DNA from: Actinopolyspora biskrensis | GTDB taxonomy: Bacteria; Actinomycetota; Actinomycetes; Mycobacteriales; Pseudonocardiaceae | Reading direction: 5' to 3' | Assembly (NCBI RefSeq): GCF_013408175.1 | Contig: NZ_JACBYW010000006.1 | Coordinates: 310,001-374,000, forward strand | DNA: 64,000 bases | In this document: one piece after another, positions 1 through 64,000 of the stretch | How the letters are laid out: every line of letters starts with the position of its first letter | Numbering within the stretch: the stretch's first letter is position 1 | Program-made: the position numbers and the translations under genes | Notes under the pieces: model-generated | The model's input: the letters and a program-made list of their open reading frames with translations, nothing else | Told to the model about the DNA's origin: nothing | Database searches by the model: none

Positions 1-717
1 AACGCCCTGGCCGTGCTCGCCGTGGCCGAGCGCAACGCCATGTTCGACCCCTCGGCCGTGTTCTACATGGAAAAGCTCGCGGTCGGCCCCGAGGCCGCCG
101 GGGTGGTCGACATCAGCGCTCCGGTTTCGGAGAACATCCGCCGAGTCGCCAAGGCCAAGCAGATCGAGGTCTCGGACGTCACCGTCTGCATCCTGGACCG
201 CTCGCGCCACGACCAGCTGGTTTCCGAGGTCCGTGAGGCCGGGGCACGGATCCAGTTCATCTCGGACGGCGACGTGGCCGGCGCCATCGCGGCGGCGAGG
301 CCGGACAGCGGCGTGGACATGCTGATGGGGATCGGCGGCACCCCGGAGGGGATCATCACCGCGTGCGCCCTGAAGTGCCTGGACGGTGAGCTGCAGACCA
401 GGCTGTGGCCCAAGGACGACACCGAGCGCGAGCAGGTCCGCGCGGCAGGGCACGACCCGCAGCAGGTGCTCACCACTTCGGACCTGGTGCGCGGGGACAA
501 CGTGTTCTTCTGCGCCACCGGGATCACCGACGGAGCACTGCTGCGCGGGGTGCACTACAGGGCGAACAGGTGCACCACGCAGTCGCTGATGATGCGCTCG
601 AAGTCCGGCACGGTCCGCTCCATCGAGGGCTCGCACAAGCTGGGCAAACTCGGCGAGTACTCGGATCTGGACTTCACCAGCGGCGCACCCTCCCCCCGCT
701 ACGGCCTGCTCCCCTGA
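1..717 (+). CDS. glpX: Class II fructose-1,6-bisphosphatase (GlpX), 3' part
   Basis: This reading frame is already open at the first base, so the N-terminus lies outside the window. The 238 visible residues match the C-terminal two thirds of GlpX. An [12 protein letters not shown] block, a GIGGTPEG block (substrate and metal region) and the [14 protein letters not shown] block are all present. The enzyme hydrolyses fructose-1,6-bisphosphate to fructose-6-phosphate in gluconeogenesis, in the cytosol. In mycobacteria glpX lies next to the class II fumarase gene; here fumC lies about 3.7 kb downstream, separated by two proteases and a reductase. The family call is firm. Confidence 0.95.
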
Positions 718-919
718 CTGATCGAGGCCTTCCGGATCGAGTCGACGGTTGGGGCGGGGTGTTCGTCCGGCGCGGCGGCGCCGGAACGGGCGAGCCGCCC
801 CAACCACACTTTCGTGCGAGTCCGGAGCCGTCCTTCGCCGGTACTCGCATCGGGTTCCGCTCCCTACGTTCGGCACCAGCCGGCACACGAAGCCGGACGT
901 AACGGAAGGAACAGCGACG

Positions 920-1660
920 ATGCGTAAACGCTCTTGTCTGCTGGGCGCGTTCACCGCGTTGATCGGCGCGGTCGGACTCGCCGCCCCCGCGTCCGCCGAC
1001 GGCCCGGACACCATGATCGTCGGTGGGCACGACGCGACCGAGCAGTACTCGTTCATGGCCTCCCTGCAGTCGGGCGGCCGACATCTCTGCGGAGCCACGC
1101 TGATCGAGCCCGACGCCCTGGTAACAGCGGCGCACTGCGTGAGCGGTGGCGGCTCCTACACCGTGCGGGTGGGCAGCACCGACCATTCCGGCGGAGGCGA
1201 GCAGGCTTCCGTGACCGAGGTGTCCACCCACCCGAGCAGCGATCTCGCGGTGTTACGACTGGGCGGTTCCGTCCGGGCGGAGCCGATCGACATCGCCGCG
1301 GAGGCCGGATCGCCCGGCACGGCCACGCGGCTCCTCGGCTGGGGCCAGACCTGCCCGGAGCGGGGCGGGTGCGGTGCTCCGCGCACCCTGCAGGAACTGG
1401 ACACCTCGGTGGTCGCCGACAACGAGTGCTCCGGGATCGACGGGAGCACCGAGATCTGCACGGACAACCCCGGCGGTGATTCCGGTGCCTGCTACGGGGA
1501 CTCCGGAGGGCCCCAGATCAAGGGCACTACCGGGAGCTGGAAGTTGATCGGTGCCACCAGCCGTGCGGGCAACGACAGCCCGACGTGCGCCACCGCGCCC
1601 TCCATCTACACCGACGTCACCGCGCACTCCGACTGGATCGCGCAGCAGACGGCGAACTGA
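920..1660 (+). CDS. Secreted trypsin-like serine protease (S1 family), copy 1
   Basis: 246 residues. The ATG at 920 was chosen because AAGGAA lies about ten bases upstream and the protein then starts with a clean signal peptide (MRKR, hydrophobic core, cleavage after ASA near residue 26). The mature chymotrypsin fold starts with IVGG and carries the triad: TAAHC (His), SSDLAVL (Asp) and CYGDSGGP (Ser). A short DGPDTM stretch before IVGG could be a propeptide. An in-frame upstream GTG at 749 would add 57 unlikely residues. It is a paralogue of the protease at 3189-3974, and an oppositely oriented reductase gene separates the two. Substrate is unknown; location should be extracellular. Confidence 0.9.
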   Translation: MRKRSCLLGAFTALIGAVGLAAPASADGPDTMIVGGHDATEQYSFMASLQSGGRHLCGATLIEPDALVTAAHCVSGGGSYTVRVGSTDHSGGGEQASVTEVSTHPSSDLAVLRLGGSVRAEPIDIAAEAGSPGTATRLLGWGQTCPERGGCGAPRTLQELDTSVVADNECSGIDGSTEICTDNPGGDSGACYGDSGGPQIKGTTGSWKLIGATSRAGNDSPTCATAPSIYTDVTAHSDWIAQQTAN

Positions 1661-1700
1661 CTGAAGTTTTCCGCTCTCCCCTGTCGTGGATGGTCGGTTG

Positions 1701-1806
1701 GCGGAACCTCTCGCGGGCTCTCGCCGCGGGTGCCCCGACATCGGGTAGCGACCACAACGTCGGGGCCGTCCTCGCGAGAGCACCACGAGAGAACCCGCGG
1801 TCGGGT
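1701..1806. repeat. Dispersed intergenic repeat, copy 1
   Basis: About 105 bp starting GCGGAACCTCTCGCGGG and ending AGAGAACCCGCGGTCGG. Near-identical copies lie at 4186-4290 (opposite orientation) and 32321-32427. The outer arms are imperfectly complementary (CTCTCGCGGG against CCCGCG, CTCGCGAGAG), and the centre contains CCCGACATCGGG and CGTCGGG, so the whole unit can fold. It lies just after the protease stop codon. No ORF is supported. Confidence 0.8.
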
Positions 1807-1826
1807 CCGGCTGCGTGGGTGAGCGT

Positions 1827-1847
1827 TTCGGCGCTGCCCGCGCCGAA
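1827..1847. terminator. GC-rich hairpin, probable terminator
   Basis: TTCGGCG, a seven-base loop, then CGCCGAA form a perfect stem between the convergent protease and ferredoxin reductase genes. Similar hairpins with the same GGCGCT-type core recur at 14540, 16312 and 27259. There is no long U tract, as is usual in high-GC actinomycetes, so terminator function is inferred from position and structure. Confidence 0.45.
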
Positions 1848-1975
1848 GGGTCCCCGAGCCGACCGACGACTCGACCGGAAAACATCGGTGAAGCGTTCTC
1901 CGCTTCTTCCTCCCGCGGAACACCCCCGCGTCCGCTCACCGGGCGCGGGGGTGCCGACCGGGCGGAAGACCTCGT

Positions 1976-2980
1976 TCAACCCTTGTTGGTGGAGTGCCCG
2001 GGAAACAGCCTGGCCCTGGGGTCCAGCTCGACGGCTATGTTGTTGATCGCCGTGGCCGCCTCCCCGAAACCGGTCGCGATGAGCTTGACCTTGCCGGGGT
2101 AGGTGGCGATGTCGCCTGCCGCGTAGATCCCCTCCCTGGTGGTGCGCATGGTGGTGTCCACTTTGATGGAACGTTTTTCCAGCTCCATCCCCCAGGACTC
2201 GATCGACCCCAGGTCCGCGGTGAATCCGAGCGCGGCGACCACGGTCTGCGCCGTGAGCACCCGCCGCTCGCCGTCGCCGAGTTCGAGCTCCACCTCGCGG
2301 ACGCCGTGCTCGTCGCCTCTGATCTCGAAGACCTCGGCCTCGGTGATCAACGGCACCCCGAGCCGCTCGACCTCCTGGATCAGCCCGGCCTGGGCGCGGA
2401 ACCGCGCTCTGCGGTGCACGAGGGTGACGCTGCGCGCCACGGGGTGCAGGGCCAGTGCCCAGTCGAACGCGGAGTCCCCGCCCCCGACCACGACGACGTC
2501 ACGTCCACTGTGTACTCCCAGTTCGGGGATGAAGTGCACCACGCCCTTGTCGAGCCAACCGTCGGCCGCGGGCAGCGGGCGCGGCGTGAACTCCCCGATT
2601 CCCGCGGTGACCAGGACCGCCCCGGTTCGCACGCTGGTCCCGTCGCCGAGCTCCACCGTGAATCCCTCCGGCGCCTCGGAAAGCTCGGTGGCGTAACGCC
2701 CGAGCAGATAGGTGGGCTCGTACCTTCCGGCCTGCTCCACCAACGCGCCGACCAGGTCCTTGCCACGCACCTCGGGAAAACCGGCCACGTCGAAAATCCG
2801 CTTCTCCGGGTACATGGCCGTCACCTGACCGCCGGGCTCGGGCAGCGAGTCGACCAGGGCGGAGGTGAGCCCGCGAAAACCGGCGTAGTAGGCGGCGTAG
2901 AGACCGGTGGGCCCCGCGCCGACGATCAGCACGTCGACTTCGGCGGCCGGCCTGTCACTCGGTACCGCTTCGCCACTCAT
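1976..2980 (-). CDS. Ferredoxin--NADP+ reductase, thioredoxin-reductase-like type
   Basis: 334 residues from the ATG at 2980, which follows a GAGGGGG ribosome site. The longer ORF to 3073 lacks such a site. The N-terminal FAD-binding motif VGAGPTGLYAAY, the block EPGGQVTAMYPEK and the NADPH-binding VVVGGGDSAFDWA are in the order of two-domain reductases. No CxxC redox pair is present, which separates it from true thioredoxin reductase and fits the YumC-type ferredoxin reductase. The C-terminus AAGDIATYPGKVKLI is the second FAD contact. It would pass electrons between NADPH and ferredoxin in the cytosol. It is transcribed against both flanking proteases. Confidence 0.88.
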   Translation of the reverse strand: MSGEAVPSDRPAAEVDVLIVGAGPTGLYAAYYAGFRGLTSALVDSLPEPGGQVTAMYPEKRIFDVAGFPEVRGKDLVGALVEQAGRYEPTYLLGRYATELSEAPEGFTVELGDGTSVRTGAVLVTAGIGEFTPRPLPAADGWLDKGVVHFIPELGVHSGRDVVVVGGGDSAFDWALALHPVARSVTLVHRRARFRAQAGLIQEVERLGVPLITEAEVFEIRGDEHGVREVELELGDGERRVLTAQTVVAALGFTADLGSIESWGMELEKRSIKVDTTMRTTREGIYAAGDIATYPGKVKLIATGFGEAATAINNIAVELDPRARLFPGHSTNKG

Positions 2981-3188
2981 CCATACCCCCTCACGGGGCG
3001 ACGGGAATGCCACACACCAGCGTAGTCCGATCACCCCACTGTGCGTAACCAACGAGAAGGCGCGTCCATTCACTCGATTCCACTACTCCGAAAGGGCGAG
3101 ATCCATGCGGTGTTCAGCGGTACCTCACGAGTAACAAAGCTTCTACGTTGCCGTGCAATCGATCACCGGCAGCGAAACGGAGAACACC

Positions 3189-3974
3189 GTGCGAAAAACA
3201 GCTACGCTGTTGGGCGGATTCGCGGCCGCGGCCATGGCGCTGGCCGCAGTCCCCGCCGCCGGAGCCACCCCCGCACCGGACGAACCGAACACGATGATCG
3301 TGGGCGGCGACCAGGCGAGCGAGTCGTACGAGTGGATGGCTTCCCTCCAGCAGAACGGCAAGCACTTCTGCGGTGCTTCGCTCATCGACGAGCAGTGGGC
3401 ACTCACGGCGGCGCACTGCATCCAGGAGGTCTCGGCCGACGAGCTCCAAGTGCGTATCGGCAGTTCCGACCACACCACCGGAGGAACCCTCACCGGCGTC
3501 GACAGCACGGAGGCCCACCCGGACTACGCCGACGAATCACCGCAGGGCGACATCGCACTGGTCAAACTGGACCAGGCCGTCGAGCAGCAGCCGGTCGAGC
3601 TCGCGCAGCAGGCCGGACAGGCGGGCACCTCCACCAGCATCATCGGCTGGGGCCTCACCTGCCGCACGCGCGGCTGCGGCCAGCCCCCCGAACAGCTCCA
3701 GCAGCTGGACACCAAACTGGTCAGTGACCTCCAGTGCACCCTCGGATTCGTCGACGGGGCCACCGAGCTGTGCACGGGCAGCGAAAAGCTGCTCTCGAAC
3801 GCCTGCTTCGGTGACTCCGGAGGCCCGCAGCTGCGCGGCGAGCCGGGCGACCGGAAGCTGATCGGGGTCACGAGCAGGCTCGGCAGCCCGGTCCCCGCCT
3901 GCGGAACGGCACCTTCCATCTACACCGACGCCACCGCCTACGGCGACTGGATCCGTTCGCACACGCAGGGGTGA
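3189..3974 (+). CDS. Secreted trypsin-like serine protease (S1 family), copy 2
   Basis: 261 residues from the GTG at 3189, preceded by CGGAGA. An upstream in-frame GTG at 3153 is less well placed. The signal peptide starts VRKTATLLGG and ends near AGA. The mature domain starts IVGGDQAS and has all three catalytic blocks: TAAHC, QGDIALVKL and CFGDSGGP. Cysteine pairs typical of trypsin (around the His loop and the Ser loop) are present. It shares the DxPxTMIVGG junction and overall layout with the protease at 920-1660, so the two are paralogues. Target proteins are unknown. Confidence 0.9.
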   Translation: MRKTATLLGGFAAAAMALAAVPAAGATPAPDEPNTMIVGGDQASESYEWMASLQQNGKHFCGASLIDEQWALTAAHCIQEVSADELQVRIGSSDHTTGGTLTGVDSTEAHPDYADESPQGDIALVKLDQAVEQQPVELAQQAGQAGTSTSIIGWGLTCRTRGCGQPPEQLQQLDTKLVSDLQCTLGFVDGATELCTGSEKLLSNACFGDSGGPQLRGEPGDRKLIGVTSRLGSPVPACGTAPSIYTDATAYGDWIRSHTQG

Positions 3975-4185
3975 CCCGACGCGGCACGCGGCGCACGGCA
4001 CGCACCGACGGTCCACAGAGCACGGTGCGTGCCGAACGCGCGTCCGCACCCCACGAACCGGGCGTGCACTCGGCCGCCCCCGGTCATCGATCAAGCGACC
4101 CCACCGCGCCGAACCATCGAACTCTCGGTCAGCAACTCCCGACGGAGGGGGACCGCTCAACGAAAGCGCTTTGATCCTGGGCATC

Positions 4186-4290
4186 CCGACCGCGGGTTCT
4201 CTCGTGGTGCTCTCGCGAGGAAGGCCCGACGTGGCGTGTGGCTACTCGATGTCGGGCACCCGGAGCGAGAGCCCGCGAGAGGTTCCGCCA
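4186..4290. repeat. Dispersed intergenic repeat, copy 2 (inverted)
   Basis: The reverse complement of this stretch matches copies at 1701-1806 and 32321-32427 over almost its full length, including the GCGGAACCTCTCGCGGG start and the CTCGCGAGAGCACCACGAGAG segment. It lies in the 407-bp gap between protease 2 and fumC, which otherwise holds no gene. Confidence 0.8.
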
Positions 4291-4381
4291 CGCAACCCAC
4301 CAAGCAACCGGCACCGCCGAGTCTCCCGACGTGGTCGAACCCATACTGACCGCTCCGGCGGGCACGGTTCACACTCTCAAC

Positions 4382-5779
4382 ATGAGTGAACAGCAATACC
4401 GCACCGAACACGACACGATGGGCGAGGTCCAGGTGCCCGCCGAGGCGCTGTACCGCGCCCAGACCCAGCGTGCCGTGGACAACTTCCCGGTCTCCGGCCA
4501 CGGGCTGGAACGCGCTCAGATCCGCGCGCTCGGACTGCTGAAGGCGGCCACCGCCCGGGTCAACGGCCAACTGGGGGTGCTGGACTCCGACATGTCCGCG
4601 GCGATCGCGGCCGCGGCGGACGAGGTCGCCGCCGGACACCACGACGACCACTTCCCCATCGACGTGTTCCAGACCGGCTCCGGAACCTCGTCGAACATGA
4701 ACGCCAACGAGGTCATCGCCACCCTCGCCACGCGTTCGCTCGGGCGGGACGTGCACCCCAACGATCACGTCAACGCCTCGCAGTCCTCCAACGACACCTT
4801 CCCCACCACCATCCACGTCGCGGCCACCGAAGCGGTGCTCACCGACACCGTGCCCGCACTGGACCAGCTGGCCACGGCCATCGAAGCCAAGGCCTCCGAG
4901 TGGGACGAGATCGTCAAGTCCGGGCGCACCCACCTGATGGACGCGGTACCGATCACGCTCGGGCAGGAAGCCGGAGCCTGGGCCGCCCAGGTGCGCTACG
5001 GGATCGAGCGGCTGCGCGCCGGGCTCGGCAGGCTGGGCGAACTGCCCATCGGCGGCACGGCCGTCGGATCGGGGCTCAACGCCCCCGAAGGGTTCGGAGC
5101 AGCGGTGTCCGCGGAGCTGGCGCGGGTGACCGAGCTGCCGCTGACCGAGGCACGTGATCACTTCGAGGCCCAGGCCAGCCAGGACGGCGTGGTGGAGACC
5201 TCCGGGAACCTGCGCACCGTGGGCGTGAGCCTCAACAAGATCGCCAACGACCTGCGCTGGCTCGGTTCCGGCCCGCGCACCGGCCTGTCCGAGCTGGCGC
5301 TGCCGGATCTGCAACCCGGGTCCTCGATCATGCCCGGCAAGGTCAACCCGGTGATCCCCGAGGCGACGATGCAGGTCGTCGCCCAGGTGGTCGGCAACGA
5401 CGCCGCGGTCTCCTTCGCCGGATCGCAGGGCAACTTCCAGCTGAACGTGAACCTGCCGGTGATCGCCAGGAACGTGCTCGAATCGGCCCGGCTGCTGGCT
5501 GCCGTGTCCAGGCTGCTGGCCGACAAGGTCTTCGCGGGTGTGGAGGTCAACACCGAGCGCACCCGCGAGTACGCCGAGGGCTCCCCCTCCATCGTCACCC
5601 CGCTCAACCGCTACATCGGTTACGAGGAAGCCGCTTCCGTCGCCAAGCAGGCGCTGAAGGAACGCAAGACCATCCGCGACGTCGTCCTGGAGCGCGGTCA
5701 CGTCGAGGCGGGCAAGCTGACCAAGGAGCAGCTCGACACGGCGCTGGACGTGCTGAGCATGGCGCGCGCCGAGCGCTGA
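4382..5779 (+). CDS. fumC: Fumarate hydratase, class II
   Basis: 465 residues starting MSEQQYR, the usual class II fumarase length. It converts fumarate and L-malate reversibly in the TCA cycle, as a cytosolic homotetramer with no iron-sulphur cluster. The superfamily signature [11 protein letters not shown] is present, as are [25 protein letters not shown] and the SGRTHLMDA block. The frame is open upstream to 4238, but the homologous start is the ATG at 4382. The ribosome site there is weak, so a leaderless or poorly initiated transcript is possible. Confidence 0.95.
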
Positions 5780-6071
5780 GCCGGCTTCACAGCCGAGGTC
5801 CGGACGGACTGCGCGCTCGCCGGGACCGGGTCGGAAGCCTCGCGGCACGACGGGAGCGGGTGACCTCCGTCGAGGCCACCCGCGACGTGACGGGACACCG
5901 GTCCGGTCCCGGGCCCCCGCCCCGGCGATCTCGCCCGGCCCGGGGAGCAGCAGACGGGTGATCCGCGAACCCGCGAGCCACTTCTCGTGACTACTTTCAC
6001 ACCCACATGGCACTATCGTGCACAGATGACGGCAGCCGGTTGCCGCCGGTCGAACACTGCGGGGACAGGTG

Positions 6072-7604
6072 ATGCAGGTTCCTGGAACAGAAGTCGGCTC
6101 CGTAGCGGATTTCGCGGACCACTTCGAGCGGATCCGCTCGTTGACCCGCAACGGCGACAACGCCGGAGCCATCGAGGTCGCCGACAGCGTGACGGCCGAG
6201 TCCCGGGACCCGCTCGTCACCAGCAGGGCCCTCGTCCTCAAACTGGGTCGGCTCTTCAACCTCGGACGCACCGAGGAGTGCCCGGCGGTGCTGGACCGGG
6301 CGTTCGAGACCCTGGAGGGCGAACAGGCCCCCGCGCTGCGCGGCCACCTGCACGCCCTGGCCGGGATCATCGCCGCTCCCGACTCGCTGGCACGCTGCGT
6401 GCGTCACCTGGTTCAGGCCGGGCGGGAGCTCGAGGTCGAGAACGGACCGACGGAGGAGACCGTCACCGCCCGCCACGACCTGGCCGTGACCTACTCCTAC
6501 GTCGGTTTCCACGCGCAGGCGGTTCCCATCGCCGAGCGCTGCTACCGGGCGGCCCAGTCCCTCGGCCTGCCCAGCGGCGACCACGCCCTGCCCGAGGTCG
6601 GGGTCCGCTGGGCGGTTTCGCTGGATCACCACGGTGACACCGAAGCCTGCGTCAACATGCTCCGCCGGGTGCTGGAAACCTGGGCCGAGCGCACCGACCC
6701 CCGCGAGCTCTGGCCGGCCGAGCAGCACTACTACGGGTACGCGGCGGTCAGGTTACGGGCCCTCGGGGAACCGGCCGAGGTCGATCCGGCGCTGTTCACC
6801 GCCGAGGAGCACGGCTGGGAGGTCGCGGACCTGCGACTGCTCGCCGCGGCCTGCCGCGACATCCGCACCGGGCATCCCTCCGAGGCGCTGAAGCGGCTCG
6901 AGGGGAGGTCGGTGAATCCCTACACCCTCGGTGCGGCCGAGGTCTTCCGCGTGCGCGCCCTCGCCCACGCGGCGCTGGACGACCACCGCGCGGCCCGCGC
7001 GGCCGACCGGGAGGCGACCAGGATCTCGGCCGGGGACGGCGGGCAGCTCAGGGACGGACTGGTGGACGGGACCAGGGCCCAGCTCGACCACGAGGCGCTG
7101 CGCCGGACGGTGGAGCAGTACGCCTCCGAAGCGCTCACCGACCCCCTCACCGGGCTGCCCAACCGCAGGCACTTCGACCGCTACGTGGCGCGGCTCTCCG
7201 AGAACCGGATCCGCGCCGCGGTCGGGGTCATCGACCTGGACGGCTTCAAGGCGGTCAACACGGTGTACGGGCACCTCTCCGGGGATCTGGTGCTGCAGCG
7301 GGTGGCGGCCATCCTCGCCCGCACGCTGCGGCAGGGCGACTTCGTCGCGCGCTACGGAGGGGACGAGTTCATCGCCGTGCTCCCGAACACCGACCTGGCC
7401 GACGCCCACCGGATCGGCTCCAGGATCGCCGGGGCCGTGGCCGACGGGGACTGGGACGCGCTGGTGGCGGGCACCCCCGTGTCGGTCACGATCGGCTGGG
7501 CCGAGCTGAGCGAACCGCTGCGGCTCTCCGCGACCCTGGAATCCGCAGACCGCGCGATGCTCGGCAGGAAGGGGCGCCTGGCCGGTTCGGTCCAGAACCC
7601 GTGA
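6072..7604 (+). CDS. Soluble diguanylate cyclase with a TPR-like sensor region
   Basis: 510 residues. The ATG at 6072 sits seven bases after GGGGA; a GTG lies directly before it. Residues about 1-340 are helical repeats of TPR type (LVLKLGRLFNLGRTEE, HDLAVTYSYVGFHAQA), with no membrane segment. Residues about 345-505 are a GGDEF domain with the active motif YGGDEF. The product-inhibition I-site RxxD (RQGD) lies five residues before GGDEF, so an active, feedback-inhibited c-di-GMP synthase is expected. No EAL domain is attached. The architecture recalls actinomycete cyclases with TPR-like sensors. The sensed signal is unknown. Confidence 0.85.
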   Translation: MQVPGTEVGSVADFADHFERIRSLTRNGDNAGAIEVADSVTAESRDPLVTSRALVLKLGRLFNLGRTEECPAVLDRAFETLEGEQAPALRGHLHALAGIIAAPDSLARCVRHLVQAGRELEVENGPTEETVTARHDLAVTYSYVGFHAQAVPIAERCYRAAQSLGLPSGDHALPEVGVRWAVSLDHHGDTEACVNMLRRVLETWAERTDPRELWPAEQHYYGYAAVRLRALGEPAEVDPALFTAEEHGWEVADLRLLAAACRDIRTGHPSEALKRLEGRSVNPYTLGAAEVFRVRALAHAALDDHRAARAADREATRISAGDGGQLRDGLVDGTRAQLDHEALRRTVEQYASEALTDPLTGLPNRRHFDRYVARLSENRIRAAVGVIDLDGFKAVNTVYGHLSGDLVLQRVAAILARTLRQGDFVARYGGDEFIAVLPNTDLADAHRIGSRIAGAVADGDWDALVAGTPVSVTIGWAELSEPLRLSATLESADRAMLGRKGRLAGSVQNP

Positions 7605-7842
7605 CAGAGCTCTGCGCGGCTGGCCGGGCAGCCGTCACGCGAGTCGGCGCCTCGGCGAGCGTTGCGGGGCACCTCGATCAGCGGCCACGCCACTTGCCCT
7701 GCCGCCCCGCAGTGCGTCCGGCTCACGCGCCGGGGGACATCGCTCCGCGTTGGCCGGGCACGCCGGTCACGACGAATCGCTCCCGGACGAGCCCCTGGCA
7801 CCGCCCGGCCGGGAAGCACCGCGCGAGTGAGAAACTGGAGGC

Positions 7843-8331
7843 ATGAGCAATCGCGGCAGCGAACCGGACGCCGATCAGTCCCGCGACATGCCACCGCCGG
7901 TGGAGCTTCCCGAGGAACTGGTCGAGGAGAGTGACCGTTCGATCAACATCGGTGGCGCCGGAGCGGTCTCGGGCGAACGCGCCTCCGTGTTCGCCGGTTC
8001 GGAGCCCGAACCCTACGTGGCCGTGCTGGTCACCGAGTCGACTTCCGAGTCGGAGGGTTTCCGGCCGCTGTACGAGGAGTCGTTCGTGCTGCTGACCGCC
8101 TCCTCCGACGAGGAGGCCTCCGAGAAGGCCAGGGAGTACGGCAAGCAGCAGGAAGTCAGCTACTACAACGAGAACCAGGAACTGGTCACCTGGCGGCTCA
8201 AGCACGTGGTCGAGGTCAAGCGGATCGAGGACGCCACCTTCGACGACGGCTCCGAGCTGTACAGCCGGTTCTTCCGGAACTACGCGCAGTACAGCTCCTT
8301 CGAGCCGACCCTGGCCGGAGAGGAGCTCTGA
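7843..8331 (+). CDS. DUF4288 domain protein
   Basis: 162 residues. An acidic, probably disordered N-terminus (about 1-55) is followed by a compact domain with PYVAVLVTES, PLYEESFVLL and TWRLKHVVEV, the pattern of DUF4288. No signal peptide or membrane segment is seen. CTGGAG lies a few bases before the ATG. It is a single gene between the cyclase and the guaB1-like gene. No function is established for this family. Confidence 0.7.
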   Translation: MSNRGSEPDADQSRDMPPPVELPEELVEESDRSINIGGAGAVSGERASVFAGSEPEPYVAVLVTESTSESEGFRPLYEESFVLLTASSDEEASEKAREYGKQQEVSYYNENQELVTWRLKHVVEVKRIEDATFDDGSELYSRFFRNYAQYSSFEPTLAGEEL

Positions 8332-8429
8332 GCACTACCGGCGCCCGCCCACGGCGGCCCGCGTCGTGGTGACTTCCCACGCGATCGCTTCCTGCCCGGT
8401 GAACCGAGGGCCTTTCGCGGGTAGCCTGA

Positions 8430-9875
<1,446 letters not shown>

Positions 9876-10040
9876 CCACACCGGTCCGGTGACCACGCCT
9901 GATCACCCGCTCCGGGTTCCGCCCAATTCTGCCTATAACCGGGCGGAGCCCGGGGCCGGGGCCGCTCCGGGGCGGGGCACAGAGCTTGCGGACTCGCGCT
10001 CGGCCCCGAGCTTCCTCGAACGAGCTCTCAAGGAGGTCTG

Positions 10041-10259
10041 ATGTTCGACACCGGCTGGACCAAGAGCTCCTACAGCGCGGCTGCCGGCGACAACTGCGTG
10101 GAGGTGCGCCTCACCGCCACCGGGGTCGGGGTCCGCGACTCCGAGAACCCAGACGAAGCGGTGCGCACCTTCTCCGGCGCGACGTGGAAGTCCTGCGTGG
10201 ACGGCATCAGGGCCGGGCGGTTCGCGGACACGTCCCGGCACGGCTGCCCCGGCTGGTGA
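10041..10259 (+). CDS. DUF397 domain protein
   Basis: 72 residues with the family pattern: WTKSSYSAAAGDNCVEV, VRDSENP and TWKSCVDGIRAGRF. AGGAGG lies just upstream. DUF397 proteins abound in Streptomyces-like and Pseudonocardiales genomes, usually next to helix-turn-helix regulators, and are thought to act with them. No such regulator is adjacent here, so this is an orphan. The terminator at 10286-10324 follows it. Confidence 0.9.
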   Translation: MFDTGWTKSSYSAAAGDNCVEVRLTATGVGVRDSENPDEAVRTFSGATWKSCVDGIRAGRFADTSRHGCPGW

Positions 10260-10285
10260 CCACGCCGGATCACGGTGACCCCCGC

Positions 10286-10324
10286 GGGGTGTCCCCGGTT
10301 TTAGGCAAAACTGGGGACACCCCG
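10286..10324. terminator. Strong bidirectional terminator hairpin
   Basis: GGGGTGTCCCC plus GTTTT pairs with AAAAC plus GGGGACACCCC around a short loop, giving a stem of roughly 16 pairs. It lies between the convergent DUF397 and phoH genes, with A/T runs on both sides of the loop. It is the clearest intrinsic terminator in the window. Confidence 0.8.
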
Positions 10325-10335
10325 GGGACAGCGGC

Positions 10336-11727
10336 TCAGGAGACGAACTCCTCCTCCAACATCTCCGTGACCAGCGCGGCCACCGGTGAGCGCTCGGAAC
10401 GGGTCAGGGTCATGTGCGCGAACAGCGGATGCCCCTTGAGCTTCTCGATCACGGCGGCCACACCGTCGTGCCTGCCCACCCGCAGGTTGTCCCGCTGCGC
10501 CACGTCGTGCGTGAGCACCACCCGCGAGTTGGCGCCCAACCTGGACAGCACCGTGAGCAGCACGTTGCGCTCCAAGGACTGCGCCTCGTCGACTATGACG
10601 AACGAGTCGTGCAGCGAGCGGCCCCTGATGTGGGTCAACGGCAGCACTTCGAGCATCTCACGGTCCATGACCTCGTCGATGACGTTCTGCCCCGCGAGCG
10701 CTCCCAACGTGTCGTAGACCGCCTGGCCCCAGGGCTGCATCTTGTCGCCCTCGCTTCCCGGCAGGTAGCCGAGCTGCTGACCACCCACGGCGTACAGCGG
10801 CCGGAACACCATCACCTTGCGGTGCCGCTGCTGTTCCATCACCGCGTCCAGCCCGGCGCACAGGGCCAGCGCCGACTTCCCGGTCCCGGCACGACCGCCC
10901 AGCGAGACGATGCCGATCTCGGGGTCCATCAGGATGTCCAGGGCTATTCGCTGCTCGGCGGACCTGCCGTGCAGCCCGAAGGCCTCACGTTCCCCGCGCA
11001 CCAGCCGCACCGACTTGTCCTCGGTGACACGTCCCAGGGCGTTCTTCGTTCCCGCGAGCAACCGCAGCCCGGTGTTGACCGGCAGTTCCCTGGCCTCCTC
11101 CAAGTCGGCCGATCCGTTCTTGAACAGGGTGTCCACCTCGTTCGGCGGCACGTCCAGATCGGCCATGCCGGACCAGCCCGTGGAGATCACGTCCTGGGCC
11201 CGGTACTCGTCCGCGTCCAGCGCGACAGCCGCGGCCTTCACCCGCAGCGGCATGTCCTTGCTGATCAGGGTCACCGGGTGGCCGTCGGCGGCGAGATTGA
11301 GCGCGCAGGCCAGGATGCGGGCGTCGTTGGAGTCGGTCCGGAAACCCGGCGGCAACACCTCCGGGTCCGAGTGGTTCAGCTCGACGTGCAACCGACCACC
11401 CGATTCACCCACCGGGACCGGCTCGTCCAGCTTGCCGTACCGCACGCGCAGATCGTCGAGTCCGCGCAGCGCCTCCCGGGCGAACCACCCGAGCTCGGGG
11501 TGGTGGCGCTTGCCCTCCAGCTCACTGATCACGACCAGTGGGAGGACGACGCTGTGCTCGGCGAACCTGGTAATCGCCCACGGATCCGACAGCAACACCG
11601 AGGTGTCCAGGACGTAGCTGCGCACCTCCACTCCTCCGGATTCGCCTGAGGTCGGCCGGTTCGGAGTGGGGGAATCCGCGGAGCCGGAGTCAGAGATGGG
11701 CTCCGCTTGCTGGGAACGTCGTGTCAT
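10336..11727 (-). CDS. phoH2: PhoH-family ATPase with N-terminal PIN domain (PhoH2 type)
   Basis: About 463 residues. An N-terminal PIN ribonuclease domain ([12 protein letters not shown], then SNDARIL with conserved acidic residues) is followed by a PhoH P-loop domain with Walker [10 protein letters not shown] near residue 280 and Walker [10 protein letters not shown]. PhoH2 proteins couple ATP-driven RNA unwinding to RNA cleavage. The ATG at 11727 has GGGAG eight bases upstream. A GTG at 11625, behind GGAGGA and giving a protein that starts just before YVLDTS, is a credible alternative. The neighbourhood matches the Rv1095 position in M. tuberculosis as I recall it. Confidence 0.9.
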
Positions 11728-12029
11728 CACGGCTACTCCCTAACGGGCGCGGTCCTTCGCACCCGTTCGTCGGCGGGCCGGGCCGCCCTGCACCAGAGGC
11801 TTCGGCCCGGGCGCCATCCGGGTGGAGCCCGCTCCGGCCTTGGCCGCGGGTGAAGGGCCTCCCCGGACGGACCGCAATTACACGGCCCGTCACAGCGGGA
11901 CGCTACCCGTGCGATCGACTGTTGGCAGGCGGCCACACAGGTGATTCAACCGATCGTCATCCGGGTGCCACACCACGCACACCCGAATGTCGGAATCCCG
12001 TTCCGCCGCCTCCGGGGAGTTCCGGAGAG
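11728..12029. other. Intergenic, nothing recognised
   Basis: 302 bp between phoH and the DUF885 gene, both on the minus strand. Only the phoH ribosome site at its left edge is clear. Small overlapping ORFs here have no recognisable product. Confidence 0.4.
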
Positions 12030-13238
12030 TCACGAGCCCCCGTGCGGACCGATCCGCTGCCCCGCGACCCCCTTCCGCAGCGTTCGCGGAGCGAACGGCT
12101 CCTCCAGCAGGCGCAGGTACCGCCGCGAGCGTCCGGCGTCCCCCTCCGCCGTCACCCACGAGCCGACCAGGTCGGTCCCAGCGGGGTAGAGCACCGAGTA
12201 CGCCCCCGCGCGAGGGTTCTCCAGCAACCTGAACAGGCTCTCACAGCGGTCCTCGTCGAGCAGCAACCAGTGCCGCAGGTACGCCCGCACCCGCGCCGGA
12301 TCGGCGCCGTGCTCGTGCAGCATCAGAGCCGCGTCACGTCGTACTCCGGCCAGTTTCCGCTGGGCGTCGTCCACCCGCTCGGCCAGTTCCCCGTGCGGGA
12401 TCCCGCAGATCCCGGACAGCACCCGCCGCGCCCAGCTCCCCCACCCCCGGCCGATCAGCACGTCCAGGCCGAGCTCGGCGAGCCCCTCCGCGACGACGCA
12501 CTGCGGGGTGTTCGCCAGCGCGATCGCCTGCTCCGGGAACCCCGCGCGGCAGTACTGGGTGTGATGCCCGGGATAGGTCTCGTGCGCGAGCAGCCTGGGA
12601 AGAGTCCCCAGTCGATGCGGCGCCGCGAGACTGATGGACACCCGCGAGCGCCGGTTCCCGAGGCAGCGCTGCAAACCGCTGAACGAGGCGTCCTCGACGA
12701 ACCGGTAGGTCGCCGTCTCGTGCGCGGGCAGCCCGAAGCGGTTCCTGGTTTCCACGCGCAGCGACTCCGCCAGGGCACGCACGCAGTCGGGAACCAGCCG
12801 CCGGGGTATGCGGTCGCGCTTCCGGAAGTCCGCCATGCGCTCGGCCAGCGAGCCTCCGGGGGGCAGCACTCCGTCGAGTTCGGAGTGCGCCCGCTCGTAA
12901 CCGTCCCCGTCCCCGGTGGCGGCCTCGGTCTGAAAGCACAGCCGCAGCCGCGCGCCGAAGGGGATCCGCTCGCCCGCCAGCACCCGCGCGGCGCAGTCCA
13001 GCGCTGCGAGTTGCCCGAGCAGGAACTCCCGGCGTGCCGTACCGAGCTCGCAGGAGCGCACCAGCCTGTGCAGGCGACGTGCCTGGGCGGCCAGGTCGGC
13101 GTACGCGGGGGGCGGCTCGGCGCGCACCTCGGCGGGGAGTCGCGAGTCACCCGTGTAGCCGTGGACGAATCCCGGCGAGATCCTCCCGAAACGCAGGCCG
13201 AGCTTGAGGTACTCGGTGATCAGCGCCCGATGGTGCAC
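12030..13238 (-). CDS. DUF885-type putative metallopeptidase
   Basis: 402 residues. The diagnostic motif is HETYPGHHTQ, the zinc-binding pattern of the DUF885 group, followed by the helix GLAELGLDVL carrying a further conserved acidic residue. There is no signal peptide, so the protein should be cytosolic. It is shorter than the typical 550-600-residue DUF885 proteins, with a reduced N-terminal half. The start ATG at 13238 follows a GTGTGCACC stretch with only a weak ribosome site. Substrate is unknown; peptidase activity is inferred only from the motif. Confidence 0.75.
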   Translation of the reverse strand: MHHRALITEYLKLGLRFGRISPGFVHGYTGDSRLPAEVRAEPPPAYADLAAQARRLHRLVRSCELGTARREFLLGQLAALDCAARVLAGERIPFGARLRLCFQTEAATGDGDGYERAHSELDGVLPPGGSLAERMADFRKRDRIPRRLVPDCVRALAESLRVETRNRFGLPAHETATYRFVEDASFSGLQRCLGNRRSRVSISLAAPHRLGTLPRLLAHETYPGHHTQYCRAGFPEQAIALANTPQCVVAEGLAELGLDVLIGRGWGSWARRVLSGICGIPHGELAERVDDAQRKLAGVRRDAALMLHEHGADPARVRAYLRHWLLLDEDRCESLFRLLENPRAGAYSVLYPAGTDLVGSWVTAEGDAGRSRRYLRLLEEPFAPRTLRKGVAGQRIGPHGGS

Positions 13239-13617
13239 ACCGGAAGGATAAGCCGTCTCGCCGGGTTCTTCCGCTTCTTCCGCTCAGGTCGGCCAGGTCG
13301 TCGCTGAGCGGACCCTCTCGCGGGCTCGCGAGCGGGTGCCCCGCATCGGGCACCGGTTCATCGGTCACGGTGCGCGGCGAAGCGTCGAAACCGCGGAAGC
13401 TCCCTCGATTTTTACGAAATCAGCTCGTAAAGAGCACGGGTCCATGGTCGATACCTTTAGAGAAGTAAGATCAGCTATACACAATAGTGTTACACAGCTT
13501 TCCTCCTGTTCGGACGATCGATAACTTTTCTGCGTGTGCACGGCCACTGTGGAATTGCTGGGGTTTCGCTGTGGGGACCCGTGCTCGGATCATCCGTGAC
13601 CGACAAGGAGCGAACAA
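13239..13617. other. Intergenic region with repeat fragment and AT-rich promoter area
   Basis: 379 bp between divergent genes. Positions about 13307-13353 carry a partial, diverged copy of the dispersed repeat (CCCTCTCGCGGGCTC, then CCCGCATCGGG). From 13410 on the sequence is AT-rich and probably holds the promoter for the small secreted protein. AAGGAG at 13605 is its ribosome site. Confidence 0.45.
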
Positions 13618-13866
13618 GTGCTGAAGAAGGCAACAGCCGCCGTGGGCATCGCCGCCGCCGGAATGATGGCAATGGCCCCCATGGCCAGCGCCGACACCAA
13701 GGGCAACGACGGCATCAACATCCTCAACGACAACAACCTGAGCGTGCTGCCGATCCAGGCCTGCGGCAACGACATCGCCGTGCTCGGCGCGGTCGTCGAG
13801 CTGCTCTCCCCCGAGAAGAGCAAGTGCGTCAACGCTCCCATCGTCGACCACCCCAAGGCCGACTGA
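13618..13866 (+). CDS. Small exported two-cysteine protein (chaplin/rodlin-like), copy 1
   Basis: 82 residues from a GTG preceded by AAGGAG. The signal peptide starts MLKKATAA and is cut after MASA (about residue 25), leaving a mature peptide of about 57 residues. The mature part has NILNDNN, PIQACGND, VLGAVV and a second cysteine in KCVN. The spacing of CGN to CVN resembles chaplin domains (PVxxCGN...CxN), and the N-terminus resembles rodlins. Mature chaplins and rodlins coat actinomycete aerial structures; such a role here is inference. It is nearly identical to copy 2 at 14128. Confidence 0.7.
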   Translation: MLKKATAAVGIAAAGMMAMAPMASADTKGNDGINILNDNNLSVLPIQACGNDIAVLGAVVELLSPEKSKCVNAPIVDHPKAD

Positions 13867-14127
13867 CAACCGAGAGTCGTCCCCACGGCCGGAGCAACCG
13901 GAGTGGGAGTCTCACCGAGAGGCGATTCCCACTCCGGATTTCCATCGAAACCGCTGCCCCGCACAACGGAACAATGCTCTTCCCGCTGACGACCCGGAAA
14001 GCATCGGCTCCGAGAGGCTTTGGCAGCGGTTCCAAAAATCACCGCTTTCACCGCGCCGAGGGACAACCGAGGCTCGCCTGGTGATTCGCGGATGTCGAAT
14101 CTGTCCGTAGAAGGAGAGTGACCTCAA

Positions 14128-14376
14128 GTGCTGAAGAAGGCAACAGCCGCCGCCGGAATCGCCGCCGCCGGAATGATGGCAATGGCCCCCATGGCCAGCG
14201 CCGACACCAAGGACAACGACGGCATCAACATCCTCAACGACAACAACATCAGCGCGGTGCCGATCCAGCTGTGCGGCAACGACATCGCCGTGCTCGGCGC
14301 GGTCGTGCCGATCCTCTCCCCCGAGAAGAGCGAGTGCGTCAACGCTCCCGTCGTCGACCACCCCAAGGCCGACTGA
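14128..14376 (+). CDS. Small exported two-cysteine protein (chaplin/rodlin-like), copy 2
   Basis: 82 residues and the same architecture as copy 1: GTG start after GAAGGAG, signal peptide ending MASA, then NILNDNN, PIQLCGND and ECVNAPVVDH. The signal peptide DNA is almost identical to copy 1, while the mature part differs at a handful of positions (QA to QL, EL to PI, SK to SE). This points to a recent tandem duplication with divergence in the exported part. A 261-bp spacer with its own ribosome site separates the copies, so each may have its own promoter. Confidence 0.7.
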   Translation: MLKKATAAAGIAAAGMMAMAPMASADTKDNDGINILNDNNISAVPIQLCGNDIAVLGAVVPILSPEKSECVNAPVVDHPKAD

Positions 14377-14539
14377 CGAGCGGGAACCGCACTCCGGTCA
14401 CGTCGGCAGCATCGGCGGTTCCGGATGAATTGGGCGGGGTCGAACATCGCGGTTCGGCCCCGCCCTTTCGCGTCCGCGGTGTCCCCTCCCCGCTGACTGG
14501 TGCTCTCCGGCCGAGTCGTCGGCCGGCTCGGGCTCTCCC

Positions 14540-14560
14540 TTCGGCGCTCCCGGCGCCGAA
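14540..14560. terminator. GC-rich hairpin between convergent genes
   Basis: TTCGGCG-CTCCCGG-CGCCGAA forms a perfect seven-pair stem. It lies between the second small secreted protein gene and the convergent prenyltransferase gene, where a shared terminator would be expected. It belongs to the same hairpin type as 1827 and 16312. Confidence 0.45.
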
Positions 14561-14619
14561 ACACGCCGCTCCGGCAGTCGGAAAACCTCTGAAGCCCCAG
14601 CGGGGGCCGGACAGCCCCC

Positions 14620-15396
14620 TCAGCCGCCGAACCGGCGATGTCTGGCGGCGAAATTGCGCAGCGCCCGGAGGAAATCCACCCGGCGGAAAGCGGGCCAGTA
14701 GGTCTCACAGAACCAGAACTCCGAGTGCGCCGACTGCCACAGCATGAACCCGGACAACCGCTGCTCCCCCGAGGTTCTGATCACCAGCTCCGGATCGGGC
14801 TGGCCCGAGGTGTACAGGTGCTCGGCTATGTGGTCGACATCGAGCGACTCGGCCAGTTCCTCGATGGTGGTTCCCGCCTCGGCGTGCTGCTGCAGCAGCT
14901 TGCGAACGGCGTCCGCGATCTCCTGGCGGCCTCCGTACCCGACGGCGACGTTGACCTGCATCCCCGAACGGTTCTCGGTGCGCAGCGCCGCGGCCGAGAT
15001 GCGGGCGGCCATCTCGGTCGGAAGCAGGTCCATCGCCCCGACTATGCGCACTCGCCAAGGAGTGCCCGGCTGGGTGATCTCCTCGACCACGCCGGCGATG
15101 ATCTCCAGCAGCGAGTCGACCTCTTTGCTGGCACGGCCGAGGTTGTCGGTGGACAACAACCACAGCGTGACAACCTCCACCTCGCTCTCCCTGCACCAGC
15201 CGAGAAAGTCCGAGATCTTGCGCGCCCCGGCACGATGGCCGTGGTCCGCGTCCAAGCCGGCCTCTCTCGCCCAACGACGATTGCCGTCCAGGATCACGCC
15301 GACGTGCCTGGGATGCTGGGCTCCCTCCAGCTGACGACGCAACCGCCATTCGTAGAGATAGTAGACAAGTTCCCGTAGCCGAACCTTGAGCGCCAC
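14620..15396 (-). CDS. Cis-isoprenyl diphosphate synthase (UppS family, short-chain type)
   Basis: 258 residues. Motif I ILDGNRRWA carries the catalytic aspartate, GHRAGARK follows, and the C-terminal IRTSGEQRLSGF and SEFWF blocks bind isopentenyl diphosphate. The family condenses IPP units with cis geometry to make lipid carriers. The position beside hemolysin III and DUF255 genes parallels Rv1086, a Z-farnesyl diphosphate synthase in M. tuberculosis, so the short-chain product is more likely than decaprenyl diphosphate. It is divergent from the hemolysin III gene, with a 160-bp promoter region between them. Confidence 0.88.
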   Translation of the reverse strand: MALKVRLRELVYYLYEWRLRRQLEGAQHPRHVGVILDGNRRWAREAGLDADHGHRAGARKISDFLGWCRESEVEVVTLWLLSTDNLGRASKEVDSLLEIIAGVVEEITQPGTPWRVRIVGAMDLLPTEMAARISAAALRTENRSGMQVNVAVGYGGRQEIADAVRKLLQQHAEAGTTIEELAESLDVDHIAEHLYTSGQPDPELVIRTSGEQRLSGFMLWQSAHSEFWFCETYWPAFRRVDFLRALRNFAARHRRFGG

Positions 15397-15556
15397 GCCT
15401 CAAGAGACTACGCGGACAACGGAGCAACTCGTTAAGCGACCACACGATCGCCACGCAGAAACGCGCTCCCGGACGAACACCGCACCGCCCCCACCCGCGT
15501 GAGTGCGACTACCGCAGCCGGGGACAGTCCACCGTCCTTGCAGTAGGCTCGGTCCC

Positions 15557-16234
15557 GTGCGTACGGCGAGCTCTTCCCGACAGTCCTCGGCGCTGGTGAA
15601 ACCGCGCCTGCGTGGATGGATCCACGCCTGGTCGACACTGGGCGCGCTGGCCTCCGGTGCCGTCCTCATCGTCCTGGCGGCCGCGACCGTTTCCGGCAAA
15701 GCGGCCCTGGGCGCCTCCGTCTACGTCGCGACCGTTCTCGGCCTGTTCGGGGTCAGCGCGCTGTACCACCGCAAGACCTGGAACACGCTCGGGGCACGAA
15801 CATGGATGCGTCGACTCGACCACTCCATGATCTTCCTGTTCATAGCGGGCACCTACACCCCACTGGCGATGCTCGCCATGCAACCGACCACGGGCACGGT
15901 GGTGCTCTCCGTGGTGTGGGGCGGGGCACTCGGCGGGGTCGTGCTGAAACTCTCCTGGCCCAACTCCCCGCGCTGGGTCGGAGTCCCGGTCTACGTCGCC
16001 CTCGGCTGGGTGGCGGTGTTCGTGCTGCCCGACCTGCTGAGCAACGCGGGAGTGGCGGCCCTGGTGCTGATCGTGGCCGGCGGGCTGCTCTACACGGGAG
16101 GGGCCGTCTGCTACGCCATCCGCCGCCCCGATCCGTGGCCCGAAGTGTTCGGCTACCACGAGTTCTTCCACTCGGCGGTCTCCGCCGCCGCGATCTGTCA
16201 CCACATCGCCATCTGGCTGGCCCTGTACTCCTGA
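15557..16234 (+). CDS. Hemolysin III family (PAQR-like) membrane protein
   Basis: 225 residues from a GTG, with seven hydrophobic segments. Family hallmarks are SALYH in TM2, LDHSMIFLFIAGTYTP in TM3 and GYHEFFHS followed by CHHIAIW at the end. The conserved Ser, His and Asp residues form the proposed metal site of PAQR-like proteins. It is an inner-membrane protein. The hemolysin label is historical and the true activity in actinomycetes is unclear. Confidence 0.88.
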   Translation: MRTASSSRQSSALVKPRLRGWIHAWSTLGALASGAVLIVLAAATVSGKAALGASVYVATVLGLFGVSALYHRKTWNTLGARTWMRRLDHSMIFLFIAGTYTPLAMLAMQPTTGTVVLSVVWGGALGGVVLKLSWPNSPRWVGVPVYVALGWVAVFVLPDLLSNAGVAALVLIVAGGLLYTGGAVCYAIRRPDPWPEVFGYHEFFHSAVSAAAICHHIAIWLALYS

Positions 16235-16311
16235 CCGGGAGGGTCCGCGGCTCGGTTTGCTCAGGTGGCGTGACGGAACCTCCCGCGGCGGTGCTGACTA
16301 CGTGGTGGGTT

Positions 16312-16337
16312 GTTCCGGCGCTGCCGCGCCGAGGAAC
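16312..16337. terminator. Hairpin terminator between convergent genes
   Basis: GTTCCGGCGC and GCGCCGAGGAAC pair with one mismatch around TGCC. It lies between hemolysin III and the convergent DUF255 gene. The same hairpin sequence, almost base for base, recurs at 27259-27284. Confidence 0.55.
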
Positions 16338-16379
16338 AGCCCCGGCGCGAACCGCGCTCGTCGACCGCCCGGGTACCGA

Positions 16380-18428
<2,049 letters not shown>

Positions 18429-18787
18429 ATTCGCAGCCTCCCACGTTCCAAGCGTCGCTGTCCGCCCGGTCGTCCCGGTGCGGCTCGCACGCACGGGGTA
18501 CCCGAGTGACGCCACGAACTCCACCCGGACAGCTCTCCCGCTGCACGGGTCTCGCGACGACGAGACGCCGACTCGGTCGCGGAGCTCCCCCGCCAACCGA
18601 GCGAACCGGCCCGCACACCGCCTCGGCACGGCCTTCCCGCGGAAACGGGGTGCGTTCCCGCGGCCGCGCGGGGCATGCTGGCGACCGTGTCGCCAACCCG
18701 CATCACCCCACGGGAGCAGATCCGCCCACACCGAAGCGTGCGGCGCCCCGCCCCGAACACCCATCCCCGCACCAGGCAGGCCCGGTC
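18429..18787. other. Divergent promoter region
   Basis: 359 bp between the divergent DUF255 and Pnkp-like genes. No RNA gene, repeat or convincing small ORF is seen. Both promoters must lie here. Confidence 0.4.
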
Positions 18788-20113
18788 ATGAGCAGCACGC
18801 GCACCCTCGAACTGCCCGAGCTGGCGCTGATCCTGCTCATCGGCCCTTCTGGATCGGGGAAGTCGACCTTCGCCGCGCGACACTTCGAACCGACCCGCGT
18901 GGTCTCCAGTGACCGGTGCCGCGCGCTGGTCTCCGACGACCCCGGTGACCAGGACGCCACGCCCGCCGCGTTCGAGGTGCTGCACACGATCGTCGACAAG
19001 CGCCTGGCCGCGCGGCGGACCACGGTCGTGGACGCCACGAACGTACGCGCGGGCGAGCGGCAGTCCCTCCTGCGTGTCGCCAAGGAACACGACGTGCCCA
19101 CGGTGGCCGTCGTGTTCGACGTCCCGGAACAGCTGTGCATCACCCGCAACGCGGCGCGAACCGACAAACCGGGCGCGGAAGTCGTCCGCAAGCACCACGG
19201 TGAACTGCGGAAGTCCACGAACGATCTCCGCGGCGAGGGTTTCCACCGCGTGCACGTGCTGAGCGGAGAGCGCGAAACCGAATCGGCCGGGATCGAGTGG
19301 ACCCGGCTCCGCAGCAACGCCAGGGAGGAGCACGGCCCCTTCGACGTGATCGGAGACGTGCACGGCTGCCGCGCCGAGCTGGAGGAACTGCTGGAACGGC
19401 TCGGCTACCACCTGCGCCGCGACGGGAACGGGGCGAGCGTCGACGCCGAGCACCCGCTGGGCAGACGGGCGGTCCTGCTCGGTGACCTGGTCGACCGCGG
19501 CCCCGACACCCCGGGCACGCTCCGGCTCGCGATGGGCATGGCCGAGTCGGGCAACGCGCTGATCGTGATGGGAAACCACGAGAACAAGCTGGTCAAAGTC
19601 CTGGACGGGCGCAGGGTCAAGATGACCCACGGCCTCGAGCTGACGATGGAACAGCTCTCCGAGACCGACGAGGACTTCCGGGAGCTGGTGCGGCGGTTCT
19701 GCGGCGAGCTCCCCGAGCACTACGTGCTGGACGGTGGCGAGCTGGTCGTGGCACACGCCGGTTTGCCGGAGTACTACCAGGGCAGGGACTCCGGTCGGGT
19801 GCGTGCCTTCGCGCTCTACGGATCCACCACCGGTGAGACCGACGAAGCGGGGCTGCCCGTGCGCTACCCGTGGGCCAGGGACTACCGGGGCTCGGCGATC
19901 GTGCTGTACGGGCACACGCCGGTCAGCTCGGCCGAATGGCTCAACCGCACCATGTGCCTGGACACCGGCTGCGTGTTCGGGGGCAGGCTGACCGCCCTGC
20001 GCTACCCGGAGGGCGAACTGGAGTCCGTGCCGGCGAAGCAGCACTACAGCCGCCCGGCCCGGCCACGGGCAGGGACGGACGACGAAGCGGCGACGGAACG
20101 GCGGAATCGATAG
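18788..20113 (+). CDS. Polynucleotide kinase-phosphatase, two-domain (Pnkp-like without ligase)
   Basis: 441 residues. Residues about 1-165 form a P-loop 5' kinase (GPSGSGKSTFA, then VVDATNVR). Residues about 180-400 form a calcineurin-like metallophosphatase with DVIGDVHGC, LLGDLVDRGPD, VMGNHENK and YGHTPV. This kinase-phosphatase order is that of bacterial Pnkp in the Pnkp/Hen1 RNA repair system. The ligase half that extends Pnkp to about 850 residues is absent, and no hen1 is adjacent. It probably remodels RNA or DNA ends in the cytosol. Whether it lost the ligase or belongs to a separate two-domain lineage cannot be decided here. Confidence 0.85.
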   Translation: MSSTRTLELPELALILLIGPSGSGKSTFAARHFEPTRVVSSDRCRALVSDDPGDQDATPAAFEVLHTIVDKRLAARRTTVVDATNVRAGERQSLLRVAKEHDVPTVAVVFDVPEQLCITRNAARTDKPGAEVVRKHHGELRKSTNDLRGEGFHRVHVLSGERETESAGIEWTRLRSNAREEHGPFDVIGDVHGCRAELEELLERLGYHLRRDGNGASVDAEHPLGRRAVLLGDLVDRGPDTPGTLRLAMGMAESGNALIVMGNHENKLVKVLDGRRVKMTHGLELTMEQLSETDEDFRELVRRFCGELPEHYVLDGGELVVAHAGLPEYYQGRDSGRVRAFALYGSTTGETDEAGLPVRYPWARDYRGSAIVLYGHTPVSSAEWLNRTMCLDTGCVFGGRLTALRYPEGELESVPAKQHYSRPARPRAGTDDEAATERRNR

Positions 20114-20215
20114 GACCCGTCACCCCGGTTTCCGGCCACGGCAGCTCACCGCACCCGATTGCGCACGGATGCCTCGGTGAGCCCCGTGCGACCCCCCGTC
20201 CGGCCCGCCGCCCGC

Positions 20216-20620
20216 TCAGCTCCGCTCGGTATCGGTCCCCGTGGAGCCGTCTCCCTCCTCCCCGTGCCCCTCGCGGGACGGGGCGGAGTCCTCCGCGTCC
20301 GCGGGGCCGGCGGTGCCCTCGTCCGCTTCGCCCGTGCCCTCCTCGACGGCACGGGCACGCTCGGCTCTCTTGACCCGCGCGGGAGCGGCGGCCGCCGCGC
20401 GTTGTTCGTCGAACCGCTCCGGCACCTTGCGCAGCTGCTTGCTCAACGAGCGGGCGAGGAAAACGATCGCGATCAGCAACACCAGGACCAGGAACAAGCC
20501 CAGCGGAGTGGACTTGCCGAACTCCTCGTCCTGCACTCCCGGCCCGGAGTCCTGCGCCAGCACGGAAAGCGCCGTCCGCGACTCCGCCGCCAGCACCGCC
20601 GTGTACCCAAGCACCGTCAT
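20216..20620 (-). CDS. Small single-pass membrane protein downstream of mca
   Basis: 134 residues. A first hydrophobic stretch (about residues 5-20) could be a signal region, one strong membrane segment lies at about 40-58 ([17 protein letters not shown]), and a charged tail rich in Glu, Gly and Ala follows. Its start overlaps the mca stop by four bases (ATGA-type), so it is translationally coupled to mca. A protein of this kind sits next to mca in mycobacteria (Rv1083). Function is unknown. Confidence 0.75.
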
Positions 20621-21498
20621 GCGTGCACCCGCTCCTGCACCCCGGCGAACAAATCGTCCTCCGGCAACGTCGTGTCCACCAGCGATCGCACCAGTTCGTA
20701 GTCCTCAGTGGGCCAGACGGCACGCTGGATGTCCAACGGCACCGCGAACCAACGGCTGTTCGGATCGATCTGGGTCTCGTGGGCCCGCAGTGCCTCGTCG
20801 CGCACCTCGAAGTAGTCCGCGCACTCGATCTGCGTGGTCACTCGCTCGTAGGGGTCCGGGCGTGACCCGTCCCACTTGCGCAGCCACTCCTCGTAGGGCG
20901 ACTCGAGCCCGCGCTCCAGCAGCGAATCGTGGAACAGCTGCATGCGCCTGCGCGAGAAACCGTGGCAATAGTACAACTTCAACGGCTGCCACGGCTTCCC
21001 CTGCTCCGGGAAGCGCTCGGGGTCGCCGGAGGCGTCGAAGGCCTCCATGGACACCTCGTGGCACTTCACGTGATCGGGATGCGGGTAGCCGCCGGTCTCG
21101 TCGTAGGTCACCACCACGTGCGGGCGGAACTCGCGCACGAGCCGCACCAGCTCCGCCGTGGGCACCTCCAGCGGCTGCCGGGCGAAGCACCCCTCCGGCA
21201 GCGGCGGCGGGGGGTCCCCTTCGGGAAGACCGGAGTCCACGAAACCCATCCACCGATGCTGCACACCGAGTATCCCGGCCGCGCGGGCCATCTCCTCGCG
21301 CCGGATCTCCGGCATCTTCTCGACCACACCCGGCCGATCCATGGCAGGGTTCAGAATGCTGCCCGCCTCACCGCCAGTGCAGGTGACGACCATCACGTCG
21401 TTTCCCTCCGCGGCATAACGCGCCGTGCTGGCCGCCCCTTTGCTGGACTCGTCGTCCGGATGGGCGTGCACAGTCATCAGGCGAAGCCTCTCCGCCAT
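20617..21498 (-). CDS. mca: Mycothiol S-conjugate amidase
   Basis: 293 residues. The zinc motif [13 protein letters not shown] at the N-terminus and YPHPDH near residue 155 place it in the LmbE/PIG-L deacetylase superfamily. TGGEAG and the overall length fit Mca rather than the deacetylase MshB. The enzyme cleaves mycothiol-toxin adducts to a mercapturic acid and GlcN-inositol, a cytosolic detoxification step. Its presence shows the organism makes mycothiol and is therefore an actinobacterium. It is the first gene of a two-gene operon, divergent from the DUF4307 gene. Confidence 0.92.
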
Positions 21499-21679
21499 TG
21501 TCCGGTAATCCTTCCCGTCTGGCTGTCGACACCTGTACCGCCCCCACCGAGTACGAGCGGCACACCCCAGGGATACTCAACCGAAGGTGCCCTTCCATTG
21601 TTCCCGAACGGTGACACCGGCGGGATACAGGTCCGGCGCCGAACGAGGCGATCCGACAGGACGTCGAGAGGCGAAGACC

Positions 21680-22129
21680 GTGACGAGTTCATCCGAGACC
21701 CCCGGCGGACCCCCCGAAGGCAGATACGGCTCCCCCCGGAAGGGCCGCAACAGGCGTTGGCCCGCGTGGGCGCTGGGCACGCTGGTTCTGCTCGGAGGGA
21801 TCGGGATCTCGGTCGTCGCCTACTCCAACTTCGGCAGCGCTCCCATCGAGGGCAAGGCGGCCACCTTCGACGTCCGTGACGAATCGGTCCGGATCACCCT
21901 GGAGGTCCGGCGCGACGATCCCACCCGATCGGCCGAGTGCGTGGTCCGCGCCAGGGGACGTTCGGGCAAGGAGGTCGGACGGGGGGAGGTCTACATCCCC
22001 GCCGGGCAACCGACCGCGTATCACCGCACCGTGCTGACCACCTCGGCTCCACCCGTCACCGGGGAGGTCTTCGGCTGCTCCTACGACGTCCCGCGTTACC
22101 TCGACCCGGGCGAACGGCCATCCGGGTGA
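21680..22129 (+). CDS. DUF4307 membrane-anchored protein
   Basis: 149 residues from the GTG at 21680, eight bases after GAGAGG. A basic N-terminal arm ending in RKGRNRRWPAWA precedes one membrane segment (about residues 30-50). A predicted outward beta-domain contains FDVRDESVRITLEV, RSAECVVRARG and FGCSYDVPRYLDPG. This is the DUF4307 pattern; the mycobacterial counterpart is Rv1081c, between mca and greA, as here. Function is unknown. Confidence 0.82.
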   Translation: MTSSSETPGGPPEGRYGSPRKGRNRRWPAWALGTLVLLGGIGISVVAYSNFGSAPIEGKAATFDVRDESVRITLEVRRDDPTRSAECVVRARGRSGKEVGRGEVYIPAGQPTAYHRTVLTTSAPPVTGEVFGCSYDVPRYLDPGERPSG

Positions 22130-22306
22130 AGTTGCCTCCGCACACCGGCGGAGCTGACGAAATCACTCACAACCTGTCCTGTTTCGTGTTATTGTCGCTA
22201 CCAGCACGGTCCCGCACGGGCCGTGTTTTTCCATTCCGAGCTCTTCGGGGTGCGGAAGATATCGGCCCGCGGAGTGCGGAGCCACAGTCGACGAGGAGTG
22301 GTGACC

Positions 22307-22795
22307 GTGAGCGATACCCAGGCGACCTGGCTGACCCAAGACGCTTACGACCGGCTCAAGGGTGAGCTGGACGAGCTCGTGGCCGAGCGCCCGGCGATCG
22401 CTGCGAAGATCAACGAAGCTCGCGAAGAGGGCGACCTGAAGGAGAACGGCGGGTATCACGCCGCTCGCGAGGAACAGGCCCAGCTGGAAGGGCGCGTTCG
22501 CCAACTGCAGGAGTTGCTGCGCAACGCGAAGGTCGGTGACGTGCCGACCGAGTCGGGCGTCGCACGTCCCGGTTCGGTGCTCACGGTGCGCTTCGACGGC
22601 GAGGACGAGGAGGAGAAGTTCCTGCTCGCCAACCGCGAGGAAGGCGCACACGGGGAGCTGGAGGTCTACTCGCCGAACTCCCCCCTCGGCCAGGCCCTCC
22701 TGGACGCCAACGAGGGCGATGTGTGCGAGTACGACCTGCCCAACGGCGGCAAGATGCAGGTGACCCTGATCAAGGCCGAGCCGTTCCAGGGCTGA
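22307..22795 (+). CDS. greA: Transcription elongation factor GreA
   Basis: 162 residues from the GTG at 22307, eight bases after GAGGAG; an earlier GTG at 22301 is too close to that site. The N-terminal coiled coil has [17 protein letters not shown], ending in the acidic tip [18 protein letters not shown], which reaches the polymerase active site to stimulate cleavage of backtracked RNA. The C-terminal domain ends [17 protein letters not shown], typical of the family. Confidence 0.95.
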
Positions 22796-23427
22796 GGCCT
22801 CCGGAACCGGCTTCTCATCTCCCACGCCGACGACAGGCGTTCGGTTCACGAGGCGACCACGTGTGTGTTCGTACGCCTCGCCGGTCCCGCTGAGGCGTTC
22901 CCCTCGGGGCCCGCTGTTCTCGATTCCGCGCTACGGCGTGCGACTTGTCGGACACCGTAGGTGGTCAAGAGGTCCGGGGGGCGAAACCAACCCGCTTCGG
23001 CGACCCGGCCGTCCGCTGCTGCGGCGTCCGCGGAGGGTTGCGCCGGGACGACGGACCAGCCCGCCGGAAACTCCGGCAGGACCAGCTCGCCGGCGCTGAG
23101 CACAGCCGCGGGAAGACCGCACCGGCGGGTGTGGCCAACGTCGCGCGGCGGGGCGCGGCCCGGGAAGCGCAGGCCTCTGCGCACTTTCCGAGCGGAAAGG
23201 AACACCCTGCCGTTCGTGGACGAGTACCCGAAACGCCGCTTGCTTGTGGACACCCGGTTGGACGTTTCGCGCGAAACGTCCAACCGGGCGCCGGGCGCGC
23301 CCCCGCTCACCGGGCCCCTCCGGTCGAGCCGGTCGTGCAGAACCGCCACCCCGGGAACAGGCCCCGCTCACGAGCCCGCGGGGGTTCCGCTCAGCAACCA
23401 TCCAGGTGAGGGGCGAACGGGAAGACC
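22796..23427. other. Long intergenic region without a convincing gene
   Basis: 632 bp between greA and the convergent Lrp-type gene. Open frames exist on both strands (a minus-strand one of 167 codons spans 22846-23349), but none has a recognisable domain or a good ribosome site. It holds the 36-bp palindrome at 23253-23288 and, near 23370-23400, a short piece resembling one end of the dispersed repeat. Confidence 0.4.
23253..23288. repeat. 36-bp perfect palindrome with parS-like core
   Basis: The left arm CCCGGTTGGACGTTTCGC and its exact reverse complement meet without a spacer. The central GTTTCGCGCGAAAC differs from the canonical ParB site GTTTCACGTGAAAC at the two positions flanking the central CG. 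It could be a terminator for greA, a protein-binding operator or a degenerate parS. With no loop it would form a cruciform rather than an ordinary terminator hairpin. Confidence 0.85.
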
Positions 23428-23913
23428 TCAATCGGCCATCCGTTCCAGCAGCGGACGCACCCGGGGCGGAACGGGAGTGGACAGCGCTATCGATGTGGAG
23501 GTGCGCCGCACCCCGTCGACGGCCACCACCCGGTCTATGACGCGTTGCAGGTCGTCGTTGGACCGCGCGACCATCCGCACGAACAGATCGCCCTGCCCGG
23601 TTGTGGCGTGCACCTCGCAGACTTCGTCGATCGAGGACAGCTGCTCGGCGACCGCACCACGCTGCCCCTGCGCGATCTCCAGCACGGCGAACGCGGTCAG
23701 GCCGTAGCCCACAGCGGCCAGGTCGAGTTCCGGCGGGAAACCACGCAACACCCCCTTGCGGACCATGCGGTCCATCCGCGCCTGCACCGTGCCGCGCGCC
23801 ACTCCGAGCCTGCGCGAACACTCCAACACCCCCAGCCGGGGCTCGTCGGACAACAGGAGCAGCAGACGAGCGTCGAGCTCGTCCAGAACGCCGTCACCCG
23901 CCGTGGTTGCCAT
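23428..23913 (-). CDS. Lrp/AsnC-family transcriptional regulator
   Basis: 161 residues from the ATG at 23913. The N-terminal winged helix has LDELDARLLLLLSDEPRLG and RRLGVARGTVQARMDRM. The C-terminal ligand-binding half is an AsnC/RAM ferredoxin-like fold, with VCEVHATTGQGDLFVRMVA. It is divergent from hpd with 164 bp between them, so it probably controls hpd in response to an aromatic amino acid and itself as well. That is inference from position. Confidence 0.88.
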   Translation of the reverse strand: MATTAGDGVLDELDARLLLLLSDEPRLGVLECSRRLGVARGTVQARMDRMVRKGVLRGFPPELDLAAVGYGLTAFAVLEIAQGQRGAVAEQLSSIDEVCEVHATTGQGDLFVRMVARSNDDLQRVIDRVVAVDGVRRTSTSIALSTPVPPRVRPLLERMAD

Positions 23914-24002
23914 GACACGCTCCCAACATCTTCCGGCAGTACAGGATGAGCAACCGCTCCCCCACAAAACGAGCACGAATCGAGCAATTTGTACAGCCGT
24001 GA

Positions 24003-25283
<1,281 letters not shown>

Positions 25284-25586
25284 CCGATGTTTTCCGGTCC
25301 AGTCGCCGGTTGCCCCGGGGCCTTCTGCGGCGCTCCCGGCGCCGGAACGCACCGCCCGGACAACCGGCGCCGACGCGGGAGGCTCCGCCGAGTGACCAAC
25401 CACGACGATCCGAACGAGGAATCTCAACGAGCGCGCCGGAACCGCCTGAGGAACGGTTCCGGGAGAGTTCTCGAGGGCTGCTCGTGACGGGGTGATCCCG
25501 AAACGTTTTGGGTACGCTCGGTGTCGCGCAGTTGTTCGCCGCGACACGGACGCGTTGCCCGGTCGCCGTGCCGCCCTGGAGGCCTC
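25284..25586. other. Intergenic, hairpin only
   Basis: 303 bp after hpd. A GC-rich hairpin of the recurring type (GGCGCTCCCGGCGCC, about 25329-25343) follows the stop and may terminate hpd. Nothing else is recognised up to the GGAGG site of the next gene. Confidence 0.4.
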
Positions 25587-25862
25587 ATGACACGAGCGAG
25601 CACCGCTCCCGGAGCGAAATCGCTGGTGGCGGGAATTCTCACCGCGACAGCGTTGTGCGCCGTAGCGGTGTTCACAGTGGCCGGTTCGGGCTGCGAGAAC
25701 CCGGGCAGCTACGAGAGGCGCGGCGGTGTTCTCGAACTGGTGAACGGTTGCGTCAGCCGCGAGGACCTGCCGGTGAGCACGGGGGACGAGGGCCCGTCCC
25801 GGCAGGGGCCGTCCCACCGTTTCGACGGCTCAGGGGAACCGCTCCCCGGCTTGAGTTCGTGA
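25587..25862 (+). CDS. Small exported or membrane-anchored protein, unknown
   Basis: 91 residues from an ATG four bases after GGAGG. The N-terminus MTRASTAPGAKS is followed by a hydrophobic segment (LVAGILTATALCAVAVFTVAG) and then a short hydrophilic part with two cysteines (SGCENPG, VNGCVS). SGC near the end of the hydrophobic stretch is not a good lipobox. No family is recognised. Codon use looks normal for the genome. Confidence 0.5.
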   Translation: MTRASTAPGAKSLVAGILTATALCAVAVFTVAGSGCENPGSYERRGGVLELVNGCVSREDLPVSTGDEGPSRQGPSHRFDGSGEPLPGLSS

Positions 25863-26029
25863 GCGGTGTCCGGAACCCCCTTCCGGACACCGCAGGCCGG
25901 CAATCCGCGCTGTGAGGATTCCCGAAGGACCCTCCCGGAAAGCGGCGCAGCCGCTTAGCTGCCGCGCCCGCGGCCCGCGCCGAAACCCGAGGTCCGAGCA
26001 ACCACGCGGACCGAGCCGCCGAACTCCCG

Positions 26030-27193
26030 TTACTCCAGGGCGCCCAGCAGGTCCTCCAGCAGATCGTCCACATCCTCGATACCGGCCGATACGCGGACCA
26101 GCTCGGGCGGCACCTGCAGCAGCGATCCGGCCGTGCTGGCGTGGGTCATCCTGCCGGGGTGTTCGATCAACGACTCCACCCCGCCGAGCGACTCGGCCAG
26201 CGTGAACAGCCGCGTGCGCGAGCAGACGTCGACGGCGGCCTGCTCCCCGTCGGCGTGGGTGAACGAGACCATCCCCCCGAAGCGCCGCATCTGCCCGGCC
26301 GCGACCTCGTGACCGGGGTGGTCCGCGAGGCCGGGGTAGAAGACCCGGGTCACCTTCGGATGCTCGTACAGGGCGGCGGCGAGCCTGGCCGCGTTGGCGC
26401 TGTGCTGCTCCATCCGCGCCGCGAGGGTCTTCACCCCGCGCAGGGTCAGCCAGGCGTCGAAGGGGCCCGGCACCGCTCCCGCGGTGTTCTGCAGGAAGGC
26501 CACGCCGTCGGCCAGCTCCTCGTCGGAGGTCACCACGGCACCGCCGACCACATCGGAGTGTCCGCCCAGGTACTTGGTGGTCGAGTGCACCACCACGTCG
26601 GCCCCCAGCCGCAGCGGCTGCTGCAGGTACGGGGAGGCGAAGGTGTTGTCCACGATCAGCTTCGTCGACGTCTCCGCCGCGATCCGGGCCAGCGCCGCCA
26701 GGTCCGCGATGTTCAGCAGCGGGTTGGTCGGCGACTCCACCCAGAGCACTTTCGTGTTCGGCCGCACCGCGGCCCGGACCGCGTCCGGGTCCGAGACTCG
26801 CACCGGGGTGTACTCGACGCCCCAGCCCGTCAGCACCTTGTCGACGAGCCGGAAGGTCCCACCGTAGGCGTCGTCGGGGATGACCAGGTGATCACCGGGC
26901 CGCAGCACGGAACGCAGCACCGCGTCGGTCGCCGCCATCCCGGAGGAGAAGGCGAGTCCGCGAGTGCCGGACTCGAGCGCGGCGAGGCACTCCTCCAGGG
27001 AGGTGCGGGTCGGATTGCCGGTGCGGGAGTACTCGTAACCGGCTCGCTGGTTCCCCACCCCGTCCTGGGCGTAGGTGGACGTCGCGTGGATGGGCGGGAT
27101 CACCGAACCGGTCGAGTCGTCGGGGTGCTGTCCCGCGTGGATGGCACGAGTGGCGAAACCGTCGGTCATGCCGGGAACTCTACTGTCCGTCAC
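26030..27193 (-). CDS. metB: Cystathionine gamma-synthase
   Basis: 387 residues. The PLP lysine lies in HSTTKYLGGHSD; YEYSRTGNPTR and the SGMAATDAV block bind cofactor and substrate. The enzyme joins an O-acylhomoserine with cysteine to give cystathionine. It is metB rather than a lyase by its start (FATRAIHAGQ) and by its position near cbs, an arrangement shared with M. tuberculosis (Rv1079/Rv1077). The GTG at 27193 is listed; an ATG at 27169 is nearly as good, since neither has a strong ribosome site. Confidence 0.9.
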   Translation of the reverse strand: MTDSRVPGMTDGFATRAIHAGQHPDDSTGSVIPPIHATSTYAQDGVGNQRAGYEYSRTGNPTRTSLEECLAALESGTRGLAFSSGMAATDAVLRSVLRPGDHLVIPDDAYGGTFRLVDKVLTGWGVEYTPVRVSDPDAVRAAVRPNTKVLWVESPTNPLLNIADLAALARIAAETSTKLIVDNTFASPYLQQPLRLGADVVVHSTTKYLGGHSDVVGGAVVTSDEELADGVAFLQNTAGAVPGPFDAWLTLRGVKTLAARMEQHSANAARLAAALYEHPKVTRVFYPGLADHPGHEVAAGQMRRFGGMVSFTHADGEQAAVDVCSRTRLFTLAESLGGVESLIEHPGRMTHASTAGSLLQVPPELVRVSAGIEDVDDLLEDLLGALE

Positions 27194-27258
27194 TCACCTG
27201 CTCGAACTCGGCTCTTCGAGGTTCTCCGTCCTCGCCCGGCCAGGTGATCGCTCGGGGG

Positions 27259-27284
27259 TTCCTTGGCGCGGCAGCGCCGAGGAA
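27259..27284. terminator. Hairpin between proline-rich gene and metB
   Basis: TTCCTTGGCGC and GCGCCGAGGAA pair around GGCA with one G-T wobble. It matches the hairpin at 16312-16337 almost exactly. It lies after the end of the frameshifted gene at 27325-28018 and before metB, both on the minus strand. Confidence 0.5.
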
Positions 27285-27324
27285 GGACCCCGGCCCCACC
27301 GGACAACCCGACAGAAAGCCGCGA

Positions 27325-28018
27325 TCAGTACTGGTTCGGCCGCTGCTCCGGCGGGTAACCGGCCCCCTGGGAATTCCACTGGGGATTCCACTGGGGGTTG
27401 CCCCGGCCGTTCCACCGCGGGTCACCACGTCCCCCCGGAAAACCCCGGTATCCCCCGAAGGACTGCTGTCCCGGCTCTCCCATCGGACAGCCGGTCCGGT
27501 TCGGCACCTCCGGAGTCGCCGCGTCCGTGACGGCCCCCTCACGCAGGTAGTCCCCCGTGGTCGGGGACAGGGCGAGCGCGATCGCCGCCAGCGCTCCCAC
27601 GAAGAAGCACAGCGGCCACAGCAGCGGCCCCATGTAGGTGATGTATCCGTGGACGAGGACGGGCGGAACCAGACCGCCGATCAGCAGCCACCTGCCGAAG
27701 CGTTTGCGGGCGAGGAGACCGCTCGCGCCGACGAGCGGGGGGACCGAGAGCACCGCGATGGTCCCGACGGCCGACAGCAGCTGGGGGATCCCCACACTCT
27801 CTCGGCCGAGCAGTATCACCAGCATGCCCACCTGGGTGCCGAGCGCGACGAAACAACCGAGCAGGGCGGGCCACCCAGGAGGTGATTCCGCTGGCACCGG
27901 CCTGTTCGGCCCCGGGGGGCCACGTCTGCCCCCCGTACGGTTGCTGTTCCGCCGGAGGCGGCTGCCCCGGTACGGGATGGGCGAACTGCTGCCCACCCGG
28001 CGGCTGTGGAGGATACAC
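27325..28018 (-). pseudogene. Proline-rich membrane protein, frameshifted
   Basis: A good start, GTG at 28018 behind GAGGGA, opens a proline/glutamine-rich N-terminus (YPPQPPGGQQ, then GGQTWPPGAEQAG). That frame then turns into nonsense, while a neighbouring frame carries the membrane part: about four hydrophobic segments starting PPGWPALLGCFVALG and ending with a W/N/Q-rich tail at 27325. The switch must lie near 27870-27910, next to a run of C and G (CCCCGGGGGG) prone to slippage or sequencing error. It is a paralogue in layout of the intact gene at 28194-29519. Either the gene is dead, or the sequence has an indel error, or translation starts at the internal GTG at 27897. Confidence 0.65.
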
Positions 28019-28193
28019 GGCACTTCCCTCGGCTGATGGGGATCACGACTGGAGAAGAGACTTCGCGGGCGGGCTCACGGCCTCGGACGGCCGCGGACCC
28101 GCCCGCGGAGGAGTGCTCAGGAGACCGGCACCGCTCGGTCTCGCGAACGGGTGGCGGACTCGGCTGCCACCAGCTCCGTTCCGGGGGTTCCCG

Positions 28194-29519
28194 TCACCAC
28201 TGGGGCGGCTGCTGCGGGTATCCGCCCGGCTGACCGTACGGCTGCTGACCGTACGGCTGCTGTCCGTAGGGCTGTTGTCCGTAGGGCTGCTGTCCGTAGG
28301 GCTGTCCGGGCATCGGCTGACCGGGTTGGGGCTGACCGGGCATGGGCTGCCCGGGCATCGGTTGCCCCGGCTGCGGCTGCCCCTGCATCCCCGGTGGGCC
28401 CTGCTGCGGCATCCCCGGCTGCGGCTGACCGTAGGGCTGCTGCCCCGGGGGCATACCCGGCTGACCGGGATGACCAGCCGACGGGGGTGGCCCGTAACCG
28501 CCTGCCATCGCCGGGCCGGCGGCACTTTCCGAGTACGCCCGTGCTGCGGGCAGCATGGCCAGCACCGAGGGAACGGCCGCGAACAGAATGGAGATCAGTC
28601 CGAGCGGGGAGAACTGGTACGTGATCCAACCGATCACCACGGCGAGCGCCAGCAGCCCGGAACCGCCGATCATGACGAACGGCGCGAAATTCCTGCGCTG
28701 CAGGATGAGGACCCCGGCTCCCACCAGCGCCAGCGCACCAACGATCTGCAGGATGTTGAGCGACACGATCAACCCGGTCGGCGGCAGGTCCGGCATTTCG
28801 ACGCCGTACTGCTCGGAAAGCTGCGAACTGGTCTGCTTGAACTGATTGACGGTGCTGAGGAAACCGAACAACCCGATCAGCGCGAAGATCGCGGTCAAAC
28901 TTCCCAGCCCGATGCCGCTCCAGGCAGCTCCCTGGGCCAGCCCCTTGTTGGGAGCCACCCCTCGCGGTCCCGCGGAGGTCTGCCCCGGGGGCGGCGGGGG
29001 CGGGCCACCGTATCCGCCCGGCTGTCCCGGAGGCTGCTGCGCGGGGAAACCACCGCTCGGAGTCGCCTGCTGCCCGGGCATCCCCGGCTGGGGCTGTCCC
29101 TGCATTCCCGGTTGCCCCTGCATCCCCGGTTGAGGTGGGCCCTGCATCCCCGGCTGGGGCTGCTGCTGCAGTCCCGGCTGCTCGTACATGGGCTGCTGTG
29201 GTGGCTGCATGGAAGGCGGAACGACCTGGGTCGCCCCACCCCCTCCCTCCTGCTGGTTCTGGGGTGCCTGAGCGGACTGGTCGGCCTGCTGCATCACCTG
29301 GGCGGGGTTTACGACCTGCGTGGAGTCCGATCCGGAAGAGCGGTCGCCCTGTTGCTCGCCGCCCTGTTCCTGCGACTGCTGCGGATCCATCCGCGAGGAA
29401 ATCATCTGCGTCGAGTCCGGAGTGGACTCATTGGTGTCGGCAGCGCCGGACTGCTGCTCCGTGGACGCCTCCGGCGGCTGCTCCTGGTTACCACCTTCGG
29501 GTGTTTGTGGGGAGCTCAT
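28194..29519 (-). CDS. Proline/glutamine-rich membrane protein (proline-rich antigen type)
   Basis: 441 residues. Residues 1-190 are low-complexity, rich in Gln, Pro and Gly. A core of four membrane segments (about 200-340) includes [14 protein letters not shown] and [12 protein letters not shown]-like stretches. The tail (345-441) is again Pro/Gly/Gln-rich and ends with five YGQQP-type repeats. Three copies of a T-Q-hydrophobic motif (STQMI, STQVV, ATQVV) lie in the N-terminal part. The layout and the position between metB and cbs match mycobacterial Pra (Rv1078). Function is unknown; a cell-envelope location is likely. Confidence 0.75.
28231..28305 (-). repeat. 15-bp tandem repeats coding YGQQP units
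   Basis: Five adjoining 15-bp units read as YGQQP-type repeats at the C-terminus of the proline-rich protein. Units differ at one or two third positions (CCGTACGG against CCGTAGGG). Length variation between strains would be expected. It is a coding repeat, not a CRISPR. Confidence 0.85.
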
Positions 29520-29614
29520 CGGGTTTTCCTACCCCCTTGGGCGTAAACCTGGGCGTGTACACGGCCTACGCTATCCGACCGCGTAACGAACAAGGGCCGA
29601 CGTGTAACAAAAAC

Positions 29615-30982
29615 TCATCGTCCCGCGATAAAGGCGAGCACGTCCTGCCTGGTGACCACACCGGCGGGCTTGCCGTCCACCAGCACCAGGGCTCCGTCCG
29701 CGTTCCGCAGCGCCCGCATGGCGGATGTTATGTCCTCACCGGCCCCGATGGTCGGCAGCGGCGGGGACATGTGCGTCTCCACCCGGTCCGCGAGATTGGC
29801 CTTTCCGGCGAACAGCTCGTCCAGCAGGTCGCGCTCGTTGACCGCCCCGGCCACCTCCGCCGCCATGATCGGCGGTTCCGCGTTGACGACCGGCATCTGG
29901 GAAACGGAGAACTCGCGCAGAATCGACACGGCCTCGGCGACCGTCTCGTTCGGATGGACGTGCACCAGCTCGGGCATCGTGCCGTCCTTGCGGGTCAGCA
30001 CGTCCCCGATCGAACCACCACCGTGGTCGGGCGAGAGGAAACCGTAGGAGGCCATCCACGAGTCGTTGAACACCTTGGTCAGGTAACCGCGCCCGCTGTC
30101 GGGCAGCAGCGCCACGACCACGTCGTCCGGCCCGGCGCGCTCGGCCACGCGCAGCGCGGCCACGATGGCCATGCCGCAGGACCCGCCGACCAGCAGCGCC
30201 TCGCGCTGCGCGAGTTCGCGGGTCATCCGGAAGGAGTCCGCGTCCGACACGGACACGATCTCGTCGCAGATCTCCCGGTCGTAGGTCGTCGGCCAGAAGT
30301 CCTCGCCGACCCCCTCGACCAGGTAGGGCCGTCCCTTTCCGCCGGAGTACACCGAACCCTCCGGGTCGGCCCCGACGATGCGGACCCGCCCGTCGGAAAC
30401 CTCCTTCAGGTAACGGCCCGCACCCGAGATCGTGCCTCCGGTGCCGATCCCCGCGACGAAGTGCGTCACGCGCCCCCGGGTCTGCTCCCAGATCTCCGGA
30501 CCCGTGGAGTGGTAGTGGGACTCCGGGTTGGACGAGTTGTCGTACTGGTTAGGCTTCCAGTACCCGTCCTTGGCGGCCAGCCTGTCCGACACGCTGTAGT
30601 AGGAATCATCGTGCTCCGGGGGAACGGCCGTGGGGCAGACCACGACCTCCGCGCCGTAGGCCTCCAGGACGTTGCGCTTGTCCTCGCTCACCTTGTCCGG
30701 ACAGACGAACACACAGCCGTACCCCTTGCGCTGCGCGATCATCGCCAGTCCCACTCCGGTGTTGCCCGAGGTCGGTTCGACGATCGTGCCGCCGGGAGGC
30801 AGTTCCCCCGAAGCCTCCGCGGCTTCGATCATCCGCTCGGCGATCCGGTCCTTGACGCTGCCACCCGGATTGAAGTACTCGACCTTGGCCAGCACAGATG
30901 TGTTCAGTCCGCGCGTCAGCGAATTCAGCTTCACCAACGGCGTGTCGCCGACAAGCTCGGCCACGTGCTCGACGTAGTCCAC
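29615..30982 (-). CDS. cbs: Cystathionine beta-synthase with C-terminal CBS pair
   Basis: 455 residues from the GTG at 30982, seven bases after GGAGAGGGA. Residues 1-320 form the fold-type II PLP domain: NPGGSVKDRIA (PLP lysine), EPTSGNTGVGLA, GTGGTISGAGRYLKE. Residues about 335-455 hold two CBS modules for nucleotide or SAM-type regulation. It condenses serine with homocysteine to cystathionine in reverse transsulfuration, and together with metB gives both directions of cysteine-methionine exchange. No haem-binding N-terminal extension is present. Confidence 0.92.
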   Translation of the reverse strand: MDYVEHVAELVGDTPLVKLNSLTRGLNTSVLAKVEYFNPGGSVKDRIAERMIEAAEASGELPPGGTIVEPTSGNTGVGLAMIAQRKGYGCVFVCPDKVSEDKRNVLEAYGAEVVVCPTAVPPEHDDSYYSVSDRLAAKDGYWKPNQYDNSSNPESHYHSTGPEIWEQTRGRVTHFVAGIGTGGTISGAGRYLKEVSDGRVRIVGADPEGSVYSGGKGRPYLVEGVGEDFWPTTYDREICDEIVSVSDADSFRMTRELAQREALLVGGSCGMAIVAALRVAERAGPDDVVVALLPDSGRGYLTKVFNDSWMASYGFLSPDHGGGSIGDVLTRKDGTMPELVHVHPNETVAEAVSILREFSVSQMPVVNAEPPIMAAEVAGAVNERDLLDELFAGKANLADRVETHMSPPLPTIGAGEDITSAMRALRNADGALVLVDGKPAGVVTRQDVLAFIAGR

Positions 30983-31363
30983 CGCGGGTCCCTCTCCTCG
31001 TCTCGGTGTGTGTCGTGAAGCCTGGCAGCACCGTGCACGACTGCTCTCCTGGTGCCTTCCCCGGCCCGATCGATTCCCCACTCGCAGTTTCCCCGCCCGC
31101 TCACGAACGCTCACGCCGGGGTTGGCGACAACACGCCGGAGAGCCCGGATGGCGGCCACGCGGGCGGAAATCGAGCGGTTACGCGAAGTTCCGCTGTGAG
31201 TTCTCGATCCGACGGCACAACCGGGCGACGTTGTCCACGGGACCGTTTGCACGGGCCACCTCCACCCTCATCCTGCCCGGAGCGGGTGCGAAACGGGCCG
31301 AGCGGACCGACCATTCGGGGAACCGGTACGAGGTGGCGTCCGCGAGAAGCGCAGGAGGCAACG
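30983..31363. other. Divergent promoter region of cbs and SGNH hydrolase
   Basis: 381 bp. It contains the cbs ribosome site at its left edge and AGGAGG for the hydrolase at 31353. No RNA motif (for example a SAM riboswitch), repeat or small gene is recognised. Confidence 0.4.
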
Positions 31364-32275
31364 ATGATCGCTGTGCGACTGTTGCGGCTGGTCGCTGTCG
31401 GTACCGCCTCGGTCGGCGGTTTGTCCGGTGTCGCCTACGGCCTGCTCAACGGGCAGTCCAGACACGCCAGACGCGTCATCGGCCTCAGCACGGAGGACCC
31501 CCTGTGCGCCGACGGCACCTACTTCCCCACGAACCGTCCCTTCGCGGAACCCGCGGAAGCACCGCTGGACTTCGCCGTGCTCGGCGATTCCTCCGCCGCC
31601 GGGCTCGGTGTCGAGACGGCGACAGAACTGCCCGGGGTGCGGCTGGCCGCGGGACTCGCCGAGGAACTGGAACGGCCGGTCCGGCTGCGCACCCACGCGA
31701 TCGTCGGGTCGACGAGCCGGAGCCTGGCCCCGCAGGTCGACGTGGTGCTGCGCGAACCACCGCGACTGGCGCTGGTGCTGATCGGCGCCAACGACGTCAC
31801 CTCGCGGTTACCGGTGCGGACCAGCGCGCACCTGCTGGAGGAAGCCGTCCGCGCCATGACCGAGTCGGGCACGGCCGTAGTGGTGGGAACATGCCCCGAC
31901 CTGGGGGCCATCCGGCCCATCCCGCAGCCGCTGCGTTCGCTCGCGGGCAGGTACAGCCTGGTGCTGGCCACAGAGCAGCGGCGCGCGGTGGAACGCGCCG
32001 GAGGACACGCCGTTCCGCTCGCCGACCTGCTCTCCCCCGAGTTCCTCACCCGCCCGGTCGAGTTGTTCGGTCCGGACCGCTTCCACCCCTCCGCCGCGGG
32101 CTACGAGATGGCCACCGACATGCTGCTGCCGAAGCTGTGCGACGCCATAGGGGCCTGGGAGGGCGCTCCCGTCCCCACCCCGCCCAGGAGGTCGGCAGCC
32201 GTGGAGGCCCGCAGGCCGACCCGCCGCTTCGTCGCGCGGCTGAACCTGCGCTGGGGGCGCCGCGCGCAGTCCTGA
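31364..32275 (+). CDS. SGNH/GDSL-type hydrolase, exported or membrane-anchored
   Basis: 303 residues from the ATG at 31364, five bases after AGGAGG. An N-terminal hydrophobic stretch (LLRLVAVGTASVGGLSGVAYGLL) acts as signal or anchor. Block I is AVLGDSSAAGLGV with the catalytic Ser, the Gly block precedes LIGANDVTS (Asn), and the C-terminal DRFHPSAAGY provides Asp and His. All four SGNH blocks are therefore intact. The position matches Rv1075c, a secreted esterase. Substrate is unknown. Confidence 0.88.
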   Translation: MIAVRLLRLVAVGTASVGGLSGVAYGLLNGQSRHARRVIGLSTEDPLCADGTYFPTNRPFAEPAEAPLDFAVLGDSSAAGLGVETATELPGVRLAAGLAEELERPVRLRTHAIVGSTSRSLAPQVDVVLREPPRLALVLIGANDVTSRLPVRTSAHLLEEAVRAMTESGTAVVVGTCPDLGAIRPIPQPLRSLAGRYSLVLATEQRRAVERAGGHAVPLADLLSPEFLTRPVELFGPDRFHPSAAGYEMATDMLLPKLCDAIGAWEGAPVPTPPRRSAAVEARRPTRRFVARLNLRWGRRAQS

Positions 32276-32320
32276 GGGGTCTTTTCCTTCACCGCTCTCC
32301 CTCGGCGTAGCTGCTCACTC

Positions 32321-32427
32321 GGCGGAACCTCTCGCGGGCTCTCGCTCCGGCGAGGCCCGACATCGGGTAGCGGCACACAACGTCGGGCCTTCCTCGCGAG
32401 AGCACCACGAGAGAACCCGCGGTCGGT
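32321..32427. repeat. Dispersed intergenic repeat, copy 3
   Basis: Starts GGCGGAACCTCTCGCGGGC and ends AGAGAACCCGCGGTCGG, same orientation as copy 1. Its centre CCCGACATCGGGTAGC is identical to copy 1. It lies 45 bp after the hydrolase stop codon, in a 497-bp gap before the thiolase; the rest of that gap holds a short hairpin near 32492 and the operator-like site at 32627. Confidence 0.8.
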
Positions 32428-32626
32428 CGGGCTGCCCAGGCTCAGAGCGCCTGGGCTAAACGGTGCCCTTTTATCGGGAGTTCCCGTCCGGGTTTTCGGC
32501 GCTGTCGCTCCCGGGGGAAACCGAGCCGGCCAACGGACCCGACCGAAGAGCCCTGTGAGTCCGCAGTCGGAGCTCCCGGAACGGGATCATCTGGCCGAAC
32601 AACCCCTGAGCAGGCGTACCATCCGG

Positions 32627-32638
32627 TCGGTATACCGA
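32627..32638. promoter_or_regulatory. Palindromic operator-like site upstream of thiolase
   Basis: TCGGTATACCGA is a perfect 12-bp palindrome about 135 bp before the thiolase start. CGGTATACCG-type sites are common TetR-family operators, but no TetR gene is nearby. The assignment rests on symmetry and position only. Confidence 0.35.
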
Positions 32639-32772
32639 TTTAGTGTGAGCGCGATCACCGCGACAACGGCGGCACAGCGCCTAGGGTGAGCACACTCGTC
32701 GTGTGTAGGCGGGACGGCTCGCGCACACGAATCCGACCGAGCAAGACGCAGCAACCACGAAGGAGTCGCGTC

Positions 32773-33993
32773 ATGACCGAAGCAGTCATCGTCGCAACAG
32801 CGCGCTCCCCCATCGGCCGCGCGGGCAAGGGGTCGCTGGTGGACATGCGCCCGGACGACCTGAGCGCGCAGATGGTGCGCGCGGCGCTGGACAAGGTACC
32901 GGAGCTCGACCCGGGTGAGATCGACGACCTGATGCTCGGGTGCGGCCTGCCCGGCGGGGAGCAGGGCTTCAACATGGGTCGGGTGGTCTCGGTGCTGCTC
33001 GGTTACGACCACCTGCCCGGCACCACGATCACCCGTTACTGCTCCTCCAGCCTGCAGACCACCCGGATGGCCATGCACGCCATCAAGGCCGGCGAGGGGG
33101 ACGTGTTCATCAGCGCCGGTGTGGAAGCGGTCTCACGTTTCGCCAACGGCAACTCCGACTCCTGGCCCGAGACCACCAACCCCCTGTTCAACCAGGCGCA
33201 GCAGCGCACGCAACGAACCGGTGAGCAGGGTGCGGACGACTGGACCGACCCGCGCGAGTTCGACGCGCTGCCCGACGTCTACATCCCGATGGGGCAGACC
33301 GCCGAGAACCTGGCACGGGCCAAGGGCATCGACAAGGACGAGATGGACGAGTTCGGGGTCCGCTCGCAGAACCTGGCGGAGAAGGCCAACGCCAACGGGT
33401 TCTGGCAGCGGGAGATCACCCCGGTCACCACTCCCTCCGGTTCCGTGATCGACACCGACGACGGCCCACGGCCCGGCGTGACCAAGGAGTCGGTCGCCGG
33501 GCTCAAACCCGTGTTCCGCCCGGACGGCAGGATCACCGCTGCCAACGCCTGCCCCCTCAACGACGGGGCCGCGGCCCTGGTCGTCATGAGCGACCGCAAG
33601 GCCGAGCAACTCGGGCTCACGCCGCTGGCGCGGATCGTGTCCACCGGAGTCTCCGCGTTGTCGCCGGAGATCATGGGGCTCGGCCCCGTCGAGGCCTCCC
33701 GCCAGGCGTTGAGCCGGGCCGGCATGGGCGCGGGGGACATGGACCTGGTCGAGATCAACGAGGCGTTCGCCGCCCAGGTGATCCCCTCCTACCGGGAGCT
33801 GGGCGTTCCGCTGGACAAGCTCAACGTGAACGGCGGGGCGATCGCCGTGGGACACCCGTTCGGGATGACCGGCGCCCGCATCACCACCACGCTGCTGAAC
33901 TCGCTGCGGTTCCACGACAAGCAGTTCGGCCTGGAGACGATGTGCGTCGGCGGCGGCCAGGGCATGGCCATGGTTCTGGAGCGGCTCAGCTGA
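32773..33993 (+). CDS. fadA: Acetyl-CoA C-acyltransferase (thiolase, FadA type)
   Basis: 406 residues from the ATG seven bases after AGGAG. The acyl-accepting cysteine lies in [10 protein letters not shown] (residue 90), the active-site histidine in [10 protein letters not shown], and the second cysteine in [12 protein letters not shown]. It cleaves 3-ketoacyl-CoA in beta-oxidation or makes acetoacetyl-CoA in reverse. It corresponds by position to fadA3 (Rv1074c). No partner fadB is adjacent. Conserved gene order stops just after this gene, where the mobile island starts. Confidence 0.92.
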
Positions 33994-34088
33994 GACCGGT
34001 CCGGGCACGGGTGGGATTCGTCGAGGTGCTCCCGACGGATCCCACCCGGCCATCCAGCTTCCGAGTATTGGACAGCTAAAATCCACAT

Positions 34089-34867
34089 CTAGTACTACAC
34101 GCAGAACATTTCTCCATAGTGCCCCACTAAAGGAAAAAACCCCAGAAAATCACACCAGGAGAAATGGGGTTGCGAAATATAGCTTGGCGAAATGCAGCAT
34201 TATAGTTCTATACTGCACCTATGCAGTACTACCTATTTACAGAAAATAGAGCGTTCTGTAAATTACTATCAGGGATTCATCTGAACACAGGGATCCGCAC
34301 TCGGGGATGCTTCTACATATCCCTCACCCTCTCGGATCCAAAACTTTGAACAGACATGAGCATTGGGGTAGCTTCCGTTTACTTCCAACCACCTGCTGTG
34401 CTCTTCAATTCCACCAAAGTTCCCCCAGCAGTCAGTTTTTGTGTTAAAGTCTGGCCCGCTCCACTCCCATTGCCATTGATTACCATACACGATATAGACT
34501 TGAAAATGACCATAACTACTTTCGCAAGGCGAAAAAGATTGCATGGCCCTAACAGTATTCACATAATCCCCTTGTCCTGTCACTTCAGTACAGTGCCTCC
34601 ATCCAGCAGAGGGGACATTACAATCACTTAAGTTCTGTTTCACAGTTGGCTTCTCAGAATCCACACCAGAAGACTCAGCAGCTTGCGCAGGAAAATTCAT
34701 ACCAAAAAAAGATGCAACACAAACAGACAATACGGATATAAGCTTTACTTTGCGCATTCCAGAAACACCCCATATGTTCTTCCTCTATGGACAGTGGCCA
34801 TCTAAGCAAAGAAATGACTTCCTGTCAATGGGACGTGAAAACACTACTCTAAATTACCTAGTACTAC
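34089..34867. repeat. Direct 10-bp repeats flanking the secreted protein gene
   Basis: CTAGTACTAC occurs at 34089-34098 and again at 34858-34867, bracketing the cysteine-rich protein gene; the shorter AGTACTAC recurs at about 34225. A stem AACCCCA/TGGGGTT (about 34138-34171) inside may be its terminator. The repeats could be a target duplication or remains of mobile-element ends. Confidence 0.4.
34269..34757 (-). CDS. Cysteine-rich secreted protein, unknown, foreign composition
   Basis: 162 residues with a textbook signal peptide (MRKVKLISVLSVCVASFFG, cut after AQA near residue 26). The mature part of about 135 residues has six cysteines (DCN, HCTE, PCESS, DCWGN, VCSK, PCVQ), probably three disulphides, and many aromatic residues (WQWEW, SRW). 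No catalytic motif is recognised. The gene is strikingly AT-rich and uses codons such as AAA and ATA that neighbours avoid, so it was acquired horizontally. It may be a secreted effector, inhibitor or binding protein; I cannot choose. Intact, unlike almost everything else in this island. Confidence 0.7.
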   Translation of the reverse strand: MRKVKLISVLSVCVASFFGMNFPAQAAESSGVDSEKPTVKQNLSDCNVPSAGWRHCTEVTGQGDYVNTVRAMQSFSPCESSYGHFQVYIVYGNQWQWEWSGPDFNTKTDCWGNFGGIEEHSRWLEVNGSYPNAHVCSKFWIREGEGYVEASPSADPCVQMNP

Positions 34868-35230
34868 AGCCAGACTTGTACGATCGCTGGTAGTGAAAGA
34901 CGTCAACAACGGACGGCCACCGTGTACCTATGTAGTGTCGCGCAGATGCAGTGTCGTGCAAACGGTGTTGTAGATCATAACATGTGATGCTATCGAATGA
35001 CAGGCGACGTTGGACGGGTCGTGGGCCGGACGGCGGTCTGAGTTCGTCCAGAATGAGCCACGACAGCAACCTCGAGCTCTAGTGCAGAGTGACACCTAGG
35101 CAGTGTCGCAGAAAAACTGCTGGAGTCTGATCGAGCTGCCCCATGATACTCCCCCGACCGGACTGCAACATCTGCTGCGCGATCCGTCTCGGATAGCGAC
35201 GTGGTCCACGATTTTGCGCAGAGAATATTA
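34868..35230. other. Intergenic, island sequence
   Basis: 363 bp between the secreted protein and the IS5-like element. It has mixed composition and no recognisable gene. A minus-strand 71-codon frame here has no known domain. It is probably the remains of older insertions. Confidence 0.35.
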
Positions 35231-36098
35231 AAGGTTATGCACTGAACTGTTTACCAGAACTCTTGGAGTCGCCGGATCACGGTAATGATGTGGAGGATTC
35301 GTTGGAGTTGGACAAGTGAGCGACAGTATCGGCTGGCGAGGATGATCCAGCTTTTCAGGTGGGCGATGGCGCGTTCGATCGGATATAGTAGGAACGCTAT
35401 TGTCGTGTTGACTTTGTCTCTGTCGGGGTCGAGTGTTCCGTTTTTCGGTGTTTTGTGGGGTTGCGTGATGGCGCTGCCCAGGTAGCCGAGATCGCCGATG
35501 GTGTTGGTATGGTTCAGCGTGTTGTACAGGGATGATCTCCGGAATACCGTGAGGTCGTGGGTGGCGCCGGGAAAGATCTCTGAGTATGCGAGAAGGTTCC
35601 CGTGGAGATCGGTGGTCAGCTGCAGGCGGACTCCGTAGCGTCGGTGCTTTCCCGAGTACAGCATCTCCTGGTCACGACGGTTTCCTGTGGGGATGTGTAC
35701 GCCATCGACACTCGTCTGTGGAGCTCCTCAAATGGGGCGTGTATCCCGTCCATGACCTCGGCCAGGGCGGGCTCGGTCCGACGCAGCACCCGCGAGATCG
35801 TCGACTGACTCGTGTTCCGAAAGGCTGCCAGTTGTTTCTGGGTCAGATTCGTCCGGTAGGACTCCAGTGTCACCACCAGGGCCATGAACACCGACAGCGT
35901 GTTCTTCGGGTCCCACTGAATCACCTCACTGATCCGCTCAGCCAGCCAGCACAGTTGGTCCTCACTCAGCCCTGTGGTACCCTCGTAACGCAACGTTCTT
36001 CCCTTGAGTATATGGCGTTTTTGGTCAAATTCCATCGTACCCGGAAAGGCCGTTTCTTTTTATTTCCACCCTCGTCTTCAACTCACCTGCATAGCCTT
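35231..36098 (-). mobile_element. IS5-like insertion sequence A, about 870 bp
   Basis: The ends are AAGGTTATGCACTGA at the left and, reversed, AAGGCTATGCAGGTGA at the right: imperfect terminal inverted repeats. Between them lies one frameshifted transposase gene. The element is AT-richer than the backbone. Confidence 0.6.
35251..36035 (-). pseudogene. DDE transposase of IS5-like element A, frameshifted
   Basis: The N-terminal part (from 36035) is helical with a helix-turn-helix (LTQKQLAAFRNTSQSTISRVL). The DDE part continues in another frame: VDGVHIPTGNRRDQEMLY supplies the first Asp, then FPGATHDLTVF and DLGYLGS the second, and PIERAIAHLKSW the Glu helix, ending at 35251. The switch lies around 35705-35735. 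Some IS5-group elements use programmed frameshifting; here the overlap lacks an obvious slippery run, so I favour inactivation. Confidence 0.65.
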
Positions 36099-36401
36099 CA
36101 TCAAGCGTCCGCTCAAGCGGGAGTACTTCAGGTTGCTTCTATTTCTTTGTATATCTGATTTCGCTACTCCCGAGACACATCTCTACGAATCGATCAAACT
36201 CGGCATCGATGTCAGCATGCACACGGGTATGGTTGCTTCGACGGTAGGCCAAGCGATGCGCCACAGCTAACGCAGCGTAGATGTGGATGTCATGTGGCAA
36301 CCATACGATGACATCGTCAAGTTCCTTCGTACGTCGATTTCAGACTGCGACCACGGCATCACCACAATGACCTCATCGCCAGCCATTCATCCATCACGAG
36401 G

Positions 36402-36683
36402 TTGACCGCCCGCGCTCGCGAATTCGGCAACATGCTCACCCAACGCCACGGCATCGACCTCGACACCTGGATCACCGCCGTGCGTAGCGACAACTTGCCC
36501 GCTATGTACGCCTTCACCGACAGACTCACCAAAGACCAAGAAACTCTCGCTGCAGGGATAACCCTGCCTTATATCAACGGACTAACCGAAGGCGTCATCA
36601 ACAAAATCAAGATGCTGAAACGGAAGACCTACGGCAGAGTCAGCTTTGCCTTACTCCGTAAACGAATCCTCCTCATGAACTGA
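36402..36683 (+). pseudogene. ISL3-family transposase, C-terminal remnant
   Basis: About 93 codons. The signature PYINGLTEGVINKIKMLKRKTYGR is the C-terminal catalytic block of ISL3 transposases. The rest of the gene is missing: 36099-36401 shows only short stretches that could be diverged upstream pieces. Confidence 0.65.
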
Positions 36684-36726
36684 GAGACTACAACCTTCCC
36701 ATATCACGAAGCCTTGGACAGAGCCG

Positions 36727-36870
36727 TTAGATAGAGACTCCCGACAGTCCAGTTGAATACACGATTGGCGGGTGGACGACCCCAATGTGGTGGCGATGAT
36801 GATTGTATTCGTGGAGCCAGTTGAGCAAGATAGCGCACCCTTGGGTTTCTGAGGAGTAAGGTTGGGCTTA
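36727..36870 (-). pseudogene. IS481 transposase, C-terminal piece (split)
   Basis: Read on the minus strand this gives AQPYSSETQ, then WLHEYNHHRHHIGV and a GLSGVSI end: the last 45 or so residues of an IS481-type integrase. The rest of that gene is at 38594-39438, on the same strand. The missing middle is not lost: two IS5-type elements (36871-38589) sit exactly between the pieces. Confidence 0.65.
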
Positions 36871-37719
36871 GAGCTTCTAACACGTTGACGATCTCGGCTT
36901 GAGATGATCGTGGTGTGGCTGCGCCGTGGGTGGTCTCGGACGAGTTGTGGGAGCGGATCGAGCCGCTGTTGCCGGTGCGTCCGGCGAGTCGGACGGCTCC
37001 GAAGCCGCTGCCGGACCGACAGGTGTTGCAGAGGATCCTGTTCGTGCTGGTCACCGGTATCGACTGGGAGGACCTGCCGCAAGAGCTGGGATTCGGATCC
37101 GGGATGACGTGCTGGCGCCGCCTGCGCGACTGGCAGCAAGCCGGGGTCCTCGACCAGCTCCACGAGGTACTGCTGGCCGAACTCAACGCGGCCGGACAGA
37201 TCGACTGGTCACACGCGTGTGTAGACGCCTCCCACATCCGCGCGAAAGGGGGGTCCGCGACAGGCCCAAGCCCTCCTCGACCGCGGCAAGACCGGCTCGA
37301 AACACCACCTGATCTGCGACGGCGGCGGAGTTCCCCTCGTCACGACACTCACCAGTGGCAACCGCAACGACATCACCCAACTCCTCCCACTCGTCGACGC
37401 CGTTCCACCCGTCCGAGGTCGCCGAGGGCGCCCGCGCCACCGACCGGAGGTCGTCGTGGCAGACCGCGGCTACGACCATGACCGGTACCGAGACCGACTA
37501 CGCCACCGAGGAATCCAGCCGCTGATCAGCCGCCGTGGCACTCGCGACACCAACCAACCCGTGCGCTGGGTCGTCGAGCAAACCCTGGCGCTGCTGCACC
37601 AGTTCCGGCGCCTGGCCGAACGCTGACAACGCCGCATCGACACCCACCGCGGCTTCCTCACCCTCGCCTGCGGCCTCATCTGCTGGCGCCGACTCCCACA
37701 CCGAATGCGTTAGGAGCTC
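36871..37719 (+). mobile_element. IS5-type element B (defective copy), about 849 bp
   Basis: Ends are GAGCTTCTAAC at the left and GTTAGGAGCTC at the right (inverted repeats), flanked by TTAG on both sides, matching the YTAR target preference of IS5 elements. The same element occurs again at 55049-55896 with nearly equal length. It is inserted inside the IS481 remnant. Confidence 0.7.
36915..37711 (+). pseudogene. IS5-family transposase of element B, frameshift plus stop
   Basis: The start MAAPWVVSDELWERIEPLLP and the DUF4096-like region run to RAKGG near 37250. The frame then shifts, and the DDE half continues with KTGSKHHLICDGGGVPL, VADRGYD and WVVEQTLALLHQF. A TGA near 37624 replaces the TGG (Trp) seen in the copy at 55049. 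The frameshift at RAKGG is where related elements join orfA and orfB; the stop codon makes this copy dead. Confidence 0.7.
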
Positions 37720-37723
37720 TTAG

Positions 37724-38589
37724 ACCGTGTCTTACTTGGTGAGTTTTTTGTAGCAGGTGAGGGCGGCAGCGAGGGTTAGGAAGGCGGCGAAGTGGTTGCC
37801 GTAGCGTTCGTATCGGGTGGTCAGTCGTCGATAACCGGCCAGCCAGGAGACGGTGCGTTCGACGGCCCACCGGTGTTGTCCGAGGGTGGTCGAGGTGTCG
37901 ATGTCGCGGCGGGCGATGCGAGCGGTGATGGAATGCCGACGGAGCCAGCGAGGCAACTCGGGATGGTCATAGGCTTTGTCGGAGTGCAGCTTGTCCGGGC
38001 GGAACCGTCGCGGCCCACGTCGGCTACGGGTGGGCGGGATCGCCAGCACCAGAGGGATCAGAGCGTGGCTGTCATGAGTGTTGGCCGCCGAGATCCCCAC
38101 CGACAGGGGGATGCCGCCCCGTTCCGTGCTGATGTGGATCGTGCTGCCGGATTTTCCGCGGTCGACCGGATTGGGGCCGGTCAGCCAGCCCCTTTTTTCG
38201 CGCGGACGCTGGCCGCGTCCACGATCGCTCGGGACCAGTCCAGCTGTCCGAAAACCACCCAGCTCGTCCAGCACCGCCCGATGCAGCCTGCGCCAGAGCC
38301 CCTCGCGTGTCCAGCGTTGAAACCACCGATGCGCTCCTCGGGGTGCTCACCCCGAAACTGGGTGGGAGATGCCGCCAGACGCAGCCACTGGTGACCACGA
38401 ACACGATCGCGGTAAACACCGCCCGCGCCTCCGCTCCGAGCCCGGCCACCACCCTGCGGACGCACCCCCCGCCTGCGGGATCAACGGCTCGACCAACGCT
38501 CTGACCACTCGTCGCCGCACCAACCGACGCGACAACTCATCCATCACCCACGATCATCACATCCCCACACAACCAACTGAGACAAGCTT
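37724..38589 (-). mobile_element. IS5-type element C (a different subgroup), about 866 bp
   Basis: Imperfect inverted ends (ACCGTGTCTTACTTGGT at the left; reversed right end AAGCTTGTCTCAGTTGGT) are flanked by TTAG at 37720-37723 and 38590-38593. The transposase is broken in at least two places: an N-terminal frame from 38547 (LSRRLVRRRVVRALVEPLIP), a middle frame around 38452 (AIVFVVTSGCVWRHLPP) and a C-terminal frame from about 38270 to 37732 (TGPNPVDRGKSGS, WAVERTVSWLAGYRRL). It is not functional. Confidence 0.7.
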
Positions 38590-38593
38590 TTAG

Positions 38594-39438
38594 GCCCATT
38601 CGTCGAGCAGAGTACGGTGGAAACGCTCGACTATGCCGTCGGTCTGTGGGCCAGAGGTGCAGGTGCGTTGTGGCTGATGCTGGCCGTATGCAGCGCCTGT
38701 TACCCAGGGGTGGGATCGGTAACAGGCGCCGTTACCGGTCAGGAATCATCGGATGTCGATACCCGCTGCGTCGATGCTTGCACTCGTTTCCAGAACGCTG
38801 TGGCGGTGGTTTTCGTTTCATCGGGCAGGATTTCGGTGTAGGCCAGCCTGCTGTGATCGTCCAGGGTGGTGTGCAGCTAGGCTTGACCCAGCTTCTCGCG
38901 GGAGCTGGTGTATTGTTGATGACTGGCTGACTGCGGGTGCTGTGTCAGCCACCAGTGGCACGCCCGTGGACTGTGTGACCATCTCCGTCGGGAATGGTGC
39001 CCAGCTTTGTGATGTCGACGCGCGTCAGACCGCTGGCCTAGGCATATTCGTAGCGGCGGATCACGCGCCCGGCGCCCCGAGCCAGATGATGCAGACAAGC
39101 GATGTCGTAGCGGGATAGCATCGGTGCACCGTAGAGTGCTACCAACCCCAGGAATCCGGCGATGCGAGCCAGGCTCCACCGAGACGCAGCAGCCGGACTA
39201 TGATGATGCCCGCTCAGGCCGGATCAACGTAGGCCGTGGGCTCGTATGCGGGCGGTTGGACGAGCCGACCATGCCAGTCTCGCCCTCGGCACGGTAACGC
39301 TTGACCCACTTGTTGAGCCGTGCCCACCGCGCCCCGGAACCGCTTCGCGGCACAGCCCAGCGGCCAGTTCTCGTCGATGACACACCGCGCCAAACGCAAC
39401 CGGCCGAGCGGAGTCAACGGGGTATCACCGCGAACCAT
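38594..39438 (-). pseudogene. IS481-family transposase, N-terminal and core piece (split, decayed)
   Basis: The start at 39438 reads TPLTPLGRLRLARCVIDENW, the usual IS481 N-terminus, followed by frame changes. The core reads LHTTLDDHSRLAYTEILPDE, then LTGNGACYRSHPW and finally GPQTDGIVERFHRTLLDEWA at 38594, where element C is inserted. Several stops and shifts show an old, dead copy. The final part continues at 36870. Confidence 0.7.
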
Positions 39439-39556
39439 GAGGGCCTCCTGGAGGTTCGGTGCAGATTATGGTGATCCGCACCGAACCCGGATGGCCTTCC
39501 TAATCCAAAAACATCCGAACCGTGTCGGACGTACACAATCTCCTCAGGCAGTACAC

Positions 39557-40357
39557 CTAGTCGTTCTGCAGGTAGGACAGCAACCGCAGGATCTCCAGGT
39601 AGAGCCAGATCAGCGTGACCATCAGGCTGAAGGCGATGTACCAGGAGTACTGGGCGTCCACCCCGTTCTTGATGGCCCGGTCGGCCTCGTCGAAGTCCAG
39701 CAGGAAGACGAACGCGGCGATACCGATGCACAGCAGGCTGAAGCCGATGGCCAGCGGACCACCATCGCTGTCCCTGATGCCCAGGCCGCCCTCGACGAAG
39801 AAACCGGCGACGAGGTTGATCAGCATCAGCGTGAAGGCGCCGGCCGCGGCCCCGATGATCCACTTGGTCAGCTTGGGCGTCACCCGGATGGCCCCGGTCT
39901 TGTAGACCACCAGCATGGCGGCGAACACACCCATCGTGCCCGCGAGCGCCTGCATGATGATACCCGGATTAACCATCGAGGCGAACATGTAGCTGATCCC
40001 GCCGAGGAACACGCCCTCGACTGCCGAGTAGGCGATCACCAGCGCGGGGCTGACCTTCTTCTTGAAGATGTTGACCAGCGCCAGCACGAACCCGACGAGC
40101 GCCGCGGGCAGCGCCAGCGCAATCGCCTGCGGACCGGCGACGAAATAGGTCGCGGCCGCGGTGCCGATCGTGATCGCCAGCGTGGTGGCCGTCTTGGTCA
40201 CGACGTCGTCGATGGTCAGCGGACGTCCGGCCTGCTTGGGAGCAGTGGGTGCCTGTCCGCCGGCACCGAACGAGCCCCCGGGGGGCTGGCCGTAGTTGAA
40301 GTTCGCGTGCCCGCCCTTGGGCAGGCTCTTGAACGCAGGGTTACTGCTTGTGCGCAA
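39557..40357 (-). CDS. Bax inhibitor-1/YccA-family membrane protein
   Basis: 266 residues. The start is a TTG at 40357, five bases after GGGAGG; an ATG nearby is out of frame. A Gly/Pro-rich N-terminal arm (residues 1-45) precedes seven membrane segments with the family blocks VEGVFLGGISYMF and FDEADRAIKNG near the end. These proteins act as pH-dependent calcium leak channels in characterised members; that role is not tested in actinomycetes. It marks the return of backbone sequence after the IS island. Confidence 0.88.
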   Translation of the reverse strand: MRTSSNPAFKSLPKGGHANFNYGQPPGGSFGAGGQAPTAPKQAGRPLTIDDVVTKTATTLAITIGTAAATYFVAGPQAIALALPAALVGFVLALVNIFKKKVSPALVIAYSAVEGVFLGGISYMFASMVNPGIIMQALAGTMGVFAAMLVVYKTGAIRVTPKLTKWIIGAAAGAFTLMLINLVAGFFVEGGLGIRDSDGGPLAIGFSLLCIGIAAFVFLLDFDEADRAIKNGVDAQYSWYIAFSLMVTLIWLYLEILRLLSYLQND

Positions 40358-40544
40358 CTCATCCTCCCGGGCGTGCGTGCGCCGTCACCCGTTACAACGA
40401 TCGAGAACCGCGCACGGTTCCATGTCACGTAAAAAACACTTTACCCGTATTCGACGTTTTCCCCCACATCCTCACCCGGCCGATCGAGAGATGTCCGCCG
40501 GGTGAGGCGAAACCTCCCCGGAGGAAGTGCTCCACGTCACGGAA

Positions 40545-41720
40545 TCAACGGCGCTTCTTCTGGCTCCGCTGTGTCGCGGACTGCTTACCGGAACGGCCCT
40601 TCTGCTGCGGCCCCTTCTTTCCGGAGGAACCACCCGTGGATTTGGCGCCGCTCTTCGAGCCCCCGCTCGGTTTGCCGCCCGGTGTCCCGTTCGACTTGCC
40701 CGCGGATCCCGCCTTCGCCCCGGAACCGGACTTCTTCTCCCCCGCGCCGGAAGCACCCCCCTGCTTCCCGGAACCACCGCCGGAGCGGGTTCCGTTCTCG
40801 GACGCCCCGGAAACCGGGTCCTCCACGACGGTCCCCTCGACCGCGGTGGCCGACTCGCCCGAGCGGTCCGGCTTCTGCCCCGGCTTGGGACGGGGAGCCT
40901 CCTTCTTGGCCTCGAGGTCGCGCTCCTTCTGGCGCTGCTCCTCGCGGTCCACCTTGTTGGTGAGGAAGTGCTGCTGGCCGAGCGTCCACACGTTGTTGGC
41001 CAACCAGTAGAACAGGACGGCCATCGGCAGGAACCAGCCCGAGACCAGCGCGCCGATCGGGGCGAGGTACATCATGACCTTGCCCATCATCGCGCTCTGG
41101 GGATTGGCCATGGCCGCGTCCGACTGCCGCTTCATCGACATGCGCATCGTGAAGAACGTGGCCACCGAGGCGATGATCATCAGCGGGATCCCCACCGCGA
41201 TCATCTCGGGCCTGCTGGTGCCGAACTCCTCCAGCCGCTGCTCGGACTGGGTGATGGTGTTGGAGAGCTTGGCCCCGAAGATGTCGGCGTTGATGAAGGA
41301 GGTGACGCCCTCCTTGCCGAACACGAAGTTGCTGTCCTCGTCCGGCTTGAAGCTCCGCAGTACGTGGAAAAGGCTCAGGAAGACCGGAATCTGCACGAGA
41401 GCCGGAAGGCAGCCGCCGAGGGGGTTGACCCCCTGCTCGGACTGCATCTTCTGCATCTCCTGCATCATCTTCTGGCGGTCGTTTTTGTATTTCTCGCGGA
41501 TCTTCTGCATCTGCGGGGCGAACTTCTGCATCTTCCGCCCCGCACGGATCTGGCTCAGCGCGGGCTTGAGCAACAGGACACGCAGGGTGAAGACCAGGAA
41601 GAAGACGGCGAGCACCCAGCTGATGCCCTGGTCCTTCCCGAACAGCGTGCCGAAGATCGTGTGCCAGAACCACAGGATGGCCGACACCGGGTAGAGGATA
41701 AAGCCGAAGAAGTCCGCCAC
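40545..41720 (-). CDS. yidC: YidC/Oxa1-family membrane protein insertase
   Basis: 391 residues from a GTG eight bases after AGGAG. The core (1-260) has the first membrane segment, the cytosolic hairpin MQKFAPQMQKIREKYKNDRQK, then NPLGGCLPALVQIPVFLSLF and further segments. The C-terminal 130 residues are a Lys/Gly/Ser-rich disordered tail, which may bind ribosomes. It inserts proteins into the cytoplasmic membrane. The usual yidC neighbours rnpA, rpmH and jag are absent, so this is probably a second, non-oriC paralogue. Confidence 0.88.
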   Translation of the reverse strand: MADFFGFILYPVSAILWFWHTIFGTLFGKDQGISWVLAVFFLVFTLRVLLLKPALSQIRAGRKMQKFAPQMQKIREKYKNDRQKMMQEMQKMQSEQGVNPLGGCLPALVQIPVFLSLFHVLRSFKPDEDSNFVFGKEGVTSFINADIFGAKLSNTITQSEQRLEEFGTSRPEMIAVGIPLMIIASVATFFTMRMSMKRQSDAAMANPQSAMMGKVMMYLAPIGALVSGWFLPMAVLFYWLANNVWTLGQQHFLTNKVDREEQRQKERDLEAKKEAPRPKPGQKPDRSGESATAVEGTVVEDPVSGASENGTRSGGGSGKQGGASGAGEKKSGSGAKAGSAGKSNGTPGGKPSGGSKSGAKSTGGSSGKKGPQQKGRSGKQSATQRSQKKRR

Positions 41721-42204
41721 TCATTCACTCCTGGTCGTCGCCCGGCGTGCTCCTCCGGGCTTCACCTGCACAACCGCACCCCGTTCGCACCGCAGGGCTC
41801 AACCCCGCCAGGGTGCCACGACCGAATCCGATCACGACGCGCGGGAGGCCCCACAACCGCCTCGACCACGCGACACCGGACCGTCCGGAAAGGCCTTCCG
41901 GAACACCCCCGATCCGACCGGCGTGGGCTCCGACGTTCTCGCGCACGGACGAACCGTGCGGGGTTCTCACGCGGAGCCTCCTCCGGAGTCGGAGAGCACG
42001 GCGCTCGTCACACACGGGATTGTACGCGTGCCCGGCCGACCACGGGCACCCCGGAAAGACGCGGACACCCCGGCGGACACCGGAACGCACTCTTTCGGGA
42101 GACGTCGTCGCGGAGGCATTGACTTAAACCTTGATCGAAGTTCTAGTTTTGCTCACGTAGCCGCAGCCGGGACCGGCCGGGTCCCACGGGATCGAAGGAG
42201 CACC
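41721..42204. other. Divergent promoter region of yidC and FMN reductase
   Basis: 484 bp. TTGACT at 42119 with TCTAGT 17 bases later (42142) is a plausible promoter for the reductase. It overlaps AACCTTGATCGAAGTT, a near-palindrome that could be an operator. AAGGAG at 42195 is the reductase ribosome site. The left 390 bp show nothing recognisable. Confidence 0.4.
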
Positions 42205-42789
42205 ATGAGTTCGAACGCCCTCCGCCTCGCAGTGATCATCGGAAGTGTCCGCCAGGGCCGCTTCGGTCCCACCGTCGGCCACTGGGTCGCGAACGAAGCC
42301 GAACGGTTCGAGCGGTTCGAGGTCGACCCGATCGATCTGGCCGAGTTCCAGCTGCCCCTCGACATGGGGGACGAGTCGGGGCCGCAGGCCCAGGAGTCCG
42401 GCGACGAGCTGCGGCGCCGGCTCGGTGCCGCGGACGCCTTCGTCGTCGTCACCCCCGAGTACAACCGCAGCTTCCCCGCCGCGCTGAAGAACGTGATCGA
42501 CCACCACAACGTCGAGTGGTACGCCAAACCCGTGGGACTGGTCTCCTACGGAGGCATCGCCGGTGGCCTGCACGCGGTGGAGAACCTGCGCCAGGTCTTC
42601 GCCGAGGTGCGCGCCATGACCGTGCGGGACACGGTCAGCTTCCACGGGGCTCAGGCGGCCTTCGACGAGGAGGGGCTCCCGGTGGACCAGGCGGGGAGCA
42701 GCACCGCGGCCAAGGTGATGCTCGAGGACCTGACCTGGTGGACCCGCGCGCTGGCCGAAGCCAAGGAGAAGCGCCCCTACCTCGGCTGA
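42205..42789 (+). CDS. NAD(P)H-dependent FMN reductase / flavodoxin-like oxidoreductase
   Basis: 194 residues. The FMN phosphate loop GSVRQGRFG is at the N-terminus, and TPEYNRSFPAALKN is the diagnostic NADPH-dependent FMN reductase block, with VSYGGIAGG after it. The length fits the family. It should be a soluble dimer that reduces flavin, quinones or azo compounds; the physiological substrate is unknown. It is a single gene between yidC and the cobalamin importer. Confidence 0.88.
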   Translation: MSSNALRLAVIIGSVRQGRFGPTVGHWVANEAERFERFEVDPIDLAEFQLPLDMGDESGPQAQESGDELRRRLGAADAFVVVTPEYNRSFPAALKNVIDHHNVEWYAKPVGLVSYGGIAGGLHAVENLRQVFAEVRAMTVRDTVSFHGAQAAFDEEGLPVDQAGSSTAAKVMLEDLTWWTRALAEAKEKRPYLG

Positions 42790-42916
42790 ACCGCTCGCCG
42801 CGGGCACGGCGTGCGAGAGCGGTCGGGTGCGGTCGGGTGCGGTCGGTGAAGCCGTTCCGCACCCGCTCGCGGGGAAGCCCCGGCGAGCCGTACCGCGCGA
42901 AATCGAACTTCGCGGG

Positions 42917-43696
42917 TCAGCACTCCGAAGGCTTCCCCGGGAAGAAGCGGACGGCGGGGCGCCCGCCCGGACCGTCCGGGGAGACCCCGGCCCGCACGTC
43001 GTAGACATCGGCTATGAGCTCCGGCGTGAGCACCTCGGAGGGCTTTCCCGAGGTCACGGCACTGCCCTCCCGCAGCACGATCAGCTGGTCGCAGAACATG
43101 GCGGCCAGGTTCAGATCGTGCAGCGCCAGCACGCTGGTCACCGGGATGCGCACCACGAGCCCGAGCAGCTCGAGCTGGTGCCGGATGTCCAGGTGGTTGG
43201 TCGGTTCGTCGAGCAGCAGCTCCCGCGGCTGCTGGGCCAGGGCACGCGCGATCTGCACCCGCTGCCGTTCACCGCCGGAGAGCGTGTGCCAGGAACGCCG
43301 CTTCTTGTCCGACAGTTCCGTGTACTCGAGAGCGGAGCGAACGGCCTCCTCGTCGGCGGCCGTCTCCGCCGACCAGGGACGTCGGTGCGGGACGCGGCCC
43401 AGCCGGACGACGTCGAGCACGTTCATGTCCACCCCGGTGTCGGCCTGCTGCTCCACGAGCCCGACCTTGCGGGCGACGTTCCTGCGGCCCACCCGGTCGA
43501 TCGGAACGCCGTCGAGCCGGACCACCCCGGCCGAAGCGCCGCGCACCCCGGACAGCAACCGCAGCAGGGTCGACTTGCCGGAACCGTTGGGCCCCAGCAG
43601 TCCGACGGTCGAACCGGGCTCGGGTTCGAGGCTGACCTCGTCGACGATCAACCTGCCGCCGACGTGCCAGGAAACCCGGTCGGCGAGCAATCCCAC
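42917..43696 (-). CDS. btuD: ABC importer ATPase, cobalamin/siderophore type
   Basis: 259 residues from the GTG at 43696, eight bases after AAGGAGG. Walker A GPNGSGKST, the signature LSGGERQR, Walker B LLLDEPTNHLD and the switch histidine in ALHDLNLA are all intact. The FecE/BtuD subfamily fits by length and neighbours. It is the last gene of the order binding protein, permease, ATPase. The corrinoid assignment comes from the cobalamin riboswitch upstream of the operon. The gene symbol is by role, not by close homology. Confidence 0.85.
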   Translation of the reverse strand: MGLLADRVSWHVGGRLIVDEVSLEPEPGSTVGLLGPNGSGKSTLLRLLSGVRGASAGVVRLDGVPIDRVGRRNVARKVGLVEQQADTGVDMNVLDVVRLGRVPHRRPWSAETAADEEAVRSALEYTELSDKKRRSWHTLSGGERQRVQIARALAQQPRELLLDEPTNHLDIRHQLELLGLVVRIPVTSVLALHDLNLAAMFCDQLIVLREGSAVTSGKPSEVLTPELIADVYDVRAGVSPDGPGGRPAVRFFPGKPSEC

Positions 43697-43718
43697 GGTG
43701 CCGCCCTCCTTCTCACGG

Positions 43719-44756
43719 TCAACTCGTCTTGCGGGTGCGGTAGAGGATGACCACGAAGGCGGGAACACCGATCAACGACGTCATCACCCCCACCGGGATC
43801 TCCTGCGGATCGAGCACGGTGCGAGCGATCGTGTCGATCCACACCAGAAAGATCGCCCCTGCCAGCGCGGTGGTCGGCAGCAACCCGCGATGACCGGATC
43901 CGACCAGGGCGCGGGCGGCGTGCGGCAGCACGAGCCCGACGAAACCGATCGCACCGGCCGAGCTGACCAGGGTCGCCGTGAGCAGCGCGGTCGCGATCAG
44001 CAGCACCGTCCTGGTGCGCGTCACGGAGACGCCGAGCGAGGCGGCGGCGTCCTGCCCGAAGGTGAACGCGTCCAACGCCGTGGCCTTGGCCAGGCACACC
44101 AGCAGCACCACGACCAGCGCGAACAGGCAAGACGCCACGTCGAACCACCCGGTTCCGGCCAGCGAGCCCAGCAGCCAGAACAGCACGCTCCTGGTCTGCT
44201 CGGCGTCACCGGCCGACATGACTATGAACGAGGTCAACGCCGAGAACAGCTGCATGGCGGCCACGCCGGACAGGATCACGCGGTCGGCCGTACCGCCCAC
44301 GACGTGGCTCAGCACGAGCACCAGCGTGAACGAGCACAGCGAGCCGAGGAAGGCACCGAGCGAGAGCGTGGCCACCCCGCTGCCGAGGCCCAGGATCACC
44401 ACGGACACCGCCCCCGTGGAGGCTCCCGAGGAGATCCCCAGCACGTAGGGGTCGGCCAGCGGGTTGCGCAGCAGGGACTGCATGACCACGCCGCACAGTC
44501 CGAGCCCGGCCCCGCAGACGGCGGCCAGCACCGTGCGGGGCAGCCGCAGGTTCCAGATGATCCCCTCGCGGATCAGCGAGAGCCCGGAGTCCCCGAGACC
44601 GAGGTGGTCGGCCACCACCGCCCACACGTTCGGCACCGCGATGTCGGCCGGTCCTATCGTGATGGTGAAGGCCACGGAGAGGCAGAGCAGTGCCAGCCCG
44701 CACACCCAGAGGACCGTGGTGCCCACACCACCCGAGCGGGTGAGCAACGATCTCAT
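43719..44756 (-). CDS. btuC: ABC importer permease, FecCD/BtuC family
   Basis: 345 residues, about ten membrane segments. Family blocks are RLPRTVLAAVCGAGLGLCGVVMQ, NPLADPYVLGISSGAS and GFVGLVLPHAARALVGSGHR. The start overlaps the stop of the binding-protein gene by four bases (44753-44756), so the two are translationally coupled. The ATPase follows 22 bp later. Confidence 0.88.
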   Translation of the reverse strand: MRSLLTRSGGVGTTVLWVCGLALLCLSVAFTITIGPADIAVPNVWAVVADHLGLGDSGLSLIREGIIWNLRLPRTVLAAVCGAGLGLCGVVMQSLLRNPLADPYVLGISSGASTGAVSVVILGLGSGVATLSLGAFLGSLCSFTLVLVLSHVVGGTADRVILSGVAAMQLFSALTSFIVMSAGDAEQTRSVLFWLLGSLAGTGWFDVASCLFALVVVLLVCLAKATALDAFTFGQDAAASLGVSVTRTRTVLLIATALLTATLVSSAGAIGFVGLVLPHAARALVGSGHRGLLPTTALAGAIFLVWIDTIARTVLDPQEIPVGVMTSLIGVPAFVVILYRTRKTS

Positions 44757-45778
44757 TCGACGAGGCCGAACTCGCGCAGCTTGGCGGCCACCCGCTCCAC
44801 CCCGTTCACGGTACGGAGCGACGGGTTCATCGCGGCTCCGCTGAGCCTGATGTAGCGCTCGTCGCGCACCGCGTCCATGTGCTTGGTGACCGGGTTGGAC
44901 TCCAGGAACCGGATCTTCTGGGCGGCCTCCTCCGCCGTTTGGCTCTCGCGGGTGAGGTCACCGAGCACGAGCACGTCCGGGTTCCGCTCGGCCACCGTCT
45001 CCCAGTTGATCTGCGGCCACTCCTGGTGCGTGTCGTCGAAGACGTTCCGCGCGCCGATCCTGTCGGTGATGATCCCCGGTGCGCCGCAGCAGCCCGCCAT
45101 GTACGGCGACTCCTTGTTGGCGAACCAGTAGAGCATGCTCACCCCGGAGGCATCGATGTCCTCCGTGGCCGTGGCGACCCTGTCCCGCAGTTCGTCGATC
45201 AGTTCCGCACCGCGCCGCTCGACGCCGAACACCCGCGCGAGGTTCTCGATCTCCTCGTAGACCCGGTCCATCCGCAGCTGTTCGGCGCGCGAGCCGTCCC
45301 CGTCCCCCGCGTTGTTCTTGGCGCAGTCCGAGGGGGCCACGTAGGTCGGCACGCCGAGCTGTTCGAACTTCTCCCGCGAGGCGACCCGGCTCACGGTGCT
45401 CTCGAACGAGGCCGAGACGAAGTCCGGTTCCTCGGCCAGCACCCGCTCGTAGGAGGGCGTGTCGTCGGCGAGACGGGGGACCCCGGAGTTCGCCTCCTCC
45501 AGGGACTCCAGCACCGGGTCGGTCCAGGTCGCCGTGCCCACCACGCGGTCGGCCAGGCCGAGGGAGAGCAGGATCTCGGTTGATCCCTGGTCCAGGGAGA
45601 CGACACGTTCGGGCGGAGCGTCGAGGGTGACCTCCCTGCCGCAGTTCTCGACGGTTCGCGGGTAGCCGGGCGCACTCCGCCCGGAGGAGTCGGGGGGCTC
45701 GCCGCCGCAGGCGGTCAGCAGACCGGCTGCGAGCAGCGTGAGGCAGCACAGGGACAACGACCGGAACGGCCTACGCAT
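44753..45778 (-). CDS. btuF: Periplasmic-type binding lipoprotein, cobalamin (BtuF-like)
   Basis: 341 residues from the ATG at 45778 after GGAGAGG. A lipoprotein signal ends LLTACGG, so the protein is anchored outside the membrane. The class III binding fold shows ERVVSLDQGSTEILLSLGLADRVVG and two lobes joined by a helix. It captures a corrinoid or iron chelate for the permease. A cobalamin riboswitch immediately upstream favours corrinoids. Its extra cysteines (DCAKNN, AGCCGAPG) are not typical of BtuF and may form a disulphide. Confidence 0.85.
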   Translation of the reverse strand: MRRPFRSLSLCCLTLLAAGLLTACGGEPPDSSGRSAPGYPRTVENCGREVTLDAPPERVVSLDQGSTEILLSLGLADRVVGTATWTDPVLESLEEANSGVPRLADDTPSYERVLAEEPDFVSASFESTVSRVASREKFEQLGVPTYVAPSDCAKNNAGDGDGSRAEQLRMDRVYEEIENLARVFGVERRGAELIDELRDRVATATEDIDASGVSMLYWFANKESPYMAGCCGAPGIITDRIGARNVFDDTHQEWPQINWETVAERNPDVLVLGDLTRESQTAEEAAQKIRFLESNPVTKHMDAVRDERYIRLSGAAMNPSLRTVNGVERVAAKLREFGLVE

Positions 45779-45867
45779 CGGATCCTCTCCGTCGGAAGGC
45801 TCGAGCGCGGAGCCTCGCGGGCATTCGAACCGCCGGTTCAGCGGGTGCGAACCGCCGGTTCGGCGGG

Positions 45868-46030
45868 TGCCAGCAGGTTTTCGGGCTCGAGATCCTCCGA
45901 GCGGAAAGCGCCTTCCCGGGGTTGTCCCCAGTGGCCGTTGCTCCGCCCGTCCCTCACACCGCTGCGCGTCAGCTCCGGATTCGCACCGGATTCCCTGGCC
46001 CATCACGGGTTGACTGGCGCGGACAGCCTA
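45868..46030 (-). promoter_or_regulatory. Cobalamin riboswitch upstream of btuFCD-like operon
   Basis: On the minus strand the order of conserved segments fits a B12 riboswitch: GGGAATCCGGTGCGAATCC, then GAGCTGACGCGCAGCGG, the central CGGCCACTGGG box, GGGAAGGCGC, and CCCGAAAACCTGCTGGCA (a variant of the GCCAGGAGACCTGCC box). Between it and the first gene, two copies of GCGAACCGCCGGTTC-like palindromes (about 45823-45862) can form alternative hairpins and may be the expression platform. Adenosylcobalamin should switch the importer off. Confidence 0.9.
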
Positions 46031-46199
46031 ACAGCGCGGTGTTCGTCCATGAACCGGTCGAGTGAGGACACCACCGAGAAAAGAGTCACATACCACAAGC
46101 GGTGCGACGTTCGAAGCGACCATGGTGTGATCGATGAAGAGTTCGCGGTACCGACGAGTCCCGGGGACCACGGTCTCATGACTCGCCAAAGCTTTCCAC

Positions 46200-46886
46200 A
46201 TGTCCAACAATGGAGTGATGATTCGCGTCCACAACCCACACCCGTGGCCCTCTACGGAACAGGAAGCCGTCGCGGTTCAGGAGCACCTGCGGTCCTTGGT
46301 CCGCTTCGACGGCGAGCCCGAGGTCGTCCGCACCGCGGCGGGATTGGACGTGGCCTATCGCGAGGACACGAACGAACTCGTTGCAGCGGTCACGGTTCTC
46401 GACATGGGAACACTGGACATCATGGACAGTGTGGTGGTGCGCGGGAAGCCGGAGTTTCGTTACGTACCGGGACTGTTCGCCTTCCGCGAGGCTCCACCGC
46501 TGCTGGAAGCACTCACACGTCTGTCAGTCGAGCCGGACATCCTCGTCTGCGACGGTCAAGGACTGGCCCATCCTCGCCGCTTCGGGCTGGCTTGTCACAT
46601 CGGCGTGCTGACCGACACTCCCAGCGTCGGCGTCGCCAAAACCGCGATGGGCCGGTACGAACCACCGGGAGAACAGCGCGGCGACTGGTCACCGCTCTAC
46701 TGCGACTCCGAGATCGCAGGCCGAGCGCTACGGACGCGACACGGCGTGAAACCGGTGTTCGTCTCGGTCGGCCACCGCCTCACGCTCGACACCGCGTGCG
46801 AGCTGATACTGCGACTTGCACCGTTCTACCGTCTGCCCGAGACGACACGCAGTGCTGACAGGTTGGGACGCTCCGCACCGGCCTAA
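46200..46886 (+). CDS. nfi: Endonuclease V
   Basis: 228 residues from the first ATG; a second ATG at 46218 (six codons later, after TGGAG) is an alternative. The motifs AAGLDVAYRED (metal-binding Asp), PGLFAFREAPPLLEA (wedge) and CDGQGLAHPRRFGLACHIGV are intact. The enzyme cuts DNA or RNA one base past deoxyinosine or inosine, in repair of deaminated adenine. Its stop overlaps the convergent immunity gene by four bases. The juxtaposition with a deaminase toxin is noted but may be chance. Confidence 0.9.
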   Translation: MSNNGVMIRVHNPHPWPSTEQEAVAVQEHLRSLVRFDGEPEVVRTAAGLDVAYREDTNELVAAVTVLDMGTLDIMDSVVVRGKPEFRYVPGLFAFREAPPLLEALTRLSVEPDILVCDGQGLAHPRRFGLACHIGVLTDTPSVGVAKTAMGRYEPPGEQRGDWSPLYCDSEIAGRALRTRHGVKPVFVSVGHRLTLDTACELILRLAPFYRLPETTRSADRLGRSAPA

Positions 46887-47227
46887 AAGTCATCCAGCGT
46901 CAATGTCCCATCATCATCCCACCGTCGTTGTCCCAGGTATCCTCCTGTATCGCTGAACCGAGCCTCTCTTGCCAAAGTTCCATTCTTATGCCACTCGACA
47001 TGAGTTCCGATGGCCCGCCCTCTTGAATTATAACCTTCGGAACGTTTTGCCCCATCCGGATACCATTCCTTCGTCACCCCGTCCGGAACTCCGTCAACAT
47101 AGGTAGTCAAAGCAACAAGAACACCGCCCCGCGTTTCCTCCACCACTTCTCCAGTAAAAGGAAAACCCTGATACAGAGCTGTTTCATCGAACCCAGATTC
47201 CACCTCGTCCTCAGTTATCCGAAACAT
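46883..47227 (-). CDS. YwqK-like immunity protein with MORN-type repeats
   Basis: 114 residues from the ATG at 47227. Repeats of the form YVDGVPDGVTKEWYPDG and HVEWHKNGTLAREARF are MORN-like units of the kind found in YwqK antitoxins. The gene starts inside the last codons of the toxin gene, so it is made together with the toxin. In Bacillus subtilis YwqK is the immunity partner of the YwqJ deaminase toxin; the same pairing here supports neutralisation of the toxin at 47211-51002. It is AT-richer than the backbone, like the toxin tip. Confidence 0.78.
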   Translation of the reverse strand: MFRITEDEVESGFDETALYQGFPFTGEVVEETRGGVLVALTTYVDGVPDGVTKEWYPDGAKRSEGYNSRGRAIGTHVEWHKNGTLAREARFSDTGGYLGQRRWDDDGTLTLDDF

Positions 47228-50200
47228 TACCCCTCTTCCGAGTGAACTCTTCAAGCGGAACAACATACTCACTGTTGGCTATGTTTTCAATTTTCCTGTC
47301 AGGATGATTTTTTCCGTGGTTGAAACCGCCCGCTGCCATATCAGAGGACTCCCAGCCCGTTGAGAGTATAGCATTGCAATTAGCACAGCACGGAGCCAAG
47401 GATGCCGGCCAGTCCTTGAACGTGAACCGACTGTCTACGTACATTCGCCCCATGATTTCCTTCATCTCCGCCTTGGTGCCAACCCCCCTGTCATTCAACA
47501 GTTTGTTCAACGCCTTCACCTCCGCGTGTCGAGTAGGTTCATCCTGCCAGGGGTACTCCCCTTTCTCAGAAGCAAGGTTTCCGTCAGGGCCGTACAGATC
47601 ATATTCGCCGCGAATATCCTCCAAATGATCCCACAGGGCATGATTCAATTCCACTCCGGGAATAGCGCTGTCGCTCTTCCCGTTTACCGCCTCGTAGACA
47701 TTGCCAAGTTCCCGGTCGATAATGACGGAATTAACACCTCCATTTTTTCCTCCCATCCTCTTCTGCGATATCGTGTTGCCCTCCTGGTCGAGCGGGCGGT
47801 GATTCTTAGCAGCATCCCGAATAAAGTCCGTTCGATCCTCGAGGGCCTGTCGAACATACGATTCAACCGGATCGCCGTCGATCTTGACTATGAGCCCCTC
47901 CTCGTACTCGCACCGGTAAGGATCGATCGTTTCCAGTTCATGGGCGCGATCAAAATCAGTGTTGACCGGTTTTTCCGGATATTTCTCGCTTCCGAAAGCG
48001 GTCTGGCCATCGTCTCCCCGCGCCTCGGCTTCCTCCGGCCTCTCGCCGGGGTCCGCGCCGTCCCGGGGAGGATGGAAGCCGTCCTCGCTGGCCGGAGCCC
48101 TGGTGCTGTCGGGGTGGTGCGTGTCCCAGCCACCGTCCGGGGGCCAGGTCGGGCTTCCGTCGGGCCCCGTGGCGCTGACGAACAGGCGCCCGCTGCTGTC
48201 GCTCCAGACCAGCCCGCGCGGGGCGGTGACCGGGACGTCGAGCTCGCGGGCCAGATCCGCCGCGAAGTCCTCGGAGTCGCAGACGGCCAGCCGGACCGGC
48301 CGCTCGCCGTCCCACTCCGGCAGGCGACGCAGCACGTCGCTCAGCTCCTCCGGTGAGTAGCCGCGGTCACCGATGTGGGCGCGCCCGTCCGGCCTCATGT
48401 GGGCGTCGAGCGTGAAGTGCCCGCCGTCGTCGGGAACGCGGCGCGCGAGGTCCTGCATGTTCGGGTCGGTGTGCCCCGACACCCCGGAGTCGGTGCGGTT
48501 GCCGCGCAGCTGCTCGAGCGCGTCGTCGACCTTGCGCTCGTACTCCGGTGTCCCCGGCTCCGGCCGGTCGGCATCGTCCCTCGGGGGCCCCGAGCCGTCG
48601 CCGTTCCCCGCCCCCGGATCGTCCTTCGGCCGCTGCGGTGCCGATTCGGGCCCGTCCGACCCGGTGTTCGGTCGATTCGAGCCGTCGCCGCCACCACGCT
48701 GCTGCCCCGGGACGTCCGTCCGCTTGGGAGCGGACGGGGGCGACGTCTCGGGAGGCCGTCCCGCTCCTCCCCCGCCGGTGCCCGGACGGGAGCTCGGGCT
48801 CCCTCCGTCCGGGGAGCGCCCGGACGTGTCCGGTCTGCCGGGACCGCGTTCCGGGCCGCGTGGCGGACTGCTCGTCCCCGCGGTCTCCGCCCGCGGTTTC
48901 GGAGGCCCCTCGGGACCTCGGCCGGTCGTCCCCGGCCCCGTGGGCGATCCGGTGTGCCCGGAAGCACGTGGAGCGTCCGTGGTGGACGGCGGTCGACCGG
49001 CCGCCCCCGGCGTGCCGGGGGTTCCGGTCCAGCCTCCTCCGGATCCGGGACGGTTTCCACCGCCGCTCGGGCCCGCCCCGCCGGTTCCGGACTGCCCACC
49101 GGCCGTCCCGGGGCTGCCCGCCGGTCCCGCCGCCGGAGTGGAGGGAGAGCTCGAGGGCTGATCCGCACGAGGCGGCGTCGACGGGGCCGCCGGTGCGGCC
49201 GATGCGGCCGATGCGGCCGGGGACGTCACGTCGGACGGGCTGGTGCTGGACGGAGCACTCGGGTTTCCCTCCGGGAACGAAGGGGGCGAACCGCCGTCGG
49301 CACCCGGGCTCCCGCCGTCGGGCGGGCCGCCCGCCCCGGGACGGGGACCGGACGCGTCGGGAGCGGCCCCGGTTCCACCTGGTGCCTCCGGAGCCGGTCC
49401 GGAGGGGCGGCCACCTCCGGCATCGGGCACGCCCCCACCACTGGACAGGTCCCCGGAGAACGTCATCGTCCGGGGGTCCGGAGCGGCCGTGGAGCCGCCG
49501 GGCGCGGTGCTGCCGGTGGGTGGCTCACCACCGGGACCGCCCTCCGGGGAGGGAACGGTTGCGCCCTCGGCGGAACCGTCGGACCGCGGCGGTGCCGGAC
49601 CGGTGTCTCCGGGGGCCGAGGGGCCGGGATCCGGTCCGGACCCCGCGGTCGGCGCGTCCACCCCCGAAGAGGACGAGTCCGCTCCCTCGTACGACGAGGA
49701 GGGGAAGCTCCGCTCCGGACCGGGTCCTCCGGGGGACTCGTAAGGGCGCCCGGAGTACGGGCTCTCGCCGGAGGACGGAGCACCTCCCGGACCGGTCTCC
49801 GGACGTGAGGAAACCGGGGTGTCCGCGGAGGGCGCCGCGTCCGGGCCGGAGCGCGGGGACTCGGGGGCGCCACCGGGAGCGGCGGAGTCCGCGTCGGGAC
49901 CGGACCTCGGACCGGGAGCCGCCGGATCGGGAGCCCCGCCGGGAGCGGTGGAATCCGATTCGGGCCCGGTGAGATCGGAGTCGGGACCGGCCCCCGGTTC
50001 GGGAGCGAGGTCCGGATCGGCGCCGGAACCGGGGTCCGAGCCCGAGCCGCCGTCGGAACCGGAACCACCGCCCCCGTACGGGTGCTTGCCGGATATGTCG
50101 GTGCCGAAGGCGTCGTCGAACTTCCTCCACGAGCTCTCGGCGACCCTGTCGGCGACCTTGCCGGAGACGTCGATCTTGTCGGCGACCCTGCCCGCTCCCT

Positions 50201-51002
50201 CGGCCGCCTTCTTGCCGATCTTGCCGAGCGAGCTCATGATCTCGCCGAAGACGTCGACCATCTTCTTCAACTTCGGAGAGACGTTGCTGATGGTCTTGGT
50301 CAGCTTCTGAACGATCTCGGCGATCTTGGTTACGGTCTTGGAGACGAAGGTGGTGGCCTGGGCGACGACGACCGGGGTGCCGAAACCGAGGGTTCCGATC
50401 GCCTCCAGCGCGTAGGTGATCAACCGGGAAACGCAGTCGGCGACGAGGTCGCGCACGAACTCGCGCACGAACGAGACGACCTCGCCCATGATCGTCACGA
50501 CCGAGCTGATCGTGCTCGCCAGCTCGGCGGCACCGGACAGCGCCTCGCCCCTTTCCGCGGCGTGACCCCGGTAGGCGTCCCCGGCGGCCCCGACCCACTG
50601 CGCGACGTCGGCCTCGACGGCCGCGCCGTACTGCTTGGCGGCTTCGTTGACCTCCTGGGAAACATTGCCCCAGGTCTCCCCGTAGGCACGGACCCCGTCG
50701 GGATCACCCGCGAACCAGTCCAGGGCCTCCTGGAGCGGTTCGACGTGCTCGATCAGCCACGACAGCCCGTACGACATCAGCGTGCCGATCGGGTCGACCG
50801 CGAGGCTGACCGCCTCCATCGCGAGCCCGCCGTAGGCCAGTCCCGACTCGACCCAGCTCGAACCGTCCTCGAGGCTGCTCACGTCGTTGACGGACTCGGC
50901 GATGCCGATTCCGGTGCCCCATCCCGCTTCTCCCGTACCTTCGGTGAGCGGTCCGGGCCCGTCCGGTGCCTGCTCCTCCTGCTCGACGAGGGGGTTGTTC
51001 AT
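47211..51002 (-). CDS. Polymorphic toxin: WXG-like N-terminus, Pro-rich linker, YwqJ-like deaminase tip
   Basis: 1263 residues. Residues 1-305 are helical with WGNVSQEVNEAAKQYG and long amphipathic helices, as in type VII secretion cargo. Residues about 310-816 are a Gly/Ser/Pro linker. Residues 817-1009 form a conserved pre-toxin region (RPVRLAVCDSEDFAADLA, VPVTAPRGLVW). Residues 1010-1263 carry the tip: THAE-type HAEVKALNKLL with His and Glu at 1159-1161, and APCCANCNA with cysteines at 1205, 1206 and 1209. That is the zinc site of the nucleic-acid deaminase fold. The YwqJ-like call rests on this motif pair and the YwqK-like partner. It presumably deaminates nucleic acid or nucleotides of rivals; the substrate is unknown. 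Confidence 0.8.
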   Translation of the reverse strand: MNNPLVEQEEQAPDGPGPLTEGTGEAGWGTGIGIAESVNDVSSLEDGSSWVESGLAYGGLAMEAVSLAVDPIGTLMSYGLSWLIEHVEPLQEALDWFAGDPDGVRAYGETWGNVSQEVNEAAKQYGAAVEADVAQWVGAAGDAYRGHAAERGEALSGAAELASTISSVVTIMGEVVSFVREFVRDLVADCVSRLITYALEAIGTLGFGTPVVVAQATTFVSKTVTKIAEIVQKLTKTISNVSPKLKKMVDVFGEIMSSLGKIGKKAAEGAGRVADKIDVSGKVADRVAESSWRKFDDAFGTDISGKHPYGGGGSGSDGGSGSDPGSGADPDLAPEPGAGPDSDLTGPESDSTAPGGAPDPAAPGPRSGPDADSAAPGGAPESPRSGPDAAPSADTPVSSRPETGPGGAPSSGESPYSGRPYESPGGPGPERSFPSSSYEGADSSSSGVDAPTAGSGPDPGPSAPGDTGPAPPRSDGSAEGATVPSPEGGPGGEPPTGSTAPGGSTAAPDPRTMTFSGDLSSGGGVPDAGGGRPSGPAPEAPGGTGAAPDASGPRPGAGGPPDGGSPGADGGSPPSFPEGNPSAPSSTSPSDVTSPAASAASAAPAAPSTPPRADQPSSSPSTPAAGPAGSPGTAGGQSGTGGAGPSGGGNRPGSGGGWTGTPGTPGAAGRPPSTTDAPRASGHTGSPTGPGTTGRGPEGPPKPRAETAGTSSPPRGPERGPGRPDTSGRSPDGGSPSSRPGTGGGGAGRPPETSPPSAPKRTDVPGQQRGGGDGSNRPNTGSDGPESAPQRPKDDPGAGNGDGSGPPRDDADRPEPGTPEYERKVDDALEQLRGNRTDSGVSGHTDPNMQDLARRVPDDGGHFTLDAHMRPDGRAHIGDRGYSPEELSDVLRRLPEWDGERPVRLAVCDSEDFAADLARELDVPVTAPRGLVWSDSSGRLFVSATGPDGSPTWPPDGGWDTHHPDSTRAPASEDGFHPPRDGADPGERPEEAEARGDDGQTAFGSEKYPEKPVNTDFDRAHELETIDPYRCEYEEGLIVKIDGDPVESYVRQALEDRTDFIRDAAKNHRPLDQEGNTISQKRMGGKNGGVNSVIIDRELGNVYEAVNGKSDSAIPGVELNHALWDHLEDIRGEYDLYGPDGNLASEKGEYPWQDEPTRHAEVKALNKLLNDRGVGTKAEMKEIMGRMYVDSRFTFKDWPASLAPCCANCNAILSTGWESSDMAAGGFNHGKNHPDRKIENIANSEYVVPLEEFTRKRGNVSDN

Positions 51003-51307
51003 ATCCGGATCTCGCCGAGCATGTCGCTGTTGTCCTGGTCCACGGACTCGTAGTCCTCAGCGGCTCCCCGGACGTTCTCGGCGGTGTCCCGCATCCCCTC
51101 TACCGCCTGTTTCAGGGTGTCGATCCCGTGCTGTTCCACCGGATCCAACATCCACGCGAACGGTCGGCACAGGATCCCGTAGGCGTCGTTGTCCAGCGAC
51201 ACCTGCTGCGCGGCGTCCACGGCGGTGTCCAGCCGGTCGATCACTTCGTCCACTTTGGATGCGTGGTTGCGCAGTTCCTCGGGGGCGACGTTCACTCGGT
51301 CGGACAT
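50999..51307 (-). CDS. WXG100/EspC-like type VII secretion-associated protein
   Basis: 102 residues from the ATG at 51307 after GAGGAG. The helical sequence VNVAPEELRNHASKVDEVIDRLDTAV resembles the ESX-associated DUF2580/EspC group. It overlaps the toxin start by four bases, so they are translated together. It probably pairs with the toxin N-terminus as a secretion partner. No ESX core genes (eccB-E) lie in this window. Confidence 0.75.
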   Translation of the reverse strand: MSDRVNVAPEELRNHASKVDEVIDRLDTAVDAAQQVSLDNDAYGILCRPFAWMLDPVEQHGIDTLKQAVEGMRDTAENVRGAAEDYESVDQDNSDMLGEIRI

Positions 51308-51332
51308 AGACGAACTCCTCAACACCGAAAGA

Positions 51333-51887
51333 TCAACGCAGGAAGGACCGGCCCTCGAAGTCGTCGTCATCGGACTCCTCCGGCCGCTGCCACGACCGCG
51401 CGGAGCCCTCCGGAGCCGACGCGGCCTCGTCGTCGTCATCGGGCCCCAGATTCATCTCCCGCACACCGGCCCCGGAGGTCCGCGGCTCGTCGGACTCCTC
51501 GGACTCCGGCGGTTCCGGGAAGCTCTCGCGGGCCCGGCTCAGGACGTGCTGGACAGCCGGGTCCTCGGTGCCGACCGTGTCGGCAGCGGCCTGCCGCATC
51601 AGCTCCGGGATCCGCGACTGCGCGGACCGCACCGCACGCATGATCTCGGCGGCCAGCTTCGACATCGGCCGGTTGGCCGCGTGGTCGGACAGGCTCAGGT
51701 CCCGCAGGATCCCGTCCGAGCCAAGGGTCACCCGGACCGCTCCGTCACTCGACGACTCGGTCACCGAGATGTCCTCGATCTCCGCCTGCATCCGACCGAA
51801 TCTCTCGGCCTTCTCGCTCGCGCGTTCCTGCCATTCACGGACCATCCGCTCCGCGGCCCCGACGTCCCTGCCGAAGTCCTCGGTCAA
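51333..51887 (-). CDS. YbaB/EbfC-like DNA-binding-family protein
   Basis: 184 residues. The start is a TTG four bases after GAGGAGG. The N-terminal two thirds resemble YbaB/EbfC: a long helix (MVREWQERASEKAERFGRMQAEI) followed by VRVTLGSDGILRDLSLSD. The C-terminal third is acidic and disordered. Genes of this type commonly precede WXG100 and toxin genes in actinomycetes. Here it starts the toxin operon, 25 bp upstream. Whether it binds DNA or acts in secretion is not known. Confidence 0.72.
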   Translation of the reverse strand: MTEDFGRDVGAAERMVREWQERASEKAERFGRMQAEIEDISVTESSSDGAVRVTLGSDGILRDLSLSDHAANRPMSKLAAEIMRAVRSAQSRIPELMRQAAADTVGTEDPAVQHVLSRARESFPEPPESEESDEPRTSGAGVREMNLGPDDDDEAASAPEGSARSWQRPEESDDDDFEGRSFLR

Positions 51888-52049
51888 CCCGCCTCCTCGT
51901 CAGCTCCTCCCGTCCCGAGCAACGTAACGACTCGGCAGCGGAGCGGAAGGCACATTTCTCGGAAAATGAGCGGAAAGGTCGCACACATTACTCCGAAAAG
52001 GACAGTCTGGTTGGCCCTTTTCGCGCAAAAACCCGAACGGCAGCTCTTG

Positions 52050-52465
52050 CGAGGACCCGCTCGGAGGCCGCCTACTGGGGCTGGCGCATCCCGTTCCTCG
52101 CCAGCGTCGCGCTCATCGGAGTCGGGGCTCTACGTGCGGCTGCGCGTGCTGGAGAGCCCGGCGTTCCGCCAGGTCCGAACGCAGAACGCGGTGGTCAAGC
52201 TCCCGCTGGTGCGGGTGTTGCGCGACCAGCGGCGCGACGTGCTCAAGGCCATGTTCGTCCGCGCCGCCGAGCAGTCCCCGTTCCACATCTTCACGACGTT
52301 CGTGCTCACCTACGGCACGAAGGAGCTGGACGTGCCGCGCGGGCAGGTGCTCGGCTGCCTGATGGCGGCCGCCGCGCTCGGACTGCTGTCCATGCCGTTC
52401 TTCGGCTGGCTCTCCGACGTCGTGGGCAGGTGACGCGTCTACGGCTGCGGAATCGTGCTGACCCG
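52050..52465 (+). pseudogene. MFS transporter fragment
   Basis: Homology to metabolite:proton symporters starts at SEAAYWGWRIPFLASVALIGVG and shifts frame at a GGGG run near 52125. It continues LYVRLRVLESPAFRQV and FVRAAEQSPFHIFTTFVLTY up to LSDVVGR, where TGA replaces an Arg codon, then RVYGCGIVLT. Both ends of the transporter are missing. It is a dead remnant next to the APC exporter. Confidence 0.75.
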
Positions 52466-52504
52466 CACAACAGCCCCGGACGAACGGCGATCAGAGTCGA
52501 CGCT

Positions 52505-53860
52505 TCAAGTCACCTGCGCAAGCTGCCCTCCTGCAGCGCCACGACCGGCCACGAGAAGCCATGCGGCAGCGATGCCAAGCGGCCACAACAGGTACCAGCC
52601 AGTGAGGACGGACAGAACGACGAGCAGCACAAGGGCTGTTGCGGCCGATACGGTACCGGCTCGACTGGTATAGCGAAGAATCCGGATTCCGGCTGATGCG
52701 CCCACCACGTAAAGAGCCATGATGCAGGCGGTAGAGCTCAGCACCAACGTCTGCACGTCCAGATCAAAGAGGATCGATGCGGAAAACACGCTGCCGGTCA
52801 TCACCGCGACGATGATCAGGCTCCGCAGCGGGACCGCACCGGTCTCCGCACCAGGGGCGAAATACCGGGGAAGTGCGCCGTCCCGAGCCAGGGCAGCGGC
52901 AAGTTTGGAGGTGCCAGCCACATATGCGTTAATCGTCCCCGAGGTAACCAGTACCGCGATAAACGCGGCGACCACAGGACCGGTGGAACCCAACCCGAGC
53001 TCCAACAGCGCAGCGAGCGGAGTCGCTGTCTTGCCGGCCGACTCCCCGAGAGCCAGAGTGGTGACAGCAGCCAACAGAAGATAGAGCGAGCCGATGACCA
53101 CGAGGGCCCCCACGGTAGCCCGCTTGATATCCCTCTTGGGGTTCGCAAATTCACCCGACAAATGCGTGACGGTCTCCCACCCGTTGAAAGACCACATCAA
53201 CAGCGCTGCGGCAGATCCGACTGCCGCCCAGCCATGTGGGGCGAACGGTTCCAGGTTCCCCTCCCTGGCGTGCGGCACCGCGACGACCACCGCCGTCACG
53301 AGCAACAGGGCCAACGTCCCGGTCAGCAAGAGCTGCACCTTGCCTGACAGCCGAACCCCGAAAGCATTCGAGGCGAAGCCCAACGTGAGCATGGCCGCCG
53401 CATAGGCCACTGCTTCACCCTGTCCGCCGTGCGTGACCTCAGCCAGGTAAGAGGCACCGAACAAGGCCAGTGCAGGCATCCCGAGCGGGGCGCCGATAAA
53501 GAACCACCACCCCACGACGGCAGAAATCCGCTTCCCGAACGCCCTGCGCACATACGTTGACACCCCGCCCGAGTCGGGGAAGCGCGTCGCGAGTACCGCA
53601 AAAGTTGTCGCCAACGGGACAGACAAGACCACAAGCCCCAGCCAGGCCAGCAACGATGCCGGCCCGGCGAGTTCCGCAGCGAGTGCGGGCAGTGTCAGCA
53701 CTCCCGTGCCGAGTACGGCACCTACGTAAAGGGCCATGCCCTGCGGCATGCCTATCCCACCACCCCGCAAGGATTCTCCTCCCGAACTTGCGTCTTTCGC
53801 AGTCGTGCTCGTATCCAACAGTCCCTCCCCCGGGATTGGACACTCTTCGATGCGTGTCAC
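52505..53860 (-). CDS. APC-superfamily amino-acid transporter (YjeH-like)
   Basis: 451 residues, about twelve membrane segments. The first helix AVLGTGVLTLPALAAELAG and the following FPDSGGVSTYVRRAFG resemble E. coli YjeH, an exporter of methionine and branched-chain amino acids. WSFNGWETVTHLSGEFANPKRD is the conserved helix 6-7 block. The GTG at 53860 is listed; a TTG at 53818 behind GGGAGGGA has the better ribosome site. It is divergent from the LysR gene, which probably regulates it. Export is more likely than import, but this is inference. Confidence 0.82.
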   Translation of the reverse strand: MTRIEECPIPGEGLLDTSTTAKDASSGGESLRGGGIGMPQGMALYVGAVLGTGVLTLPALAAELAGPASLLAWLGLVVLSVPLATTFAVLATRFPDSGGVSTYVRRAFGKRISAVVGWWFFIGAPLGMPALALFGASYLAEVTHGGQGEAVAYAAAMLTLGFASNAFGVRLSGKVQLLLTGTLALLLVTAVVVAVPHAREGNLEPFAPHGWAAVGSAAALLMWSFNGWETVTHLSGEFANPKRDIKRATVGALVVIGSLYLLLAAVTTLALGESAGKTATPLAALLELGLGSTGPVVAAFIAVLVTSGTINAYVAGTSKLAAALARDGALPRYFAPGAETGAVPLRSLIIVAVMTGSVFSASILFDLDVQTLVLSSTACIMALYVVGASAGIRILRYTSRAGTVSAATALVLLVVLSVLTGWYLLWPLGIAAAWLLVAGRGAAGGQLAQVT

Positions 53861-54077
53861 TGTTCGCTCGCAGTGGGCCCCTTGCCGTCGATACCGCAGG
53901 AAACCAGGGCCGTCTCAAGCCCTCCGCAGATACTGCGGCTCCCGCGGCCCTAACCCCAGCTGATGGCGCGATGGGAAACGCAGCGGTTCGTGTCGACGTC
54001 CACGGCGACCATGGTGACTGTGGACGACCGTTGCAGTCTATTGCCAATTTCGCCAGGATTTTGTGTACCCTGCGTGA

Positions 54078-55058
54078 ATGGTTGACCTACGCCGACTCCA
54101 CATGCTCAGGGTGGTGCACCAGCAGGGAACCGTCACTGCTGCCGCAGAGGCCCTGCACCTCACGCCCTCGGGGGTTTCCCGCCACATTCGTGAGCTCGCG
54201 CGTGAGCTCAAGGTCCCGCTCCTGGAACCACAGGGCCGCAACATCCGGCTGACCCCAGCCGGGTACCTGCTGATCGAGCACGCCGACGTGCTGCTCGCCC
54301 GATGGGAACAAGCACAGGCGGAGTTGGAGTCCCACCGAGCCGGCATGAGCAGACCGCTGCGCGTCGCGGGCTTCACCACTGCGGTAAGCGGCCTGATCGC
54401 GCCCGCGGCCGGACAACTGCGGAACAGCCATCCCGATTTCCAGGTACACGTTCGCGAGTGCGACACCATGCAGAGCATGGACCTGCTGGTGGCCGGCGAG
54501 GTGGATCTCGCGGTCGTGGAGCCCATCGAGGGCGGGCCACCGCCGGATGATGCGCGGTTCGAGCAAATCCCCCTGCTGGAGGAACCGTTCATCATGCTCG
54601 TACCTGCCGCCCACCCACTGGCGCAGGCGTCGACGGTGCAGCTGGCGGACGCGGCAGCCGAGGACTGGATCGTCGCCGAGCCGGGTACGTGCGACCATGC
54701 CCAGCGGGTGCGGGGCCTGTGCGCGGCAGCCGGGTTCTCGCCGCGGATCGTGCACTCCGCCACCCACTGGCCGGCGGTCTGGTCGCTGGTCAGTAACGGC
54801 CTGGGCGTCTCGCTGATCCCGCAGCTGGCTGAAGGCCCCGCAGGGCAGGCAGTCGTTCGGGTACCGGTCTCCAGCGAGAACATGCCGATGCGGCGGATCC
54901 TCACCTGCGTACGCCGGGGCAGCCGACGGAACCCGCTCATCGACCTCGGGGTTCAGGCGCTCAAAGATGCGGTCCACGACCATCAACCCCTCGACGACGA
55001 GCCAACATCCAGCCGTCAGCTCACCTGTTCACCGGGCGCGACGCCAAAGAGCTCCTAA
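54078..55058 (+). CDS. LysR-family transcriptional regulator, 3' end altered by IS
   Basis: 326 residues. The N-terminal winged helix has DLRRLHMLRVVHQQGTVTAAAEALHLTPSGVSRHI; the co-inducer domain follows from about residue 92. It is divergent from the APC transporter across 217 bp, the usual arrangement for LysR control of a transporter. The last three codons lie inside the left end of an IS5-type element: the IS supplies the stop codon at 55056. The original C-terminus is therefore lost or changed, but the domain core is intact. Confidence 0.85.
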   Translation: MVDLRRLHMLRVVHQQGTVTAAAEALHLTPSGVSRHIRELARELKVPLLEPQGRNIRLTPAGYLLIEHADVLLARWEQAQAELESHRAGMSRPLRVAGFTTAVSGLIAPAAGQLRNSHPDFQVHVRECDTMQSMDLLVAGEVDLAVVEPIEGGPPPDDARFEQIPLLEEPFIMLVPAAHPLAQASTVQLADAAAEDWIVAEPGTCDHAQRVRGLCAAAGFSPRIVHSATHWPAVWSLVSNGLGVSLIPQLAEGPAGQAVVRVPVSSENMPMRRILTCVRRGSRRNPLIDLGVQALKDAVHDHQPLDDEPTSSRQLTCSPGATPKSS

Positions 55059-55896
55059 CGTATCTGGGTTGGGAGTCGGCGCCAGCAGATGAGGCTGTTG
55101 GCGAGGGTGGGGAAGCCTTGGTGGATGTCGGTGCGGCGTTCCCAGCGGGTGGCCAGGCGGCGGAATCGCTGCAGCAGCGCCAGGGTTTGTTCGACGACCC
55201 AGCGCACGGGCTGGTTGTTGTCGCGGGCGCCGCGACGGATGATCAGCGGCCGGATGCCGCGGTCTCGCAACAGCTCTCGGTAACGGTCGTAGTCATAGCC
55301 GCGGTCGGCGACCAAGGCCTCCGGCTTGCGGCGGGGTCGCCCGACTCGGCCGCGCACGGGCGGAATCGCCTCAACCAGCGGCAGCAGTTGGGTGATGTCG
55401 TTGCGGTCGCCGCCGGTGAGGACCGTGGCCAAAGGAACACCACCACCGTCGCAGATCAGGTGGTGCTTGGACCCCGCCTTGGCGCGGTCGAGGGGACTGG
55501 GACCGGTATCGGTGCCCCCTTCGCCCGCACATGCGAGGCATCCGCGATCGCACGGGACCAGTCGATCTGATCGGCAGCGTGCAGCTCGGCCCACAAGACC
55601 TCGTGCAGTTGGTCAAACACACCGGCTGCAACCCAGTCCCGTAAGCGTCGCCAGCAGGTCATCCCCGGAACCGAAGCCGAGCTCTTGTGGCAGGTCTTCC
55701 CACCCGATGCCCGTGTAGAGCACGAACAGGGTCCCTTGCAGCACCGCGCGATCGGGCAACGGCTTCGGGCCCGTCTTACTCGCCGGACGCACCGGCAACA
55801 GCGGCTCGATGCGCTCCCACAACCCGTCCGACACGATCCACGGCGCAGCCACACCAAGATCATCTCAAACCAAGATCCCCAATGCGTTAGGGACTC
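55049..55896 (-). mobile_element. IS5-type element B, second copy, about 848 bp
   Basis: Left end GAGCTCCTAACGTATCTGGG; reversed right end GAGTCCCTAACGCATTGGGG. It is the same element as 36871-37719. The transposase is in three frames, so this copy is also unlikely to move on its own. Confidence 0.72.
55055..55852 (-). pseudogene. IS5-family transposase of element B, second copy, two frameshifts
   Basis: The frame from 55852 (MAAPWIVSDGLWERIEPLLP) runs to GFGSG and then loses phase at a GGGG run; the related copy at 36915 has GGG there. A second frame carries WRRLRDWVAAGVFDQLHE to ASHVRAKG. A third frame continues TGPSPLDRAKAGSKHHL to the stop at 55055, with DDE blocks GGDRND, VADRGYD and RWVVEQTL. 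The second shift may be the natural orfA/orfB slip; the first is damage. Confidence 0.7.
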
Positions 55897-56354
55897 GAAG
55901 GAGGTCGCTTTTACTGCTGGACCTCCCCGACTTCTTGAGTTCAGTCGGTGGCAGCAGGTGGTCCTGGTGTTCGATTCGCAGGTCGGATGGTGACTGCGGC
56001 TGAGCGCGAAGAGACCTCCCGGGTGCGGCCGAGGGGCTGCAACGCCGGGAGATCGCGGACCGGATCGGCGTGCTGCTCGCGTCGTGTCGAGAGAAATCGG
56101 TCGTCACGGTGGTTCCACCGATGTCTTGGGGCCCGCCCCGCAAAATTCACGATCGGAAAAATCCAGCGAAGTCTTCACCGAACTCCCCGCATCGCATGCT
56201 TCCACCAGCTGAATCCGTCGTCCACTTCGCTCACCACCGAGCCCAGCCACCCCGCTGAGTTCTTACACCAACAGCCCCCGGACACACCGGGGCGATTCAC
56301 TGGGATCCACGGCCAGGTAGAGACGAGTGCTGTGGTGGGTCGGGCGCCGGCACA
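55897..56354. other. Intergenic with IS30-like remnant
   Basis: 458 bp. Read across two frames at about 55985-56125 it gives TAAEREE, EGLQRREIADRIGV and SREIGRHGGSTD, which resemble the helix-turn-helix of IS30 transposases. No further part of that gene is present. The rest shows nothing. Confidence 0.4.
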
Positions 56355-57617
56355 TCAGCGGGTTTCGGCGACAACACGGGCGAGAATGCTCAGACCTTCC
56401 TCCAATTCACCGGAGGAAATGCTGAGCGGGGGAAGCAGCTTGACGACTTCGCTCAGCGCACCCGACGTCTCCAGCAACAGCCCGTGTTCGAAGGCCCGCG
56501 CGCATACGGCGGACGCCTGCTCCGGATTCGTGAATTCGATACCCCATGCGAGGCCACGGCCGCGATATGAGGCATCAGCGCGCTCAGCGCAGATCGTCTG
56601 CAGGCTCCGCTCGACCTGCTCGGCGTGCGCCTGGGTCTGCTTCTGTGTCTGATCGTCCTTCCAGTAAGTGGCCAGGGCGGCGGTGGCGGTGACGAAGGCG
56701 GGATTGTTGCCGCGGAAGGTTCCGTTGTGCTCACCCACTTCCCACATGTCCAATTCAGGCTTGAACAGGGTCAGGGACATCGGAAGGCCGTAGCCGCTGA
56801 TGGACTTGGACAGCGTGACGATGTCCGGCACGACACCTGCCTCTTCGAAAGAGAAGAAGGCGCCCGTGCGACCGCATCCCATCTGGATGTCGTCGATGAT
56901 GAGGAGCATACCGTGCCGCTTGCACAGAGCAGCGAGTTGCCGCAGCCACTGGGCCCGGGCCACATTGATCCCACCCTCCCCCTGCACGGTCTCCACGATC
57001 ACGGCTGCGGGTTTGTTCAGGCCTGATCCCTTGTCCTCCAGCAGCCGCTCGAACCACAGAAAGTCCGGGACCTGCCCATCGAGGTAGCGATCGAAAGGCA
57101 TCGGTGCGCCATGGACGAGCGGGACGCCTGCCCCGGCCCGTTTGAAGGCGTTGCCGGTAACAGCCAAGGCCCCCAGCGACATGCCGTGGAAAGCGTTGGT
57201 GAACGAGACGATCGTCTCGCGGCCCGTGACCTTCCGGGCCAGCTTCAGCGCGGCCTCAACGGCGTTGGTGCCCGTCGGTCCCGGAAACATGACTGTGTAC
57301 GACAGATCGCGCGGGCGCAGCGCGTAGTGCTCGAAAGCTTCCAGGAAGCTGCGCTTGGCAGCGCTGGCCATGTCCAACCCGTGGGTGATGCCGTCGCGCT
57401 CGAGATAGTCCAGCAGCGCCCGCTTCAGTACCGGATTGTTGTGTCCGTAGTTCAGGGCCCCGGCTCCGGCGAAGAAGTCCAGGTAGGGACGCCCCCGTTC
57501 ATCATACAGGTGACTGCCTTGCGCGCGGTCGAAAACGGCGGGCCAGTCACGGCAGTAGCTGCGTACGTTTGACTCCCGCTCTTCGAAAACGCTCAGGTCG
57601 GGCGCAGTGATCGTCAC
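56355..57617 (-). CDS. ectB: Diaminobutyrate--2-oxoglutarate aminotransferase (EctB-like)
   Basis: 420 residues from the GTG at 57617, six bases after AAGGAGG. It is a class III aminotransferase: FPGPTGTNAVEAALKLAR, IIDDIQMGCGRTGAFFSFE and LSKSISGYGLPM with the PLP lysine. FEERESNVRSYCRDWPAVFDRA is the typical EctB start. It makes L-2,4-diaminobutyrate from aspartate semialdehyde. In ectoine pathways ectA, ectB and ectC are adjacent; here ectA is divergent and ectC is absent, so the product may feed the neighbouring biosynthetic operon. Confidence 0.9.
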   Translation of the reverse strand: MTITAPDLSVFEERESNVRSYCRDWPAVFDRAQGSHLYDERGRPYLDFFAGAGALNYGHNNPVLKRALLDYLERDGITHGLDMASAAKRSFLEAFEHYALRPRDLSYTVMFPGPTGTNAVEAALKLARKVTGRETIVSFTNAFHGMSLGALAVTGNAFKRAGAGVPLVHGAPMPFDRYLDGQVPDFLWFERLLEDKGSGLNKPAAVIVETVQGEGGINVARAQWLRQLAALCKRHGMLLIIDDIQMGCGRTGAFFSFEEAGVVPDIVTLSKSISGYGLPMSLTLFKPELDMWEVGEHNGTFRGNNPAFVTATAALATYWKDDQTQKQTQAHAEQVERSLQTICAERADASYRGRGLAWGIEFTNPEQASAVCARAFEHGLLLETSGALSEVVKLLPPLSISSGELEEGLSILARVVAETR

Positions 57618-58151
57618 GGAGTTCCTCCTTGTATGTTTACCTTCTACCCCGCAGAAGCGGTCGTTGTAATTACGGCGACGCAGCCACAGCACCTTCCTTC
57701 AGGCTCGATCCACCCGAGCTGATCACGCGGCGGCCACACCCGTGGGCACGGCCCGCCCAACGTCACGAACTGCGACTTCCGCATCGAGGACTCGCACACC
57801 GACTTCGAGTTTCATGCAGCCGCTCACGTCGCGCGGCTGGGTGTTAACGGGATTGGCGATGGCCAGGGGCAGGAGTGATGCGCCGGCACATCGCTTCCGT
57901 CGCCTCCTGCTTCTGGTCAGATGAGTTTCGTGGAGCAGTATACAGCGATGCGGGATTTTGAACATTTCATCCCTCGTGATCCGCTGCATTTTTACCCCGC
58001 CGACCCGTGATGGGTAGACGAACGGGTGGAAATGGATGACACTCGGGTGGAGGAGCGCGCGCCCGCCTCGGCCGTCTCTTCGCAGGGGAGAGACCAGGAT
58101 CATGCCGGTCCCCAACTGACGCTCCGATTCTTCTGAGCGAAAGGGAGAACG
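57618..58151. other. Divergent region of ectB and ectA, with a coding remnant
   Basis: 534 bp. An open plus-strand frame at 57723-57878, without a start codon, reads NCDFRIEDSHTDFEFHAAA and then HVARLGVNGIG before a TGA. It looks like the C-terminal tail of a decayed gene, family not recognised. The AT-rich part near 57930-57990 may hold the ectA promoter; AAGGGAG is its ribosome site. Confidence 0.45.
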
Positions 58152-58670
58152 ATGACCGCATCGCCGCCGCAGAATAACGGTACCGATGTCCAATACCGCA
58201 CACCTACCCCGGCGGACGCCATTGCTGTCTGGCAGATGGTCGCCAACGAGCCGATGCTGGACGACAACAGTTCTTACCACTACACGCTTTGGTTCCGGGA
58301 CTTTGCTGAGACCTCCATGGTGGCCAACGTGGGAGACGAACTCGTGGGGTTCATGACCGGATATCGACGACCCTGCAAACCGGACACATTCTTCATCTGG
58401 CAGGCGGCGGTCAAGCCCGGAAGCGGCATTTCGGGTCTCGGGGTCGACATCCTCGCAAACGCGATCGACTTCCAACTGACCACCGGGGCGAAGTACGTGG
58501 AAACGACTATTTCCGAGCAGAACAAGGCAGTCACCATGCTGCTGCACATGATCGCCAAGAAATACGACGCCGACATCGCCACCGAACTCCTGTTCGCTGC
58601 GGAAGCGCTTCCAGATGGTGACCATGACGAGGTCCTCTACCGCCTCGGACCGCTGAACCCTCGCACCTGA
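58152..58670 (+). CDS. ectA: L-2,4-diaminobutyrate N-acetyltransferase (EctA-like)
   Basis: 172 residues after AAGGGAG. It is a GNAT fold: YRTPTPADAIAVWQMV at the N-terminus, DELVGFMTGYRRP, FIWQAAVKPGSGISGLG (acetyl-CoA loop) and YVETTISEQNKAV. This is the EctA pattern. It acetylates diaminobutyrate made by EctB to N-gamma-acetyl-diaminobutyrate, normally the substrate of ectoine synthase. No ectC lies in the window. Confidence 0.9.
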   Translation: MTASPPQNNGTDVQYRTPTPADAIAVWQMVANEPMLDDNSSYHYTLWFRDFAETSMVANVGDELVGFMTGYRRPCKPDTFFIWQAAVKPGSGISGLGVDILANAIDFQLTTGAKYVETTISEQNKAVTMLLHMIAKKYDADIATELLFAAEALPDGDHDEVLYRLGPLNPRT

Positions 58671-58712
58671 AGCTGGGGCGGGGGCGGCCCGGAGCGGTCG
58701 GCCCCATCGCCC

Positions 58713-59504
58713 TCAGGTGGGAAGCAGCGAACGCACCTCCACAGCGGTGATCCGATGTGTGCTGGCGATCGCGGCGGCATGGCCTTCTACGAACACGTCC
58801 AGCAGGTGGATCGGGGACGATGGCCAGTCCTCGGCGGGGAGCCCTCGAGGCACAGCCAGATCACCCTGGACTCCGATACGGTCCAGGCGAGCCGCTAGTC
58901 CGTGTCCGGTGAGCTTGACGGCGGCTTCCTTCCGCGACCAGAGCCGCGCGAACGCCTCCGCCAAGTCATGTGCGGGCAGTTGGGACAGAGTTGCGGCTTC
59001 GTCCGATGTGACGGTGCGGCCCATGAGACGCCCCGGGACACGGAGGTTCCCCAATGTTTCAAGGTCGGCGCCCACGAACCCCCGGGTCACGACACCGATG
59101 ACAACCCGATGGCGAGTGTGCGCGACCGAGTAGTCGTATCCGGCTCCGACTACGCGAGGGCGTCCATGGTCGGCGCTGCAGCGGTCGCAGGTCCGGTCGA
59201 TGCGCACAAGATCGGTCGGCCTGCCAGTATACCGGCAGGCGATCAATCGCTGCGCTCCGCGGGAGGTGACGAATAGATTCCGCTGCCCGCCCTTGGGAAT
59301 CATCTCGGCGCGGGCGGCCTCGATTGGCGTCAGCAGTCCTTCCCAGTGCGGTCGCTCCCGGACCGGCACCGACCAGAGGTGGCACTCGCCGACGGCGGGT
59401 AGGGCGTAGAGGGGAGACAGCTTCGTTCCCTTCCAGGCATGATTCCGGCCCCGTCGTCCGCAGCTCCGGCGCCCCGGGCCGCGGACGACGGGGCCGGGGG
59501 TCAA
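58713..59504 (-). CDS. 4'-phosphopantetheinyl transferase, Sfp type
   Basis: About 263 residues. The signature blocks are FVGADLETL (the GxD Mg site) and LWSRKEAAVKLTG; YDYSVAHTRHRV precedes them. It loads the phosphopantetheine arm on carrier proteins, consistent with a carrier-based pathway. The frame opens with a TTG at 59504 that overlaps the halogenase stop; the first 25 codons look poorly conserved, so the true start may be further in, before KLSPLYALPAVGE. It is the last gene of the overlapped operon. Confidence 0.82.
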   Translation of the reverse strand: MTPGPVVRGPGRRSCGRRGRNHAWKGTKLSPLYALPAVGECHLWSVPVRERPHWEGLLTPIEAARAEMIPKGGQRNLFVTSRGAQRLIACRYTGRPTDLVRIDRTCDRCSADHGRPRVVGAGYDYSVAHTRHRVVIGVVTRGFVGADLETLGNLRVPGRLMGRTVTSDEAATLSQLPAHDLAEAFARLWSRKEAAVKLTGHGLAARLDRIGVQGDLAVPRGLPAEDWPSSPIHLLDVFVEGHAAAIASTHRITAVEVRSLLPT

Positions 59505-61222
59505 ACCTCATATTCGGTTCCCACGCCGTCGAAGCGGAGGCGGTCCTGGATCAAGACCCGCTCGCCGTTCTTGTCGAAGCCCACCAGGAGACCTGCCTCC
59601 ATGAGACGGATGACGATCTGTGAGCTGATCTCCTGCTGGCCGGCGTCGCCCAGTTCGCGGATGAGCTCCTTGTAGCCGACCTCCTCCTTCAGGAGACGGC
59701 TGAGGATCTCCCGGTGCTCTTCCTCCACGGGCCACTTGATCATGTCACGGCCGTCTTCATTCGCCAGGACCTGCTTGGGTTCCAGGGTGAACGTTTCAGG
59801 ATCGATCTTGTAGTAGGGCTTGAGGACGACCTCTGCGCCGTTCCACTGCAGTCGCTTGATGCGGTTGAGCCGCTTGGTCAGTTGGCTGATCCAGCGCACA
59901 CGAGCTGGCTCGAGCTCCCTGTCGGTGAACTCGTCGCTCAGCTCCGTGCGTTGGTGGCGTCCGATACTCATCATGGTCGCCGCTCGGTCGCGGAAGTCGG
60001 CCACCGACACCGTGCCGTCCTTGCTGGAAGCAGCCAACCTCTCGAACCAGCCCTTGCGGTTCAGGCGTCCGTCATCAGATTCGCTGATCCGCCGCTTGGA
60101 CCAGAACGCGGACTCCGGTTCGGTGAAGGAAGCCAAGGTGTAGAAGGAGGCGAGGAACTCATGGTACTGTTCGTAGGTTTCACGGTAGGAGCGGTTGTAC
60201 CAGGCGTGAACCTCCTCACTCTCGTCCTTCCGTTTGGTGATCCGGTCGATCGCGGCGGCCGCGGAGACGGCCGACTGCGTAGCCAGGTGCACGCCCTGGG
60301 AGAACAAGGGGTCCGTGAAGCAGGCCGAGTCGCCGGAGAGGAAGTAGCGTCCGGCGGAGTACACCTCGGAATCGTATGACCAGTCGTGGATGACACGGAC
60401 CTCGTCGGTCATCTCGGCGTCGCCGAGGATCTCCTTGGCGCGGGTGGCCTTGGCGAGAGTCTCCCGGTAGAAGCGCTCGGGCCCCTTCTCCTTGACCTCG
60501 CTCGACTTTGAGCGGTCTACGACCAGCCCCACGCTGTAGAGGTCGTCCGCGACCGGAATCATCCAGACCCAGCCGTCCTCGAAGGTGATGGAGTAGGTCG
60601 TCCCCTTGAGGTCGCCTTCGAAGGGGTCGGCACGTCGGAAGTACGACCAGATGGCGAAGCTCTTGTAGAACTCGTCGTAGTGCCGCACCTTGAGCTTCCG
60701 GGCCAGGGGCCCGTTGGAGCCGCCCGCGTCGATCACGAAGTCGAACTCGACCTGATTGTCGGCTTTCCCCGCGGTAAGCGACACCTTGTCCGGATCCGAT
60801 ATGTCCACATTGGATACCGATGTGTTCTCGGACACCTCGATTCCACGTTCCTTAACCTCGTCGAGCAGGAGCTTGTCGAATTCATCGCGCTTGACCTGGA
60901 TAGCGTGGTCGAAAACCCACGGCGAGCTCTGTGGCGTGGTGAAGGAGAAAGTCCACGGGGCCTCGTCCCGTCCCCACAGGAAAGTTGCCGAGGGCTTCTT
61001 CACGAAGTTGCGCGCGTCGATCTTCTGCTGCAGGCCCAGTCGGTTGAAGATGGACAGTGTTCCCGGCAGGAACGACTCTCCGACCTTGTAGCGAGGAAAG
61101 ATTTCGCGCTCGAAAACGACCGGTCGGTGGCCGAGCTTGTGCAGCGTGAGGGCGGCGGTGCAGCCAGCGGGGCCGGCCCCGATGACAGCGACGGTCGATC
61201 GGTTCAAGATGAGTCCTCTCAT
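59501..61222 (-). CDS. Flavin-dependent halogenase (carrier-protein-type)
   Basis: 573 residues. The FAD motif GAGPAGCTAAL, RYKVGESFLPG, the halogenase signature W-x-W-x-I-P (WVWMIP, residues 218-223) and SGDSACFTDPLFSQGVH are all visible. Proteins with this set and length resemble halogenases acting on carrier-bound substrates (PltA and CmlS groups) rather than free tryptophan. They install Cl or Br using FADH2, O2 and halide. The ATG at 61222 overlaps the previous stop; a TTG at 61207 behind GAGAGGA is possible. The C-terminal 150 residues are longer than minimal halogenases. A plain FAD monooxygenase remains an alternative. Confidence 0.75.
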   Translation of the reverse strand: MRGLILNRSTVAVIGAGPAGCTAALTLHKLGHRPVVFEREIFPRYKVGESFLPGTLSIFNRLGLQQKIDARNFVKKPSATFLWGRDEAPWTFSFTTPQSSPWVFDHAIQVKRDEFDKLLLDEVKERGIEVSENTSVSNVDISDPDKVSLTAGKADNQVEFDFVIDAGGSNGPLARKLKVRHYDEFYKSFAIWSYFRRADPFEGDLKGTTYSITFEDGWVWMIPVADDLYSVGLVVDRSKSSEVKEKGPERFYRETLAKATRAKEILGDAEMTDEVRVIHDWSYDSEVYSAGRYFLSGDSACFTDPLFSQGVHLATQSAVSAAAAIDRITKRKDESEEVHAWYNRSYRETYEQYHEFLASFYTLASFTEPESAFWSKRRISESDDGRLNRKGWFERLAASSKDGTVSVADFRDRAATMMSIGRHQRTELSDEFTDRELEPARVRWISQLTKRLNRIKRLQWNGAEVVLKPYYKIDPETFTLEPKQVLANEDGRDMIKWPVEEEHREILSRLLKEEVGYKELIRELGDAGQQEISSQIVIRLMEAGLLVGFDKNGERVLIQDRLRFDGVGTEYEV

Positions 61223-61845
61223 GATTGGTCGGACTTGATGGATTTGATGCGACTCGGAGTCAGGTAGGAAAATCCGCTAGCAGCATCCTCGAAAAAGGTG
61301 ATCCCCGCTTGAAACCGGCATTCGTCGCCAATGCAGATCTCCGGTGCGACAGTGCAGTCAAGGCCGAAAAAGTTCCCCTCACCTATTCTTACACTGTTTC
61401 CGCAGTGAAAGTTCGGGGAGAAGAAGTTGCCCGACCCGATCCGGGAATGATGCCCGAAAGTGCACCGGTAGTTGACGACGTTATAGCTTCCGACGACGGT
61501 GTTCACACCGATGTAGTTGTCCGGTCCGATCACATTTCCCCCGCCCTCGATCGCTACGGGATCGAGGTGGGAAGAGGGGTGGATGATGTTGACCGGTTCT
61601 AGCTCCCGGGCCGTGATGTACCCCTCGATAACCTCGCGCCGTAGGACCATGTCGGACACGGCGAGGGCCACCCGTGTGCCTTCATTCGGGTCGTATTCGG
61701 CGAGATTCGACCACATCCCGTCCGGCGCGTGTATATCTTCGCCTTCGAGGGCGAGATAGCGCTCGATGCGGAAACCTGATTCCTCGGCGTAGCGCGCCAC
61801 TTCCAGAGCGAACTTTCCTGCCCCTATGGCGACCAGTTCGTTCAC
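61219..61845 (-). CDS. NeuD/PglD-type hexapeptide-repeat acyltransferase
   Basis: 208 residues. A Rossmann-like N-terminus (VAIGAGKFALEVARYAEESGF) is followed by a left-handed beta-helix of hexapeptide repeats (GGGNVIGPDNYIGVNTVVG and SRIGSGNFFSPNFHCGN). The family transfers acetyl or other acyl groups to amino sugars and related amines. Both ends overlap neighbours by four bases, so it is translationally coupled to the ligase and the halogenase genes. Confidence 0.82.
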   Translation of the reverse strand: MNELVAIGAGKFALEVARYAEESGFRIERYLALEGEDIHAPDGMWSNLAEYDPNEGTRVALAVSDMVLRREVIEGYITARELEPVNIIHPSSHLDPVAIEGGGNVIGPDNYIGVNTVVGSYNVVNYRCTFGHHSRIGSGNFFSPNFHCGNSVRIGEGNFFGLDCTVAPEICIGDECRFQAGITFFEDAASGFSYLTPSRIKSIKSDQS

Positions 61846-63206
61846 TCCTGGCCCCTCTTCTTCTTGAACCGGGCTGATACGGGAACCTCATCGATCACCG
61901 TGATCTTGGCGGGCATTTTGAACGGCTCGACCTTGCCGTCGAGGAACTCGCGGACATGTCGCCGGACTTCGTGCTTATTCATCTCGCCGACGGGCTTGAC
62001 CTCGACGTGGACGGCCTGCCCCGTGATGGAGTTCGCATTCCCGTAGACGGCGCAGTAGGCGATTTCAGGGCTGCCCATGAGGATCGATTCGAGTTCGAGC
62101 GGGAGGACCTTCTCGCCACCTACGTTAATGATCTCCTTAGCGCGCCCCTTGACCTTGATATAGCCCTCTTCGTTCTCCTCCACGAGATCGCCGGTCCGGA
62201 ACCAGCCATCTTCGGTTACGGATTCGTTGGAGTAGTTGAGGTAGCCCATAAACTGCGTCTTGGTTCGCAGCTGCAGCTCACCTTCGACAATCCGGTGCTC
62301 GACCCCCTCCTCGGAGATCTTGAAGTACGTACTGGAGGACGACTCGCTCTGCGTGGTCGAGATGCCCGTCTCACTGGTCCCGAAGGTCTGGAGGAGGCGA
62401 GCGCGCGGGAAGGCCGCGTGAACGCGACCGAGCAGCTCCTCCGGCATGGGTTCGGTCCCGTAGGTGATCAGCCGCAGGCTGGAGAGGTCGAACTTCTCGT
62501 GGAACTTGCCGATGAGGATGAGGTTGAGGAACGTCGGGCTGGTCGGGAGTAGGCGGATGCCGTACCGGTCGACTAATGAGCAGATCTCCTCGGGCGTGCG
62601 CCTGGCCGGCACGACTGCGGTGGCCCCGCTGCGCACGACGCCCAGCAGCGAGTTGATCCCCCCGATGTGGTCGGCCAGCAGGAACAGCAGAATGTGCGGT
62701 GGTTTAGCTCCCACGCGTTCACTCGCGCCGATCTTGTCTTCGAGCAGGGCGTCGAAGTTATGCAAGACCGCCTTCGGCGCTCCTGTCGATCCGCTCGAGA
62801 GCAGGACGAGCCCTGAAGAGTCAGCTTCGACCAGCCCTCCGTAGAGGTCTTCGGTCTCACCCGGAGGAGCGTCGAACGGTGTGACCGTGACCTCTGCTTC
62901 CACCTCCAGCACGTGTCGAGGACGACAGGCGTCGCGAACGGCCGTCAGCGTTGTCTCCGTGAACGTCACGACGGGGACCACCACGGCCTTGAAGCGGTAG
63001 AGCGCGAAAAGCGCGGCGATGTGGGAGAACGAGAAGTCCCCTTTGAGGACAACGGGGTCGTGCGGCTTCACCCCCGCCTCGTCCAGCATCGTCTCGATGC
63101 GCCGGATCTCCCCGGCCAGCTCTCCGTACGTGCCGCTCGATTCCTCGTGTACGACTGCCGTGCGGTCTCCCAACCGCTCCAGCCGACCCAACAGGGTCTC
63201 CCTCAT
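61842..63206 (-). CDS. AMP-forming acyl/aryl ligase (ANL superfamily)
   Basis: 454 residues from the ATG at 63206 after GGGAGGA. The phosphate loop LSSGSTGAPKAVLHN, TFGTSETGI, GWFRTGDLVEE and the hinge and lysine region KGRAKEIINVGGEKV are intact. It activates a carboxylic acid as the adenylate and passes it to CoA or a carrier protein. It is shorter than NRPS modules and stands alone, with no fused carrier domain. The substrate cannot be read from the sequence by eye. Confidence 0.85.
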   Translation of the reverse strand: MRETLLGRLERLGDRTAVVHEESSGTYGELAGEIRRIETMLDEAGVKPHDPVVLKGDFSFSHIAALFALYRFKAVVVPVVTFTETTLTAVRDACRPRHVLEVEAEVTVTPFDAPPGETEDLYGGLVEADSSGLVLLSSGSTGAPKAVLHNFDALLEDKIGASERVGAKPPHILLFLLADHIGGINSLLGVVRSGATAVVPARRTPEEICSLVDRYGIRLLPTSPTFLNLILIGKFHEKFDLSSLRLITYGTEPMPEELLGRVHAAFPRARLLQTFGTSETGISTTQSESSSSTYFKISEEGVEHRIVEGELQLRTKTQFMGYLNYSNESVTEDGWFRTGDLVEENEEGYIKVKGRAKEIINVGGEKVLPLELESILMGSPEIAYCAVYGNANSITGQAVHVEVKPVGEMNKHEVRRHVREFLDGKVEPFKMPAKITVIDEVPVSARFKKKRGQE

Positions 63207-63901
63207 TGGATTCCTCCCAGATACAGAGTCTCGCCGGTAACGAAGCCGGATCGGCCAGTGGTCAGGAAGTCGACCGGGCCAACGATGTCCTCCATCTCGC
63301 ACATCCGCCCCATCGTTTGCCGGGCAATGACGGCATCGAGAGTCTCCCGCGCGAGAGTTCGGGTGAGGGCAGTCCGGACCGGCGGCACACCAACCCCATT
63401 TACTCGTATGCCGAACGCGACCAGTTCCTTGCTCATGACACGAGTCAGCTGCTCAACGGCGCTCTTACTCGCCGAGTAGACAAGCTGGCCGTCCAATGCC
63501 CACGGCACGGCAACCGTCGAGATGTTGAGGATCGCCCCGGATTCTTCCGGACTCTTCTGCAACAGCTTGGCGGCCTCCCTGCAGCAGTTTAAAACCGCGA
63601 AGAAGTTAAGGTCGAAAACTTCGCGCGCGGTCTCCTCCGGCGTCATCATGAAATGGTTCATAACCGCTGTTCCAGCATTATTCACCAAAACATCCAAATG
63701 CCCAAACTCGCGGCGAATCGCGCGGAACATGGAGCGCACCTGCGCGCCGTCGGTCAAGTCGATCTCGTGGTGGCGGTACCTGCTATGGTCGATCATCGAG
63801 GACTTTCTACTGCAACCGACCACCGTGTCACCGCGCTCGAGGAAATGTTCGGCCAGTGCCCTTCCTACGCCAGTCCTGGTTCCAGTGACGAGGGTAATCA
63901 T
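63203..63901 (-). CDS. Short-chain dehydrogenase/reductase
   Basis: 232 residues from the ATG at 63901 (an upstream frame to 63970 is not supported). The NADP site is TGTRTGVGRALAEHF, with NNAGTAV and the catalytic YSASK (Tyr, Lys) and a Ser in ISTVAVP. The C-terminus LTTGRSGFVTGETLYLGG is FabG-like. It may reduce a carrier-bound ketone or oxidise an alcohol. Its stop overlaps the ligase start by four bases. Confidence 0.85.
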   Translation of the reverse strand: MITLVTGTRTGVGRALAEHFLERGDTVVGCSRKSSMIDHSRYRHHEIDLTDGAQVRSMFRAIRREFGHLDVLVNNAGTAVMNHFMMTPEETAREVFDLNFFAVLNCCREAAKLLQKSPEESGAILNISTVAVPWALDGQLVYSASKSAVEQLTRVMSKELVAFGIRVNGVGVPPVRTALTRTLARETLDAVIARQTMGRMCEMEDIVGPVDFLTTGRSGFVTGETLYLGGIQ

Positions 63902-63920
63902 CAGAGCGGCGCGTATCCGG

Positions 63921-64000
63921 TCAAGCCGTTTCAGAGACAGCGACGCCAGATTCGAGCAGCTCCGCCTCAATGAAATCGACGAGCCGGCTCACTCTGCTGA
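63921..64000 (-). CDS. C-terminus of an upstream cluster gene, perhaps a carrier protein (partial)
   Basis: The minus-strand frame open at the right edge reads SRLVDFIEAELLESGV and ends ETA before a TGA at 63921, 19 bp before the SDR start. The length and amphipathic pattern fit the last helix of an acyl or peptidyl carrier protein, which this pathway needs. Only about 26 residues are visible, so this is a guess. Confidence 0.35.
   Translation of the reverse strand, partial: SRVSRLVDFIEAELLESGVAVSETA

Follow-up and report, generated by a model that had tools for sequence, protein, structure and literature searches.

The question raised by this locus of Actinopolyspora biskrensis is whether a large protein with type VII features, a small gene directly behind it, and a repair gene running towards both make up an antibacterial deaminase toxin, its antidote, and a second line of protection. 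The window (the whole stretch of DNA analyzed, 64,000 nucleotides) carries at 46883-51887, on the minus strand, a coupled operon encoding a YbaB-like protein, an EspC-like protein, a 1,263-amino-acid toxin, and a predicted MORN_2 protein. An earlier note had described a four-gene coupled operon with a toxin of this size, and all four open reading frames (ORFs) were found on the minus strand where it had placed them. The first gene is YbaB/EbfC-like (51333..51887, minus strand; PF02575, E = 5e-11), and its counterpart in Actinokineospora spheciospongiae (L022, 3952-4350) is 34% identical over 137 amino acids (E = 1e-16). The second (50999..51439, minus strand) shares 4 nt with the start of the toxin gene and encodes an EspC-like small type VII substrate (PF10824, E = 2.6e-20), with a counterpart at 4406-4699 of L022 (44% identity over 98 amino acids, E = 1e-24). 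The note had called this gene WXG-like; a small type VII partner is indeed present, but it is of the EspC type, since its WXG100 match is weaker (E = 0.0014). In L022, YbaB, EspC, carrier, tip, and MORN are all present.

The toxin ORF (47211..51002, minus strand) begins with a predicted WXG100_2/EspA-like trafficking domain (residues 1 to 310, 50073..51002; PF25547, E = 3e-5, below the cut-off), an N-terminal type that occurs in 110 of the 120 family genomes. Genes of an ESX system lie elsewhere in the genome, on contig C3 (EccC, 760 bits; EccB, 362 bits; two WXG100 genes). The toxin may be routed to this system by its N-terminal domain together with the EspC-like partner. A linker rich in Pro, Gly, and Ser (residues 311 to 850, 48453..50072; GC content, 0.778) is followed by a pre-toxin domain (residues ~851 to 996, 48014..48452) that matched no Pfam family and is retained by a sibling carrier whose tip differs. 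In L061, toxin residues 755 to 996 are matched at 74% identity. Among the 246 genomes in which the pre-toxin domain was sought, it was found weakly in two besides the source genome, and in Nocardia loci weak matches also precede the deaminase domain.

The tip (residues 1011 to 1263, 47214..47972, minus strand) is predicted to be a zinc deaminase of the YwqJ clan, an assignment supported by its relatives, its site, and its modeled fold. The window tip itself scores 13.2 bits against PF14431, under the cut-off of 25.9. Twelve of 14 aligned members of the tip family match PF14431 at an E value of ≤0.1, some of them above the cut-off (L007, 28.5; the tip region of P0006, 29.2, with 25.8 for its whole protein). 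The motifs HAEVKALN and APCCANC, which had been noted before, are both present and supply H149, E151, C196, and C199 (numbered on the 253-residue tip). Of the three Cys in APCCANC, the second and third (C196 and C199) form the predicted zinc pair, while C195 is substituted in relatives. In an alignment of 72 domain hits at an E value of ≤1e-10, these four residues are invariant wherever the alignment covers the column; H and E are seen in 62 hits and both Cys in 63, and the remaining rows are gaps from split or partial matches. The AlphaFold2 model of the tip has a cytidine-deaminase-like fold with the zinc site, as expected from the note's proposal of a YwqJ-like deaminase tip, and 47 of the 50 PDB matches listed by VIA-align, run on Foldseek's ranking, are deaminases. 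The closest folds are blasticidin S, cytidine, cytosine, and guanine deaminases, together with tRNA deaminases. TadA/ADAT2, cytidine, and blasticidin S deaminases share the fold at 12% to 21% identity over 95 to 121 aligned residues and have HxE/CxxC-type site motifs; they are housekeeping or resistance enzymes, unlike a toxin tip.

Sequence searches of PDB with the tip and with the tip-family profile returned no significant deaminase chain; the top match of the profile appears fortuitous, and the next one (E = 0.41) is a subunit of a Tc toxin that carries a YwqJ-like tip. PADLOC gave no family at an E value of ≤0.1 for the tip, the MORN protein, or the endonuclease V, and NCBIfam gave nothing useful for the tip or the MORN protein. 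A search with P0001 found no match in phages, a first scan of genome contigs with P0001 alone found none, and a viral-contig scan detected no relative. The tip family was present in 16 of 394 genomes of the class and 45 of 390 of the family (source genome included), and it therefore recurs more than by chance.

The MORN ORF extends over 46883..47272, and the likelier start is the internal ATG at 47225-47227 (MFRITEDE...), 17 nt inside the toxin end, because the relative P0005 aligns from there. The resulting gene (46883..47227, minus strand, stop codon included) encodes a putative MORN_2, YwqK-like product (PF07661, E = 3.4e-5, 24.0 bits, cut-off of 29.6). The family profile matched SET7/9 chains in PDB (best E = 5e-5), which bear MORN repeats. 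Of 66 tip loci, 61 have a MORN gene directly behind the tip; none of 59 control carriers, which share the N-terminal type but lack the tip, has one. The controls were taken from among the matches listed, with known tip-bearing places excluded, and 59 of 60 were used (L212 was dropped). L045 (contig edge) and L047 (chance match) were dropped before the locus counts, and seven Nocardia loci with an internal domain were kept apart. This tight coupling, together with the YwqJ/YwqK pair, suggests that the MORN_2 product is an immunity protein that would neutralize the tip inside the producer.

The tip and the immunity gene form a cassette that is swapped behind a resident carrier. In the sibling species G866, the carrier and both flanks are kept, and the tip is NucA/NucB-like; blastn homology to the window stops at 48014 and restarts at 46069. 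The unmatched segment (46070..48013) contains the tip, the MORN gene, and the endonuclease V gene in the window, and a NucA/NucB-like tip and a 208-amino-acid ORF in G866, where no endonuclease V was found. The GC step at residue ~1000 of the toxin gene (GC3 of 0.593 in the tip versus 0.929 upstream) fits the swap. The L061 tip is NucA/NucB-like (23.3 versus a cut-off of 23.8), and ART tips occur on the same carrier type in L063, L065, and L067. ADP-ribosylglycohydrolase genes, putative immunity genes that match the exchanged tips, lie downstream of the toxin in L063, L067, and L068. L062, L066, and L069 (other frame within the linker) and L064 (contig edge) were left out of the tip naming, and L069 is part of L146. 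With both flanks intact, the sibling swap clearly illustrates how tips of type VII toxins are exchanged in nature.

The profile, site, and fold of the tip, the MORN coupling, and the tip exchange support the view that the toxin is a type VII-type polymorphic toxin of the YwqJ/YwqK kind, a kind already known. The note's reading of a type VII-type polymorphic toxin is supported by the EspC partner, the ESX genes, and the exchange of tips on the same carrier, and that of a YwqK-like MORN immunity gene by sequence and context. As for the note's new base-modifying enzyme, the tip is at most a candidate, and the YwqJ family is a known one. An inactive domain, or a deaminase directed at a host or serving internal regulation, is very unlikely. 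Such readings are suggested by Nocardia and a few Pseudonocardiaceae, in which the deaminase domain sits within giant frames without a MORN gene, and by a Yersinia entomophaga Tc toxin subunit that is assigned to the YwqJ-like family (PMC10847046), so that an insect pathogen uses the clan too. Against them, the catalytic residues are conserved, a dedicated MORN gene is adjacent, and the cassette is exchanged with nuclease and ART tips. An antibacterial deaminase toxin routed by type VII secretion, with MORN_2 immunity, a swappable cassette, and possibly endonuclease V as backup, is considered highly probable as a whole. The last ~250 residues would enter a competitor and convert amino groups of nucleobases to carbonyls, an activity suggested by the site and the modeled fold.

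The Bacillus subtilis system resembles the window in its YwqJ-clan tip, its YwqK-type MORN immunity (YwqK is a MORN_2 protein), and an endonuclease V in the ywqHIJKL operon. YwqJ has an LXG carrier of the Bacillota type VII system, whereas the window toxin has an EspC/WXG-type carrier of an actinomycete with ESX, and ywqL is codirectional while the window endonuclease V is convergent. The similarity of the window tip to YwqJ is low, as judged by the sub-cut-off Pfam score. Deletion of the ywqH-L operon, which includes the endonuclease V gene, has been studied, and that study reports that YwqJ induction affected growth and left the chromosome and rRNA unaffected, with small molecules suggested as targets (PMC8321402). 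A tip that acts on free nucleotides or other small molecules rather than polynucleotides, and so would starve the target or poison its pool of precursors, is a serious possibility, though with somewhat less than an even chance. Deaminases of free bases and nucleosides are among the closest folds of the modeled tip, as are those of tRNA. However, substrate is not set by fold similarity, and a chromosome and rRNA deaminated without strand breakage would likewise look intact. Endonuclease V, if linked to such a tip, would matter since dITP and similar deaminated precursors are built into DNA. SCP1.201-like DddA and BURPS668_1122-like SsdA are polymorphic-toxin deaminase tips with an adjacent immunity gene and belong to families other than YwqJ. 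Their target is DNA cytosine, whereas the targets proposed for the YwqJ clan are candidates only. DddA and other mutagenic deaminase toxins have been described (PMC7901873).

The endonuclease V gene of the window (46200..46886, plus strand; PF04493, E = 2.2e-67) is convergent with the MORN gene and overlaps its stop by 4 nt; the note mentions neither this gene nor the GC step. YwqL, the endonuclease V of B. subtilis, cleaves DNA at abasic sites and at hypoxanthine, uracil, and xanthine (PMC6364969). Of 63 tip loci, 27 have endonuclease V nearby, against 1 of 59 controls (Fisher P = 1e-8, with relatedness ignored and carriers not matched). With the same N-terminal carrier type alone, the excess is small, at 4 of 20 versus 1 of 59 (P = 0.013, relatedness ignored), the controls all being of that carrier type. 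The enzyme may act as a backup defense by repairing deaminated bases, and an equal chance is given to a merely positional linkage, with a resident single-copy gene and the deaminase as one of several tips passing through the site.

Four endonuclease V sites bear a carrier with another tip (genomes G861, G840, G801, and G868; loci L143, L144, L146, and L213), and part of the linkage is therefore chromosomal position. By eye, the tips of G861 and G840 (L144 and L146) appear restriction-endonuclease-like, the L144 tip lying beside broken MORN pieces; G801 is the same site as G763, and its tip is unlike the deaminase. Endonuclease V is present without a toxin match in L145, and in G846 it lies at the window-homologous site with no tip, MORN, or carrier match. 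Conversely, it is missing near 36 of the 63 tip loci, and G500 has the tip with no endonuclease V found. Around these 36 loci, genus-level neighbors recur besides MORN genes, none of them recognizable by eye as a repair gene. On the other hand, the pairing occurs in two orientations, on different sides of endonuclease V, and the endonuclease V lineages fall into separate groups. L030 and L033 have a tip-MORN-endonuclease V block in common, with every other ORF unmatched, and in B. subtilis the order is ywqJ-ywqK-ywqL. On a Paenibacillus plasmid, MORN adjoins nfi; the pieces ahead of this MORN gene look by eye like a decayed deaminase, and they gave no match to the tip profile at an E value of ≤10. 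The endonuclease V sites seen in the family carry 20 deaminase tips versus 4 others, although the sites were mostly found via the tip. The proposal that endonuclease V travels with the tip, drawn from its absence in L061, was rejected, since L143, L144, L145, L146, and L213 keep it with other tips or none.

The linkage hints that YwqJ-type deaminases may damage DNA or its precursors, and the recurrent neighbor may help to find their target. Iyer et al. (2011), writing on deaminase toxins, may already mention this neighbor. A more specific proposal, that the tip acts on purines in DNA or its precursors (in the simplest case turning adenine into hypoxanthine) and that endonuclease V is its recruited partner, a self-protecting repair enzyme retained next to the toxin and immunity genes from Bacillus to Frankia and Pseudonocardiaceae, is considered rather unlikely; the same five loci make the recruited partner less probable and the positional linkage more so. 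If true, no natural DNA adenine deaminase would have preceded it; for adenine base editors, this activity had to be evolved in the laboratory. A DNA deaminase acting on purines would be both novel and of use, as a review states that a natural single-stranded DNA adenosine deaminase for base editing did not exist (PMC10096463).

A tip of the same kind is found on a Streptomyces yangpuensis plasmid (NZ_CP102515.1), where a YwqJ-related putative deaminase differs from the window toxin in its unrelated carrier, its position after a DUF6507 gene, and the lack of an endonuclease V within 12.5 kb. Its tip is 28% identical to the window tip, and its tip region passes PF14431 (29.2 versus 25.9; whole protein, 25.8). 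A MORN gene, 41% identical, lies 4 bp downstream of the deaminase.

The four coupled open reading frames (ORFs) described in the earlier note are present in the window operon (46883-51887, minus strand). Based on Pfam, they encode a YbaB-like protein, an EspC-type substrate, a 1,263-aa toxin with a weak WXG100_2-like match at its N terminus, and a MORN_2 protein (46883..47227, minus strand). The small gene previously labeled WXG-like thus belongs to the EspC-type small substrates instead (PF10824; E value, 2.6e-20). The EspC gene and the toxin gene, as well as the toxin gene and the MORN gene, are coupled via start-stop overlaps, and the probable ATG of the MORN gene lies 17 nt within the toxin 3' end. 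An endonuclease V gene (46200..46886, plus strand; PF04493; E value, 2.2e-67) is convergent to the MORN gene and overlaps it by 4 nt at the MORN stop codon. The genome also encodes an ESX system with EccC (760 bits), EccB (362 bits), and two WXG100 genes. In the Nocardiopsis-type loci L023, L025 to L029, and L036, a common long EccC-type-ATPase-like ORF was seen by eye on the opposite strand within 6 kb of the toxin tip, and toxin and secretion genes may be neighbors there. A few kilobases upstream of the window operon, two transposase-like ORFs of 179 and 135 aa were noted by eye in different frames (55055-55863, minus strand). Beyond them lies a biosynthetic-cluster-like run (56355-63970, minus strand), with ORFs resembling, by eye, aminotransferase, phosphopantetheinyl transferase, halogenase/FAD-monooxygenase, acyltransferase, AMP-ligase, and SDR proteins.

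The tip (residues 1011-1263) and the MORN gene form an exchangeable cassette, whereas the chassis that bears it is resident. Toxin residues 1 to 310 are present in 110 of 120 genomes of Pseudonocardiaceae, the family of the window genome. The GC3 value in the window is 0.93 over residues 851-990, dropping to 0.59 across the tip and to 0.45 for the MORN gene. In Actinokineospora spheciospongiae, YbaB (34%), EspC (44%), carrier, tip, and MORN follow the same order as in the window, and GC3 is even around the tip (0.96). Two congeneric species have the same carrier. One (G821) shares 90% identity over residues 756 to 1263 and has the MORN gene. The other (G866) keeps the carrier DNA as far as window position 48014 and, starting at 46069, the far flank as well; between the two lie a NucA/NucB-like tip (PF14040; E value, 9e-5; score of 23.3 versus a cutoff of 23.8) and a 208-aa ORF with a GC3 of 0.63. 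Carriers with the window's N terminus end in ADP-ribosyltransferase domains in three loci (L063, L065, and L067), and genes with full ADP-ribosylglycohydrolase domains lie downstream of toxins of the window carrier type in L063, L067, and L068, as if the glycohydrolase were an immunity protein reversing the action of an ADP-ribosyltransferase tip. The pretoxin domain (48014-48452, minus strand), which belongs to no Pfam family, is retained across the tip change and has weak matches upstream of the Nocardia deaminase domain. By eye only, its H and C positions are reminiscent of clan CD peptidases.

The MORN gene tracks the tip. It directly follows the tip in 61 of 66 loci (58 of 63 by the MORN profile, plus three further loci that were read), and the tip-MORN pairs sit on unrelated carriers. 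Besides the window type, Nocardiopsis and Actinorugispora have another carrier, Frankia has low-complexity ones, and those of Streptomonospora are very large proteins. No MORN match was found in the 16 kb read at each of 59 control carriers, which have the window's N-terminal type without the tip and were drawn from among the matches listed. The tip loci without a MORN gene are L120, L128, L133, L134, and L135; likewise, none was found at seven separately counted Nocardia loci (L037 to L043). In these Nocardia loci, as in L133 and L135 (G832 and G1042) and L134 (G864), the deaminase domain lies inside open frames of at least 2,200 aa, and in G832 and G1042 it occurs twice in a single frame. 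At least two MORN genes follow one tip in, e.g., L103, L104, L107, L111, L113, L122, L127, and L130, and these look like stacked immunity genes.

At 27 of 63 loci, endonuclease V, which the earlier note did not use, is encoded no farther than 6.5 kb downstream of the tip; it is also near 1 of the 59 control carriers (L213) (Fisher P = 1e-8, with relatives nonindependent and carriers differing). Within the window's N-terminal carrier type only, the frequencies are 4/20 with the tip versus 1/59 (P = 0.013). The gene is on the same strand as the tip in 16 loci (seven Frankiaceae and nine Pseudonocardiaceae) and convergent in 11 (the window's genus and three others). The two orientations fall into separate groups of the endonuclease V tree, and its well-supported branches require each orientation label to have changed twice or more (gains or losses). 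The Frankiaceae loci L030 and L033 have tip, MORN, and endonuclease V in common and share no further ORF of at least 100 aa at 1e-8; L030 and L031 additionally have an upstream stretch in common.

Other observations speak against a link. Endonuclease V is not nearby in 36 of 63 tip loci, and nonsystematic sampling gave four endonuclease V sites where the toxin bears another tip (G861, G840, G801, and G868), those of G861 and G840 being restriction-endonuclease-like by eye. The endonuclease V flank and carrier of G801 (L143) match those of the deaminase locus of G763 (L140), and the tip differs. In G840 (L144, 7900-9700), the restriction-endonuclease-like tip and a 287-aa ORF are followed by broken MORN pieces in two frames, with no match to the deaminase tip; the pieces look like a leftover. 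With G763 as the reference, the G840 and G801 loci add to the tip exchanges, here at a single site linked to endonuclease V. In G846, endonuclease V occupies the window-homologous site with no toxin match. Therefore, at least in the convergent arrangement, endonuclease V belongs to the resident site, at which the tips are what changes. Nearly all genomes examined have just one such gene (present in 24 of 27, one with an extra fragment); it is absent from 1 of 21 tip genomes (G500) and 2 of 6 tipless genomes.

The toxin-immunity pair is of a known kind, the YwqJ/YwqK type. By computation, it combines a predicted deaminase fold and site, a dedicated MORN neighbor, cassette exchange, and a type VII chassis; the toxin would be exported and kill, and the MORN protein would bind it. 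According to PMC8321402, Kobayashi deleted the Bacillus subtilis operon ywqH-ywqI-ywqJ-ywqK-ywqL and examined ywqJ-ywqK as a toxin/antitoxin pair, and YwqJ affected growth with no visible effect on the chromosome or rRNA. The cytosine deaminase DddA, in contrast, leads to chromosome degradation (PMC7901873). This difference weakly disfavors C-to-U conversion in DNA; tentatively, the targets still in play are purines in DNA, RNA, or nucleotides. The nearness of endonuclease V points to deamination products appearing in DNA. YwqL is the B. subtilis endonuclease V and cuts DNA at uracil (87%), hypoxanthine (92%), xanthine (30%), and AP sites (84%) (PMC6364969). Since this form also cuts uracil, endonuclease V does not single out adenine, and adenine as the target is therefore the bold case rather than the main one. 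The words ywqJ, ywqK, operon, and toxin are absent from the main text of PMC6364969, and PMC8321402 alone among the literature searched contains both of the words ywqL and toxin. No paper connecting the functions of the toxin and endonuclease V was found in that search; Iyer et al. (2011), outside it, may do so. That endonuclease V is repeatedly found close by, most notably in the codirectional cases and the B. subtilis operon, is worth pursuing because it renders the substrate of YwqJ-type toxins testable.

The arrangement was also sought beyond actinomycetes: among 72,556 plasmid records, 12 matched MORN and 21 matched endonuclease V, with one Paenibacillus plasmid in both sets. In this plasmid (Paenibacillus sp. 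37, NZ_CP043762.1; L215, 3500-6600), nfi (endonuclease V) comes 0.57 kb after a MORN gene, and the gene for DNA polymerase IV is next in order. The tip profile had no match in the short frames before the MORN gene, in which HAEV and CPHC-like pieces were seen by eye; these frames resemble the remains of a deaminase. The region is perhaps a decayed YwqJ-YwqK-YwqL-like set.
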